A DNA stretch of 52,774 bases, from assembly GCA_903847315.1 (NCBI GenBank), contig CAINDG010000032.1, forward strand, positions 1 to 52,774, written 5' to 3'. The stretch's first letter is position 1. Each line of letters starts with the position of its first letter. The DNA is from an uncultured Planctomycetota bacterium (GTDB lineage: Bacteria; Planctomycetota; Phycisphaerae; Sedimentisphaerales; UBA12454). Shown one piece after another: positions 1 to 52,774 of the stretch. The notes under the pieces were generated by a model. It had not been told where the DNA came from, did no database searches, and saw nothing but the letters and a program-made list of their open reading frames with translations. Position numbers and translations under genes: made by a program.

Positions 1-752
1 GTTCTGTCGCTGACGCGAGCTGCCTGCTGCATATTATGAGTAACTATCACGATTGTATAAGATTTTTGAAGCTGGGCAATGAGGTCTTCTATTTTGCCTG
101 TGGCCAGCGGGTCAAGCGCAGAACAGGGTTCATCCATCAGTATAATACGCGGCTGTGTCGCCAGGGCGCGAGCGATACAAAGCCTTTGCTGCTGACCGCC
201 GGATAGGGCAAGAGCAGATTTTTTCAGGTCGTCTTTAACCTCTTCCCAAATAGCTGCGGATTTAAGACTTCTTTCAACAATATTTTCAAGCTCGGACTGT
301 TTTCTTACGCCCTGTAATCCCGGGCCGTACGCGACATTGTCAAAGATGCTCTTGGGAAATGGATTCGGTTTTTGAAAAACCATTCCTATGTGCTGGCGAA
401 GACTGATGAGATTGACTTTTTTGTCGTAAATATCCTGGTTATATACCGTTAATTTTCCTTCGCTGCGGGTATGAGGAATAAGGTCGTTCATTCGGTTTAT
501 ACTTCGCAGAAAAGTGCTTTTACCGCAGCCGCTCGGTCCGATTATAGCGGTTACGCAGCGGGGATATATATTCATAGTTATATTCTTCACACCAACTTTA
601 TCGCCGTAATAAAAACTGAAATCTTCAGCGATGATTTCAGCGGAAGGCATGTTTTCGACACAGGAAACAGGTTTCGACAGATTTTCTATCCCTGAAATTT
701 TTATCGTCTGTTTGTTATTCGTTTTATTCATTTTTAGAATCAAGTCCTGCAT
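1..752 (-). CDS. pstB: PstB, phosphate ABC transporter ATP-binding protein (C-terminus cut by window edge)
   Basis: This is the ATPase of the high-affinity phosphate importer; it would dock on the cytoplasmic face of PstA/PstC. Translation of the minus strand shows Walker [10 protein letters not shown], a Q-loop in FQKPNPFP, the ABC signature LSGGQQQR, Walker B IILMDEP and the switch histidine in VTHN. The gene runs off the left edge just after the H-loop, so only a short C-terminal part is missing. I chose the ATG at 752, three bases after the pstA stop; an in-frame ATG at 731 with an AGGA upstream is an alternative. It is the fourth gene of a pstSCAB operon. Family assignment is near certain; the start is not. 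Confidence 0.96.
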
Positions 753-755
753 TTT

Positions 756-2381
756 TTAATGTCCATGAAGCTTTTTAAAAAGGCGCGAGCGTAAAATAAT
801 TGCCGAAGTATTCAGGCAAAGGACTAATATTACGAGTGTCGCGACCATTCCATATTGATTATGCGGAACCATTGCGGCCAGACGGTCACCAACGGCCATA
901 TCATAACTTCCATAAGAAAGAGTTCTGGTAGAATGAAAAATTGATGACGGAACAGGCCCAAGTGCAACGGCTCCGGTAAATAGAATAGGGGCAGTTTCTC
1001 CGGCCACGCGGCTAATACTTAGTATTACTCCTGTAAGAATACCGGGCATCGCGGCCGGCAATGTTACGGACATAAAGGTCTTAAAGTTGCTCGCTCCCAG
1101 GGCAAGTGAAGCTTCTTTATAGGTCAGGGGCACCGCCTTGATTGCTTCTTCGCTGGAGCGAATCATTACAGGCAGCGTCAGTATGCTCAATGTCAAAGAG
1201 GCCGTGAGAATACAGGGTTTCGAAGAGAATCCTAAAAAAGGCAGGAGAAACAGCACGAAAAATGCCAAACCAAAAAGCCCGAAAATAATGCTCGGTACTC
1301 CCGCCAGAGAATTTATACACATCCGAATTATTTTGACTACAAAGTTATCAGTAGTGCATTCAGTCAGATATGCGGCTGATATAATGCCGAGCGGTATTAC
1401 AAAAACCATACTCAAAAGCGTCAATAGCAATGTACCGAGAATTTCCGGCCCGATGCCGCCGAAGTAATGGCCGGGTGTGCTGTCGTCGATAAAATACTGC
1501 CAGTAAAATCGCCATTGAGGTTTTAGCATTTTTTCGAGATTATCTTTTATGTAGCCAAAGAGCGGTTCAATTTCTGTACCTGCAAATTCTTTCGCACGTT
1601 CTGTTCTGATTTTTACAAGGGACTTGCCTGACTTTTGTGAAACCCATTGTTCTTTCCACAGGAGATTATCCATTAACTTTTCCGCTAAATCCCAGCGGGT
1701 TGCGCCGAATTGATTCATAGCGGTGGCGGGCAGTGCTTCGCCGGGGCGAGGCCCTAAAAGCTGTGTCAGCAAATCTTCCATTTCCCCAACAGCCTGAACA
1801 TACTGAAGATGTTTGGCAAAATCAATTTTTTCCACCGCCTTTTGAAAATCTGCGGCTATTCTGAAGAAATCCCCGGCAGAAGTGCCTTTGAATCTTTCGT
1901 CATCGGCATATCCCATTACGAAGCTGGTACATTTGGCGATTTGAACTTTGTCGGTACTGGCAAAAGCGGTCTGGAGCCTGTCGCGAATGTCTTTGAGTAA
2001 TGAACGTGTCTCGGTATATTGCTGCGGCGTTAATTTCTTGTAGCTAAGTTCCTGGCCGCAATCGCGGTATATTTTTCTAACCTGCTCAGTAAGAGCATCG
2101 GTGTCAATGCCGCTTTTAAATTTGTTTATAGTATCATATACCTTTTGCCGCACGGGAGCGATTTCGCTAATTTCGGCGGTTAGATTCGTTTCATTGCCGC
2201 GGTTTAACAGTGCCATCTGCATTTTGCGAAATTCGATGGTATCCCTGAATACAACTGCGTTTGTTCCCCGCGACAATATCGGCCCAAGTATCAACAGCAG
2301 TAAAATTACAATTACGAACACCGTTAGCCAGGTTATGGCTGTAAATATTTTATCCAGAATACAGCGTATAATAATTTTCAT
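756..2381 (-). CDS. pstA: PstA, phosphate ABC transporter permease with a large N-terminal insertion
   Basis: This is a membrane permease subunit of the phosphate importer. The C-terminal part, from about residue 300, is a normal PstA core with several membrane helices and the coupling motif around EAxxALGAS (about residues 425-435). At 541 residues it is roughly 240 longer than a typical PstA. The extra length lies between the first membrane helix (about residues 10-35) and the second (about 310-335), and is hydrophilic and helix-rich, so probably extracytoplasmic. It starts with an ATGA overlap on pstC, so the two are translationally coupled. Identity as PstA is secure from the core and the operon; the role of the insertion is unknown. 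Confidence 0.95.
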   Translation of the reverse strand: MKIIIRCILDKIFTAITWLTVFVIVILLLLILGPILSRGTNAVVFRDTIEFRKMQMALLNRGNETNLTAEISEIAPVRQKVYDTINKFKSGIDTDALTEQVRKIYRDCGQELSYKKLTPQQYTETRSLLKDIRDRLQTAFASTDKVQIAKCTSFVMGYADDERFKGTSAGDFFRIAADFQKAVEKIDFAKHLQYVQAVGEMEDLLTQLLGPRPGEALPATAMNQFGATRWDLAEKLMDNLLWKEQWVSQKSGKSLVKIRTERAKEFAGTEIEPLFGYIKDNLEKMLKPQWRFYWQYFIDDSTPGHYFGGIGPEILGTLLLTLLSMVFVIPLGIISAAYLTECTTDNFVVKIIRMCINSLAGVPSIIFGLFGLAFFVLFLLPFLGFSSKPCILTASLTLSILTLPVMIRSSEEAIKAVPLTYKEASLALGASNFKTFMSVTLPAAMPGILTGVILSISRVAGETAPILFTGAVALGPVPSSIFHSTRTLSYGSYDMAVGDRLAAMVPHNQYGMVATLVILVLCLNTSAIILRSRLFKKLHGH

Positions 2382-3358
2382 TTACGTATTCCCGATTTTT
2401 TTGCCGCCTGCGTTAGAAAATACTCGCTGAGCAGATTAAGACACAGGGTCATAATCAGCAGAAGCAGCCCTATGGTGAAAAGCGACCTGTAATGGTCGGA
2501 GCCTTTTGCGGTTTCGCCCATATCGCCGGCAATGGTAGCGGTCATTGTGCGGATAGATTGAGATAAATCCCACCACGGATGCGGAATCTGACTGGCATTT
2601 CCGGAAGCCATCCAGACAACCATAGTTTCGCCGATGGCTCTCATCATTCCGAGTATAATCGCGGCGATAATGCCGCTGTGGGCGGCGGGAATAACCACTT
2701 TAAAAACTGTTTCCATTCGTGTGGCGCCGAGGCCGTAAGAAGCCTCCCTCAGTTCTCTGCCGACAGCGGATATGGAATCCTGTGCGACGCTTACTATCGT
2801 GGGAAGCGCCATTACCGCCAGCACAAATGAAGCGTTCAGAGCGTTTACGCCGGTGGTAAATCCTAATTTTCGCTGCATCCACGGAGCCAGAACCATAATG
2901 GCAAAAAACCCGTAAGCCACTGATGGTATCGCGGCGAGAAGCTCTATTACCGGCTTTACAAAAGTTTGTATTTTGAAGGAAACAATATCGCTGAGAAACA
3001 CAGCAGCAAGAATTCCAGTCGGCACAGCAAAAAGCAGGGCGGCAGCAGTTACGTAAAATGAACCGACTATTAAAGCTAACGCGCCGAACTGTGGTTTTTC
3101 AGCCTGCGGATACCAGCCGGTGTTTGTCAGAAACTCGGTCAAATTGAATTTCTGCAGGAAAGGCAATGACTCCCTGATGATAAAAAAGAAAATCAGAAGG
3201 ACTGACAGTACGGACGTGCAGGTTATAAGAAAAAGTATTGTCCGGCCGACATAAAGACTCAGAAAATTTCCAAGACCTTGTCCGTAACTAAGAACCAACG
3301 GCTGATGTTTGACATCAGCCGTTGGGGACAAAACCTGATTTATTTGGCTATCATTCAT
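2378..3358 (-). CDS. pstC: PstC, phosphate ABC transporter permease
   Basis: This is the second permease of the phosphate importer. It has 326 residues, the usual size. It has a cytoplasmic N-terminus, a first membrane helix at about residues 35-60, a periplasmic stretch around FNLTEFLTNTGWYP, and a BPD-type permease core with the coupling helix around ELREASYGLGATRMET. It lies 8 bp after the pstS stop and overlaps pstA by 4 bp, as expected for a pstSCAB operon under the Pho promoter at 4217-4270. No unusual features are seen. Confidence 0.96.
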   Translation of the reverse strand: MNDSQINQVLSPTADVKHQPLVLSYGQGLGNFLSLYVGRTILFLITCTSVLSVLLIFFFIIRESLPFLQKFNLTEFLTNTGWYPQAEKPQFGALALIVGSFYVTAAALLFAVPTGILAAVFLSDIVSFKIQTFVKPVIELLAAIPSVAYGFFAIMVLAPWMQRKLGFTTGVNALNASFVLAVMALPTIVSVAQDSISAVGRELREASYGLGATRMETVFKVVIPAAHSGIIAAIILGMMRAIGETMVVWMASGNASQIPHPWWDLSQSIRTMTATIAGDMGETAKGSDHYRSLFTIGLLLLIMTLCLNLLSEYFLTQAAKKSGIRK

Positions 3359-3366
3359 AACAGCTA

Positions 3367-4194
3367 TTAGTAGTGAGTTACAGGGACGAATCCTTTAGCA
3401 TTGATTATTTCCTGCCCCTTTTCGCTTAGATAGAAAGTGCAGAAATTATAGCTCAGCGAGCCAAGTTCAGGGAAACCGTTTGTAAACAGGAACAACGGTC
3501 TTGATAATGAATATGTTCCATTGGTGATAGTTTCTTTGGATGGCATAATGCCATTTACTTTCAGACCCTTAACTTCCGCATCAAGAAATCCTATTCCCAC
3601 ATATCCGATTGCTCCAGGCGTGGTTTTAACGCGGGCGTGGACCTGTGGATTAGAGCTGACATATTCAACGCCGGCATCCATTTTTACTTTTTTCATTATA
3701 AAGTGGTCGAATGTTTCGTAAGTTCCCGAAGAAGTGTCTCTGCTGACAACAACGATAGGCATATCGGGACCGCCCAGCTCTTTCCAGTTTTTAATTTTGC
3801 CTATATATATATCGTGGATTTGCTGGGTGCTGAGGTCCGTAACCGGATTGGAAGGATGAACAATCATACAGACGCCATCCAATGCTATTGTATGAGCAAC
3901 CGGCATTACGCCTTTATCGACTGCTGCCGTGAATTCTTCGAGTTTCATAAAACGGCTCATCATCGCGATGTCGCAGCGTTTATCAATAAGAGCTGCCGCG
4001 CCGTTTCCGCTGCCGTTTTTCGTTACTGTGATTTTAATGTCCGGGTAAGTCTTGTTGAAAGCCTCCGTAAACGCATCAGCGATAGGCCCAACCGTTGTTG
4101 AGCCTTCGATTTGTAGGGCTTTATCGGCGGCAATCAGCTTTGTGACCGATACCAGCGACAACATTATCAATCCGCATACAATCAGTTTCTTCAT
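3367..4194 (-). CDS. pstS: PstS, periplasmic phosphate-binding protein
   Basis: This is the substrate-binding protein that delivers phosphate to PstC/PstA. It has 275 residues. A signal peptide covers about residues 1-22 (positive start MKK, hydrophobic core, A-A cleavage region), so it is exported. Recognisable PstS motifs are GSTTVGPIADAF near the N-terminus, the NGSGNGAAALIDKRCDIAMMSR region, and RDTSSGTYETF, the phosphate-contacting segment. A GGAG Shine-Dalgarno sits about 9 bp before the ATG. It is the first gene of the pst operon and follows a four-hexamer Pho-box-like promoter. Confidence 0.96.
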   Translation of the reverse strand: MKKLIVCGLIMLSLVSVTKLIAADKALQIEGSTTVGPIADAFTEAFNKTYPDIKITVTKNGSGNGAAALIDKRCDIAMMSRFMKLEEFTAAVDKGVMPVAHTIALDGVCMIVHPSNPVTDLSTQQIHDIYIGKIKNWKELGGPDMPIVVVSRDTSSGTYETFDHFIMKKVKMDAGVEYVSSNPQVHARVKTTPGAIGYVGIGFLDAEVKGLKVNGIMPSKETITNGTYSLSRPLFLFTNGFPELGSLSYNFCTFYLSEKGQEIINAKGFVPVTHY

Positions 4195-4216
4195 AATTTT
4201 GTTCTCCTTTACTTAT

Positions 4217-4270
4217 ACTATACGTTTTAATTGTTAGGATTTTGTTAAGACAATATTAATATTTTGTTAA
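4217..4270 (-). promoter_or_regulatory. Pho-box array and -10 of the pstSCAB promoter
   Basis: Read on the minus strand, four hexamers TTAACA, TTAATA, TTAACA and CTAACA are separated by exactly 5 bp each (plus-strand positions 4265-4270, 4254-4259, 4243-4248, 4232-4237). Nine bp further comes TATAGT (4217-4222), a good -10. The 11-bp spacing is that of known PhoB/PhoP direct-repeat sites, and the hexamer matches the TTAACA type described for Bacillus PhoP. The same geometry recurs at three other promoters in this window. Regulation by the local PhoB is inferred. Confidence 0.85.
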
Positions 4271-4276
4271 ACATTT

Positions 4277-5596
4277 TTAGAATTTGAAAACCAGATCTGC
4301 CATAAGCCGGCGATAAGGGTCATTCTCTGCTCCTTTTTGGGTAAGGAAATAGGTAATAACGCCCTGGATATTTCTGGTAAATTGATATTTGCCGCAAAAC
4401 ATGTGCCCCTTGCCATCGGTTCCGCCGCCGATGAAATCAGAATCGGTCAAAACACCTACAACGGCATCTTTCTGAACATCGCGGTAGTTATAGCCCAATT
4501 CCCAGGAACCCGGCTCTTTAGCTTTGTTAAATGTTGTTCCAATCAGCCAGCCGGTATTCTCTGCAGTTGTAGCTGCGGTATTTTTGACATAACTTCCATA
4601 TACATTTGTCGGCTTTTCCGCGAACTTAAATCCGTATTCTGCGAAGGCTTCCATAACATCGTAATTCATTGTGTACATATATGGGTGACTGCTGTCAGCT
4701 CCGGTGCCGCTCATAGTATTTCCATACTTGTTTTTGCTTGTGCCGTTAGAGTTGTATAATCCTTCTTTGCCTTCGAGGTCGCTAAATGCATAAAGACTTA
4801 AACCGCCGAGCAAATAATCTTTGTTTGCAAAATCGTGTTTCAGGTAACTCTGGATGCCCCATATCGCTGCTCCGCCGGAAGCGCCTGCGCCCGCATCTGC
4901 CCTAAGCCAGAATCCGCCGCCGTTTACGTATAAAGTGTTGTTGGAATCTGCAAAAGGCATTACATACTTCGCAGCGATACCTTCCGGATTAACATCATCG
5001 TCCCAGACAAGTTGATTGCCGCCTGCTCTGTAAAACGGATTAGGCATTTTTCCGCCGTAAATATTTAAGCGATTTTCATATTTTTTTGGATGCCAATTGA
5101 AATAGGCAAGGTCGAGCCAGACATCTTTCTTGGCAAAACCGTTATCGAGAGACTGGTTTGTCGAAGCTGGGTCAGAAGCGCCTGTGGCGAGTCTAAAGCC
5201 CAAATCCCAGTCTTCATTGACTTTTACATCTATTCCCAATCTTGCGCGGATACGGTTATTATTTTTTCCTGGCTGTTCCTTCTCGTTACTCTTTGAATTG
5301 ACTGTTTCGTGGCGGTATCGAAAATCGCCGTTGAGCTTGATTTTTTCGGCCCATTTAAGGCTGTCCGGAATAATGTCAGCTTTTTTTTCGTTTACTACTT
5401 GTGTTACTTTTTGCTGAATAACCTCATCTTGCTTGTTTTGCTGCGATTCGAGCTTTTCAATTTTTTGCTGCATCTCCTGCAGCATTTTGTTTTGCTCTGC
5501 CAGTTGCTGCTTCAATTCACTGACATCATCGGCCTTTACAGCAGCGGGGCCGATAAAAAATAGAAGCATAACCATACATACAATTCCTTTTTTCAT
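4277..5596 (-). CDS. Putative outer-membrane porin, probably for phosphate
   Basis: This 439-residue exported protein has a signal peptide (about residues 1-22, ending VKA-DD), then a glutamine-rich coiled coil at about residues 25-65 that could trimerise or span the periplasm. A beta-strand-rich region follows with alternating hydrophobic residues and ends in a terminal phenylalanine (LVFKF), typical of outer-membrane barrels. The pattern after the coiled coil (LNGDFRYRHE, RARLGIDVKVNEDWDLGFRL) fits the family annotated as putative porin. It lies just upstream of pstS on the same strand and has its own Pho-box promoter at 5669-5740, so phosphate or anion uptake is the best guess. An AGGAGG site precedes the ATG. 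Substrate is inferred only from context. Confidence 0.8.
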   Translation of the reverse strand: MKKGIVCMVMLLFFIGPAAVKADDVSELKQQLAEQNKMLQEMQQKIEKLESQQNKQDEVIQQKVTQVVNEKKADIIPDSLKWAEKIKLNGDFRYRHETVNSKSNEKEQPGKNNNRIRARLGIDVKVNEDWDLGFRLATGASDPASTNQSLDNGFAKKDVWLDLAYFNWHPKKYENRLNIYGGKMPNPFYRAGGNQLVWDDDVNPEGIAAKYVMPFADSNNTLYVNGGGFWLRADAGAGASGGAAIWGIQSYLKHDFANKDYLLGGLSLYAFSDLEGKEGLYNSNGTSKNKYGNTMSGTGADSSHPYMYTMNYDVMEAFAEYGFKFAEKPTNVYGSYVKNTAATTAENTGWLIGTTFNKAKEPGSWELGYNYRDVQKDAVVGVLTDSDFIGGGTDGKGHMFCGKYQFTRNIQGVITYFLTQKGAENDPYRRLMADLVFKF

Positions 5597-5668
5597 TATA
5601 ACCTCCTAATCAGAAAAACATCCAGTCTTTTGCTTGGCAGGCCAATCCTGAAAAGCAATTTTGCAAGT

Positions 5669-5740
5669 AAACTACTTAAAAATTGTTAAAGAAATGTTTA
5701 ATAACAGTTAGATTTTGGTTAATTGTTATATTCTGGTTAG
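5669..5740 (-). promoter_or_regulatory. Pho-box array of the porin promoter
   Basis: On the minus strand TTAACC, CTAACT, TAAACA and TTAACA occur every 11 bp (plus-strand 5717-5722, 5706-5711, 5695-5700, 5684-5689). They are followed after 9 bp by TAGTTT (5669-5674) as a -10 candidate. Two further hexamers, CTAACC (5735-5740) and ATAACA (5724-5729), are 11 bp apart but 7 bp out of register with the main set. Spacing and layout match the pstS, phoB and prepilin promoters. Confidence 0.8.
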
Positions 5741-5755
5741 GATTTAGATAAAGTA

Positions 5756-5784
5756 GCAGGTGCATTCTTATCGAATGCACCTGC
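5756..5784 (-). terminator. Strong hairpin downstream of the PstS-like dockerin gene
   Basis: A perfect 12-bp inverted repeat (GCAGGTGCATTC / GAATGCACCTGC) with a 5-nt loop lies 47 bp past the stop of the dockerin gene and upstream of the porin promoter. There is no long T-run on the minus strand (TACTTTATC follows), so it may be an imperfect intrinsic terminator or an mRNA-end stabilising hairpin. Confidence 0.6.
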
Positions 5785-5830
5785 ACGTCTTCCCTCTTCC
5801 TGCTGGATGCTTCATTTATCCATTGCCTGC

Positions 5831-8440
5831 CTACCAGTTTTGTGCCATAGTCGCAAAATCAACAAAATTGACGCTGCCGCTGTGATTGTAATCCATTCCT
5901 TCGCACCACGACGGTGATGAGCAGGTTTCGAGCCAATGGCTTGCGAATTTTTGCAAAAGAGTCATTCTATACATATTCAGGTCGTCTGAAGTAACATAAC
6001 CATCGCCGTTAATGTCGCCCTGTGCCCAGCCCATGCCTGGGCCTTTGCCCATATTGGCGATTATGATATCCCTGTCAGTGGCATCAATTTTGCCGTCGAG
6101 ATTGACATCGCCGTAATCAGTTCCGAGGATATCCTTCACAATTACATCAACATCATGGCGGTCAACCTTTAAATCGCCATTCATATCGCAACTCAGGTCC
6201 ATCCAGGCGGCATCATCAAGATTATTCCAGTCAAGGACGTTGGAACGTACATTTGGATTGATTGGAAGTGTCTGTCCGAGAGCCGCTGCCTTTAAGCCGC
6301 CTCGCAGAACCTTATATATATAATCGATATCCTTTGCATTGATGACGCCATCGGCCGCTACCGGACTTGCGCCTGGGGTAACCTTCATAGCATTATGGTC
6401 GACCGTATTAACCTCGGCGCCGATAAGGTCTGCTTTTGACCAGCCTGAATTCGGCTCATAAGTTCTGCCGGTGGCCAGTGTTGTACTGAAGTAATTACCA
6501 GTACCGCCGGTGGCCTTGTCAGCCTTGTCAACCTCCGCAAAACCTTTACTGCGGTCGAGTTTTCCGGTGCAGGGGTCGATTGCCAGACCATCGGCAAAAT
6601 ATCTCACGTCCTTGGCGCCAAAGTTTCCATCGCCGTCAAAATCGCCGATGATTTCAGGAATAACATAATCTTTTACTTGTCCGCCCTTGTAGCCGCCGTG
6701 GTCAACGTTTTGCTCAAATGCTCGCGGATTTTTTACTGCTTGTACCAGTTTGGGGATATCACTCATGTTGCGTTTGCCGTTATCGTCAAAATCGCCCATA
6801 ATCTTGTTTCTTTGTGACAACGTGGTGCCGCTGGTGACAACATTACCGCCATTATCGATATATGAGCCTGTCCTGTCGTCGCTGTAAGTTTGCCCGCCGG
6901 AGAGACCTATTCTTACTGGTGCCGTGCCTGATGGCTTGACAGACCCGAATGCCGGAATCGGCGAAGTGCTGAGCTCATGCGGGCTGGTTCTGATGAAATC
7001 CTGCAAATCCTGATTAAGATTGGCATTGGTTAAGAAAGAAGTCGGATTGGTGTGAGACGGCAGCGTATCAATAGCCGCCACGAGAAAATACGAGAAAGCC
7101 ATATACTCGCCCGGCATATTATAGTTAGCATTCTTTCCCGGCGAATTAACGAAATCATCGATACTTGCTGTAATATTTCTTATATAAGATGCAGCGTACG
7201 AATTAGACATCTTATAAGTTGCACAAGGGTCGGGGCTTCCTACGGTGGCGAATGTTTCGTTGCCGCCGATTCGCCAGCCGGTATTCGGGTCGCCATTGTC
7301 GAGGATATTATCAAGAGTTGGCCGGACATATTTAGTTCCGCCGATATTTTTTACGCTGCAAATTTCATATAAGCCGCCCTGAGCATCAAAATTTGCGCGG
7401 CTTGCACCGCAAAGTCCGGTATAACCAATAGCCAGGCGTCTGTTTTGGACGGCATTTTCCATTATACCTGCTCCGCCGCTATTATTGATTTGATGGGTTT
7501 TACCGAGCTTTGTTGTTGCAATGGTATCCGATTCAGAATCAAACTTATTGCCAACATTATCGCCTCTTCCCCAGCTTGGGTCGACTCCCATCGTATTCAT
7601 AGCAGCGTTGCGGGTGCCCGAACCAGAGTCGCGTGTTGCAGCCGCGAGGTTTTCGCCGTTAGGCATACGGCCGGTTACGAACAGATATTTCAAGTCTTCC
7701 GCTGCGATATTTCCGTCAGGAATTCCGACGCCCTGATTGGCAATAATCGCAATAGGAACCCACGCCAATTCTGTGTCAAATACCGTATGAGAATTTGGGT
7801 CAGTAACATTTGTATTAAGAACACCGAGACTTTTTAATTGATTGGACTGCGTAGTTGTCCAGGATTTCTGAGGATTACGGCCATAACCGACTTGTGTCGG
7901 TTTTTTGTTCCATTGAGCATCACTGTTTGCACCGTTATATACAAACCATGTCGTGGGAACGTCCATTACTGCAATGTCAATATTGCAGGGGTCAACAGGG
8001 CAACCGCCCGGCTGGCAGGGGTCTGCTATTGACTGAAGAACGCCAACATTTGCCCAGTCAACGCGGTTAATGCAGCCAAATTCTGATGGAACTGCCAGGT
8101 CGGCTCTTATCTCAGGCTTTGTGCTGTACCAGTTAACGAGGTCTGCCAGACCGGTTCCTGAGCCGACGCCGCGATATATCACGGCCCAATATGATGACCA
8201 TCCGGAAGTTGTATAAGTTGCGGCCAGTTGTTCTACGTATGGCGATGTAGTATGAAAGCCATAATAACCGTCGCCATCGGCATCGATATAATCGTTAGTC
8301 GAAGCGGGGGCATGGAAGAAATCCGCAAACAGCGTCGCGCCGCTGATGTGTACCTGATGCTCCTGAGCATAAAGAGAAGCTGTCAGTCCTCCAATCAATA
8401 ATAAAAATACCATAAACTTGTTCAAAATCATCTTCATCAT
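5831..8440 (-). CDS. Exported PstS-like protein with seven dockerin/EF-hand-type repeats
   Basis: This 869-residue protein starts at the ATG at 8440, chosen because AAAGGAG lies 6 bp upstream; the longer frame has no such site. It has a signal peptide (about residues 1-26). The N-terminal ~500 residues resemble a phosphate-binding SBP: SGATLFADFF near the start, an IDADGDGYYG loop, and RDSGSGTRNAAMN, which recalls the phosphate-contacting segment of PstS. The C-terminal ~330 residues hold seven calcium-loop repeats, for example GDFDGDGNFGAKDV, GDVNLDGKIDATDR and GDINGDGYVTSDDL, the last ending in AQNW. It follows the prepilin-like gene in the same direction under a Pho-box promoter. A role in capturing or sensing phosphate outside the cell is inferred; dockerin partners are not visible. 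Confidence 0.75.
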   Translation of the reverse strand: MMKMILNKFMVFLLLIGGLTASLYAQEHQVHISGATLFADFFHAPASTNDYIDADGDGYYGFHTTSPYVEQLAATYTTSGWSSYWAVIYRGVGSGTGLADLVNWYSTKPEIRADLAVPSEFGCINRVDWANVGVLQSIADPCQPGGCPVDPCNIDIAVMDVPTTWFVYNGANSDAQWNKKPTQVGYGRNPQKSWTTTQSNQLKSLGVLNTNVTDPNSHTVFDTELAWVPIAIIANQGVGIPDGNIAAEDLKYLFVTGRMPNGENLAAATRDSGSGTRNAAMNTMGVDPSWGRGDNVGNKFDSESDTIATTKLGKTHQINNSGGAGIMENAVQNRRLAIGYTGLCGASRANFDAQGGLYEICSVKNIGGTKYVRPTLDNILDNGDPNTGWRIGGNETFATVGSPDPCATYKMSNSYAASYIRNITASIDDFVNSPGKNANYNMPGEYMAFSYFLVAAIDTLPSHTNPTSFLTNANLNQDLQDFIRTSPHELSTSPIPAFGSVKPSGTAPVRIGLSGGQTYSDDRTGSYIDNGGNVVTSGTTLSQRNKIMGDFDDNGKRNMSDIPKLVQAVKNPRAFEQNVDHGGYKGGQVKDYVIPEIIGDFDGDGNFGAKDVRYFADGLAIDPCTGKLDRSKGFAEVDKADKATGGTGNYFSTTLATGRTYEPNSGWSKADLIGAEVNTVDHNAMKVTPGASPVAADGVINAKDIDYIYKVLRGGLKAAALGQTLPINPNVRSNVLDWNNLDDAAWMDLSCDMNGDLKVDRHDVDVIVKDILGTDYGDVNLDGKIDATDRDIIIANMGKGPGMGWAQGDINGDGYVTSDDLNMYRMTLLQKFASHWLETCSSPSWCEGMDYNHSGSVNFVDFATMAQNW

Positions 8441-8509
8441 CTCAATCTCCTTTACATAAAATAATTCTAAAATTACTGCACAATACATTTACTTTTTAAT
8501 AAATATTTA

Positions 8510-9541
8510 TTACTTCACTTCATTTCTGCCGGTTATGCTGTAAAACTTGTCACCCCATTCGTGTTTTTGCATTGTTTCAAGCACGGTTTTTCTTGAAACA
8601 TGTCCGTCCACATACAGAAAGTTGGCACAGCCGCCCATTTCACTTGTTTGACCGGGGCCCGGGTGATGTCTTCCTACCGCGTTAATCGGATGGCCGGCGC
8701 CGCCATCAAGAAGGTCTGAAGCCTGTTCAACTTCTTTAAGCGGCCTTAAACCAAAATTGCTTGTGGCCGAATTGTCGCCGTAAACATAAAATGGCGTATA
8801 TAATGGCGCCTTATAAACGGCATCACCTTTGTATCCGGTACCGATATGCGAAAACGGGAGGATAGGACGATGGCTCTTGCTTAAGATGCCGCCTTGCTGA
8901 ATGCCAAGAGCCCTCCAGTTATTATTAAATTCGGTTAAAAGAATAAGCGAGTTTGGGCTCCTCAATTCATCAATGCGTACAAATCGATTTACTCTCTGAC
9001 CGCCGGATATGAGGGTAGTGAATTTATTACGCGGTATAATAGCGGCATTTGCGGTAAGTGCCATCCGCGGCGCCTGTTTGTCGGTAAGGTCAGCTGATAG
9101 ACTCTGGCCGCCTTGGTCCACCTGGTCGGATTCCCAATCTTCATTATCTTTACCGGGGTTGGTCCGGGGAGCACCGCCCTTGTTCATAGACGGGCAGGTG
9201 AAGCATTTGGGATCAACTTTGCCCCGAGTAAACAAATACCACGACCAGTGAATATAGCCGTAAGGATGACTTGGGTCCTGGTTCTCAAGGCTGTAGCCGC
9301 CATTTGAATTTGAAGGATACAGATAAGAAGCCGGAAAATACTGGAAGTCGTTTACATAGGCCAGCATTCCCAAACCGGTTCCCCGCATATTAGCTGCACA
9401 CATCGTGGCCTGAGCTACCTTTCTGGTTTTGCTCAAGGCTGGCATTAATACGCCCAGCAGCATCGCAATGATGGCAATAACCACGAGCAGCTCAACAAGA
9501 GTAAATGCGCTTCGATTTGTTTTTCCCTGTTCTTTTTTCAA
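8510..9541 (-). CDS. Prepilin-like protein, type II secretion N-terminus with C-terminal V-D-G-H motif
   Basis: It has a class III/prepilin signal and first helix (AFTLVELLVVIAIIAMLLG), then a globular domain ending in FLYVDGHVSRKTV, the H-X9-DG-type signature abundant in Planctomycetota. I prefer the TTG at 9541 because an AAGGGAA site lies just upstream and it gives a short leader of about 15 residues. The ATG at 9616 would give a 40-residue leader and has no Shine-Dalgarno. About 343 residues. It is the first gene after a Pho-box promoter and precedes the PstS-like dockerin gene by 69 bp, so the two are probably co-transcribed. Function is unknown; a pseudopilin or surface-anchored protein is plausible. 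Confidence 0.8.
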   Translation of the reverse strand: MKKEQGKTNRSAFTLVELLVVIAIIAMLLGVLMPALSKTRKVAQATMCAANMRGTGLGMLAYVNDFQYFPASYLYPSNSNGGYSLENQDPSHPYGYIHWSWYLFTRGKVDPKCFTCPSMNKGGAPRTNPGKDNEDWESDQVDQGGQSLSADLTDKQAPRMALTANAAIIPRNKFTTLISGGQRVNRFVRIDELRSPNSLILLTEFNNNWRALGIQQGGILSKSHRPILPFSHIGTGYKGDAVYKAPLYTPFYVYGDNSATSNFGLRPLKEVEQASDLLDGGAGHPINAVGRHHPGPGQTSEMGGCANFLYVDGHVSRKTVLETMQKHEWGDKFYSITGRNEVK

Positions 9542-9658
9542 CTGAAATTCCCTTTCTTTAAGCCTCCAAAGATTATGTTTATTACTGTACTTCCTTGTTA
9601 TTTTTACATTTGGCATTGGTTTATAATCTTTAGTAAAAAAACAAATTCTTAGGGTGAT

Positions 9659-9712
9659 ATGATAAATTGACGTGCTTAGAAACGTATTAGACTTGTGTTA
9701 AAATATTATTAA
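9659..9712 (-). promoter_or_regulatory. Pho-box-like array upstream of the prepilin / PstS-dockerin pair
   Basis: On the minus strand TTAATA, TTAACA, CTAATA and CTAAGC follow at 11-bp steps (plus-strand 9707-9712, 9696-9701, 9685-9690, 9674-9679). After 9 bp comes TATCAT (9659-9664), a good -10. The last hexamer is the weakest. Geometry is identical to the pstS promoter, which supports Pho control of these two genes. The rest of 9617-9823 shows no gene. Confidence 0.7.
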
Positions 9713-9805
9713 TTTAATGGTTGGTTTTTGCAGATTGAAGGTTCTTATGTCGAAAATGCCGGATAAAAACAAGGTTTGTGTTGGAGTTTCTTAATTATTT
9801 AAATG

Positions 9806-9826
9806 TGAAATTAAATATTAATTTCA
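9806..9826 (-). terminator. AT-rich hairpin overlapping the arsC stop codon
   Basis: TGAAATTAA / TTAATTTCA form a perfect 9-bp stem with a 3-nt loop, and the arsC stop codon lies within one arm. There is no clear T-run. It could end the phoB-phoR-arsC transcript, but the stem is weak in GC. Confidence 0.35.
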
Positions 9827-10255
9827 GGTGAGAGATGCCGGTAGGGTTTGGACATACATCCTGATTTCGTCGCGGATTCGCCGGTAATGTTCCAGTATAT
9901 TTTGTTTGCTTGTTTCGTTTGAAGCCAGCCGTATAGGGTCATCGAATCCACGGTGTATGATACCGTATTTGGCAGGAAAAAAAGGACAATTTTTTTGTGC
10001 AGAGTCGCACAAGGTAATAACGTAATCAAATTTTACGTTGCCAAGGTCTTTGATAGTCTTGCTTTGCTGGCCGGAAATATCTATTCCGATTTCTTTCATA
10101 ACTTCAACTGCACAGGAGTCAAGGCCTTTAGCCTCGATTCCGGCTGAAAAAGGGATTATTAAATTACCTTTCAGGTGACGGGCAAACCCTTCGGCCATCT
10201 GGCTTCGGCAGGAATTTCCTGTACACAGAAACAGTATTTTCAGAAGGTTAGACAT
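9824..10255 (-). CDS. arsC: ArsC, thioredoxin-type arsenate reductase (low-molecular-weight phosphatase fold)
   Basis: It reduces arsenate to arsenite in the cytoplasm using a cysteine relay. The P-loop CX5R is CTGNSCR at residues 11-17. The two further redox cysteines are C83 and C90 in CDSAQKNCPFFP, close to the positions in the Staphylococcus enzyme, and FDDP supplies the acid region. These extra cysteines favour ArsC over a plain tyrosine phosphatase. Length 143 is slightly above the usual 130-140. It overlaps the phoR stop by 8 bp, so it is the third gene of a phoB-phoR-arsC operon. This makes sense because Pst imports arsenate when phosphate is scarce. No efflux gene is visible here. 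Confidence 0.9.
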   Translation of the reverse strand: MSNLLKILFLCTGNSCRSQMAEGFARHLKGNLIIPFSAGIEAKGLDSCAVEVMKEIGIDISGQQSKTIKDLGNVKFDYVITLCDSAQKNCPFFPAKYGIIHRGFDDPIRLASNETSKQNILEHYRRIRDEIRMYVQTLPASLT

Positions 10256-12041
10256 TTTTGCTCAGATTCACTTCATTAGGTAAATGAATCGTGAAGGTGC
10301 TGCCGTGACCGACTTGGCTTTCTACCGTTACATATCCGCCATGAACGCCTGATATGTGCTTGACAATGGCAAGTCCCAGTCCTGTTCCGCCCAGTTTTCT
10401 GCTGCGGGCTTTATCGACAACATAAAATCTCTCGAATATGCGGGAAAGATGTTTTTTTTCTATTCCACAGCCATGGTCGGTAACCGTAATAACAATCTCA
10501 TTCAGCTTTTTTTGAGCATTTACTGTTACGGTGCTGTTTTCCTGGCTGTATTTGACGGCGTTGTCCACAAGATTGATGACAGCTTGTTCTATCAGCGCTG
10601 AATTAATCTTTGCCGTGGTTTCTTCGCTGCAGACAAGTTCAACGGTTATATTTTTTTGCTCCGCCTTGACCTTCGAAAGTTCAATAGCAGAGGCAAGGAC
10701 AGGCTTTAAATGATGTTCTTCGAAGGACAGTTTTCTTTTCTCGTCATCTTCTTCGAGCCGTGAGAGAGCCAAAAGGTCATCGATTATGGCGTCGAGCCTT
10801 TCGGAGTGTTTGGCGATGATATTCAAAAAACGCCGAATTTGCACAGGGTCTTTTACCACTCCCTCCAGCAGCGTTTCGACAAACCCTTTGATTGATGTGA
10901 TGGGAGTCTTAAGCTCGTGCGAAACGTTGGCGACAAAATCGCGCCTGACTTCTTCGAGCTGGCGGATTCTCGTAATATCGTGTAGGACAATTACAGCCCC
11001 CATTTTTTGCTCTTTAGCGTCAGTAAGAACAGTCCCGTGCAAACGCAGAAAATGCCCGCCGTTATTTGTCAGGGAAATATCAGCTTCAGCAGGCTGTTTT
11101 TCAGTAAGAGTATTTTTTACAAATTCAATGAATTCGGGATTACGAACAATCTCTTCTACACTTTTTCCGTGTGCGACTGTTTTGTCTATTTTGAGCAACT
11201 CAGCAGCGGCGTTGTTGATGCTGACAATACACCCATCATAGTCAATCGCGATAACCCCTTCAATCATGCTTGAAAGAATTGCCTGTGTTTCATTTTTGTC
11301 TCTGGTTATTGTGTCAATTCTGTCGGCAAGTTGCCGAGCCATTTCATTCAGTGTTTTTGCAAGCTCCGCCAGTTCGATTGTATCCGGAATGGACAACCTG
11401 TGGCCAAAATCGCCTGATGCAAAATTTCTGGCTGTTTCCGTCATTTGTTCTATAGGACGGGTTAGTCTTTTGGAGACAACCCAGCTTGCCGCGGCAGCAC
11501 AGATTGCTATGATTATGCCTGTCCACAGGATTTTTTTATGAAGATTCGCCAATTCATTATCTATCGTGGTTATAGGCACGGCGGTTCTGACCACAGCCGT
11601 GATTTTATCATCCTGTTTTATCGGAATCGCCAGGTACATCATATTTTTGCCGAGAGTATCGCTGAACCTGACGGATTTGCCCACATCTCCGTTCATTGCA
11701 GTTTTGAATTCAGGCCGGTCACTGTGGTTTTTCATTATCGCTGTGTTTTCATCGGAATCACCTATCACCTGACCGTCCGGCAGAATAATGGTGATACGGG
11801 ATGCGCCTGCTGCGCCGAGAGATTTGCAAATCTTGTCAATTTCGGAAAAGCTGCCGGACTTTATCATCGGCTCAATTTGATATTTAATAATCTCCGCTCG
11901 TATATGGAGGTCATTTGCGACCTCGTTGTAGTAGAGAGTGCGGGAAAAATGCGATGTATATAATACGACAGCCAAAAGCACAGCAACGATAATAATCAAA
12001 AAGACAGGATAAAACTGCCAAATCAGGCTTTTTCTGGCCAT
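10248..12041 (-). CDS. phoR: PhoR-type sensor histidine kinase
   Basis: This membrane kinase partners PhoB. With the ATG at 12041 (AAGGA 7 bp upstream, 2 bp after the phoB stop) it has 597 residues; the longer frame overlaps phoB by 55 bp without a ribosome site. Order: membrane helix (about 7-30), extracytoplasmic sensor domain (about 31-165), second helix (about 168-190), HAMP, PAS domain (about 245-350), H-box in FVANVSHELKTPITS, N-box INLVDNAVKYS, and the G boxes DHGCGI and GGTGLGLAIVKH. Having an extracytoplasmic domain is unlike E. coli PhoR and closer to Bacillus PhoR. Phosphate specificity rests on operon context and its Pho-box promoter. Confidence 0.92.
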   Translation of the reverse strand: MARKSLIWQFYPVFLIIIVAVLLAVVLYTSHFSRTLYYNEVANDLHIRAEIIKYQIEPMIKSGSFSEIDKICKSLGAAGASRITIILPDGQVIGDSDENTAIMKNHSDRPEFKTAMNGDVGKSVRFSDTLGKNMMYLAIPIKQDDKITAVVRTAVPITTIDNELANLHKKILWTGIIIAICAAAASWVVSKRLTRPIEQMTETARNFASGDFGHRLSIPDTIELAELAKTLNEMARQLADRIDTITRDKNETQAILSSMIEGVIAIDYDGCIVSINNAAAELLKIDKTVAHGKSVEEIVRNPEFIEFVKNTLTEKQPAEADISLTNNGGHFLRLHGTVLTDAKEQKMGAVIVLHDITRIRQLEEVRRDFVANVSHELKTPITSIKGFVETLLEGVVKDPVQIRRFLNIIAKHSERLDAIIDDLLALSRLEEDDEKRKLSFEEHHLKPVLASAIELSKVKAEQKNITVELVCSEETTAKINSALIEQAVINLVDNAVKYSQENSTVTVNAQKKLNEIVITVTDHGCGIEKKHLSRIFERFYVVDKARSRKLGGTGLGLAIVKHISGVHGGYVTVESQVGHGSTFTIHLPNEVNLSKNV

Positions 12042-12043
12042 AA

Positions 12044-12727
12044 TTAGTCCTTGAATTTGTAGCCTATGCCTCGTACGGTTTCTATATATTTGCCGCAAGC
12101 CCCAAGTTTCTTCCGCAGCGATACAATCTGGACATCTATCGCCCGGTCGGTAACAAGGTAATCTTCGCCGCGAATAGAATCAACAATCTGGTATCGTGTA
12201 AAGACCAGCCCCGGCCGTTTCGCCAATGTATAGAGAATGCTGAATTCTGTAAAAGTAAGCTCCACAGGTTTATTTTTAATCAGGACTTCATGACGTGCAG
12301 GGTCTATGATTAATTCGTGGATTTTAACAGGTATTTTTTCTAAATCGTGGGCGATGGTTTTCTGCAAAATCCGTCTCACTCTTGCAATCAATACTTTTGG
12401 ACTGAATGGTTTGGTGATATAGTCCTGAGCTCCCAGTTCCAAACCCGTTACAATATCAGATTCCTCGCTTTTGGCCGTGAGCATTATTACTGGAATATTC
12501 TCTGTCTTGCTATCGCTTTTCAGTCTTTTACAGACTTCAAGTCCATCGATGCCGGGAAGCATAAGGTCTAAAATAATCAAGTCCGGCCGTTTTGCTTTTG
12601 CTTTTTTAAGAGCCTCTTCGCCGGAGACGGCTGTCTCGGTTTTGTATCCGTCCTTTTCGAGATTAAACTGGACCAGTTCGAGAACATCTTCCTCGTCGTC
12701 CACGATTAGAATATTTTCTTTTGCCAT
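12044..12727 (-). CDS. phoB: PhoB-type response regulator (OmpR family)
   Basis: It is the DNA-binding regulator expected to bind the TTAACA arrays here. The 227 residues hold a receiver domain with the acidic pocket (VDDEED), phosphoacceptor Asp in IILDLMLPGIDG, the conserved Thr in MLTAK and Lys in ITKPFS. A winged helix follows at about residues 130-227, with the recognition region around TDRAIDVQIVSLRKKLG and ending ETVRGIGYKFKD. It is first in the phoB-phoR-arsC operon and carries its own Pho-box array upstream, implying autoregulation. The PhoB name comes from family and context. Confidence 0.93.
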   Translation of the reverse strand: MAKENILIVDDEEDVLELVQFNLEKDGYKTETAVSGEEALKKAKAKRPDLIILDLMLPGIDGLEVCKRLKSDSKTENIPVIMLTAKSEESDIVTGLELGAQDYITKPFSPKVLIARVRRILQKTIAHDLEKIPVKIHELIIDPARHEVLIKNKPVELTFTEFSILYTLAKRPGLVFTRYQIVDSIRGEDYLVTDRAIDVQIVSLRKKLGACGKYIETVRGIGYKFKD

Positions 12728-12763
12728 AAATAACTTCTATTTTTAGATTGTCTCTGCTTCTAA

Positions 12764-12817
12764 ATGCTACTTTATCTTTGTTAGCATATCATAAGTATTA
12801 TATTAGGATTTTGTTAA
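12764..12817 (-). promoter_or_regulatory. Pho-box array of the phoB-phoR-arsC promoter
   Basis: On the minus strand TTAACA, CTAATA, CTTATG and CTAACA are spaced every 11 bp (plus-strand 12812-12817, 12801-12806, 12790-12795, 12779-12784). TAGCAT (12764-12769) follows after 9 bp as the -10. One hexamer is degenerate. Same architecture as the other three Pho promoters; autoregulation is inferred. Confidence 0.75.
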
Positions 12818-12886
12818 TTTTTTCAGGTTTTAGTGTATCGAAATAGACATTATGAGTCAACAATACATTATCCGAGATAAAAAACA

Positions 12887-13125
12887 GTGTCAAAAAAGTG
12901 TCAATCGCCACTGTATAACCACTTGTCAGTCACTTGTATATTCACTTGTCAACCACTTGTAACCCTCGTTTTTAGCCAAAAAACGCGTTGTAACCACTTG
13001 CTAATACACCGCTTATGGAGTGACTATCGGGCTGTCGATCCGAAGGTTGAGGGTTCGATCCCCTTCGGCCTCGTTTGTTTTTAACTTAAAGGCTGGCAAG
13101 CAGTTATGTTTGTTAGCCTTTTTTG
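12887..13125 (+). repeat. tRNA-Asp 3'-half repeat module, copy 1
   Basis: The module contains, in order: a GTGTCAA doublet 11 bp apart (12887), four CACTTGT heptamers starting at 12920, 12931, 12943 and 12954, a 71-bp spacer, and 42 bp (13032-13073) identical to the 3' half of a tRNA-Asp. That half has anticodon loop CTGTCGA (anticodon GTC), variable loop, T-arm with GGTTCGATC, and acceptor strand CGGCCTC plus G. An intrinsic terminator follows. No matching 5' acceptor strand (GAGGCCG) lies upstream, so this is not a complete tRNA. Positions 12887-13073 align without gaps to 45009-45195 with 12 mismatches in 187 bp, all outside the tRNA part. Confidence 0.85.
13089..13125 (+). terminator. Intrinsic terminator of repeat module copy 1
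   Basis: AAGGCTGGCAAG pairs with TTTGTTAGCCTT (three G-T pairs) around a CAGTTATG loop, followed by a T-run. The stem differs from copy 3 by paired changes while the loop is nearly conserved, which supports a real RNA hairpin. Confidence 0.8.
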
Positions 13126-13312
13126 TTTTTATCTAAAAAACCTTCAAAAATGGCAAAGTTCGTCAAAAATTCGTCAATTTGGTCATAACTTTAGACTGAA
13201 GCTCCCGGGCTGAATCTATATCACTCTTTCAAACTGACAGACAATACTTTTTTGTGCTCTCCATATTGATACTGAAAGAATGATATGGACTACAAAGGAA
13301 GACTCGATTTGA

Positions 13313-13462
13313 CCGAATGATTTTGCAACGCCGTTCGAATTTCCGACAGCGTTGTACAAGTGGATTATTGATTGTAATACTTATTATCCGCACTTATCAC
13401 TGGGTTGCAAGACACCTTTTGAATTTGAAAGACCGAGCCTTGAAAACTCCCTAACTTTTTAG
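13313..13462 (+). pseudogene. Transposase C-terminal remnant (IS3/rve-like)
   Basis: A short frame ending at TAG 13460-13462 encodes KWIIDCNTYYPHLSLGCKT followed by PFEFE. This matches the end of the DDE integrase core of IS3-like transposases (pattern W-x-x-x-Y-N-x-x-x-P-H-x-x-L-G-x-K-T/S-P-x-E-F). There is no start codon, catalytic DDE residues or terminal repeats nearby, so it is a decayed fragment. It lies between the tRNA-Asp module and the nuo promoter. Confidence 0.55.
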
Positions 13463-13605
13463 TTGTTTAATGGTGAGCGGTACGCCGTGTCGGCGACGGT
13501 AAAACAAACCTCGTCGTAGGGGGATGATTTCGACAAATTTGTAGAAAAATTCGATGTCCTAATATAGCTACAGACGCGATTTTTGGAAATGACAGCTTTT
13601 AGCAT

Positions 13606-13634
13606 TTGCGGAATAAGGGAAGGACGTATATAAT
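13606..13634 (+). promoter_or_regulatory. Candidate sigma-70 promoter of the nuo operon
   Basis: TTGCGG (13606-13611), a 17-bp spacer and a perfect TATAAT (13629-13634) lie 62 bp before nuoA. The -35 is only partial. The rest of 13463-13695 has no gene; a small GC hairpin at 13483-13495 lacks a T-run. Confidence 0.5.
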
Positions 13635-13695
13635 TTTCGCCGGTGAATTTTTTAAGCGTAACAGAACAATAAAAAACGGATTTTAAGCAATCAAA

Positions 13696-14052
13696 ATGGT
13701 CATTCAGGATTATGGCATTGTCGGTCTGTTTCTTGTTTTTGGTATCGCTTTTGTCGGAGCTGCATTTGTTGTATCATGGATGCTTCGACCGCGTGACCCA
13801 AATCCGGTGAAATCTTCCATATACGAGTGCGGTGAAATAGTCAAAGGAGATTCACGAGTACAATTCAACGTCGGCTATTACCTTGTGGCACTTCTGTTTG
13901 TAATATTCGATATAGAAGTTTTGTTTCTGGTACCCTGGATTGTAATATTTCGCGAACTTGGCATTGTTTCATATATTGAAATGATGATTTTTATCGCAAT
14001 CCTCGTAGTTGGATTAATCTACGCCTGGAAGAAGGGGGTTTTCGAATGGTAG
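13696..14052 (+). CDS. nuoA: NuoA, complex I membrane subunit
   Basis: This small membrane subunit of the proton-pumping quinone oxidoreductase has 118 residues and three membrane helices. The loop [20 protein letters not shown] is the conserved Y-E-C-G segment near the quinone cavity, and the second helix carries FDIEVLF, the conserved acidic motif. It is the first gene of an eleven-gene nuo operon and overlaps nuoB by 7 bp. No strong Shine-Dalgarno precedes the ATG. Confidence 0.96.
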
Positions 14053-14561
14053 TAATAGAAAAAATTCCCGGCGCGGAATTGATTCGTAAAGTACCGGGAG
14101 GGGGTTTCTTTCTGACAACGAGCGAGAGCTTTCTAAAATGGGGGAAGGCATCGTCTCTGTGGCCTATGACATTCGGGCTTGCCTGCTGCGCTATTGAGAT
14201 GATTGCAACGGGAGCTCCGCGTTTTGATATTGACCGGTTCGGAGCGGGAGTGTTCCGTGCAAGTCCAAGGCAGTGCGACGTTATGGTAGTGGCGGGGACG
14301 ATATGCGTTAAAATGAACGACTGCATCCGGCGGCTTTATGCACAAATGCCTGAACCGAAATATGTAATCGCACTGGGGAATTGCGCGATTTCGGGAGGCA
14401 TATTCTATTATGACACATATTCGGTTACGAAGGGAACCGAATCGCTTGGGATAAAGGTTGATGTGTTTATACCGGGATGTCCGCCTCGGCCGGAGAATTT
14501 GCTCTTTGGGCTGATGAAACTGCAGGAGAAGATTAGGAGAGAAAAAGATGCGGCCAGATGA
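14046..14561 (+). CDS. nuoB: NuoB, complex I subunit carrying cluster N2
   Basis: It holds the terminal [4Fe-4S] cluster N2 that reduces quinone. The ligands are visible as the tandem GLACCAIEM, then C in [11 protein letters not shown] and C in IPGCPPRPE. Length 171. It overlaps nuoA (7 bp) and nuoC (14 bp), so translation is coupled. All key residues are intact, consistent with an active complex although the NADH module is missing from the operon. Confidence 0.97.
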
Positions 14562-15000
14562 GATATCAGCGGCAATAAGAGCAAAATTCCCGCAAGTAAA
14601 AGAAGAGGCTGGAACGAATTATATCATTGTACCTAAAGAATCTATTTTAGAAGTTTCAGAATATATAAAAAATCCGCCATTGTCATTCGATAATTTGCAC
14701 TGCATAACGGGAATCGACAGGAAAGAGAAGATAGAGGTGATTTACACTTTATATTCCATCGGCGAACATTACGGCGTAACGATTAAAATAAATTTAACAT
14801 CTGAAGACTTAAATATCGCCAGTGTATCAGCGATTTGGAAATCGGCGAACTGGCTGGAGCGGGAAGTGTATGATTTATTCGGCGTTATATTTTCGGGCCA
14901 TCCGGATTTGCGAAGGATATTAAATCCTTACGATTGGCAGGGATATCCGCTGCGGAAAGATTATTCCAACCCCCAGCTAATAGCGAAACCGAGATTGTGA
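14548..15000 (+). CDS. nuoC: NuoC, complex I 30-kDa-type subunit
   Basis: This is a peripheral-arm subunit that packs against NuoD. It has 150 residues, short but within range for unfused NuoC. The signature W-x-E-R-E-x-[YF]-D-L-[FY]-G is present as [12 protein letters not shown], followed by [19 protein letters not shown]. It overlaps nuoB by 14 bp and is separated from nuoD by 6 bp. It is not fused to NuoD, unlike in E. coli. Confidence 0.96.
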
Positions 15001-15006
15001 TTAATT

Positions 15007-16128
15007 ATGGATGCAACACAAACAAAAGATATATACACAGAAGAGTTTCTTATCAATATGGGGCCGCAGCATCCATCCACGCACGGCGTTCTTTCGCTTG
15101 AGTTAACGCTGGACGGCGAGACAATCGTAGAGTGCACGCCGCATATCGGTTATCTGCACCGTTCAATGGAAAAAATCGCAGAAAACCGAACTTATACGCA
15201 ATTTATTCCATTCACCGACAGGCTGGATTATGTCGCGTCGATGAATAATAACCTCGGATATGTGATGGTGGTTGAAAAACTTTTGAAACTGGAAATATCC
15301 GAGCGAGCGAAATATATTCGGGTAATAATCGCTGAGTTGAACAGGATTGCAAGTCATCTTATCGCTATCGGGACATTTGCACAAGACCTGGGCGCTTTCG
15401 CAACACCGCTTTTTTATTGTTTCCGGGAGAGGGAGAAGATAGTAGAAATATTCGACCAGTTATGCGGAAACCGACTGACCTATAATTATATGAGGATTGG
15501 CGGAGTGCTGACTGATTTTTCCAGGGATATTGAAGAGAAGATAAAAAAATTCATCAAATATATGAGGCCGAAAGTTGATGATTACGACTGGCTGCTGACT
15601 TACAACGCGATATTCCTGGCCAGGTCGAAACATATTGGCGTGCTGTCGAAAGAGATGGCGGTAAATTACAGTATAACCGGCCCTAACCTGCGAGCGTCCG
15701 GAGTTAAGTGGGATTTAAGAAAAGACGAGCCTTATCTGGCTTATGATAAATTCGAATTCGATGTGCCTGTCGGGAAAAACGGCGACGCGTGGGACAGATA
15801 TAAAGTCAGAATTGAAGAGATAAGACAAAGTCTGAGGATTATTGAGCAGGCAATAGAGGCGTTACCCCAGGGGGATGTTGCCGTCAAAGTAGGACGCATT
15901 CATAAACCTTCGCCATCCGAAACATATTTCAGGACGGAAAATCCGCGAGGCGAATTGGGATTTTATATTGTAAGCGATGATTCTGTGTATCCGTATAGAT
16001 TGAAAATAAGGTCTCCTTCGTTTTCGAACCTGGCAGTTCTGCCGGAACTGGTAAGAGGGTTGAAAGTTGCGGATATAGTCTGTGTGCTGGGAAGTTTTGA
16101 TATCCTGATGGGGGAGATTGACAGATAA
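15007..16128 (+). CDS. nuoD: NuoD, complex I 49-kDa-type subunit
   Basis: This peripheral-arm subunit lines the quinone site. At 373 residues it is a little shorter than usual. Family motifs are NMGPQHPSTHGVL with the quinone-site histidines, HIGYLHRSMEK, RIASHL, and the C-terminal PSFSNLAVL and LGSFDILMGEIDR. The stop shares one base with the nuoH start (TAATG). nuoE, nuoF and nuoG, usually next, are absent. Confidence 0.97.
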   Translation: MDATQTKDIYTEEFLINMGPQHPSTHGVLSLELTLDGETIVECTPHIGYLHRSMEKIAENRTYTQFIPFTDRLDYVASMNNNLGYVMVVEKLLKLEISERAKYIRVIIAELNRIASHLIAIGTFAQDLGAFATPLFYCFREREKIVEIFDQLCGNRLTYNYMRIGGVLTDFSRDIEEKIKKFIKYMRPKVDDYDWLLTYNAIFLARSKHIGVLSKEMAVNYSITGPNLRASGVKWDLRKDEPYLAYDKFEFDVPVGKNGDAWDRYKVRIEEIRQSLRIIEQAIEALPQGDVAVKVGRIHKPSPSETYFRTENPRGELGFYIVSDDSVYPYRLKIRSPSFSNLAVLPELVRGLKVADIVCVLGSFDILMGEIDR

Positions 16129-17090
16129 TGTTAAGTATACTGGATATTATTTGGGTACTGGTAATCGGAATCATAGTATTAGGATTCATTGCGGTCTCGG
16201 CGATGTTTCTGATATGGTGGGAAAGAAAAGTGTCCGCCCATATCCAATCGAGATACGGGCCTATGCGAGTAGGATGGCACGGCGTTTTGCAATCCGTAGC
16301 GGACGCTGTGAAACTTTTGCTTAAGGAGAATATAGTACCCGCGGGAGCGGATAAACTGGTATGGTGGCTGGCGCCTTTTATCGTTGTAGTGCCGTCAGTG
16401 ATGGCGTTCGTAGTGATACCGTTCGGGAAAAATTTAATTGTAAAGGATTTGAATGTAGGTGCCTTGTACCTTATGGCACTATCTTCCGTATGCGTCATCG
16501 GAATTTTTATGGCCGGCTGGGGGTCGAATAACAAATATTCTTTGATTGGCGGAATGAGGTCGGCGGCACAAATAATAAGTTATGAAATTCCCCTCATACT
16601 CTCAATGATTATCGTGTCTATGCAGGCCAGTTCGCTTTCCATGCAGAAAATAGTCGCGGCACAAGCCGGGTACTGGAATATTCTTCATCCCAATATGGCG
16701 CTGGCGTTCATCGTTTATATCATATCTGCCACTGCGGAGGTAAACCGCGTGCCATTCGATATACCCGAAGCTGAGTCGGAACTGGTAGCGGGATTTCATA
16801 CTGAATATTCCGGGATGAAGTTCGCGATGTTTTTTATCGGCGAGTACACAAATCTTTTCATTATTTCGGCAATCGCGGCAACGCTGTTCTTCGGCGGATG
16901 GCAGGGACCTGTCCTGCCCGGAGCTGTATGGTTCCTGATAAAAACATATGGCATTGTGTTTGTTTTGATGTGGGTCAGATGGACATTCCCGCGGCTGAGA
17001 GTGGACCAATTGATGGGGTTTGCGTGGAAGGTTTTAACGCCGGTATCGTTTTTTAACCTGGCAGTAACAGGATGGCTATTATTAAAATGA
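16128..17090 (+). CDS. nuoH: NuoH, complex I membrane subunit
   Basis: It connects the peripheral arm with the membrane pump arm and forms part of the quinone tunnel. It has 320 residues and about eight membrane helices. Conserved pieces are WWERKVSAHIQSRYGPMRVG, the EIPLILSM helix, the acidic loop DIPEAESELVAGFHTEYSGM, and WVRWTFPRLRVDQLM. It directly follows nuoD. Confidence 0.97.
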   Translation: MLSILDIIWVLVIGIIVLGFIAVSAMFLIWWERKVSAHIQSRYGPMRVGWHGVLQSVADAVKLLLKENIVPAGADKLVWWLAPFIVVVPSVMAFVVIPFGKNLIVKDLNVGALYLMALSSVCVIGIFMAGWGSNNKYSLIGGMRSAAQIISYEIPLILSMIIVSMQASSLSMQKIVAAQAGYWNILHPNMALAFIVYIISATAEVNRVPFDIPEAESELVAGFHTEYSGMKFAMFFIGEYTNLFIISAIAATLFFGGWQGPVLPGAVWFLIKTYGIVFVLMWVRWTFPRLRVDQLMGFAWKVLTPVSFFNLAVTGWLLLK

Positions 17091-17524
17091 TAAAGCTCGC
17101 TAAAAATTTCGTTGTCGGTACGTGGAGCCTTATAAAAGGGCTTGCTGTTACAATAAAATATTTCTTCAGGCCTACGGTTACTTTACAATATCCGACTGAG
17201 AAACAGCCTATGAGCGAATGCTACAGAGGATTAGTAGGGCTTCGGCCGGAGAAATGCATCGTTTGTTATCAGTGCGTCAAGATATGCCCCACCGCCTGCC
17301 TTGCAATTACTCATAAACAGGAAGACAAGAAAAAAACGCTTGAAACGTTCAAATATAATATGGAACTTTGCTGTTTTTGCGGGCTCTGTCAACAGGTTTG
17401 CCCGACAAGCGCAATTATAATGACTAATATATATGAGATTAGTGTGTACGACCGGAAAAAACTGGACATAAATCTTTTGGATATGAAAAAATATGATGAA
17501 TGGACTAATACAACTATTAAGTAG
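17072..17524 (+). CDS. nuoI: NuoI, complex I 2[4Fe-4S] subunit
   Basis: It carries the two [4Fe-4S] clusters N6a and N6b. The motifs are CIVCYQCVKICPTACL and CCFCGLCQQVCPTSAI, both complete. An amphipathic N-terminus anchors it to the membrane. The ATG at 17072 overlaps nuoH by 19 bp; a second in-frame ATG at 17087 gives a canonical ATGA overlap and 145 residues, and may be the true start. In a complex without NuoEFG this subunit would be an exposed point of electron entry, for example from ferredoxin; that is inference. Confidence 0.95.
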   Translation: MAIIKMIKLAKNFVVGTWSLIKGLAVTIKYFFRPTVTLQYPTEKQPMSECYRGLVGLRPEKCIVCYQCVKICPTACLAITHKQEDKKKTLETFKYNMELCCFCGLCQQVCPTSAIIMTNIYEISVYDRKKLDINLLDMKKYDEWTNTTIK

Positions 17525-18038
17525 CCACGGAATTTCGCACGACTTTATAATAAAGGCGTCGTTTTATTTCATAGCGGCTCTGACTTTGGTGTTTGCTCTT
17601 TTAGTTGTACTTTCCCGTCATATATTTCATGCCGCGGTATATCTTGCTGTAGTGTTGATCGGGATAGCAGGTGTTTATCTATATTTAGACGCGGAATTTC
17701 TGGCTGTCGTTCAGGTGCTAATATATGTCGGCGCTATCGTGACGTTATTTATCTTTACAGTAATGTTAACGGCGGACACCGATGCCGGCACATTTGGCGG
17801 AACGTTACGGCGTATATCGGCGGGAGCATTAGTATCGCTGGCAATATTTTTTATTCTCGTCAGGGTAATAAATATGGTGACGATATGGAAGACCGCTGTG
17901 GCGGGAGCATCCGTTAATTTATCGCAATTAGGGAAATCTCTAATGACCCAATACGCGCTGCCGTTTGAAGTTATTTCACTGATTTCACTGGCTGCGATGA
18001 TTGGAGCCATAGTTATTGGAAAGGCAGAGAAGAGATGA
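17493..18038 (+). CDS. nuoJ: NuoJ, complex I membrane subunit
   Basis: This antiporter-adjacent membrane subunit has 181 residues and five predicted helices. The third-helix pi-bulge region appears as EFLAVVQVLIYVGAIVTLF, the conserved NuoJ signature. It overlaps the end of nuoI by 32 bp (or 29 bp if the second ATG is used) and the nuoK start by 4 bp. Confidence 0.94.
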   Translation: MMNGLIQLLSSHGISHDFIIKASFYFIAALTLVFALLVVLSRHIFHAAVYLAVVLIGIAGVYLYLDAEFLAVVQVLIYVGAIVTLFIFTVMLTADTDAGTFGGTLRRISAGALVSLAIFFILVRVINMVTIWKTAVAGASVNLSQLGKSLMTQYALPFEVISLISLAAMIGAIVIGKAEKR

Positions 18039-18343
18039 TACCGGAAAGCCATTTTTTGATGCTCGGCGCGGCGCTGTTTTCGATAGGTGTATTCGGCGTG
18101 TTTACCCGCAGGAATGCAATCGGAATATTAATGTCTATCGAATTGATATTGAACGCGGCGAATATAAACCTGATAACATTCAGTAAATTTTCGGCAAGTC
18201 CCGATGGTCTGGGCCAGATTTTCGCCCTTTTTGTGATAGCGATAGCAGCCGCCTCGGCTGTGGTGGGACTGTGTCTGGTAATATCGATATACAGAAACTC
18301 AAAAACAATACTGGTGAATAAAATTAATTTAATGAAATGGTAA
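18035..18343 (+). CDS. nuoK: NuoK, complex I membrane subunit
   Basis: It has 102 residues and three membrane helices. The conserved glutamate of the proton path is in SIELILNAANINLI, and the third helix is rich in Ala (FVIAIAAASAVVGL). It overlaps nuoJ by 4 bp (ATGA) and nuoL by 7 bp. Confidence 0.96.
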   Translation: MIPESHFLMLGAALFSIGVFGVFTRRNAIGILMSIELILNAANINLITFSKFSASPDGLGQIFALFVIAIAAASAVVGLCLVISIYRNSKTILVNKINLMKW

Positions 18344-20259
18344 ATTTAGCGCATTTAATTCCTGTTTTTCCGTTTGCTGCGTTTGTGGTGAACATTCTTT
18401 TTGGCCGAAGGGTCAAGAAATTCAGTGCGATTGTCTCAATCTCAGCCTCTACCATATCATTGTGCCTGTCTATATACACCCTTGTCTGTTTTTTGAAGGG
18501 ACAGGGGTCGTATACTTTGTTCAAGTGGCTTATCTTCGGCGGAACATCATTAAACATCGGCGTGATAGTGGATCCGCTGACGTGTATGATGCTCGTTGTC
18601 GTAACAATTATTGGAACGCTTATACAGATATACTCGATAGGATATATGAAAGACGATGCGCGATTCTCAAGATTTTTCGCGTATATGTCGCTGTTTATGG
18701 GTTCGATGCTGGGGCTTCTGCTTGCCGATAATTTTGTGATGCTCTATATTTTTTGGGAAGGCGTAGGCCTTTGCTCGTATCTTTTGATTTCATTCTGGTT
18801 CGAGAAGCCCTCTGCCGCAAGAGCAGGTATGAAGGCATTCATCACGACAAGAATCGGCGATACAGGTCTTCTTATCGGAATTTTTATCCTGATTTTCTCC
18901 GCACATACCGTTTATTTCAGCGAACTTGGAAATCTTAACGGAGCCAGTCCTTTATTTACGGCGGCGGCAATATTGATATTCTGCGGCGCGGTTGGAAAAT
19001 CAGCGCAGTTTCCGCTGCACGTATGGCTGCCGGATGCGATGGAAGGTCCGACGCCTGTCTCGGCATTAATACACGCTGCGACAATGGTCGCGGCGGGCGT
19101 ATACCTGGTCGCAAGATGCTTTATATTCTTTTCCTCGCACGGGCAGGCGCTTATATGTGTCGCGTATGTCGGCGGGATTACGGCATTTTTCGCCGCTACT
19201 ATCGCAACGGTAAACAACGATATAAAACGGGTACTAGCGTATTCGACGATAAGCCAGCTGGGATTTATGATGATGGGTTTGGGTGTTGGCGGATATTCGG
19301 CGGGGACATTTCATCTAATGACGCACGCGTTTTTTAAGGCGTTGCTTTTCCTGTGTGCAGGCAGCGTTATCCACTCAATCCACACACAGGACATACAAAA
19401 AATGGGCGGCGTCTTTCGAAAAATGAAAATCACAGGTCTGACTTTTGTGATAGCGAGCCTTGCGATTTCAGGCATTCCGCCTTTTGCGGGGTTCTGGTCG
19501 AAAGATGAAATATTATCCGAAATTATGCGAAATGGTCATCCATTCTTATTTGTTTTAGCTGCGGTGACAAGTTTATTGACGGCCTTTTATATGTTCAGGC
19601 TGATATTTTTAGTCCTGTTCGGCAAATCCCGTTCGGAAATTCATCCGCACGAATCTCCAAAAGTAATGACTGTTCCTTTAAGTATACTGGCAGTGTTTGC
19701 GATATTTATAGGTTTGGTCGGCTCGCCATTTATGAATAACGCATTTCAGAATTTTATTTATCTGGGGCAAACGCACGAATCCGAAAGTTTAAAACCGGAT
19801 TATGCGGTTATGGGGTTTTCTACGCTTTTGGCAGTATTGGGAATCGGTATCGCCTATCTGTTATATATACTGAATAAAAATATTTTGCCGCAGCGGGTAC
19901 GGCAGCATTTTTCGCCGTTATATAATCTGGTATATAACAAATATTACGTCGATGAGATTTATGATTTTCTGTTTATCAGGCCAACTATGCGGCTGGCGAA
20001 GCTTGCATTCAAATTCGACCTTGGAGTGATAGACGGCACAGTAAATGGTGTTGCAAAGTTAACTGTGATATTCAGCAAAATCGCCGCCTGGATTGACCGT
20101 TATATTGTTGACGGCGCGGTAAATATGACGGCAAAGATTGTTGGAATTTTTTCACTGGTACTACGGCGGACGCAAACGGGCTACATTCAGACTTATCTGC
20201 TCATAGCGTTCTTCGGGCTGGTGATTATTATCTTCGTTAAATTGATAATAGGAGGTTAA
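18337..20259 (+). CDS. nuoL: NuoL, complex I proton-pumping antiporter-like subunit
   Basis: This is the distal pump subunit, 640 residues, with about fourteen core helices. The conserved glutamate is in IFWEGVGLCSYLLI and key lysines lie in the KSAQFPLHVWLPDAMEGPTP and KRVLAYSTISQLGFM segments. The C-terminal extension includes the lateral amphipathic helix region and a last membrane anchor (LLIAFFGLVIIIFVKLII), which separates it from NuoM and NuoN. It overlaps nuoK by 7 bp. Confidence 0.96.
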   Translation: MVNLAHLIPVFPFAAFVVNILFGRRVKKFSAIVSISASTISLCLSIYTLVCFLKGQGSYTLFKWLIFGGTSLNIGVIVDPLTCMMLVVVTIIGTLIQIYSIGYMKDDARFSRFFAYMSLFMGSMLGLLLADNFVMLYIFWEGVGLCSYLLISFWFEKPSAARAGMKAFITTRIGDTGLLIGIFILIFSAHTVYFSELGNLNGASPLFTAAAILIFCGAVGKSAQFPLHVWLPDAMEGPTPVSALIHAATMVAAGVYLVARCFIFFSSHGQALICVAYVGGITAFFAATIATVNNDIKRVLAYSTISQLGFMMMGLGVGGYSAGTFHLMTHAFFKALLFLCAGSVIHSIHTQDIQKMGGVFRKMKITGLTFVIASLAISGIPPFAGFWSKDEILSEIMRNGHPFLFVLAAVTSLLTAFYMFRLIFLVLFGKSRSEIHPHESPKVMTVPLSILAVFAIFIGLVGSPFMNNAFQNFIYLGQTHESESLKPDYAVMGFSTLLAVLGIGIAYLLYILNKNILPQRVRQHFSPLYNLVYNKYYVDEIYDFLFIRPTMRLAKLAFKFDLGVIDGTVNGVAKLTVIFSKIAAWIDRYIVDGAVNMTAKIVGIFSLVLRRTQTGYIQTYLLIAFFGLVIIIFVKLIIGG

Positions 20260-20261
20260 TA

Positions 20262-21740
20262 ATGTTATTTCCGATTTTGACCTGTATCGTATTCCTGCCG
20301 CTTGCGGGCGGTTTGATTATACTATTTACCCCTAAAAAAAATATTGGATTAATTAAAACAATCGCCACAGCGGTTACGGCAATTGATTTGATTCTTTCGA
20401 TAATTCTGCTTATCAATTTCAACTACACAGGGTCTTCGATGCAATTCGAGGAAAATTTGAGCTGGATACCGTCGGTCAACATCTTTTATCATCTGGGAAT
20501 TGACGGCATAAGCATTGGGCTGATATTTTTAACGACTCTGTTAAGTTTTCTGGCGTGCGTAGGGTCTTACAGTATAGGTATCAGGCAAAAAGAATATTTC
20601 TTTTTGTATCTTTTGTTGGCGACGGGAATGCTGGGAACATTCGTCGCTCTTGACCTTGTTTTATTCTATGTCTTCTGGGAAATAGTGCTGGTGCCGATGT
20701 ATTTTTTAATCGGCATCTGGGGCGGGCCGAGAAAAGAATACGCGGCTATCAAGTTCTTCATATATACACTGGCCGGCTCAATTTTTATGCTGCTGGGTAT
20801 TTTAGCATTCTATTTTACATCAACTCCGCACACGTTCAGTATATTGGAGCTTGGAAAAACAACAGGCGCTTTGACAATGCCGATTCAGATTCTTATCTTT
20901 ATAGCTTTTTACTTGGGATTCGCGGTGAAAGTTCCAGTTTTTCCATTCCATACATGGCTTCCAGATGCGCACGTAGAGGCGCCGACTCCCATAAGCGTTT
21001 TGCTGGCAGGGGTGTTGCTAAAGATGGGAGGATATGGATTTTTCAGGATAAGTTTTCCTTTACTTAAAGAGGCGGCACATTATTTCGTTTTGCCGTTTGC
21101 GATTCTGGGCATGATTAACATAGTCTATGGGGCTGTTGTGGCGATGGCACAAGTCGATTTTAAAAAGATGGTCGCCTATTCGTCTGTAAGCCATATGGGA
21201 TTTGTAATGCTCGGGTTGGCGAGTATGACTACGACGGGATTTAATGGCGCACTGCTGCAGATGTTCAATCATGGAATAATTACCGGAGCGATGTTCTTTC
21301 TGGTCGGCGTAGTTTATGACCGCGCCCACACGAGAGACCTTAATAAATTCGGCGGACTGGGCGTCAAGATGCCTGTTTACGCAGGAATGCTGACGGTGTT
21401 CTCCCTTGCATCGCTGGGGCTTCCGGGCCTGAGCGGATTTGTAAGCGAATTTATGTCTCTGCTGGGTTCTTATGCTGCGTTCAAAATAATAACCATCGTC
21501 TCTGTTTTAGGGATAGTTATCACCGCAGGATACTTTTTATATATGCTTCAGCGAGTGCTTATGGGGCCTTTGAATGAAAAATTGGCCGGCATTAATGATA
21601 TAAATAAGCGAGAGCTTTTTACGCTGATTCCTCTAATGGCAATCGCGATTTTAATCGGTGTGTATCCTTTAGCGGCGTTAAAATTTCAAATGGCAGCGAT
21701 TGAACAGCTAATTCAAAAGCTTGGAGGAATGATATTTTGA
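20262..21740 (+). CDS. nuoM: NuoM, complex I proton-pumping antiporter-like subunit
   Basis: It has 492 residues. NuoM-specific signs are the catalytic glutamate in FYVFWEIVLVPMYFLIGIWG and the segments KVPVFPFHTWLPDAHVEAPT and KKMVAYSSVSHMGFVMLG. A GGAGG lies just upstream of the start, 2 bp after the nuoL stop. It is followed directly by nuoN. Confidence 0.96.
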   Translation: MLFPILTCIVFLPLAGGLIILFTPKKNIGLIKTIATAVTAIDLILSIILLINFNYTGSSMQFEENLSWIPSVNIFYHLGIDGISIGLIFLTTLLSFLACVGSYSIGIRQKEYFFLYLLLATGMLGTFVALDLVLFYVFWEIVLVPMYFLIGIWGGPRKEYAAIKFFIYTLAGSIFMLLGILAFYFTSTPHTFSILELGKTTGALTMPIQILIFIAFYLGFAVKVPVFPFHTWLPDAHVEAPTPISVLLAGVLLKMGGYGFFRISFPLLKEAAHYFVLPFAILGMINIVYGAVVAMAQVDFKKMVAYSSVSHMGFVMLGLASMTTTGFNGALLQMFNHGIITGAMFFLVGVVYDRAHTRDLNKFGGLGVKMPVYAGMLTVFSLASLGLPGLSGFVSEFMSLLGSYAAFKIITIVSVLGIVITAGYFLYMLQRVLMGPLNEKLAGINDINKRELFTLIPLMAIAILIGVYPLAALKFQMAAIEQLIQKLGGMIF

Positions 21741-23164
21741 GTTTGGTTGAGAGCATAAGATTTATAATGCCGGAAATTATATTGCTTGTCGGGGCGATTG
21801 TAATCCTGGTGTTTTCGCTTTTTGTCAGCAAAAAAAATGTTCTGGGCGTGTTTGCCTTGTTTGCGATTGCAGCAGCATCGTTATATTTGCCGCAAGGCCA
21901 TAAAACGGAGCCGGGCCTGTTTTTTAATATGCTTACAAACGACTCGTTCTCCCTGTTTTTTAAGGAAATATGTTTATTTATCACCGGTATCGTCATACTG
22001 GTCTCAATTGGTTATGAGGAACTGAAAGAAAAATATATAGGGGAATACTTATTTCTGCTGCTGAACGGCACAATCGCTATGTTACTGGCGGTATCAAGCA
22101 ATAATCTGCTAATGATATATTTGTCTATTGAAATGCTTTCATTGATTTCGTATATCCTGACTGCCTTTTTGAAAAATAACATTCTGTCAAGCGAAGCCGC
22201 CTTGAAATATTTTTTGTTCGGCGCTCTGTCAACCGGCATAATGCTCTACGGTATCTCGCTTACTTATGGGTTATTCGGCACTACAGACCTGGGAATCATT
22301 TCAAAAGCTGTGAGCGCCGGTCAAATAAATAGTTTGGTCTCACTTATTTTACTCGTATTAATATTTGCAGGGTTTTGTTTTAAATGCAGCCTGGTACCAT
22401 TTCATATGTGGGCGCCCGATGTTTACGAAGGAGCTCCTACCGCTGTTACGGCATTTATCTCGGTTGGGCCGAAAGCTGTCGGCTTTGCCGTGCTTTTGCG
22501 CATATTTACAAATAATTTCTTTCCTCTATATATAAGCTGGGTCAACCTGGCGATGCTCATATCCATCTTCACGATGACAATCGGGAATGTCATTGCGATT
22601 ACACAGACCAATATAAAACGAATGCTGGCGTATTCATCCATCGCACAGGCAGGCTATATTCTTATCGGTTTTGTTGTCGGAACTGCGGCGGGCATAGAAG
22701 GTGTCTTATATTATATTCTTGCCTATACATTAATGAATCTGGGGGCGTTTGGATGTGTTATTCTTGTTTCGAATTTTATAAAAAGCGATGCAATCGAAGA
22801 TTACGCAGGACTTTACAAAAAGGACCCTGTAACATCATTTATGTTGAGCATCTTTTTGCTGTCGCTTGTGGGTGTTCCGCCGCTGGCTGGATTTTGGGGA
22901 AAATTTCTTGTATTTAACGCGGCAATTCAATCAAAATTTATTTTACTTGCGGTAACAGGGGTCATAAATAGCATCGTAGCGGCATATTATTATATGCGAA
23001 TCATAAAATGTATGTATCTTGAGGAGCCGAAAGTGAAGGACACTGGGCCAAAATCAGTGCCTCTCCAAATTGCACTGGCTATCGTGTTGGCAGGTGTGTT
23101 GATAGCCGGTCTTTACATAGCTCCTTTTTTGAATTGGATAAAGGCATCACAGTCGTTTTTTTGA
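21737..23164 (+). CDS. nuoN: NuoN, complex I proton-pumping antiporter-like subunit (TTG start)
   Basis: It has 475 residues. Antiporter motifs are SIEMLSLISYIL with the conserved glutamate, KCSLVPFHMWAPDVYEGAPT and KRMLAYSSIAQAGYILIG. The start is TTG at 21737, which overlaps the nuoM stop (TTGA) and sits 9 bp after GGAGG (21723-21727). This is the last nuo gene; no clear terminator follows, so some read-through into the mvhD-metF cluster 379 bp downstream is possible. Confidence 0.95.
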   Translation: MSLVESIRFIMPEIILLVGAIVILVFSLFVSKKNVLGVFALFAIAAASLYLPQGHKTEPGLFFNMLTNDSFSLFFKEICLFITGIVILVSIGYEELKEKYIGEYLFLLLNGTIAMLLAVSSNNLLMIYLSIEMLSLISYILTAFLKNNILSSEAALKYFLFGALSTGIMLYGISLTYGLFGTTDLGIISKAVSAGQINSLVSLILLVLIFAGFCFKCSLVPFHMWAPDVYEGAPTAVTAFISVGPKAVGFAVLLRIFTNNFFPLYISWVNLAMLISIFTMTIGNVIAITQTNIKRMLAYSSIAQAGYILIGFVVGTAAGIEGVLYYILAYTLMNLGAFGCVILVSNFIKSDAIEDYAGLYKKDPVTSFMLSIFLLSLVGVPPLAGFWGKFLVFNAAIQSKFILLAVTGVINSIVAAYYYMRIIKCMYLEEPKVKDTGPKSVPLQIALAIVLAGVLIAGLYIAPFLNWIKASQSFF

Positions 23165-23404
23165 CAAACATTTGCAAACGGTTAGAGCCTAAATATCTTA
23201 TACCAGATAGTCTATAGGGTTTATATGTTTTTAGGTGTTTTTCAAAAAGCTTTTATCTGAAACAAGTAAATATATGTTTTTATAATACAAGAAGTTATAT
23301 GCGGATTATACTTATAACTCTATGAGGGAAAAAATTCTTTATTTGTTTGTTATATTTTGTTTTCAGCAGGCAAGTTGCGAGTTTTGGCAGAAGCGAAAAA
23401 AGTA

Positions 23405-23433
23405 TTGCTTAAGTCGTTAATATAAGGTATATT
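23405..23433 (+). promoter_or_regulatory. Candidate promoter of the mvhD-metF-glt-hdr-metV cluster
   Basis: TTGCTT (23405-23410), 17 bp, then TATATT (23428-23433) resemble a sigma-70 promoter about 110 bp before the first gene. It would give the downstream cluster its own transcript, apart from nuo. Confidence 0.45.
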
Positions 23434-23468
23434 AATACTTCTGGGTGTAATGTGAAGTAGTATCCCTT

Positions 23469-23490
23469 TCATAACCTCAAAATGTTATGA
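23469..23490. promoter_or_regulatory. Perfect inverted repeat, candidate operator
   Basis: TCATAAC, 8 bp, GTTATGA form a perfect 7-bp-arm palindrome about 35 bp downstream of the predicted -10 and 53 bp before the first gene. The position suits a repressor operator or an mRNA element. The regulator is unknown. Confidence 0.35.
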
Positions 23491-23543
23491 TAAAACAAAC
23501 AAATTAAAGTGTATTAGTATGTTTAATACTGTGAATAAGAAAT

Positions 23544-23963
23544 ATGAATAATCAAGTTGTGAAGATGTATGTTTTTTATTGTTCTAACGGCCTTGATAAA
23601 GACCAGTTGGCAGGCGTTTGCAGCGGAGCCGATGGCATTAATGTTAAGACAATCAGTCTGCCGTGTTCGGGCAAAATAGATGTTCCATATTTAATGAAAG
23701 CGTTTGAAACCGGCGCTGACGGGGCAGCAATAGTAACGTGTAAAAAAAATGAGTGCCAGAATACCGAGGGAAATTTGCGGGCACATAAACGCGCCGAAGC
23801 GGTGGAATCGCTCCTTGAGGAAATCGGAATGGGCAAGGGGCGAATGGCTGTTATCGAATTAAAAGACGATACGAAACAAACTCTTGGGGAAATAAATAAT
23901 TTCTTTAATAAGATAAAGAATCTGCCTAAATGTAATTTATGCAGCAACTCTGTTAAGGGATAG
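23544..23963 (+). CDS. MvhD-like protein with a degenerate iron-sulfur motif
   Basis: This 139-residue protein resembles MvhD, the [2Fe-2S] protein linking HdrA to an electron donor. It keeps the PCSGKID, AFETGADGAAIVTCKKNEC and EGNLRAHKRAE segments. However, the first motif, F-C-C-x-x-C in standard MvhD, is here F-Y-C-S-N-G, so two of the usual cysteines are lost. Extra cysteines occur at the end (KCNLCSNS). A canonical MvhD is present at 36463. It may have another cluster type or be structural. It starts the cluster, 14 bp before metF. Confidence 0.8.
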   Translation: MNNQVVKMYVFYCSNGLDKDQLAGVCSGADGINVKTISLPCSGKIDVPYLMKAFETGADGAAIVTCKKNECQNTEGNLRAHKRAEAVESLLEEIGMGKGRMAVIELKDDTKQTLGEINNFFNKIKNLPKCNLCSNSVKG

Positions 23964-23977
23964 GGAAGTAGCGTCAT

Positions 23978-24883
23978 ATGAAAGCAGACAGTAAACTCGC
24001 GAAGAAAGTGGAAAATGGAGATTTTATTGTTACCGCTGAGCATCAGCCCATGGCGGAAGCGAACGGTACAGCGACGGAAGCGGCGTTGAAATCGCTGGGC
24101 AAAGGACTTGTGGCCATCAATGTATCCGACAACCATCACGGTACGGCTATGTCTTCTCTTGCGGCATCGGTTGCAGTAATCAAATCCGGAGCCGAACCGA
24201 TTTATCAGGTTGTTACGCGTGACAGAAATCGAGTAGCGATTCAGTCCGATTTGCTCGGAGCAAGCTATCTTGGAATAAAAAATATATTGTGTTTGTCGGG
24301 CTATCATCAGGTGCTGACAGGATGCCCTGAATCGGCCAATGTTTACGATATCGATTCAACGCAATTTATCGAAATGGTAACGAGAATGTCAGAGAAAGGG
24401 GAACTTGATAACGGAGCTAAGATAGAGGGACAATTTTCAATGCTTGCCGGGGCGGTCGCGAACCCATTTTTGAAACCGCTGGAACTCAATATCCTCAAGC
24501 TCGATAAAAAAGTTGAAGCAGGCGCGAAATTTATTCAGACTCACGCCGTATTCGATGTTGAGACATTTAGTCAATGGCTTAATGTCGTTGTCAGCGAAGG
24601 CATCGATAAAAAAGCAGCGATTTTGGCGGGCGTATTACCATTAGACAGTGCCGATGAAGCCCAAAATCTGCGGGATACTTATACAGATTATAGTATTCCT
24701 GATGCGATTGTCGAACGGCTGAAAAAAGCAGGTGACAAGAATTCGCAGAAGAAAGAAGGATTGAATATTTGTATTGAAATAATCAGCAAGCTCAAAAAGA
24801 TGAAAGGCTTGAGAGGGATACATATTCTTTCGGGAGGTAAAGAAGAATTGGTGCCCCAGATTCTCGCCGCATCCGGGCTGTAA
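23978..24883 (+). CDS. metF: MetF, methylene-tetrahydrofolate reductase catalytic subunit
   Basis: This FAD enzyme reduces 5,10-methylene-THF to 5-methyl-THF, the last methyl-branch step of the Wood-Ljungdahl pathway and the source of methyl groups for methionine. It has 301 residues, the size of the catalytic barrel alone. Recognisable regions are FIVTAEHQPM near the start, NVSDNHHGTAMSS, the FAD-contacting YQVVTRDRNRVAIQSDLLGA segment, and KVEAGAKFIQTHAVFD. With MetV (36906), HdrABC and MvhD in the same cluster it matches the Moorella-type multisubunit reductase rather than the stand-alone NADH enzyme. Electron donor here is unknown. Confidence 0.87.
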   Translation: MKADSKLAKKVENGDFIVTAEHQPMAEANGTATEAALKSLGKGLVAINVSDNHHGTAMSSLAASVAVIKSGAEPIYQVVTRDRNRVAIQSDLLGASYLGIKNILCLSGYHQVLTGCPESANVYDIDSTQFIEMVTRMSEKGELDNGAKIEGQFSMLAGAVANPFLKPLELNILKLDKKVEAGAKFIQTHAVFDVETFSQWLNVVVSEGIDKKAAILAGVLPLDSADEAQNLRDTYTDYSIPDAIVERLKKAGDKNSQKKEGLNICIEIISKLKKMKGLRGIHILSGGKEELVPQILAASGL

Positions 24884-24897
24884 ATACTGGAAAGATT

Positions 24898-26295
24898 ATG
24901 CCGGAAAAATATCACATTAAGACCAAACCTGTACCGCCGCGTATGCCGCGCATTGGTAAATACGGCGTGGTGGACTGGCGTGAAGATTGCGCCCGCTGTC
25001 ATAACTGCGTAAAGAAAGCCTGCGTTTATGACCGCTACAGGCAGGAGGCGGATTATATTCGTAATCTCAGTAATGTGGATGCTTTGTTTTTCGATTGTAT
25101 GGGATGTTTATCGTGCGTGCAGGATTGCACAAAAGGGCTTCTGAAAATGGCGGTTAATCCTGAATACGAAAAACTTGGAGACAGTTACTGGACTCCTGAT
25201 ATTATTAAAACAACATGGCTTCAGGCGGAGACGGCGAAAATTCCGGTTTCCGGTGCAGGATATCGTGGACCGTTTTCAGGCCACGGTTTTGATTCGATGT
25301 GGACGGATATGTCTGAAATTGTTCGCCCAACACGGGACGGTATTCATGGACGAGAGTATATCAGTACATCAGTAGATATAGGCAGAAAACTCTCGTTTCT
25401 GGATTTCCAGGCCGGCAGGGTAACGAAAAATCCGCATCCTCTTGTCTCGATTCCGATGCCGCTGATTTTAGATATGCCTTCCGGCACACATACGCTGCCG
25501 CAGATTAATGAAATTATTATACAAACCGCAGTTAATACCGACATAATAGCAATAATTGAATGGCGTAATAAACCAGTCGATGAAAAAAAACTGGAACATA
25601 TAGCATTTTATTTAGCCCAGGATAGTCCTGCTGTCCCCAAAGAATTGCTGAAGAAAACCAGGCTGGTTGAAATAGCCGACAGCCCTCGGGTGAGAGAGCG
25701 TATCAAAGAGATAAAAGAAACACATCCCAAAATAGTTATAGCTATCAGGGTTGATTTGACGCCGGGAGGAATTGAACGCGCAGTTGAACTTGCACAGCTT
25801 AAAGAAGTTGAAGTGATACACGTTTCGGCAGACCTGAATGGCGATGAAATAGGAGTCCAGAAACCGCGTTTCATCAAGGATATGATACGACAAATTCATA
25901 CAACGCTGATAGAAAAAGGGCGCCGCGATGAAATAACGATTATAGCAGGCGGCGGAATCGCGCTGCCGGAACATGTGGCAAAAGCGATAATATGCGGCGC
26001 GGACCTGGTAACAGTCAATCTGCCGGTTTTAATTGCGATGGAATGTCATCTTTGCAGCAGCTGCAAGCCTGGGATGACGTGCCCGGCGAAGTTGGAAAAA
26101 ATAGATTTTGAATATGGTGTCGGGCGAATGACCAATCTAATAGCGGCCTGGCACGACCAGTTGATAGAAGTTATGGGAGCGATGGGAATGCGCGAAGTTC
26201 GCCGGCTTAGAGGCGATGTCGGCCGCGCAATGTTTTTTGAGAATCTTGAAAAGGAAACCTTTGGCAAATTATTCGGAACAAGAAGAAGCAATTAG
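24898..26295 (+). CDS. Glutamate-synthase-like FMN-domain protein with ferredoxin motifs (divergent paralogue)
   Basis: The 465 residues have an N-terminal [4Fe-4S] region (CARCHNCVKKAC at about 36-47; CMGCLSCVQDC at about 68-78), then a TIM-barrel related to the FMN domain of glutamate synthase. The barrel end is clear: IAGGGIALPEHVAKAIICGAD, then CHLCSSCKPGMTCP in the place of the GltB [3Fe-4S] motif. The front of the barrel is divergent and lacks the GGGMSFGSVS-like segment that its neighbour keeps, so catalysis on glutamate is doubtful. It may mainly carry electrons. It lies 14 bp after metF and overlaps the next gene. Confidence 0.8.
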   Translation: MPEKYHIKTKPVPPRMPRIGKYGVVDWREDCARCHNCVKKACVYDRYRQEADYIRNLSNVDALFFDCMGCLSCVQDCTKGLLKMAVNPEYEKLGDSYWTPDIIKTTWLQAETAKIPVSGAGYRGPFSGHGFDSMWTDMSEIVRPTRDGIHGREYISTSVDIGRKLSFLDFQAGRVTKNPHPLVSIPMPLILDMPSGTHTLPQINEIIIQTAVNTDIIAIIEWRNKPVDEKKLEHIAFYLAQDSPAVPKELLKKTRLVEIADSPRVRERIKEIKETHPKIVIAIRVDLTPGGIERAVELAQLKEVEVIHVSADLNGDEIGVQKPRFIKDMIRQIHTTLIEKGRRDEITIIAGGGIALPEHVAKAIICGADLVTVNLPVLIAMECHLCSSCKPGMTCPAKLEKIDFEYGVGRMTNLIAAWHDQLIEVMGAMGMREVRRLRGDVGRAMFFENLEKETFGKLFGTRRSN

Positions 26296-27841
26296 GGAAA
26301 TCCTGCCCGAAAATACGGTGAAGACATTAGTGCCGCATGAAAAGGTGGCTCGTGTTGTCAAATATGCACCGCCCCGGTATCGAAATGAAATTGCCAGGTA
26401 TATTGTCCATCGCAATGGAAAGTGCAAACTTTGCGGCAAATGTGCCCAATTGTGCAAGTATAAAGTCCATACGCTGAAATCAGGCTATAAATATTTCGGC
26501 GAACCGAATAATCATTTATGTATAGGAATATCCTGCGAAAAAACCGGACATTATTGCGTAGCGAACTGTCCCCAGGGAGCCTTGGAGCTTAAAGAAAGCT
26601 CGATGTATAAGGCAATAGGGGATTATCGCTGGCCGGCGGATTTGATTCTGGCGACGTGGAAAATGGCGGAAACCGGCGATGTGCCGGATGAGGCTTACGG
26701 CTATAATTATCAGTGCGGCAATTCCGGCGGGGGATTCGACAAACTTAGATTTAAGTTTCCGGATAAGCCGCCTGTAAAACTCAGTGAAGACCAGATAGAT
26801 ACAAGTATTCTGCTCAATAAACGCGACGATGGCCGGCCAAAAATAAGAATTGATGTTCCCTGGTATGGCGGCGGAATGTCGTTCGGCTCGGTCAGCAACG
26901 CAACGCAGTTATCCAAGGCAAGGGCCGCTACGGCGTGGAATACGTTTACCTGTACCGGCGAGGGCGGGTATATGGAACGAATGAGGCCATACGACGAACA
27001 TGTGATTACACAGGTTGCGACCGGTCTTTTCGGAGTGCGAGAGGAAACGATTCAGCGTGTTCCGATTGTAGAATTCAAATATGCCCAGGGAGCCAAGCCG
27101 GGTCTTGGCGGTCATTTGCTTGGCGATAAAAACACTGTCGCCGTCGCGAAAATGCGTGAAGCGGTGCTTGGCATATCATTGTTTTCGCCGTTTCCGTTTC
27201 ACAGCGTATATTCCATCGAAGACCATATGAAACATATCGACTGGATTAAGCATGTCAACAGGCGGGCATTGATATCGACAAAGGTATCTACGCCGACGGA
27301 TGTCGATATGGTAGCGGTAGGCAGTTATTCGGCAGGCACTCATATTGTACATATAGACGGCGGATACGGCGGAACCGGCGCGGCGCCTGATATCGCAAAG
27401 AAAAATATCGCGATGCCGATCGAATACGCGATAGGCAGGGTGCATAATTTTCTTACGGATGAAGGGGCTCGTGAAAAGGTAACGCTTATAGCAAGCGGCG
27501 GAATACGTTCGGCTCACGATATTGCCAAAGCTATCGCACTTGGCGCCGACGGGGTTGTCATAGGAACAGCGGAATTAGTCGCACTTGGATGTATTCGATG
27601 CAGCCGATGCGAAAGCGGACGAGGCTGCCCTCGCGGTATTGCGACAACTGACCCTGAATTGTGTAAAAAATTAAATATCGACTGGGGTACACAGCGAATT
27701 ATTAATCTTTATAACGCATGGCGCAAAGAGCTTGTCAGGATACTTCAGCGATTTGGAATGCGCAGCGTGACAGAACTTCGAGGCCGCAGCGACCTTTTAA
27801 TGCATCTTGACTATACCAACGATGTTGGAGTGAAAAAATGA
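26261..27841 (+). CDS. Glutamate synthase FMN domain, archaeal type, with ferredoxin domain
   Basis: This is the FMN and iron-sulfur part of glutamate synthase, which makes glutamate from 2-oxoglutarate and ammonia. I chose the TTG at 26261, which has AAGGA 5 bp upstream (526 residues); the ATG at 26216 is an alternative. The N-terminal cysteine motif CKLCGKCAQLC and a second set (CIGISC, YCVANCPQGAL) form ferredoxin-like clusters. The barrel has PWYGGGMSFGSVS, KPGLGGHLLG, HIDGGYGGTGAAP and IASGGIRSAHDIAKA, then CIRCSRCESGRGCP for the [3Fe-4S] cluster. All look intact. It overlaps the previous gene by 35 bp and the next by 4 bp. Confidence 0.87.
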   Translation: MANYSEQEEAIREILPENTVKTLVPHEKVARVVKYAPPRYRNEIARYIVHRNGKCKLCGKCAQLCKYKVHTLKSGYKYFGEPNNHLCIGISCEKTGHYCVANCPQGALELKESSMYKAIGDYRWPADLILATWKMAETGDVPDEAYGYNYQCGNSGGGFDKLRFKFPDKPPVKLSEDQIDTSILLNKRDDGRPKIRIDVPWYGGGMSFGSVSNATQLSKARAATAWNTFTCTGEGGYMERMRPYDEHVITQVATGLFGVREETIQRVPIVEFKYAQGAKPGLGGHLLGDKNTVAVAKMREAVLGISLFSPFPFHSVYSIEDHMKHIDWIKHVNRRALISTKVSTPTDVDMVAVGSYSAGTHIVHIDGGYGGTGAAPDIAKKNIAMPIEYAIGRVHNFLTDEGAREKVTLIASGGIRSAHDIAKAIALGADGVVIGTAELVALGCIRCSRCESGRGCPRGIATTDPELCKKLNIDWGTQRIINLYNAWRKELVRILQRFGMRSVTELRGRSDLLMHLDYTNDVGVKK

Positions 27842-30513
27842 ACGATGAATTAATAAAAAAACTTGCATATTCGAGAAAACAACTGGCTGAAAACCTTAAC
27901 TATGTTTCAGAGGTAAAGAAGGAAGCGGAAGAAGGCGGCTGCGGCGTTGTTGGTTTTTGCTGCAGTGAGCCGGTGCCGGGCAAACATATTTATGAACCTT
28001 CGCGGCAGATGCACAATCGAGGAAACGGCAAAGGCGGAGGTATAGCCGCGGTTGGATTTGTGCCCGAACAGCTGGGCGTCAGCAGAGAAGTGCTCGAAAA
28101 TTATTATATGCTGCATGTGGCGTTTCTGGACGATAAAGTCCGGCCGGAAATAGAAAAGCAATTTATCACGCCTAATTTCGATATAACGACAATGAGCCAG
28201 CTCGATAAAGTTGATGACTGGAAATCCGTGCCCGGGCTGGAAGTTAAACCTCCCGATGTTTGTCGCTATTTTGTTCGCGTAAAACCGGCGGTGCTGGATG
28301 CGTTTGTCGCAAAAAATAATCTGCAAAAACTTGACCGCGGAGAAGCGGAAGAAGAATTTATCAGCCAGAATAGTTTCCAGCTTAATCAGAAGTATTACGC
28401 GTCTTTGGGCGAGAAGAGGGCATTTGTTCTTTCGCACGGCAGAAATATTATGATACTCAAGGTCGTCGGCTTTGCTGAAGCGATTGTAAAATATTATAAA
28501 ATCGAAGACCTTCGCGCTCACGTTTGGATAGCTCATCAGCGTTTCCCGACAAAGGGCCGTGTATGGCATCCCGGCGGAGCGCATCCTTTCGCGGCCATCG
28601 ATATGGCTCTTGTGCACAACGGCGACTTTGCCAATTACCATTCCGTAACCGAATATCTCAGGCAGCGAAATATATATCCGCAGTTTCTGACCGATACGGA
28701 AGTATCAGCGCTTCTGTTTGATTTATTAAGCCGGACTTATCATTATCCGCTTGAGTATATCATCGAGGCGCTGGCCCCGACGACAGAATTGGATTTTGAC
28801 CGTCTGGATGAAGAGAAACAAAAGGTTTACCGTGCCATACAGGCCACCCACATGCATGGTTCGCCTGACGGCCCGTGGTTTTTCATTATCGCACGCAATA
28901 TTGCCCGCGAAAAGAAATTGCAGCTAATGGGTATCACCGATACAGCGATGCTTAGACCTCAGGTATTCGCGTTCTGCGACGGCGAGGTACAGGTTGGACT
29001 GATATGCTCGGAAAAACAGGCCATTGACGCGACATTGCTTAGTCTGTCGCACGATGACGACAGAATTTGCCCTGTGGCGGACAAATACTGGAATGCCCGC
29101 GGCGGCAGTTATACCGACGGCGGGTCGTTTATATTCAATCTTGAAAAAAATTCCGCGGGCAAAATGAAAATCACGTGCACGGACAAGTTCGGCAAAGAAG
29201 TTCAAATGCCCGCAGGTACGGAAAGATGCGATTTTACACAGGGAGTTCTGGTATCCTCTGAATCCGAGGAAGCAATCCAGGCAGTAATCAACGAAAGATT
29301 TGTTCCCGGCAACAGTACCGCGATTTTCGAGATGATGCGAGACCTGGTACCCCAGTGGACGTTCGATGAGTTTCGGCTGGCGTGTCAGCAAATAGTGAAC
29401 CAGGCGAAAAACGCTGCCGAGACGACTACCGCTATAGAGGTTTTGGCTCTGCTTAATGACCGCAGATACTCGACCGGTTCGAAGAAACGCAGTCATATTC
29501 TTCATATAATACACTGTGAACTGAAACGGCTGCTCAATGAAATTCCCAATATAAGCAATAATAATTCTTATGATGGAGCATTTCGTCTTATCGATTTTGA
29601 GACGCGAGGAAGCTTAAGAGGACCGCAAGGCAATGAAAAGACTCTTGTAATCGATGCGGCGCATTTCCCGCCGGAAGGGAACGACTGCGACGCGACCCTG
29701 CTGGTCAACGCGTATATGAAAGGGTGGCGGCATTTTATCAGCTTTAATTGTATCGGTCAGCGGTACATAGGCTGCGGGCTTGGGCCGGATACCGATGAAG
29801 TGACAATAGATGTTTACGGCAGCAGCGGCGATTATCTCAGCTCTGGAATAGACGGACTTACAATCAGCGTGCATGGAAACGCACAGGACCAGCTTGGCCA
29901 AATTATAAAAAGAGGAAAATTAGTTATTTACGGCGACGTGGGCCAAACATTTATGTATGGCGCCAAAGGCGGAAGTGTCTATGTTCTGGGTAATGCCGCG
30001 GGAAGACCTCTTATCAATTCTGTCGGCAGACCCAGAGTGGTAATAAACGGTACCTGTCTCGATTTTCTCGCTGAATCGTTTATGGCAGGCGACCCTTATA
30101 ATGGCGGCGGTTTTGTCGTATTAAACGGCGTCAAATTCGATGACAACGGACAATTAGTTTCTCTGCCGCATCCTTATCCGGGCAGTAACCTGTTTTCTCT
30201 CGCATCTGGCGGGGCGATTTATGTACGCGACCCGAATAATATGCTGGTCGACCAGCAACTGAACGGCGGGCACTTTGCCGAGCTGACGGAGGCGGACTGG
30301 GATTTGATACTGCCATACCTTGAAGAAAATCAAAAACTTTTTGGAATAACAATTGACCAGCTTTTGACAGTGGACGGCCGAAAACAGAAACCGGAAAAAG
30401 TTTATCGTAAAGTTGTACCCGGCCATATTTCCGCTGCAGCCTCGGAAGAAGATACAGACGATACTGAAGAGGCCTTCGAAGAAGAGGAAGAACCGGCCGC
30501 AAAATCAGAATAG
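27838..30513 (+). CDS. Glutamine amidotransferase plus GXGXG domain of glutamate synthase, fused
   Basis: The 891-residue protein joins the two glutamate-synthase parts missing from its neighbours. The class II amidotransferase has its nucleophile region EGGCGVVGF after about 33 residues that would have to be cleaved, as in GltB propeptides, with AHQRFPTKG and ALVHNGDFANY downstream. The second half has the GXGXG beta-helix: GCGLGPDTDEVTIDVYG, VIYGDVGQTFMYGAKGG and VYVLGNAAGRP. A very acidic tail (EEDTDDTEEAFEEEEE) ends it. The FMN domain is separate, so the usual GltB order is split and rearranged. Ammonia channelling to the FMN protein is inferred. Confidence 0.85.
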   Translation: MNDELIKKLAYSRKQLAENLNYVSEVKKEAEEGGCGVVGFCCSEPVPGKHIYEPSRQMHNRGNGKGGGIAAVGFVPEQLGVSREVLENYYMLHVAFLDDKVRPEIEKQFITPNFDITTMSQLDKVDDWKSVPGLEVKPPDVCRYFVRVKPAVLDAFVAKNNLQKLDRGEAEEEFISQNSFQLNQKYYASLGEKRAFVLSHGRNIMILKVVGFAEAIVKYYKIEDLRAHVWIAHQRFPTKGRVWHPGGAHPFAAIDMALVHNGDFANYHSVTEYLRQRNIYPQFLTDTEVSALLFDLLSRTYHYPLEYIIEALAPTTELDFDRLDEEKQKVYRAIQATHMHGSPDGPWFFIIARNIAREKKLQLMGITDTAMLRPQVFAFCDGEVQVGLICSEKQAIDATLLSLSHDDDRICPVADKYWNARGGSYTDGGSFIFNLEKNSAGKMKITCTDKFGKEVQMPAGTERCDFTQGVLVSSESEEAIQAVINERFVPGNSTAIFEMMRDLVPQWTFDEFRLACQQIVNQAKNAAETTTAIEVLALLNDRRYSTGSKKRSHILHIIHCELKRLLNEIPNISNNNSYDGAFRLIDFETRGSLRGPQGNEKTLVIDAAHFPPEGNDCDATLLVNAYMKGWRHFISFNCIGQRYIGCGLGPDTDEVTIDVYGSSGDYLSSGIDGLTISVHGNAQDQLGQIIKRGKLVIYGDVGQTFMYGAKGGSVYVLGNAAGRPLINSVGRPRVVINGTCLDFLAESFMAGDPYNGGGFVVLNGVKFDDNGQLVSLPHPYPGSNLFSLASGGAIYVRDPNNMLVDQQLNGGHFAELTEADWDLILPYLEENQKLFGITIDQLLTVDGRKQKPEKVYRKVVPGHISAAASEEDTDDTEEAFEEEEEPAAKSE

Positions 30514-30528
30514 ATTGCGAAAGAAAAT

Positions 30529-31098
30529 ATGACGATAACGATTAGAAAAACGAAAAAAAGCGACAGTCTTAAGGAGATTGTTGAGCAGCTAAGCGGCGCA
30601 GACTTAAGTATTTGTCTGCAATGCAAGAAATGCTCAGGCGGATGTCCTGTAGGCAAACAGACATTGTCGAGGCCTTCGGAAATTATGCGGAGACTGCATT
30701 TAAACGCAGGTAACGAACTGCTTGAAAGCGATATTATTTGGACATGTGTATCGTGCGAGACCTGTTCGGCTCGCTGTCCGATGGGAATTGAAGTAGCGGC
30801 GATAATAGACGCCTTGCGCAAACTGGCACTTGAAAGAAAGGCCTCGAAACAGAAAGGCAATGTGCCGCTGTTTAACAAGGCATTTTTGAAAACAGTAGAA
30901 ATTTTTGGCCGAACATACGAAATCGCGATGATAGCCGCCTATAAACTTGGGACAGGGAAGTTTATGAGTGATACTGAAAAATTTCCTACAATGCTCAAAA
31001 AAGGCAAAATATCTCTGATACCTTCGCTTAATGGCGACAGAAAAATCGTCCGAAGGATATTCAAAAAAACTAAAGAGAATAAAGGGGCCAAAGTATGA
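30529..31098 (+). CDS. hdrC: HdrC-like iron-sulfur subunit
   Basis: This is the heterodisulfide-reductase-type electron-relay subunit. The 189 residues hold two complete [4Fe-4S] motifs, CLQCKKCSGGCPVG (about residues 25-38) and CVSCETCSARCPMG (about 68-81). The helical context between them (RPSEIMRRLHLN) is typical of HdrC. A basic C-terminal extension follows. It starts 15 bp after the amidotransferase gene and overlaps hdrB by 4 bp. No membrane helix is seen, so this is the soluble type. Confidence 0.9.
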   Translation: MTITIRKTKKSDSLKEIVEQLSGADLSICLQCKKCSGGCPVGKQTLSRPSEIMRRLHLNAGNELLESDIIWTCVSCETCSARCPMGIEVAAIIDALRKLALERKASKQKGNVPLFNKAFLKTVEIFGRTYEIAMIAAYKLGTGKFMSDTEKFPTMLKKGKISLIPSLNGDRKIVRRIFKKTKENKGAKV

Positions 31099-31973
31099 GG
31101 TATGCTTACTTTCCAGGATGCTCGGCTGAATCGACAGCCCGCGATATGCACGAATCTACTTTGGCAGTGGCCAAGGCCTTAGGCATAGAGATGGTAGAAC
31201 CAAAAGGCTGGACATGCTGCGGTGCTACTGCGGGCCATCAGACGGATCGTGTATTGGCTGCTTCATTGCCCGCCGCCAACCTGATCAAGGTTAAGGATAT
31301 GGGACTGGATATGGTTGTCAATTGCGCAGCCTGCTACAACAGAATGAAAATGGCAAACTACGAAATCTCGACTGATTCGCAAATCCGCACAAGCGTCTGC
31401 GACGCAATCGGCAGAGATTATGATGGTTCGGTTAATGTTCGGCACTTTGTAGAGGTACTTCTTAAAGATGTCGGACTTGAGACAATTGCCAAGACTGTCA
31501 AACATTCGCTCAAAGGTCTTAAGGTGGCTTGTTATTACGGCTGCCTGCTTGTTCGTCCGCCGAAAGTTATGAAATTCGATGACCCTGAAAATCCGACGTC
31601 GCTCGATAAGCTGGTAAAAACTATAGGCGGAGAAAGTATTGACTGGTCGGGCAAGGTCGAATGCTGCGGCGGAGGTTTGTCGCTTACGAGAACTGATGTA
31701 GTAGTCCAGCTAACAGATTCGATTCTCGGTATGGCTCAAAGTGCTGGGGCCGATTGTATAGCGGTAAGCTGCCCAATGTGCCAGGTCAATCTTGATTTGC
31801 GGCAGCAGGACATTAAAAAGCAAACCGGCAGAGATTATGAAATGCCGATTGTATATATCACGCAGCTTCTGGGATTAAGTTTCGGCATCAGCCCGGATAA
31901 ACTCGGATTCAAAAAACTTATGGTTCCGGCTTCAAATATTTTAGAAAAGGTGGCTCAAAACAGCAATGAGTAA
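31095..31973 (+). CDS. hdrB: HdrB-like subunit with two CCG domains
   Basis: In methanogens HdrB reduces the heterodisulfide at noncubane [4Fe-4S] clusters; in bacteria it serves other acceptors. The 292 residues carry two cysteine-rich domains: YFPGCSAEST, GWTCCGAT and NCAACYNR, then YYGCLLVRP, VECCGGGL and SCPMCQVNL. All usual ligands seem present. It is between hdrC and hdrA, coupled to both by overlaps of 4 and 8 bp. In this locus it probably passes electrons towards MetF/MetV; the true acceptor is not readable from sequence. Confidence 0.92.
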   Translation: MRYAYFPGCSAESTARDMHESTLAVAKALGIEMVEPKGWTCCGATAGHQTDRVLAASLPAANLIKVKDMGLDMVVNCAACYNRMKMANYEISTDSQIRTSVCDAIGRDYDGSVNVRHFVEVLLKDVGLETIAKTVKHSLKGLKVACYYGCLLVRPPKVMKFDDPENPTSLDKLVKTIGGESIDWSGKVECCGGGLSLTRTDVVVQLTDSILGMAQSAGADCIAVSCPMCQVNLDLRQQDIKKQTGRDYEMPIVYITQLLGLSFGISPDKLGFKKLMVPASNILEKVAQNSNE

Positions 31974-34900
31974 ACTCGATGACAAAAAAACAGGTGCAGT
32001 GCTTGTGCAGGGCGGTGGTATCGCCGGCGTTCAGGCGGCGCTGGATTTAGCAAACAGCGGTTTTAAGGTATATCTCGTCGAGCGCGACGCCGCTATCGGC
32101 GGAATGATGGCGCATCTTGACAAGACATTTCCGACAGGCGACTGCGCAACTTGTATTGTCTCGCCAAAACTTGTCGAGTGCGCACGAAATTTAAATATTG
32201 AGATATTGACGCTTTCGGAACTGGTGGACCTGCAGGGACGGCCCGGCAATTTTAAAGCTACGGTCAAAAGGTATCCCCGATATGTGGACGAAGATAAATG
32301 TACCGGCTGCAGCGAATGCACACAGGTTTGCCCGGTGGACATACCGGACGAATTCAACCGATGCCTGGGAACCAGAAAGGGCATAGCCAAGCATTATGCA
32401 CAGGCGACTCCGAATATTTTTGGAATTCTTAAAAACGGTCACTCGCCTTGTAAGATTAAATGTCCTGCGAATGTAAATGTTCAGGGTTATGTCCAGCTTA
32501 TAAAGAAAAAAGAATACGTTAAAGCCGTCAATCTGATTCGCCAAAGAAATCCGCTATCCGCAATTTGCGGCAGGATATGCACACATCCGTGCGAAGCTGA
32601 ATGTATGCGAGGCAAAGCCGACGACCCGATTGCGATAAGATTGCTCAAACGGTTCGCGTCGGATAAAGAAATGGAAATGCTCCAGGCAGAGCAATTGGAA
32701 CTGCCGCCTGAAAAAACTCCTTCGCCTGGCGCGAAAAAAATCGCGATAATAGGTTCAGGCCCGGCAGGGCTTACCGCGGCAAACGATTTGGCAGATGCAG
32801 GCTTTGCTGTTACGGTCTATGAAGCACTCGACGCTGCCGGCGGTATGCTTCGATGGGGTATTCCGGAGTATCGGTTGCCGAAAAAAGTCTTGGACCACGA
32901 AATCGAACTTATTCGGCGAAAGGGTGTTAATTTTGTTTATAACTTCCGTGTCGGTCAGAATATTACTATTCACACGCTTCGCAAGGACAATGATGCTGTA
33001 TTCATCGCGGCCGGCGCCAACAAAAGCAGAAAACTTGGTATCGAAGGCGAGCAAATAAACGGAGTTCTTCACGGTATTGAATTCCTCAGACAGGCTGCTT
33101 CAGCAAATAAACCGAAAGTTAAAGACAAAGTGGCAGTTATCGGCGGCGGCAATGTCGCTGTCGATGTTGCAAGAACAGCCCTGCGGCTCGGTGCTAAAAA
33201 TGTCGAAATGATTTGTCTTGAGCAGCGAAATGAAATGCCTGCTTATAAGGAAGAAGTTGAAGCAACACTGGCAGAAAATATTAAGATTCGCAACGGGTGG
33301 GGACCGAAGAGAATTATAAGCAAAAATTCCGCGGTCGCGGTAGAATTAAAACGCTGCACAAGGGTTTTCGACGACCAGAAGCGTTTCCGTCCCGTTTATG
33401 ATGAAAAAGACCTAATGACGGTCGATGCGGACCAAATTATCGTTGCCATCGGCCAGATGGTTGATGAGCAGCTTGTCGAGCACATAGATATATTGAGCGA
33501 ACGCGGCTGTTTTAAGGCCGACCCGGTAACCGGACAGTGTTCGCTGAAAAATGTTTTTGCCGGCGGTGATAACGCTTCAGGACCTTTGTCTGTTATTGAG
33601 GCGATAGCCGCAGGCAAACGGGCTGCGGAATCAATCGAACGGTTCATAAACGAAAAAGATTTATTGGCCGACCGTTTCAATGAAACTATCCGCCCGATTC
33701 CGGAGGATTTACTTCCTTCCATAAAGGATGTAGAGAAAAAATCGCGACCAAAGCCCGAAGAACTTCCAGCCTCAATAAGACTGAACAGTTTCGATGAAGT
33801 CGAAAAGGGACTTACCGAAGAACAGGCTCTTGCAGAGGCTGAGCGTTGTCTAAATTGCGCACTGTGTTCGGAGTGCAACCAATGCGTTGAGGTCTGCGAG
33901 CAGCACGCCATCGACCACGCTATGAAAGAGCGGACAATCGAACTGCAAGTCGGCTCGGTTATACTTACCCCCGGTTTCAAAGAGTTCGATGCAGCGCGAA
34001 AAGGCGAATTTGGTTACGGACGATATCCAAATGTCGTTACAAGCGTACAGTTTGAAAGAATACTCTCGGCGGCAGGTCCGTTCGAAGGTCATGTCATACG
34101 TCTGTCGGATGGCAGGGAGGCAAAACGCATCGCCTGGATTCAGTGCGTAGGTTCGAGAGACTCAGCTTGCGGCAACGAATACTGCTCGTCGATATGCTGT
34201 ATGATGGCTACAAAACAGGCTATGGTTGCCAGCGACCACGTCAGCGGACTGGATGCGACTATCTTTTATATCGATATACGTGCTTATGGCAAAGATTTTG
34301 ACCAGTATTATGAGCGTGCAAAAGCTCAGAAAAATATACATTATATAAAGAGCATTCCTTCGCGGATTTATCAGGATTTCCAGAGCAAAGACCTTAGTGT
34401 CAGTTTCATAGATGAAAACAATCAGGTTCAGATGAGAGATTTTGACCTTGTTGTATTGTCGGTCGGAATGGAATCGCCGGTCTCGATGAAAGATATTGCT
34501 TCCCGGCTCGAATTAAAACTCAACGATTATAATTTCTGCCTTACTGACAGGCTGGATCCGCTGTCAACTTCTATACCCGGCGTGTTTGTCGGCGGGGCAT
34601 TCCAGGAGCCTAAAGATATTCCGGAAACGGTAACACAGGCAAGTGCCGCCGCTTCTATGGCGATGGAACTGCTGGCGTCGTCACGCAATACTCTTATAAC
34701 TAAAAAGGTTTATCCGCCGGAGCACGATGTTACCGATGAAAAACCGCGAATCGGCGTTTTTGTCTGCCATTGCGGAATGAATATCGCCTCGGTGGTGGAT
34801 GTTGAAAGCGTGGTTAAAAATATCGAGCATCAGCCTGACGTTGTCTATGCGAATCATACGATGTTTACCTGTTCGGATACGAGTCTGTCGAATATCAAGG

Positions 34901-36459
34901 ATATGATTCGCGAACATCGGCTTAATCGTATCGTAGTCGCGTCTTGTACGCCTCGAACACACGAGCCTTTGTTCCGCGAAACACTGCGAGAAGCAGGCCT
35001 GAACCCGTATCTATTCGAAATGGCTAATATACGAGACCAGTGTTCCTGGGTGCACTCGGCACTGCCGCAGTCGGCCACAGAAAAAGCGACCGAACTCGTA
35101 AAAATGGCAATCGCCAGGGCGCATTTGCTTTCTCCTCTTGAGAGCGGAACTTTGCAGGTCAACCAAACAGGCCTGGTCATTGGCGGAGGGCTGAGCGGAA
35201 TGACGGCGGCTCTGGCATTGGCAAACCAGGGATTTGTTACGCATCTTGTTGAACATGCTGACCGTCTTGGCGGGAACCTGCACGATATTCACTTTACATT
35301 TGAGCACAATGACATAACCGGCTTTACAAAAAATCTTATTAAACAGGTTGAGAGTCATCCTAATATTAAAGTTTATCTGGGGACCGAAATCGCAGCCATT
35401 GCAGGACACATTGGCAAATTTAATATAACACTCAGCAAAACCGGCCAAAAATCCGAAATTACGACCGGAGCTATAATCGTTGCCACAGGAGCAGGCAAGG
35501 CACAAACCAGCGAATTTTTGTATGGCAAATCCGAACAGGTTTTGACGCAGGTTGAACTTGAAAAACGCCTGTTTGAAAAAACATATCCTGCAAAGGGACA
35601 AAATATAGTTATGATTCAGTGCGTCGGCTCGCGCAACGATGAGCATCCATATTGCAGCCGAATTTGCTGCTCTATGGCTGTCAAAAATGCTTTAGCAATC
35701 AAAAAGCAGGACCCCAATGCTAACATCTATGTGCTTTACAGAGACATTAGAACTTACGGCTTTAGGGAAAAATATTATATGCAGGCACGCGAAGCCGGCG
35801 TTGTCTTTATCCGTTACAATCCTGATGCTCCACCGCAGATTCGTCAGAACGGCGAACTTCTAGTGACGCTCAAGAGTCCTGACCTGTCCGAGCAGATTGA
35901 AATTGAAGCTGATAATGTCGTGTTAAGCACTGGCGTCCAAGCTGATAAAGAAAACAACAAGCGTATCTCGGATATGCTCAAAGTGCCGCTTAACGCTGAT
36001 GGTTTTTACGTTGAGGCGCATATGAAATTGCGTCCGGTAGATTTTACCACGGAAGGTATTTTCCTTTGCGGCCTTGCGCATTCACCCAAGGCCATTGATG
36101 AGAATATCTCGCAGGCACGGGCCGCCGCTGCACGAGCCGCTACGGTACTATCCAAAACGCAGCTCGAAGTCAGCGCTCAGGTTTCTTACGTTGATCAGCA
36201 GAAGTGTATATCCTGTATGACCTGCGTTAACACTTGTCCATATTCAGCGCCATTCTGCAACAATGACGGCAAAGGTCAAATCGAAGCCGCCAAGTGTATG
36301 GGCTGCGGCATCTGTGCATCTGAGTGTCCGGCACGAGCGATACAACTGCATCATTTTGAGACAGACCAGTTCCTGGTTATGATTCGCCAGTTGTTTGAAG
36401 ATGGAAACGGACAAGCACAACAGGAAACAGAATTAAAAAAATTAACGGAAAAAGTATAA
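31966..36459 (+). CDS. hdrA: Giant HdrA: HdrA core with GltD/NfnL-type insertion fused to a second complete HdrA
   Basis: The 1497-residue flavoprotein has three dinucleotide sites. Order: FAD fold GGGIAGVQAAL (about 16) with Cys loop TGDCATC; [4Fe-4S] CTGCSECTQVCP (about 110); a GltD/NfnL-like insertion (about 155-565) with IGSGPAGLTAAND (about 263) and an NAD(P)H fold GGGNVAVDVA (about 391); more cysteines; HdrA motif IQCVGSRD (about 724). Then comes a second HdrA with CHCGMNIA (about 932), CTPRTHEP (about 994), FAD fold GGGLSGMTAAL (about 1073), IQCVGSRN (about 1217) and a C-terminal 2[4Fe-4S] ferredoxin (about 1411-1460). HdrA holds the bifurcating flavin in known complexes. The second FAD fold lacks the TxDCATC loop. 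NAD(P)H use and bifurcation are inferred. Confidence 0.9.
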   Translation: MSKLDDKKTGAVLVQGGGIAGVQAALDLANSGFKVYLVERDAAIGGMMAHLDKTFPTGDCATCIVSPKLVECARNLNIEILTLSELVDLQGRPGNFKATVKRYPRYVDEDKCTGCSECTQVCPVDIPDEFNRCLGTRKGIAKHYAQATPNIFGILKNGHSPCKIKCPANVNVQGYVQLIKKKEYVKAVNLIRQRNPLSAICGRICTHPCEAECMRGKADDPIAIRLLKRFASDKEMEMLQAEQLELPPEKTPSPGAKKIAIIGSGPAGLTAANDLADAGFAVTVYEALDAAGGMLRWGIPEYRLPKKVLDHEIELIRRKGVNFVYNFRVGQNITIHTLRKDNDAVFIAAGANKSRKLGIEGEQINGVLHGIEFLRQAASANKPKVKDKVAVIGGGNVAVDVARTALRLGAKNVEMICLEQRNEMPAYKEEVEATLAENIKIRNGWGPKRIISKNSAVAVELKRCTRVFDDQKRFRPVYDEKDLMTVDADQIIVAIGQMVDEQLVEHIDILSERGCFKADPVTGQCSLKNVFAGGDNASGPLSVIEAIAAGKRAAESIERFINEKDLLADRFNETIRPIPEDLLPSIKDVEKKSRPKPEELPASIRLNSFDEVEKGLTEEQALAEAERCLNCALCSECNQCVEVCEQHAIDHAMKERTIELQVGSVILTPGFKEFDAARKGEFGYGRYPNVVTSVQFERILSAAGPFEGHVIRLSDGREAKRIAWIQCVGSRDSACGNEYCSSICCMMATKQAMVASDHVSGLDATIFYIDIRAYGKDFDQYYERAKAQKNIHYIKSIPSRIYQDFQSKDLSVSFIDENNQVQMRDFDLVVLSVGMESPVSMKDIASRLELKLNDYNFCLTDRLDPLSTSIPGVFVGGAFQEPKDIPETVTQASAAASMAMELLASSRNTLITKKVYPPEHDVTDEKPRIGVFVCHCGMNIASVVDVESVVKNIEHQPDVVYANHTMFTCSDTSLSNIKDMIREHRLNRIVVASCTPRTHEPLFRETLREAGLNPYLFEMANIRDQCSWVHSALPQSATEKATELVKMAIARAHLLSPLESGTLQVNQTGLVIGGGLSGMTAALALANQGFVTHLVEHADRLGGNLHDIHFTFEHNDITGFTKNLIKQVESHPNIKVYLGTEIAAIAGHIGKFNITLSKTGQKSEITTGAIIVATGAGKAQTSEFLYGKSEQVLTQVELEKRLFEKTYPAKGQNIVMIQCVGSRNDEHPYCSRICCSMAVKNALAIKKQDPNANIYVLYRDIRTYGFREKYYMQAREAGVVFIRYNPDAPPQIRQNGELLVTLKSPDLSEQIEIEADNVVLSTGVQADKENNKRISDMLKVPLNADGFYVEAHMKLRPVDFTTEGIFLCGLAHSPKAIDENISQARAAAARAATVLSKTQLEVSAQVSYVDQQKCISCMTCVNTCPYSAPFCNNDGKGQIEAAKCMGCGICASECPARAIQLHHFETDQFLVMIRQLFEDGNGQAQQETELKKLTEKV

Positions 36460-36462
36460 ATT

Positions 36463-36909
36463 ATGAAACCGGAAGTTTTCGAACCTAAAATAATTGCTTT
36501 TTGCTGCCACTATTGTGCGTATTCGTCGGCGGATTTGGCGGGCTCAATGCGAATTCAATACCCGCCTAATGTGCGTATTATCCGCACGCCCTGCACAGGC
36601 AGACTTGAGACCGAATATTTTATAAAGGCATTTGAAAATGGCGCCGACGGCGTGTTTATCGCGGGCTGTCTCGAAGGCGGCTGCCATTTTGTCGAAGGAA
36701 ACCTTTGCGCAAAACGCCGTGTGAATTACACCAGAGAAATGCTCGAAGAAATCGGAATTGAAAAAGAACGTCTCCGGATGGTAAACGTTTCTGCCGCGAT
36801 GGGACGGCCTTTGGCTGATTTAATTATTGAAATGGTTGAAACTGTTCGCAAACTGGGTCCGAGCCCTATAAATTTAAATGGTTCATCTAAAAAGGAAAGC
36901 CGATTATGA
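36463..36909 (+). CDS. mvhD: MvhD, hydrogenase/Hdr-linking [2Fe-2S] subunit
   Basis: MvhD transfers electrons between HdrA and a donor enzyme. The 148 residues have the full motif set: FCCHYCAYSSADLAG, PCTGRLE, and GADGVFIAGCLEGGCHFVEGN with the expected cysteines. It lies 3 bp after hdrA and overlaps metV by 4 bp. No hydrogenase large subunit is nearby, so its donor is not hydrogenase from this locus; in the Moorella-type complex it accompanies MetFV-HdrABC. Confidence 0.93.
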   Translation: MKPEVFEPKIIAFCCHYCAYSSADLAGSMRIQYPPNVRIIRTPCTGRLETEYFIKAFENGADGVFIAGCLEGGCHFVEGNLCAKRRVNYTREMLEEIGIEKERLRMVNVSAAMGRPLADLIIEMVETVRKLGPSPINLNGSSKKESRL

Positions 36910-37574
36910 TAGTCGCTGAAAGAAAAAAAATACCCGACCTGCTGGAAATAGTAAAAAATCATAAAAAACTTCTTGTGCTCGGTTGCGGGACTTGCGTTAC
37001 CGTATGCTTGGCCGGCGGACAGCGGGAGGTCAGTATTATAGCCTCTGCTTTACGGATGGCAGCGAAATTAAAAGGGCTGCAGCTTGAAGTTGAAGAGTTA
37101 ACTATAGAACGCCAATGCGACAACGTTTTTATCGAGCAGGCCGCTGATGCAATACAGAGAAACGATGCTGTTCTTTCGCTTGCCTGCGGTGCGGGCGTGC
37201 AGGCTATTGCCGAGCGTTACCCATCCAAACCGGTCTATGCCGGCCTTGATACGTCGTTCATCGGCATTCTCGAAGAAAGAGGAATTTGGGCCGAAAAATG
37301 CGCTGCTTGCGGTCAATGTGTTCTCCATCTTTATGGCGGCATCTGCCCGGTCACACGCTGCGCCAAACATATGCTTAACGGTCCATGCAGTGGTTCGCGA
37401 GAAGACCGTTGTGAAATTAATCCTGAACGCCAATGTGCCTGGCAGCTTATATACAAGCGTCTCAAGGAAATTGGTCAGCTCGATAGGCTTAAAAAAATCA
37501 AACCACCCAAAAATTGGAATCGAAGTCAGGCCGGCGGCTATCGCACAATCATCCGTGAAGATCATAGGGTTTGA
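36906..37574 (+). CDS. metV: MetV, zinc/iron-sulfur partner of MetF
   Basis: This is the partner subunit of Wood-Ljungdahl-type methylene-THF reductase, with the family's C-terminal domain. The signature is CAACGQCVLHLYGGICPVTRC followed by KHMLNGPCSG (about residues 134-165). The N-terminal cysteine region is VLGCGTCVTVCLAGG. Length 222 is normal. It is the last gene of the cluster, overlapping mvhD by 4 bp, and is separated from metF by the whole glt-hdr block, whereas in Moorella metV and metF are adjacent. Confidence 0.88.
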   Translation: MIVAERKKIPDLLEIVKNHKKLLVLGCGTCVTVCLAGGQREVSIIASALRMAAKLKGLQLEVEELTIERQCDNVFIEQAADAIQRNDAVLSLACGAGVQAIAERYPSKPVYAGLDTSFIGILEERGIWAEKCAACGQCVLHLYGGICPVTRCAKHMLNGPCSGSREDRCEINPERQCAWQLIYKRLKEIGQLDRLKKIKPPKNWNRSQAGGYRTIIREDHRV

Positions 37575-37614
37575 TAGCAAAAACAAATAAAATGGATCAA
37601 CCCAGCCATAGCAG

Positions 37615-37837
37615 GTGCAACAAAAAGTGCAACAGCCATGTACGGTTAGGCTACGGTTGCGCTTCGGTCACGCTACGGTCAGCCTCATAACTCTTTTTTC
37701 TGCAATCATTAATCATTTATTCACAAGTACTTACAAAACACGGTTTCGGACTGTCGATCCGAAGGTTGAGGGTTCGATCCCCTTCGGCCTCGCTTTAACG
37801 TACGTAAGGACAAGTGGTTAGACTACTTGTCCTTTTT
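37615..37837 (+). repeat. tRNA-Asp 3'-half repeat module, copy 2
   Basis: It has the same layout as copy 1 but different short repeats: a GTGCAAC doublet (37615), four hexamers TACGGT, TACGGT, TTCGGT, TACGGT at exactly 11-bp steps (37641, 37652, 37663, 37674), a 71-bp spacer, then the identical 42-bp tRNA-Asp 3' half (37751-37792) and a terminator. The distance from the last hexamer start to the tRNA half is 77 bp, against 78 bp in copies 1 and 3. No 5' acceptor strand is present. No protein gene is seen in 37575-38027. Confidence 0.8.
37806..37837 (+). terminator. Intrinsic terminator of repeat module copy 2
   Basis: AAGGACAAGT and ACTTGTCCTT make a perfect 10-bp stem with a 9-nt loop, followed by five T. 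It sits 14 bp after the tRNA-Asp half. Confidence 0.85.
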
Positions 37838-37851
37838 AGCTCTTTGTTTCG

Positions 37852-37908
37852 GTGTCAAATTGGTGTCAATCGCCAATTGTAACTCACTTGTAAATTTTAT
37901 TTTTGCCT
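37852..37908 (+). repeat. Eroded start of another tRNA-Asp module
   Basis: GTGTCAA, 4 bp, GTGTCAATCGCCA and a single CACTTGT match the first part of copies 1 and 3, but the repeat array is shortened and no tRNA half follows. It lies directly after the copy 2 terminator. Confidence 0.5.
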
Positions 37909-38027
37909 CATTATAAGCCATTAAAACCATCTATATTCTGAATTACAATATGCTTATCTCAAAAATCTTGATAAAAAGTGGCTCGATGCTTATAATACAT
38001 CAGTTAAATCTGGAGTTAAGAGGGTTT

Positions 38028-38993
38028 ATGAAAACAAGCAGGATTAGCAGAGTAATTCAACTCCTGACGACATTGCAATCAGGGCAATCCTATGGGAGTG
38101 GGGATTTAGCTGAAATATTAAAAATAAGCAAGCGAATGGTTTTCAGGGATTTGAAAGAACTGCGAAAAGTAGGTATACCCTGTAGTTTCAGTAACAAGGC
38201 TCATTGCTATAAAATAGATCCGGAATTTTTTCTTTCCGTACCAAATTTAGATGCTCAGGAGGCATTAAGCTTACTTTTACTTACTCGTAAAGCAAGAAAT
38301 CATATTTATTTTCCGTTCAGGGATTCAGCGCTTAGGGCAGCGATTAAGATAGAAAGCAAATTGCCGGAAAAAACAAAGAGATTTTGCAATACGGCCCTCG
38401 AGAAAATCTCTATAAAGGCTGACCCGCAGGAAAGGTTAGATTTATTGGACCAGAAATTTGCACAATTTCTGGAAGCTATTTTGGACAAGCGAGTTGTTGC
38501 TATTCATTATGATTCGCCCCTTGAACGGGAAAACATAGTAACCAATTTAAGCCCTTACCACCTGATGTACAATAATAATGCGTGGTATGTACTTGGTAAA
38601 ACAGAACTTGATAAAAAAGTTCGTGTTTTTAAGCTTAACCATATTAAAAACCTAAATATATTGGATAAATGTTTTGTTGAAGATGAAACATTTGATTTGT
38701 CTGAATGTCTTGGCCGTGCGTGGTCGATGATACCGGAAGGCAGACTTTATAACATCAAACTCAGATTTTTGCCGGAAGTTGCTCGCAAAGTTGCTGATAT
38801 CCAATGGCACAGTACGCAAACGGTTATCTTACAAGATGACGGATCGATAATAATGGAATTCCGTGTTGACGGTCTCAATGAGATAACATGGTGGGTTTTA
38901 AGCTATGGCGACCAGGTGCAGGTTCTTGCTCCGGCAGCTTTACGACAAAGAGTTATAGAAATAGCCCAAAATATGGTCAGGCAGAATACCTGA
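38028..38993 (+). CDS. WYL-domain transcriptional regulator with N-terminal HTH
   Basis: The 321-residue protein (ATG at 38028, with GAGGG just upstream; an upstream ATG at 37950 has no good site) has a winged-helix N-terminus around SGDLAEILKISKRMVFRDLKELRKVGIP. The WYL region follows, with YHLMYNNNAWYVLG and later FKLNHIKNL, and a C-terminal WCX-type end. Such proteins sense a ligand, sometimes nucleotide-related, and control neighbouring genes. It is first in an apparent operon with an ECF sigma factor and an anti-sigma-like protein. Ligand and targets are unknown. Confidence 0.85.
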   Translation: MKTSRISRVIQLLTTLQSGQSYGSGDLAEILKISKRMVFRDLKELRKVGIPCSFSNKAHCYKIDPEFFLSVPNLDAQEALSLLLLTRKARNHIYFPFRDSALRAAIKIESKLPEKTKRFCNTALEKISIKADPQERLDLLDQKFAQFLEAILDKRVVAIHYDSPLERENIVTNLSPYHLMYNNNAWYVLGKTELDKKVRVFKLNHIKNLNILDKCFVEDETFDLSECLGRAWSMIPEGRLYNIKLRFLPEVARKVADIQWHSTQTVILQDDGSIIMEFRVDGLNEITWWVLSYGDQVQVLAPAALRQRVIEIAQNMVRQNT

Positions 38994-39021
38994 TTATTAT
39001 ATTTAAAGTTGGAGGATTGTT

Positions 39022-39561
39022 CTGAGTGCAACTGTTGGCAATCAAGCACATGATGTGCATCTTGCGGTAAAGATTTTCTCCGAATACGGAGATTTTATTC
39101 GCGGAGTAATTAGATGTAAAGCCGGTGATGAAAACTGTGTAGATGATTTGTTTCAAAATTTTTTTCTTTCTCTGGTTTATAAGCCGCCTTCTGGGAATGT
39201 CAGTAATATCAAGGGCTATCTTTACAAAGCGATAATCAATGATATTATTGATAACAGGCGTACGATAGAAAGATATCGGAATCAAATGCAAAGATATACC
39301 CAATATCTTCAAGGTTCCATTATTGAAAATAACCCGGAATATATTTTACTTGAGAAAGAAGAAATGAATAAAATGTTTAAATGCATTGAAACACAACTGC
39401 AGCATAGTGAGGTCAGAGCCGTGATTTTACGATATAAAAATAATTATAAAATTAAAGATGTCGCGGCGGCGATGGGCGTAAATAATACCGTAGCGTGGAG
39501 ATATATCTCAAAAGGTGTGCGAAAAATCAGGCAGCTTTTTGAAAAAGACCAGTTAAAATGA
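39022..39561 (+). CDS. ECF-type RNA polymerase sigma factor (likely CTG start)
   Basis: Sigma region 2 is seen as DENCVDDLFQNFFLSLVYKP and region 4 as HSEVRAVILRYKNNYKIKD, then VAAAMGVNNTVAWRYISKGVRK. I place the start at CTG 39022 because GGAGG lies 6 bp upstream (39011-39015) and the extra residues SATVGNQAHDV fit; the GTG at 39055 has no ribosome site. The protein would be 179 residues. It overlaps the next gene by 4 bp, the typical sigma/anti-sigma arrangement. Targets are unknown. Confidence 0.8.
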   Translation: MSATVGNQAHDVHLAVKIFSEYGDFIRGVIRCKAGDENCVDDLFQNFFLSLVYKPPSGNVSNIKGYLYKAIINDIIDNRRTIERYRNQMQRYTQYLQGSIIENNPEYILLEKEEMNKMFKCIETQLQHSEVRAVILRYKNNYKIKDVAAAMGVNNTVAWRYISKGVRKIRQLFEKDQLK

Positions 39562-41243
39562 TTGCTCATAATTTCAATTCGTTATGTAAACAGGCTGAGC
39601 CGTATTATTATGACTTTCTCTACGGCAGAAGTGACGAACCTGTCCCTGAGTTTATTATCAATCATATAAATCAGTGCCAGTACTGTAATGAACAAATTAG
39701 TCAGCTCAAAGATACATTATCACAGGTTGAGGATTATATTGATTCGGGACAAAAACAAATTGACAATGCTACTGCTGCCTGGCTTAGACTTCACTTTGCC
39801 TATATCGGCAAGAAAGTAACCTGCGAGATTGTAAAACCTTTTCTGCCCGGCTTTTTGGAACCGGCTCTGGAGGTTAAAATTCCAACACCAATAACAGTTC
39901 ATTTGGATAAGTGTAAGCAATGCAGGGAGGATTTAGAAACGATTCGCCAGCTAAATCTTAGCCATAAACAACTGTACCGACTAAGCCGGCTATTTGCAGG
40001 AAAACCCGGTGAGGATGACGTTAGCTGCTCACAGGTCCAGAATGCTATCCCGGCAGTTGTATCGATGAATTTTAATGAGACCAACAGAGAATTCTTGAAA
40101 CACCTGTGTATATGCCCTGATTGTTTTAAGATAATATATCAACGCAGGGAAGAGGTTCGAAATAAATATTTGCATACCAAAAAAGAACCAAAGGTGTTCC
40201 TATGCAAAGAAATTTCTACAAGCGATTATTTTGATTATGTTGTACCTTATGGACTTGACCCTGCTACGGACCAATATGTGAACTTCCGGCAATCTTTTAC
40301 ATCTCATTCTTCCACCTGTCCAATTTGTTTGACTCGAATGCAACAGTTGCACAATACCATCTTTGGAATTGCCGAACGGGCTGAGTCTGGGGTTGTCACA
40401 ATATATCACATAGATGAACCTGCCAAAACTGAAACCGTCGAAAACTCTGATAATGTTTATGTAGGTTTCCCGATAAAGGTAGAGGTGGTCGAACACAAGG
40501 ATGAAGTAATCACAGAACAACCAGATTCTATTATCAATATTGTCACAAAGCGAAAAATACCAGCAATAAATGTCAAACCATTGTTTAAAGTCGGTATTGC
40601 AGCGGCCGCAATTATATTAATAGCAACTGCGATATTTTTGAATGTGCCGACTGCCAAAGCAACTACGCTGGAAAGGATTTACAAAGCCATTGAAAAAATC
40701 AGAAATGTTCATATCTCAAGTTTTGTTCCTGATAAGAAAGAACCTGTACAGGAGCAATGGGTATCGAGGACGCTAAATGTTAATATGATTAAATCCGACA
40801 AAGAATCTGTTTTATATGATGTTGTGAACAAAGCGAAAAAATCGAAGCATTTGGACAGTGATTTGATCGAAACAACAATATTATCTGCTGAAATGGCTTC
40901 CAGAATCCAGAATACGATAGATAGTTCTTTAGGTTTGTTGCCGTTTAATAGTATGTCGGAAATTCCCAAAGATGCTGAATGGAAGCGTGTAGATGATAAA
41001 AACGTGAAAATCCCTAATAAAATTGAAGTATATGACTTGGTATGGGTTGAAAAAAATTATGAAAGTCATCCCGTATCCAAGAAATGGAGATTTTTTGTAG
41101 ACCCTGATACAAATCTTCCTCAGAGACTTGAAATTTATCAAAAGTCCGTTACTAATGATGAATATAATTTAAGGTACACGATAGTAGTTAAATATTTAGA
41201 TGACAGCGAAATGCAGAAAATTGTTGAGAAAGTATCTTTTTAG
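39558..41243 (+). CDS. Membrane anti-sigma-like protein with four HX3CXXC zinc-finger motifs
   Basis: The 561-residue protein has four separate H-x3-C-x2-C motifs, the anti-sigma zinc-finger signature: H36/C40/C43, H115/C119/C122, H182/C186/C189 and H250/C254/C257. A single membrane helix follows at about 343-365 (VGIAAAAIILIATAIFLNV). The remaining ~195 residues are probably extracytoplasmic and start with TTLERIYKAIEKIRNVHIS, then a beta-rich domain of unknown function. ATGA overlap with the sigma gene suggests it holds that sigma inactive. Four fingers rather than one is unusual; additional partners or duplications are possible. Confidence 0.75.
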   Translation: MIAHNFNSLCKQAEPYYYDFLYGRSDEPVPEFIINHINQCQYCNEQISQLKDTLSQVEDYIDSGQKQIDNATAAWLRLHFAYIGKKVTCEIVKPFLPGFLEPALEVKIPTPITVHLDKCKQCREDLETIRQLNLSHKQLYRLSRLFAGKPGEDDVSCSQVQNAIPAVVSMNFNETNREFLKHLCICPDCFKIIYQRREEVRNKYLHTKKEPKVFLCKEISTSDYFDYVVPYGLDPATDQYVNFRQSFTSHSSTCPICLTRMQQLHNTIFGIAERAESGVVTIYHIDEPAKTETVENSDNVYVGFPIKVEVVEHKDEVITEQPDSIINIVTKRKIPAINVKPLFKVGIAAAAIILIATAIFLNVPTAKATTLERIYKAIEKIRNVHISSFVPDKKEPVQEQWVSRTLNVNMIKSDKESVLYDVVNKAKKSKHLDSDLIETTILSAEMASRIQNTIDSSLGLLPFNSMSEIPKDAEWKRVDDKNVKIPNKIEVYDLVWVEKNYESHPVSKKWRFFVDPDTNLPQRLEIYQKSVTNDEYNLRYTIVVKYLDDSEMQKIVEKVSF

Positions 41244-41254
41244 AAAGAAGTATT

Positions 41255-42052
41255 TTATTTCGGAGCCCAAAGAGGGCTTTTGTTCTTATAGCCTTCATCT
41301 GTTTTCTCCACAAGTAAATCATCAGCTTTTTTGCGACTCATATGGCCATCGACAAATCCGACATTTACGGTTTTGTCGGGATGTCGGCCATTTATGGCAT
41401 CTTGTTCCTGACCGGGCCATAGTTTTCTATTTTTGTTAATTTTCAAGCCGGGCACATAAGCGGCATCTTCAATTATGGTGTTACCAAGAACAACAGGGGG
41501 GGTATCTGCTGCCTGCCACCAGTTTACCATAGCATAACCACTATCAACAATAAGCAGAATTTCTCTTGGTTTAAGTATATCTGCGGCTATTAAAGATGTT
41601 CCAACAAATTCTTCTCTGTTGCGCTGTCTGTCGTCAGAACTTTTGCATATAGAACGGTTTACTCCATAATTGCTGCAGAGGATATCATTTTTGAGCTTGA
41701 GATTAGTTAAACATTTGGAGGGACAATTAATGACAGATTCTTTTTTGCCAGACTTATAGAATCCCTCTATAAAATTAAACCACCACCATCCTATTCTATC
41801 ATAACTCATAGACCCCGGATAACCTCCCGCTGGAGAACTCATAGGAGTATTATCGAAACTGGGGGGTAAAACCTGGTTTTGATGATCATATATTAACAAA
41901 CCAGCTGTTAACTGCTGGATATTTGAGCCGCAAATAATGGTTTTGGCCTGTTGTCTGGAACTTCTCAGTATAGGGATGATAATGGCCATTAAAATGGCCA
42001 TTATAGAAATAACCACAAGCAATTCAATGAGTGTAAATGAAACTCGTTTCAT
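41255..42052 (-). CDS. Prepilin-like protein with C-terminal V-D-G-H motif
   Basis: The 265-residue protein has a very short leader and prepilin helix (SFTLIELLVVISIMAILMAI) directly after MKRV, then a globular domain ending VNVGFVDGHMSRKKA. It belongs to the same family as the protein at 8510-9541. It is convergent with the anti-sigma gene (11 bp between stops) and has its own upstream region after the C39 terminator. Function unknown; export by a type II/IV pilus-like machinery is inferred. Confidence 0.82.
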   Translation of the reverse strand: MKRVSFTLIELLVVISIMAILMAIIIPILRSSRQQAKTIICGSNIQQLTAGLLIYDHQNQVLPPSFDNTPMSSPAGGYPGSMSYDRIGWWWFNFIEGFYKSGKKESVINCPSKCLTNLKLKNDILCSNYGVNRSICKSSDDRQRNREEFVGTSLIAADILKPREILLIVDSGYAMVNWWQAADTPPVVLGNTIIEDAAYVPGLKINKNRKLWPGQEQDAINGRHPDKTVNVGFVDGHMSRKKADDLLVEKTDEGYKNKSPLWAPK

Positions 42053-42098
42053 AACGGCATTGTATGGTTTTTCCCTAATGAATCAACAGAACACTATT

Positions 42099-42130
42099 AA
42101 AAAAAACGGTCAGGAATCCTTTCCTAACCG
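42099..42130 (-). terminator. Intrinsic terminator of the C39-like gene
   Basis: On the minus strand CGGTTAGGAA and TTCCTGACCG form a 10-bp stem (one G-T pair) with a 4-nt loop, followed by eight T. It lies 27 bp after the stop of the gene at 42157. Confidence 0.92.
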
Positions 42131-42156
42131 CCTTTTTAGAATACTTATAAACAGAC

Positions 42157-43950
42157 TTAAGCACAGGCTCTCATGTAATAGCAAGTCCATTCACCTGTTC
42201 CAGTGCAATCAAGAAGGTCAAAGTCTAATATACAAGGTGTTTCCTTGTATCTAATCATTTTGGAGCCTGAGCAACTACCTGTCCCGCTTTGACAGCCGTA
42301 TCTTGTATAGTGCTCCTCGTACCAGCCGCCACATTGCCCAGCAATATAATCACAATATACGACATAATAATCCTGAAGAAGGTTGGTGCAAGAGTATCCC
42401 AATCCAGCTATCATTTGAAGTTCATCATTATTAATATCAGTAAACTGGCCTGTGATTGGGCCGTTTGAAACCAAAAGGGCTATACCTCCGGTCCAGTCCA
42501 TATCAAAGAAATTAATATCAGTGTGATAATAAAATTTATTACTTGATAAATCTACAGTCCAGATATATTTATCATCGATTGCTTCAAGAACAACGAAATG
42601 TTTTTTGCCTGGAATATACAAAATAGTTTTACAGCCATCGAGACGTTTTAAAGTTTCAATATCTGTCTTGACAGCACGGCAATAAAGTCCCTGATTTTGG
42701 ATAAAATGCTTCATTGTGTAAAGGCTTGTCTGTCCATTTGGTTCACTTATTAATTGACCAAACTGCTGGTCGCTAGCATTCTTGCCTAATTGCGAAGTAA
42801 CATATTTCAATGCCGCAGTCGCACAATTTTGTGTCTGTGTTCCTTCATTTACTGCATATCCTAATCTATCGGCCAGGAGCAGAGTTGTATCAGTTGTCTG
42901 CGAGAAACGATACATTTCCGGCTTTTGGCTATTAAAAACATAATGTTCTATCAAGGCATCATCCTTATATTTTACATCAAATTCGCAACTTTGAGGAACA
43001 TTGACATCTATACTGGTAATATCCCACAAATCACGAGCTAATAATCTATTTGCCCCTGGTTCGTATCGCTCGATTAAAACAGTAGAAGGAATCCAGTTAT
43101 TGGATATTTGTTGGAAATTAGAATATTGCTTGGAGATGACTAGGTTGCCAAACTTATATATTAAACAGGATAGTACAGCGTAATTTTTTGCGGGCTCCAT
43201 TACAAAAAGCATTGTTGAACCATCAGAATTATTAAGTGCTAGATGTATCTGAGTTTGGCCGTCAGCATATTTTTCAATGGCGGAAGATTCAGCGGTGGAA
43301 AGCTTTTCGTATGTGTAATAACCGTATCCCCAGGGAATTATGCCGGCGGTCAAAGAGCCATTAACAACATGTGGTGTTTTGCCTGTCGAATCAACGATTG
43401 CCTGATTGCAGGGAAGGAAATAAGTAGTGTACTTTTCTCCATCCCATGCGAATATACGCTTTGCATTCCAGTTAAGGTCAAATTGGTCGGTCATAAAGTT
43501 GCCTGCCAGTTCTTCGCTCGGTTTTACTGAATCTGTACGTGAGTTTGCATTGATTTCCCAATGAAATCTTTCTCCATCAAATTTAACGACTACAGATGAA
43601 TTCATTGTGTATTCATTAGACAGTTTGTGACGAGTGTTAAATGGAATTGCGTCAAGCCTCATTTTTTGCATATCTTCGGCCAATTCCGGCTTATTGGAGT
43701 TTCTTTGGTATTCGGTAATTCTTTCTTTAGTTTGACGGTTAATCTCATTGGTGTCTGTTATTTTTGGTGCTCTGTACTCCTCATGTACGGCTTTTATTGT
43801 GCCAGCCGGTATCCAAGTCTTTTTTGGCTGGTCTGTTAGCTGTTTGAAAATTTGTAAAATCTCTGCTCTTTGCAACGACCTATCAGCCAAGGCGGCAGAA
43901 CTAATCGACAACAGAAAAATACCTACTAATGTAAATAGTGTCTTCTTCAT
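42157..43950 (-). CDS. Exported protein with C39-peptidase-like domain and cysteine-rich C-terminal tail
   Basis: The 597-residue protein has a signal peptide (about 1-22). Residues 25-350 are a beta-rich region of unknown fold. A C39-like domain covers about 370-500: Cys in NCATAALKY (about 375), TSLYTMKHFIQNQGLYCRAV, His in KHFVVLEAID (about 450) and Asp in WTVDLSSN (about 466), so the Cys-His-Asp triad seems complete. The last ~75 residues have nine cysteines (for example GQCGGWYEEHY, GTGSCSGS). There is no ABC transporter domain, unlike bacteriocin exporters. It might cleave or cross-link its own tail or a partner; that is speculation. It has its own terminator. Confidence 0.65.
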   Translation of the reverse strand: MKKTLFTLVGIFLLSISSAALADRSLQRAEILQIFKQLTDQPKKTWIPAGTIKAVHEEYRAPKITDTNEINRQTKERITEYQRNSNKPELAEDMQKMRLDAIPFNTRHKLSNEYTMNSSVVVKFDGERFHWEINANSRTDSVKPSEELAGNFMTDQFDLNWNAKRIFAWDGEKYTTYFLPCNQAIVDSTGKTPHVVNGSLTAGIIPWGYGYYTYEKLSTAESSAIEKYADGQTQIHLALNNSDGSTMLFVMEPAKNYAVLSCLIYKFGNLVISKQYSNFQQISNNWIPSTVLIERYEPGANRLLARDLWDITSIDVNVPQSCEFDVKYKDDALIEHYVFNSQKPEMYRFSQTTDTTLLLADRLGYAVNEGTQTQNCATAALKYVTSQLGKNASDQQFGQLISEPNGQTSLYTMKHFIQNQGLYCRAVKTDIETLKRLDGCKTILYIPGKKHFVVLEAIDDKYIWTVDLSSNKFYYHTDINFFDMDWTGGIALLVSNGPITGQFTDINNDELQMIAGLGYSCTNLLQDYYVVYCDYIAGQCGGWYEEHYTRYGCQSGTGSCSGSKMIRYKETPCILDFDLLDCTGTGEWTCYYMRACA

Positions 43951-44166
43951 AAATTTTTCTCCGTTAAAATAAATTAGTTATATTACTCAAATTGTCTATT
44001 TTAATAAAAAAGACAAAAAAACGACTTATCTATAACTTAAGGCGTTAGAAAATTAAGGTTTTTTCATAATTTTTAGTTATAATCCAAAACTATGCTTAAG
44101 TGCTGAAATTACAAAAGGTTAAAAGTGTTTAAAATTGCGAAATGCACTAAAAATTATGACTATTTG

Positions 44167-44868
44167 CTATTTAGTTCTTTCGAGCCAATACTGGCAAAAC
44201 AGCATTAAATCATTGACATCAACTTTGCCGTTATGGTCAAGGTCAGTTCCATCACACCAGTTGGGGTCTGTGCAATTTGCTGCCATCCAGTGTGAGGCAA
44301 ATATAGCAAAATCTTTAAAGTTAACTATGGCATCGTTATTGAAATCGCGTGTGCGAACGTGAGAAAAAGAAATTTCGTAGGTTGGTTCCATAGCCCACCA
44401 TTCATAGAGTCCGACATTGCAGTCACCTATGTCTGTGGCATTATAGTCAATAATAAACCAATTGCCAGGCACTGCATTACTTTCATCAGTCTCAAAGCAA
44501 AATCCCTGATAAAAATCGTCTTCCCAAGGATATAAAAAGGCTCCCTCACCTGCAGCGGGCAAACAATAGGCTGCTGTTAGAACTCCATAGTCCCTGTTTC
44601 CCCCTGTAATAAATAGATCGCCGACCCAGTAATCATTAGTATCCGAACTGACAACAATCTTCAGTTTAGTTCCAATCATAATGTCTCGATAAACATGAGG
44701 GATATTTGGATCAACTAATTCAAGAGGTGTGTTGCTGTCGCGTAGGAAAACAGTAGTTGAAATCGTTCCTTTAGCTATCGAAATTATGCTAAGCATTATC
44801 GCTAATACTAGAAGCAACTGTTTTGTTATTTGGATGAAACCGTTAATGTTTTGTTTTTTCTTCTTCAT
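44167..44868 (-). CDS. Small exported protein with two dockerin-type repeats
   Basis: The start at 44868 is chosen because AGGA lies 5 bp upstream; the longer frame lacks this. It has 233 residues, with a basic N-terminus (MKKKKQN) and hydrophobic signal helix (about 15-33). A beta-rich region follows, unknown to me. The C-terminus has two calcium-loop repeats, RDFNNDAIVNFKDFAIFASHW and TDLDHNGKVDVNDLMLFCQYW, typical of planctomycete dockerin-like ends. Neighbours are the C39-like gene and a tRNA-Asp module. The 216-bp gap before it (43951-44166) is AT-rich and shows only the likely C39 promoter area. Confidence 0.75.
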   Translation of the reverse strand: MKKKKQNINGFIQITKQLLLVLAIMLSIISIAKGTISTTVFLRDSNTPLELVDPNIPHVYRDIMIGTKLKIVVSSDTNDYWVGDLFITGGNRDYGVLTAAYCLPAAGEGAFLYPWEDDFYQGFCFETDESNAVPGNWFIIDYNATDIGDCNVGLYEWWAMEPTYEISFSHVRTRDFNNDAIVNFKDFAIFASHWMAANCTDPNWCDGTDLDHNGKVDVNDLMLFCQYWLERTK

Positions 44869-45008
44869 TTCGATCCTGAGAATAGGCAATATAACCTCGT
44901 ATACAAATTCAACCACATAAATCAATAAAAAAACCGGCAGTTGATTGTTTGATGACATTTGGTGCAAATATTCATCAGCGATTAAGTTGTATTAATCTAT
45001 AATATTTG

Positions 45009-45240
45009 GTGTCAAAAAAGTGTCAATCGCCACTGTATAACCACTTGTCAGTCACTTGTATATTCACTTGTCAACCACATGTAATCCTCATTTTTGCCCA
45101 AAAAACGCATTGTAACTATTTGCTAATACAGCGTTTATGGAGCGACCATCGGGCTGTCGATCCGAAGGTTGAGGGTTCGATCCCCTTCGGCCTCGTTTTA
45201 ACTTTAACGCTGATAAGCAGTTATATTTATCAGCGTTTTT
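45009..45240 (+). repeat. tRNA-Asp 3'-half repeat module, copy 3
   Basis: It is a close copy of 12887-13125. The GTGTCAA doublet is at 45009, heptamers CACTTGT, CACTTGT, CACTTGT, CACATGT start at 45042, 45053, 45065 and 45076, the 42-bp tRNA-Asp half is at 45154-45195 (identical to the others) and a terminator follows. Twelve mismatches in 187 bp to copy 1, none in the tRNA part. All copies have the same orientation. Confidence 0.85.
45206..45240 (+). terminator. Intrinsic terminator of repeat module copy 3
   Basis: AACGCTGATAA and TTATCAGCGTT form a perfect 11-bp stem with loop GCAGTTATAT, followed by a T-run. Compared with copy 1 the stem changes are mostly paired while the loop is nearly the same. 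Confidence 0.88.
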
Positions 45241-45264
45241 GTTTCATTCTCAAACCCCAAATTT

Positions 45265-45421
45265 GCGTCAGTTGTCGGTCGTAACTCACTTGTGAATCCA
45301 TATTATATGTTCATCACAACCTTGTTTTTTGAGCAAAAATCTGTGATAACCTCTTGTTTAAATAAATACTTTAAAGGGGCATCGGATATATAATCCGAAG
45401 GTTGAGAGCCCGAGCCCTTTC
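45265..45421 (+). repeat. Degenerate fourth tRNA-Asp module
   Basis: A diverged copy: GCGTCA, TAACTCACTTGTGAA, GTTTTTTGAGCAAAAATC, then ATCCGAAGGTTGAGAGCCCGA and GCCCTTTC, which match copies 1 and 3 in order. The T-arm is broken (GAGAGCCCGAGCCC) and no terminator is seen. The region up to 45603 shows nothing else I can support. Confidence 0.6.
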
Positions 45422-45603
45422 AATATATGCGATTGTCAAAGAGGATGGCAAATTTGATAGGTATTTGTGAAGCTATTTACCTTCAGTTTTTTTGCCTGAA
45501 CCAGCTCAATTTTAGATTGCGTAAGCTGCCTTCTGCACCAAAGCTTCTTCTTTAGTTCTGCTTCGGTTTCATAAATCTTTGCGATTTAACAAGTTTGGAT
45601 TTT

Positions 45604-48600
45604 TTAAGAGGGCAGGGGCATACCCACTTCTACGACAGCATAATGTTCTATGCGATCGTCCACAAGATGGATTTTTTTATCTTGCTGTTCGATATTATCA
45701 AGCAGCACGCGTTTGACGTTCCAAGTTTCGGGGCCTGTCTTCACAATTCGAATATGGAAGAAAGTGTTGCGGTAACAGTAGTGCAAAGTATATTCGTTCC
45801 ACTCTGCCGGCAGAAGCGGCGAAAAAGACAGCGTATCCACCTGCAGCCGAAGTCCTAACAGGTGTTCGACCAAAAGCTGATACATCCATCCGGAAGAGCC
45901 GGTATACCATGTCCATCCACCTCTGCCCTCGTGCCCGAGAGCCGAATACACATCTGCGGCCACAACGTATGGCTCTACTTTGTACACTGATGCAGTTTCC
46001 GGAGAATCGGAACGGTGAATAGGATTAATCATCGAAAATAATCTCCATGCCTGCTCAGCATTGTGGGTACGGGCAACAGCGATAGCAGCCCAAATCGCGG
46101 CGTGAGTGTACTGTCCGCCGTTTTCTCGCACACCGGGAATATAGCCGCAAATGTAACCGGGATCCATTGCCGTCCCATCAAATGGCGGGTCCAACAAACG
46201 TATCGTGCGGGTTTTGGGGTCGATAAGACTATTCAGTGCGGCCTGCAGTGCTTGATTGGCCTTTTGCTGATCGGCCGCGCCACTCAGTATCGCCCAAGAT
46301 TGCGGCAGCAAGTCAACGCGGCATTGATTATTTCGTGCCGAGCCTAAGGGACTGCCATCATCAAAAAACGCCCGCAAATACCATTTACCATCCCATGCGT
46401 GGGTCTCAATATTGTTCTGCAGACTTTTTGCATGCGCATGACATTTATCCGCAAACTCAATATTGTTTCGCTGCCGGGCCAGAGTTTCGAATGATTTGAG
46501 AGTGTCATATAAGAAAAATGCCAGCCAGACGCTCTCGCCAGAACCCTTGTGGCCGACCCGGTTCATTCCGTCGTTCCAGTCTCCCGAGCCCATTAGGGGC
46601 AGACCATGAGAGCCGTACCGCATAGCGTGATTCAGTGCACGGACGCAGTGTTCATAAACGGAAGCCGACTTATCCGAAACTTGCGGCATACCATAATGGC
46701 TATCCTCCGATGGATCAAGGAGAGGCGCCTCGAGAAACGGAATCTGCTCATCCAGTACACCGGTGTCTCCGGTTGCGGCAACGTAACGACATGCGACATA
46801 GACCAGCCAGAGATAATCGTCCGAGATACGTGTGCGTACGCCTCGCCCCAACGGAGGATGCCACCAGTGCTGAACGTCTCCATCGCGGAACTGCCGGCTG
46901 GAGCATGTCAGCAGATGCTGCCTTGTAAGCCATGGACACTCGTATAAAAAGGCCAGAGAATCCTGCAGTTGGTCGCGGAAACCAAATGCCCCTCCGGATT
47001 GATAATATCCGCTGCGTCCCCAAAAACGGCAGGCCAGTGTCTGGTACAGCAGCCAGTGATTGACCAGCAGGTTCACCGAGGCATCGGGCGTGTCCACATG
47101 AATCCCACCCAGGTTGTGTTTCCACGTATCCCAAACATCTTCCAGGACACATCTGGCACCATCAATACCGTTGCTCTGTGCCAAAAAATCACGCGCCTGT
47201 TGTTCACTGTCCGCCGCACCGAGCACAAATACAACCTGGACTTGCTCTCCCGGCGGAATTTCCACATACGCCTGAATAGCTCCGCACGGGTCGTCGCCTG
47301 TGCCTACGTGATTGGACAGACTTACTCCACGCATAGCCGCGGGTGAATTCAAGGAACCATTACGTCCCAGAAACTCAGCCCGAGACGTCGTTAATGTCTG
47401 TTGAGAATGGCTGCAGTGAAAAAAAGCCACAGATTTATTAAAGTCTGCTTTGAAAGTGTTCCAGGCGAATATCGCACCGGTTTGTGAATCCAGCCGATTT
47501 ACGACATACATAGAGTGTCGTGCGCGACTCTCACCCAGGACCCATTCGACATAACCGGTCAGACTCAGCTTGCGGCTTCGGTTCGAAAGATTCCGAACTG
47601 TTATGGTTGTAAACTTAAGGGGCGCCGCTGGCGATACATAAGTAAAGACTTCAGAGAAGATACGCTCCTCGTTGTGTTCAAAAGTGGAATATCCTAATCC
47701 ATGGCGCGAGACATAGGATGTTAGGCCTCGAGTCGGCCATGGTGTTGGCGACCAGAACCTGCCTGTCTCCTCATCACGGATATAGAAGGCTTCGCCGCTG
47801 GTGTCACAAACAGCATCGTTATACCAGGGCGTTAGACGAAATTCATGCGCGTTCTTATACCAGGTATAGGCCCCCCCTGATTCGCTGATGACCGAGCCGA
47901 AATCCGGGTTTGCCAGGACATTGGCCCAAGGCGCCGGAGTGACCGACCCAGGACGTAGAATGATTACATATTCCCTGCCGTCATTACTAAATCCGCCCCA
48001 GCCGTTGAAGAACAGAAGTTCGCGATGGGGTGTATCTGCATCATCGGACACAGTTTTCCCCGGCTTGCGCGTCGGCTTTAGCAAAGGTAAGTCAAATTTA
48101 GATATGGCGTGCCTTTCCAGATGTTCAGCCAAAGTGCCAATGCGGTCGCTCAGTACAATTCGACTAATTGCGCGAAGCAGCATACGATCCTCTTCAGGAA
48201 CCTGGTCGATGTTCCGCACGAATATGCCAGCGGGCTGATTGAGAGCTTTGGCCTCGAGACTGGCGTTTACAAGGCCGATGATCGCATCCATAAGACTTTG
48301 GCGGTATCCCATGTACGCTTCACACAGGATGACCAAATCAACTCGCACTCCCTTATTGCGCCAATATGCGTGCGCTTTGAGCACCTGGCGAACGAGGTCG
48401 AGCCCCAATTGGTCAGACACTCGAAGAGTTACTATGGGCAAATCACCGGATATACCGTATGCCCAAAGATCGGATTGACCTTTGCGATTGCGTGCAATCA
48501 GGCTGGGGCGAGCGCGCAAACGCGGGTTGGAATATATGATAAGACCGGCCAACTGACTGAATAACTGACTATCAGATTCCCTAGCCTGCAACTGGTGTAG

Positions 48601-51600
48601 GATAACTTGACTGTGCGTCCATGCCATTTCGAATACGCGATCCGCCAAGTGGCGGTCATAATACTTGTCCAAAAGCGACAGGGCTTTTGAACGGTCCTGC
48701 CCAACTCCCCAGATAGCATCCAGTGTAATGGATTGTCCCGGCTCAAGATGTATGCGACGTCGGACCGCCATTACAGGGTCCAGCACCGCACCGCAGGTGC
48801 CGGACAGCGGACCTGGATTTTTCATGGCTCCGGCGTCAGCCGCTGTTCGGCATCTCCCCAGAAAACGCCAACGGTCTGTCTCAAACGAAACCTCCTCAGA
48901 TGGAGCAATATCATGAACGACCATCCCGTGAAAGAATATGGGCCAGGACTCTTGGGGTGATTGGGGCCGCCGAATACAAAAAATTGCCGCCTTTTCCGGT
49001 ATGATTTCCGTCTGCACAAACAAGCCGTGAAACGCGGGTTGTTCACATGCATCGATACCATTGAGAAGTACGACTTCCGCATAACTGGTAATTTCAAAAT
49101 TTCGGCTGTGTCCCGCAAGATTTGTAATCAACAAACGGCGCAATTCTATATCGTCTTCGGAAGAAACCGCTGCTCTCATCTGCACTTTTACTTTATCTCG
49201 TATAGATTGAAACTCAACGGAGCCTTGAAAGAATGTGGCTTCATAATGGTCAAATTGCGGACACATCGGCTGGGCAGTTACGGACCACGTGCTGCCCGTG
49301 TCGATATCGCTGAGGTATAAAAAAGTTCCCCAATGGTCTCGCGTAGTGTCTTCCTGCCATCGCGTCAAAGACAGGTTTTCCCATCGACTGGAACCACTTC
49401 CTGCTGATGTAATAAGAACATGATAGCGGCCATTGGAAAGCAGATGTACATCGGGCACCGGTAAATCTGCTCGTGTGAACGACCGCGAAGCGATCTGGGC
49501 CGGCTCTGCCTGGCCGACAATTTCAGGTTTCTCCGAAGCTATTCCAATTTTTGTTCGGACATCGGTGACAGGTATTCGCTCCTGCAGCAGCAATAAGTAA
49601 GCGCGAATCCGCGGGTCACTGAGGAACCGCCGCTGCATAGGCTCGCCCATGAGAGAATTGTCTATGGCGAGCAGGCTCATCCCGCTATGATGGGCCATAA
49701 AAGTCCGGACAATGGCAAAATTCTTTCCCAGTGGTACTCTGCTGCGAGTGTAATCGATAGCCTCATAAAAACCGTAGCGGCCGACAAATCCTTCTTCGGC
49801 CATCTTTTGAAGGTTTCGGCAAGCGGTGAAAGGCTCAACCATTAGTGCCAGGGCCGCTGCGTATGGCGCTACCACAAGATCGTCCTTCAATCCTCGTTTG
49901 AGACCAAGGCCGACGACGCCAAAGCCGCGATACTGATACACTTTCTGAACATCAATCTGATTGAAGCAGGATTCTGAAAATCCCCACGGCGTACCATTGC
50001 TTAATCCGTAACTTATCTGGCGACGCACAGCTTCCCGACAGGATTCATATAGCAGTGTTGCTTTATAGGCGGGCATGAACAACAGCGGCATCAAGTATTC
50101 AAACATCGAACCGCTCCAGGATATTAATATTTTGGCCTTGTCGCCGGGAACTAACTGACGTCCCAGACAAAACCAATGGTCGATAGGCAGCTGCCCCAGA
50201 GCCACACCCAGAAAGCTGCTCAGTCTGGCCTCAGAAGCCAACAGGTCATAGTAGCCGGAGTCTCGCTGGTGTGTGTCGAGATTATAGCCAATCGACATTA
50301 GTCTGTGTGAGACATCATATAAAAAGCTCAAGTCGATTTCAGATAATTCGCGGCATTGGTTCTGAAGATTTTCCAAGGCTGTTATGCGTTGAGCAGCTCG
50401 TGCTGCAGAAAGCTCAAGGATATTGCGAGGCAAAGAAGATTCATAATGATTATCAGATTGTTCCGGCATTTGGGGCACATTGTGCGTCAGGATGCTGATT
50501 TTCAAATCAGCCAAATCATGCAGACAGGGAATCGTATCTGCAAAGGGCAGCTCCGGTTGAGTTCTGTGGGCATCCTTGTCTAAATCGAGCCATGGTGCCA
50601 GATAAATCAGGTCATTTCGCAGGTCTTGGCACTGATTTCGCAACGCGTGAAACCAGAAATCCGGTTCACTGCCCGTACCGACAAGGCTTTCAACCTCAGA
50701 TAAAGTCGAAGCAAATAGGGTTAAGGCTCGGTATGGCCCCGATAAAGTATCATCTGCCGACCCAAGAGACTTCATCTGTTCTGTGACTGTTTTTTGTATG
50801 CGTTGAATACTGTTTGCGTTCATCCCTTGCGGCGGATTTTTCAACGCCATACGCAGTTCATCCAGCAGGATTTGAGCAGTATCCTCCAGCCCATTTCGCC
50901 ATCCTTCCGGGAGAATAGGATGGCAGACCAATTCCGCAAAACCAGCTCTGAGAGTTATCAGCGACCCTGATAAATTGCCGCTATCGGCGGTAGAAATATA
51001 ACGGGGACGAAATGATTGAAGTGTTCGGGTGTCATACCAATTGTAGAAGTGTCCGTGATATCGAGGCAGTTCTTCCATTGTTTTGAATGTTTCTCCGGAG
51101 CGATCCATAAGCGTCTTTACTGAGATATAGCCGAAGTCGTAGGCAGCCAAATTGCTAAGAAGAGCCATACCGATGTTTGTAGGTGAAGTTCGGTAAGCCT
51201 CACCGATAAACGGGTCCTCCTGAAAATTATCCGGCGGCAGCCAGTGGTTTTCATGTCCGACTAAATGTTCAAAAAACGCCCATGTACGCCGAGCCATTTT
51301 TCTAAGAAACAATTTTTGTTCATCGTTAATTTTTTGCTTTGAGGGTAAAGTGGGCAAACTAAGTTGCCAAACGATTACTGGTGATACAAACCAACCTGTT
51401 AACAAAATAAAAATGGTCCCAACTATCATAGATCCGCCTGGAGGCTTAGGCAGATATTGCCCCAGGTTTAAAATGTCTGCAATTGACGGAAAACTCGCTG
51501 CGACGAGCAGGGCTGCTATAAGTATCGCACTGGTGGGTGCGATCCACATAGTTCTAAATATTCCCGTCAGGCTATTTAAGACTTTTTTATCGGCGTCTGA

Positions 51601-52774
51601 TGCTGTCTGCCATTCAAGCAGATGCCGGTGGCTAATCATGAGGCGCCAAGCGGTCAATAGTATGGCTTTCAAATAAATTAAGGCGTTAAACGGTACCAGC
51701 AGCAGGTCGAGAAGGTCTATAACCCAGAGTTGCAATTCCCTGTGGACGGCGTATGCTATATGTGTGGACCAATTCAAATACTTTGATTTGACCGCGATTG
51801 CCCTTAGTGACTTCAGCAGGTTGGGCAGAAAAAAGATTGCCGCAAGCAGCGATATCCAGTGCATCGCCGAACCAGGCATTCCAAACCATCCCAGGAGAAA
51901 AGCGATAAACAAGGCTAATGGCACAAGTGTTCTCCTGAGGTTATCTATAATCATCCATTTGGCCAGCGAGCTGAGAGGATTACGGCGAGGTTTTCCTTGC
52001 GGGCCCGGCACCGTAGGCAAAAGCCATCTCGCAATCTGCCAATCACCCCGCGCCCATCGAAATCTCCGGCTGACATCCGCTAAATACCGGCAGGGATGTT
52101 CTTCAGGTAATTCAATATCATTTAAGAAACCGCACCTGGCATAACAACCTTCAATCATATCATGGCTAAGAATCCGGTTTTCCGGAAAGCAGTCGCCGAC
52201 AGTGGCATCAAACGCCTTGATGTCGTAAATGCCTTTTCCCACGAATTGTGCTTGACCAAACAAATCCTGGTACACATTTGAGACCTCACGAGTATAAGGG
52301 TCGAGACCAACGTCACCGGCGAATAACCGGACGAAGAGAGATTGCTGAGAACTGGGAAGACTTGTCGCCAACTTCGGTTGTAACATACCGTAACCTTTAT
52401 CTACGCAGCGGCGCTGCGCATCAATCCTGGGACGGTTTAACGGATGTCCTATAGTTCCGGCCATCTTCCAGGCAGATTGCGGCGGCAAGGCAGTGTCCGC
52501 ATCGAGAACAATGACGTATCGGACATTACGTAAGCACTGAATGTCACCTTCAATGATTGAGAATGGGTCCGTGATACCTTTCTGGACAAGTTGATTAAAC
52601 TGTGTAAGCTTGCCGCGTTTGCGTTCGTACCCCATCCAGCATCTTTCCACCGGGTTCCACCGGCGAGGCCGATGAAGAATATAGAAAACCGTTTGATTAT
52701 CGGTAGTATATTTCAAGTTCAGCCTGCGGATGCCGGCCAACGCCGCATCCAGCAACGCTTGATCTTCAGGCATA
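45604..52774 (-). CDS. ndvB: Cyclic beta-1,2-glucan synthase, NdvB/ChvB type (N-terminus cut by window edge)
   Basis: This very large membrane enzyme makes cyclic beta-1,2-glucan. About 2390 residues are visible; family members are around 2800, so the first few hundred are missing. Visible order: GT84 glycosyltransferase domain with VLDADTALPP and FRWARGDWQ, several membrane helices (about 280-480), a glucoamylase-like domain (EAYRTSPTNIGM; SWSGSMFEYLMP about 900), two GH94-type beta-sandwiches, and the GH94 catalytic barrel (FRDQLQDS; catalytic Asp region GSGDWNDG at about 2060), which trims or sets ring size. The frame is open throughout. Convergent with no close neighbour. Confidence 0.93.
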   Translation of the reverse strand, partial: MPEDQALLDAALAGIRRLNLKYTTDNQTVFYILHRPRRWNPVERCWMGYERKRGKLTQFNQLVQKGITDPFSIIEGDIQCLRNVRYVIVLDADTALPPQSAWKMAGTIGHPLNRPRIDAQRRCVDKGYGMLQPKLATSLPSSQQSLFVRLFAGDVGLDPYTREVSNVYQDLFGQAQFVGKGIYDIKAFDATVGDCFPENRILSHDMIEGCYARCGFLNDIELPEEHPCRYLADVSRRFRWARGDWQIARWLLPTVPGPQGKPRRNPLSSLAKWMIIDNLRRTLVPLALFIAFLLGWFGMPGSAMHWISLLAAIFFLPNLLKSLRAIAVKSKYLNWSTHIAYAVHRELQLWVIDLLDLLLVPFNALIYLKAILLTAWRLMISHRHLLEWQTASDADKKVLNSLTGIFRTMWIAPTSAILIAALLVAASFPSIADILNLGQYLPKPPGGSMIVGTIFILLTGWFVSPVIVWQLSLPTLPSKQKINDEQKLFLRKMARRTWAFFEHLVGHENHWLPPDNFQEDPFIGEAYRTSPTNIGMALLSNLAAYDFGYISVKTLMDRSGETFKTMEELPRYHGHFYNWYDTRTLQSFRPRYISTADSGNLSGSLITLRAGFAELVCHPILPEGWRNGLEDTAQILLDELRMALKNPPQGMNANSIQRIQKTVTEQMKSLGSADDTLSGPYRALTLFASTLSEVESLVGTGSEPDFWFHALRNQCQDLRNDLIYLAPWLDLDKDAHRTQPELPFADTIPCLHDLADLKISILTHNVPQMPEQSDNHYESSLPRNILELSAARAAQRITALENLQNQCRELSEIDLSFLYDVSHRLMSIGYNLDTHQRDSGYYDLLASEARLSSFLGVALGQLPIDHWFCLGRQLVPGDKAKILISWSGSMFEYLMPLLFMPAYKATLLYESCREAVRRQISYGLSNGTPWGFSESCFNQIDVQKVYQYRGFGVVGLGLKRGLKDDLVVAPYAAALALMVEPFTACRNLQKMAEEGFVGRYGFYEAIDYTRSRVPLGKNFAIVRTFMAHHSGMSLLAIDNSLMGEPMQRRFLSDPRIRAYLLLLQERIPVTDVRTKIGIASEKPEIVGQAEPAQIASRSFTRADLPVPDVHLLSNGRYHVLITSAGSGSSRWENLSLTRWQEDTTRDHWGTFLYLSDIDTGSTWSVTAQPMCPQFDHYEATFFQGSVEFQSIRDKVKVQMRAAVSSEDDIELRRLLITNLAGHSRNFEITSYAEVVLLNGIDACEQPAFHGLFVQTEIIPEKAAIFCIRRPQSPQESWPIFFHGMVVHDIAPSEEVSFETDRWRFLGRCRTAADAGAMKNPGPLSGTCGAVLDPVMAVRRRIHLEPGQSITLDAIWGVGQDRSKALSLLDKYYDRHLADRVFEMAWTHSQVILHQLQARESDSQLFSQLAGLIIYSNPRLRARPSLIARNRKGQSDLWAYGISGDLPIVTLRVSDQLGLDLVRQVLKAHAYWRNKGVRVDLVILCEAYMGYRQSLMDAIIGLVNASLEAKALNQPAGIFVRNIDQVPEEDRMLLRAISRIVLSDRIGTLAEHLERHAISKFDLPLLKPTRKPGKTVSDDADTPHRELLFFNGWGGFSNDGREYVIILRPGSVTPAPWANVLANPDFGSVISESGGAYTWYKNAHEFRLTPWYNDAVCDTSGEAFYIRDEETGRFWSPTPWPTRGLTSYVSRHGLGYSTFEHNEERIFSEVFTYVSPAAPLKFTTITVRNLSNRSRKLSLTGYVEWVLGESRARHSMYVVNRLDSQTGAIFAWNTFKADFNKSVAFFHCSHSQQTLTTSRAEFLGRNGSLNSPAAMRGVSLSNHVGTGDDPCGAIQAYVEIPPGEQVQVVFVLGAADSEQQARDFLAQSNGIDGARCVLEDVWDTWKHNLGGIHVDTPDASVNLLVNHWLLYQTLACRFWGRSGYYQSGGAFGFRDQLQDSLAFLYECPWLTRQHLLTCSSRQFRDGDVQHWWHPPLGRGVRTRISDDYLWLVYVACRYVAATGDTGVLDEQIPFLEAPLLDPSEDSHYGMPQVSDKSASVYEHCVRALNHAMRYGSHGLPLMGSGDWNDGMNRVGHKGSGESVWLAFFLYDTLKSFETLARQRNNIEFADKCHAHAKSLQNNIETHAWDGKWYLRAFFDDGSPLGSARNNQCRVDLLPQSWAILSGAADQQKANQALQAALNSLIDPKTRTIRLLDPPFDGTAMDPGYICGYIPGVRENGGQYTHAAIWAAIAVARTHNAEQAWRLFSMINPIHRSDSPETASVYKVEPYVVAADVYSALGHEGRGGWTWYTGSSGWMYQLLVEHLLGLRLQVDTLSFSPLLPAEWNEYTLHYCYRNTFFHIRIVKTGPETWNVKRVLLDNIEQQDKKIHLVDDRIEHYAVVEVGMPLPS

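Follow-up and report, generated by a model that had tools for sequence, protein, structure and literature searches.

This locus raises the question of why a split glutamate synthase with a duplicated FMN protein should be encoded inside an Hdr operon. A preliminary description of the DNA had claimed this arrangement, and the genes and their order were confirmed. In the window, which is the whole stretch of 52,774 nucleotides that was analysed, they belong to a ten-gene operon (23544–37574) with the order MvhD-MetF-GltX-GltF-GatG-HdrC-HdrB-HdrA-MvhD-MetV, all on the + strand. The Hdr context described earlier was correct, but MvhD and MetF at the start and MetV at the end had been omitted, and these change the context of the trio GltX, GltF and GatG.

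Organization and recurrence of the operon

The first gene encodes an MvhD/FlpD-like electron-transfer protein (23544–23963; PF02662, 83 bits) and is followed by the MTHFR-like flavoprotein MetF (23978–24883; PF02219, 100 bits). The trio is co-directional with the HdrCBA-MvhD genes downstream of it: HdrC (30529–31098; TIGR03290, 73 bits), HdrB with CCG domain matches (31095–31973; PF02754 in two stretches; TIGR03288, 216 bits), the 1497-aa HdrA (31966–36459; NF040770 in four stretches, 995 bits) and a second MvhD (36463–36909; PF02662, 168 bits). The last gene encodes MetV (DUF5981, partner of MetF; 36906–37574; PF12225, 127 bits).

The ten-gene operon is carried by many unrelated anaerobic bacteria. 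A GltX-based scan retrieved at least 535 relatives, and the locus counts given here and below refer to the best 80 of them, which span about ten phyla. Among these, GltF came next after GltX in 78/78 loci and GatG next in order in 58/63; MetF was directly upstream in 60/69, Hdr genes lay downstream in 41/46, and an MvhD-type gene preceded GltX in 67 of the 69 loci with room for one. As it recurs in most of the 80 loci, the arrangement is far beyond chance. The trio occurs without Hdr genes in five of these loci, without neighbouring Hdr genes in three genomes and without MetF alongside in three genomes. A search of viral contigs yielded no relative. Searches of open-licence papers turned up no account of the combined cluster.

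The synthase-domain proteins and the amidotransferase

GltX (24898–26295) aligns with PF01645 only along profile positions 184–368, the back half, at 53 bits. It carries two N-terminal four-Cys sites (C31,34,37,42 and C67,70,73,77) and a third Cys site (C383,386,389,395). The first gene of the trio had been described as a diverged copy lacking the front of the barrel. It is indeed a diverged paralogue, but the barrel in its AlphaFold model is complete, with all eight strands, and among PDB entries the model best matches synthase domains of glutamate synthase (7mfm_G, Z 22.9); what is absent from the sequence is the stretch that carries the 2-oxoglutarate residues. In the tree, GltX and GltF form sister clades; rows L107 and L115 were ignored there as probably wrongly picked reading frames. 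A natural GltX-GltF fusion is found at locus L071. Judging from its sequence and predicted fold, GltX looks like an electron relay.

With the first ATG as its start, GltF (26216–27841) has an 80-nt overlap with GltX. It matches PF01645 at 307 bits, and the profile search of the genome places its FMN/2-oxoglutarate barrel at 26813–27760. The residues E249, K288, Q291, K294 and R314, whose 2-oxoglutarate/FMN roles are assigned by analogy with the Synechocystis enzyme, are conserved at ≥98% in 76 sequences. Two four-Cys sites lie in the N-terminal region (C70/73/76/80 and C102/107/114/118). The complete FMN and [3Fe-4S] motifs that had been reported for this gene stand as far as FMN is concerned. 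The cluster motif, in contrast, is C459-x2-C462-x2-C465-x5-C471, with all four Cys conserved: relative to the canonical three-Cys C-x5-C-x4-C, GltF has C459, C465 and C471, an extra Cys462 and one more residue before the last Cys, and four Cys are likewise found in the Subdoligranulum cluster L102, our reference for archaeal-type split glutamate synthase (GltS). The canonical 2-oxoglutarate-site Gln is His300 in GltF. We rejected a loss of function on this ground, since archaeal-type GltS has the same His. Two GltF motifs, SPFPFHSVYS and STPTDVDMVAVGSY, are present in no other GltS of this comparison.

GatG (27838–30513) matches GATase_6 and GXGXG, in agreement with the earlier claim that the third gene fuses these domains. 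Its class II glutamine amidotransferase domain covers aa 35–452 (27940–29193; C35, R61, H260-N261-G262, D286), and the domain match and the model place the GXGXG beta-helix at about aa 601–864 (29638–30429). The Ntn glutaminase residues C35, R61, N261-G262 and D286 are conserved at ≥98% in 56 sequences. Superposed on the glutamate synthase alpha subunit (1ofe_A; 580 residues, 3.3 Å, Z 26.3), the GatG model covers both end domains of the latter, with GATase and beta-helix in their native mutual placement and C35 falling on Cys1 of 1ofe/1ea0. The preliminary description had also allowed that the fold was reused purely for electron transfer. This fits GltX. It does not fit GltF, with its strongly conserved 2-oxoglutarate/FMN residues, or GatG, in which the glutaminase residues are likewise strongly conserved; by sequence and model, the synthase composed of GltF and GatG looks catalytic.

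The HdrA insert and MetF

HdrA consists of two HdrA-like halves and a GltD-like insert at about aa 157–570 (32434–33675; PF14691, PF07992), in which Fer4_20 covers aa 159–238 and Pyr_redox_2 aa 258–550. The insert had been proposed as the GltD partner of the synthase. It is GltD-like, but its role as partner is weakened by 13 of the best 80 loci, in which NuoE/F/G-like parts take its place, and by the five loci and three genomes that have the trio with no Hdr genes beside it. Since NuoEFG can stand in for it in those 13 loci, the insert probably admits NAD(P)H electrons to Hdr.

MetF of the window retains the catalytic Glu21 but has Tyr109 in place of the pterin-binding Asp. Among the best 80 loci, Glu21 is kept in 67/69 operon MetFs, whereas the Asp is lost in 61/69 and kept in only eight; all ten stand-alone MetFs from the same genomes keep it. 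The effect of losing the corresponding Asp120 in E. coli MTHFR is given in PMC11094777. Another MTHFR is encoded elsewhere in the same genome. Acetyl-CoA synthase turned up in 22 of 48 carriers, though not in this genome, so we rejected the idea that the trio generally serves the Wood-Ljungdahl pathway.

Other glutamate genes

The host encodes a normal gltB-gltD on another contig (C54), beside glnA, amtB and PII genes, as well as GDH, so the trio is not its sole glutamate route. The preliminary description had regarded such a GltBD, combined with loss of the 2-oxoglutarate site, as an argument against glutamate synthesis; the GltBD is present, but the site is kept in GltF. Among carriers, gltBD lies within about 22 kb of the operon in four genomes (G296, G298, G317 and G319), another split GltS lies near it in three (G300, G310 and G314), and GDH in two (G298 and G327). 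Another GltS within about 22 kb, a distance chosen after the fact, is thus found in 7 genomes against 0.35 expected by chance. A replacement of GltB by the trio was considered: the phylum sample includes six further carriers, five of which lack a canonical GltB match. About two-thirds of the whole sample lack one as well, so this is no evidence of replacement.

Possible function of the operon

The best reading, to which we give about an even chance, is that an amidotransferase of the glutamate synthase type is connected to electron bifurcation by Hdr. Its basis is the conservation of genes and residues together with the predicted folds. GltX, GltF and GatG would be pieces of one enzyme and would act as a complex. 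GatG would hydrolyse glutamine and, with its beta-helix, provide the shell of the glutamate synthase alpha subunit; GltF would be the excised synthase domain, in which 2-oxoglutarate, or a closely related 2-oxo acid, would be combined with ammonia and reduced on FMN to glutamate; GltX, its substrate site lost, would serve as an Fe-S relay. NAD(P)H would be the electron source, feeding in by way of the HdrA unit, with its GltD-type or NuoEFG-type entry, and MvhD. The exergonic reductive amination may then form one branch of flavin-based electron bifurcation by Hdr, the other partner being ferredoxin or the MetVF unit. The earlier proposal that a glutamate enzyme is coupled to the Hdr flavin system is supported, as regards coupling, by the deeply conserved gene order; the direction, formation as opposed to oxidation, is what we infer. 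Other glutamate genes near the operon in several carriers favour the reading. Against it, a third glutamate route beside gltBD and GDH needs a reason, the family-specific GltF motifs could mean another substrate, and plain glutamate synthesis leaves the near-universal MetF adjacency unexplained.

That adjacency, seen even where Hdr is missing, speaks for an unlikely alternative in which a single new enzyme for C1-nitrogen chemistry is made up of the trio together with the altered MetF. Glutamine-derived ammonia and a flavin hydride would act on an imine or iminium, the C1 carrier would be other than ordinary methylene-tetrahydrofolate, and Hdr would move the electrons. The retained Glu21 and mostly lost Asp of the operon MetFs, set against the Asp of the stand-alone ones, the additional MTHFR and absent acetyl-CoA synthase of this genome, and the GltF motifs all agree with it; the three genomes without an adjoining MetF and the ordinary 2-oxoglutarate residues of GltF do not. 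A further reading, a new bifurcating supercomplex that joins glutamine-dependent reductive amination, Hdr and a MetF-like enzyme on an unrecognised C1/imine substrate in about ten anaerobe phyla, is somewhat more probable, though still doubtful.

Less likely still, the whole trio may be a redox scaffold that uses its FMN and Fe-S clusters to carry electrons between MetVF and Hdr, its amidotransferase chemistry being vestigial. Its many cluster sites, the missing substrate site of GltX and the redox proteins that are its constant partners would suit this role, but the glutaminase and 2-oxoglutarate residues are nearly fully conserved across phyla. The glutaminase site also argues against a catabolic glutamate dehydrogenase, in which glutamate would be oxidized and its electrons delivered to either NAD(P)+ or ferredoxin by way of Hdr and MvhD: Hdr systems can in principle run both ways, synthesis is already covered by the host gltBD, and GDH adjoins the operon in G327, but a strictly conserved glutaminase would be useless for oxidation, and we consider this very unlikely. 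Most improbable is an N-methylglutamate synthase (MgsABC/GlxBCD-like) handling methylamine. Mgs is likewise a split enzyme of GATase, GXGXG and FMN barrel tied to folate C1 genes; however, GltF falls outside the MgsC clade in the tree, retains K288, the substrate Lys missing from MgsC, and methylamine genes were not seen nearby.

Should HdrA feed a glutamate synthase formed by the trio, anabolic amination would be a branch of flavin-based electron bifurcation, and energy normally lost in nitrogen assimilation would be kept in the form of reduced ferredoxin. Should the trio and MetF work jointly on another substrate, a new reaction would join C1 and nitrogen metabolism. On either reading, a ten-gene operon whose order is kept over many phyla is likely to be important to these anaerobes, and a direct biochemical test is possible.

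Comparison with known systems

Archaeal-type split GltS (L102) likewise has an FMN subunit with N-terminal Fe-S sites and, beyond the barrel, a four-Cys motif; it also has His where the canonical 2-oxoglutarate site has Gln, and its GATase contains a similar long insert. In L102, however, GATase and GXGXG are separate genes, the FMN subunit is single and no MetVF and Hdr genes are attached, whereas here GatG is fused and the FMN subunit duplicated. The GATase, synthase and beta-helix folds, and the superposition of GatG on both end domains, are shared with the bacterial NADPH-glutamate synthase GltBD; the latter has a single GltB of about 1500 residues and a separate GltD, whereas this operon encodes three polypeptides, lacks a dedicated GltD, and has additional Fe-S sites and the extra paralogue GltX.

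In the Moorella-type MetVF-HdrABC-MvhD complex (PMC9012536, PMC7325909, PMC5736913), MetF, MetV, HdrABC and MvhD are likewise encoded in one cluster, but no glutamate synthase genes are described, and the operon here has a MetF without the pterin-binding Asp in a genome where no acetyl-CoA synthase was found. HdrL of Desulfobacterium autotrophicum combines HdrA and a GltD-like domain for NAD(P)H in one protein and is followed by MvhD (PMC2702500), as in this operon; GltX, GltF and GatG genes are not described there. In the F420-dependent glutamate synthase clusters of ANME (PMC9012536), the synthase subunits have likewise been combined with a new module as electron donor, an FrhB-type F420 protein there and Hdr-MetVF here. 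The gene arrangement of the operon suggests an undescribed link of nitrogen chemistry with energy-saving electron transfer.

Operon layout and distribution

Ten co-directional genes (23544-37574) encode an MvhD-like protein, MetF, GltX (24898-26295), GltF (26216-27841), GatG (27838-30513), HdrC, HdrB, HdrA, MvhD and MetV. With spacings of -80 to +15 bases, the run reads as a single operon. Upstream lies a gene set that we take, from recognition by eye, to resemble complex I membrane subunits. A WYL-domain regulator directly 3' of the operon (37950-38993) is a possible regulator of it, and the minus strand carries a very long open frame of 2389 aa that runs to the window edge (45604-52773). The same assembly holds MvhD-MetF a second time, together with the beginning of GltX, in a copy that a contig edge cuts off (G000:C22:1-1672). 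It matches the window GltX with 90% protein and 76% DNA identity, and comes either from a related strain within the assembly or from a paralogous operon.

GltX, used as a query against 84,980 species genomes, retrieved at least 535 relatives. Among the best 80 of these loci, counting those with room on the contig, GltF adjoined GltX in 78/78, GatG lay downstream in 58/63, MetF immediately upstream in 60/69, an MvhD gene upstream in 67/69 and Hdr genes downstream in 41/46. Carriers, almost all metagenome-assembled genomes whose individual taxon assignments may be wrong, include Phycisphaerae, Syntrophaceae and other Desulfobacterota, Dehalococcoidia, Bacteroidales, Ignavibacteria, Omnitrophota, Sumerlaeota, Armatimonadota and Hydrogenedentes. 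In five loci the trio (GltX, GltF and GatG) occurs with MvhD but without Hdr genes, four of these also having MetVF nearby, and three genomes of the window's phylum carry it without adjoining Hdr or MetF (GltX-GltF fused in one). These loci argue that the trio is an independent unit.

In two small genomes, a fusion of FAD-linked-oxidase-like and HdrC-like Fe-S domains precedes GltX (L016:1236-3074, L015:3369-5267). At L059:8597-11302, one frame joins an unrelated N-terminal protein to GltX over a masked X stretch, probably an assembly or masking artefact.

A divided synthase and a barrel paralogue

GatG fuses a class II glutamine amidotransferase to a GXGXG beta-helix, and Cys35, Arg61, His260-Asn261-Gly262 and Asp286 are at least 98% conserved in 56 homologues. 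Its AlphaFold model (pLDDT 83.9, pTM 0.86; residues 35-864) superposes on 1ofe_A (1-1501) over 580 residues (3.3 A, Z 26.3), with Cys35 on Cys1 and both end domains of glutamate synthase alpha in place. The superposition identifies the modelled GatG as the alpha subunit without its central and synthase domains, and sequence and model together indicate an intact glutaminase.

GltF is a free-standing version of the absent synthase domain and has two four-Cys sites at its N-terminus. Glu249, Lys288, Gln291, Lys294 and Arg314 show at least 98% conservation in 76 sequences; the 2-oxoglutarate contacts, which the preliminary description had proposed inspecting, are thus kept. We take these residues to correspond to the Synechocystis 2-oxoglutarate/FMN residues Glu903, Lys966, Gln969, Lys972 and Arg992. 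Sequence and model point to an intact synthase site. In place of canonical Gln978 there is a His, a feature shared with the archaeal-type split enzyme of the Subdoligranulum cluster (L102). Certain motifs (SPFPFHSVYS and STPTDVDMVAVGSY) are peculiar to GltF, so that a changed substrate is possible.

GltX and GltF are sister paralogues (SH-aLRT 98, with long-branch caution applying to the tree). The front of the FMN barrel had been thought missing from GltX; its model has a complete eight-stranded barrel, although the entire AQGAKPG segment and the GGTGAAP loop are absent. Three four-Cys sites are kept, and the best structural matches are synthase domains of glutamate synthases (7mfm_G, Z 22.9; 2vdc_A, 22.6). 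Sequence and model thereby show GltX to be a duplicated Fe-S barrel that lacks a substrate site. Its most conserved motif, TDMSEIVRPTRDGxxGREYI, falls within residues 117-150, a low-confidence part of the prediction that may become ordered only in the assembled complex.

Probable electron entry and metabolic context

The domain inserted in HdrA had been proposed as the GltD partner; 28 loci carry such a GltD-like insert, but in 13 others NuoE/NuoF/NuoG-like parts occupy its place. At L065:9536-13869 and similar loci, HdrA is split and these parts replace the insert; the provisional Nuo names come from reading L065 and L074, and elsewhere from similarity to the L065 protein. A fourteenth match (L059), elsewhere on its contig, was left aside. 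Given this replacement, the insert is best seen as an exchangeable module through which NAD(P)H would feed the HdrA unit.

A normal gltB-gltD pair is present in the window's own genome, next to glnA, amtB and PII genes, as is a GDH gene. Of the roughly 34 carriers with another glutamate synthase, 7 have it no more than about 22 kb from the operon, against 0.35 expected; this distance was picked after the data were seen. One neighbourhood (G298) contains GDH, CarA-like and CarB-like genes, gltD and gltB. In G327, about 1.5 kb separates the operon from a GDH gene. Such neighbours tie the operon to glutamate and nitrogen metabolism. In one locus the operon MvhD-MetV is followed immediately by another split glutamate synthase, made up of a GATase, an FMN subunit and a GXGXG-GltD fusion (L143:1491-6606).

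The operon MetF keeps the catalytic Glu in 67/69 loci and the pterin-recognising Asp in only 8/69, most of them loci that lack Hdr or belong to another lineage. The window MetF (23978-24883) has Tyr there, with an invariant Gly-x-His. All 10 stand-alone MetFs from carrier genomes retain the Asp, and the Asp120Asn variant of E. coli MTHFR has 0.3% of kcat (PMC11094777). The window's genome encodes a second, homocysteine-methyltransferase-fused MTHFR with the Asp, and a search of it for acetyl-CoA synthase found none. MetF and genome content therefore argue against reading the operon simply as a Moorella methylene-tetrahydrofolate reductase complex with additions.

Proposed mechanism and comparison with known systems

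MvhD, MetF and Hdr are the constant partners of the trio in sequence comparison. We give an about even chance to a joint scheme in which GltF would dock into GatG, electrons would pass from MvhD/HdrA through GltX to GltF, and exergonic amination would form one branch of Hdr bifurcation. The main rival, a joint C1-nitrogen enzyme of the trio with the altered MetF, is unlikely. The remaining readings fit less well: use of the trio for pure electron transfer is somewhat less probable still, glutamate oxidation is improbable, and N-methylglutamate synthesis is very improbable, its synthase subunit MgsC lacking the Lys966 equivalent that GltF has (Lys288).

The combination of trio, Hdr and MetVF was not found described in the open-licence literature searched, and its parts, split GltS, HdrL and MetVF-Hdr, are already known.
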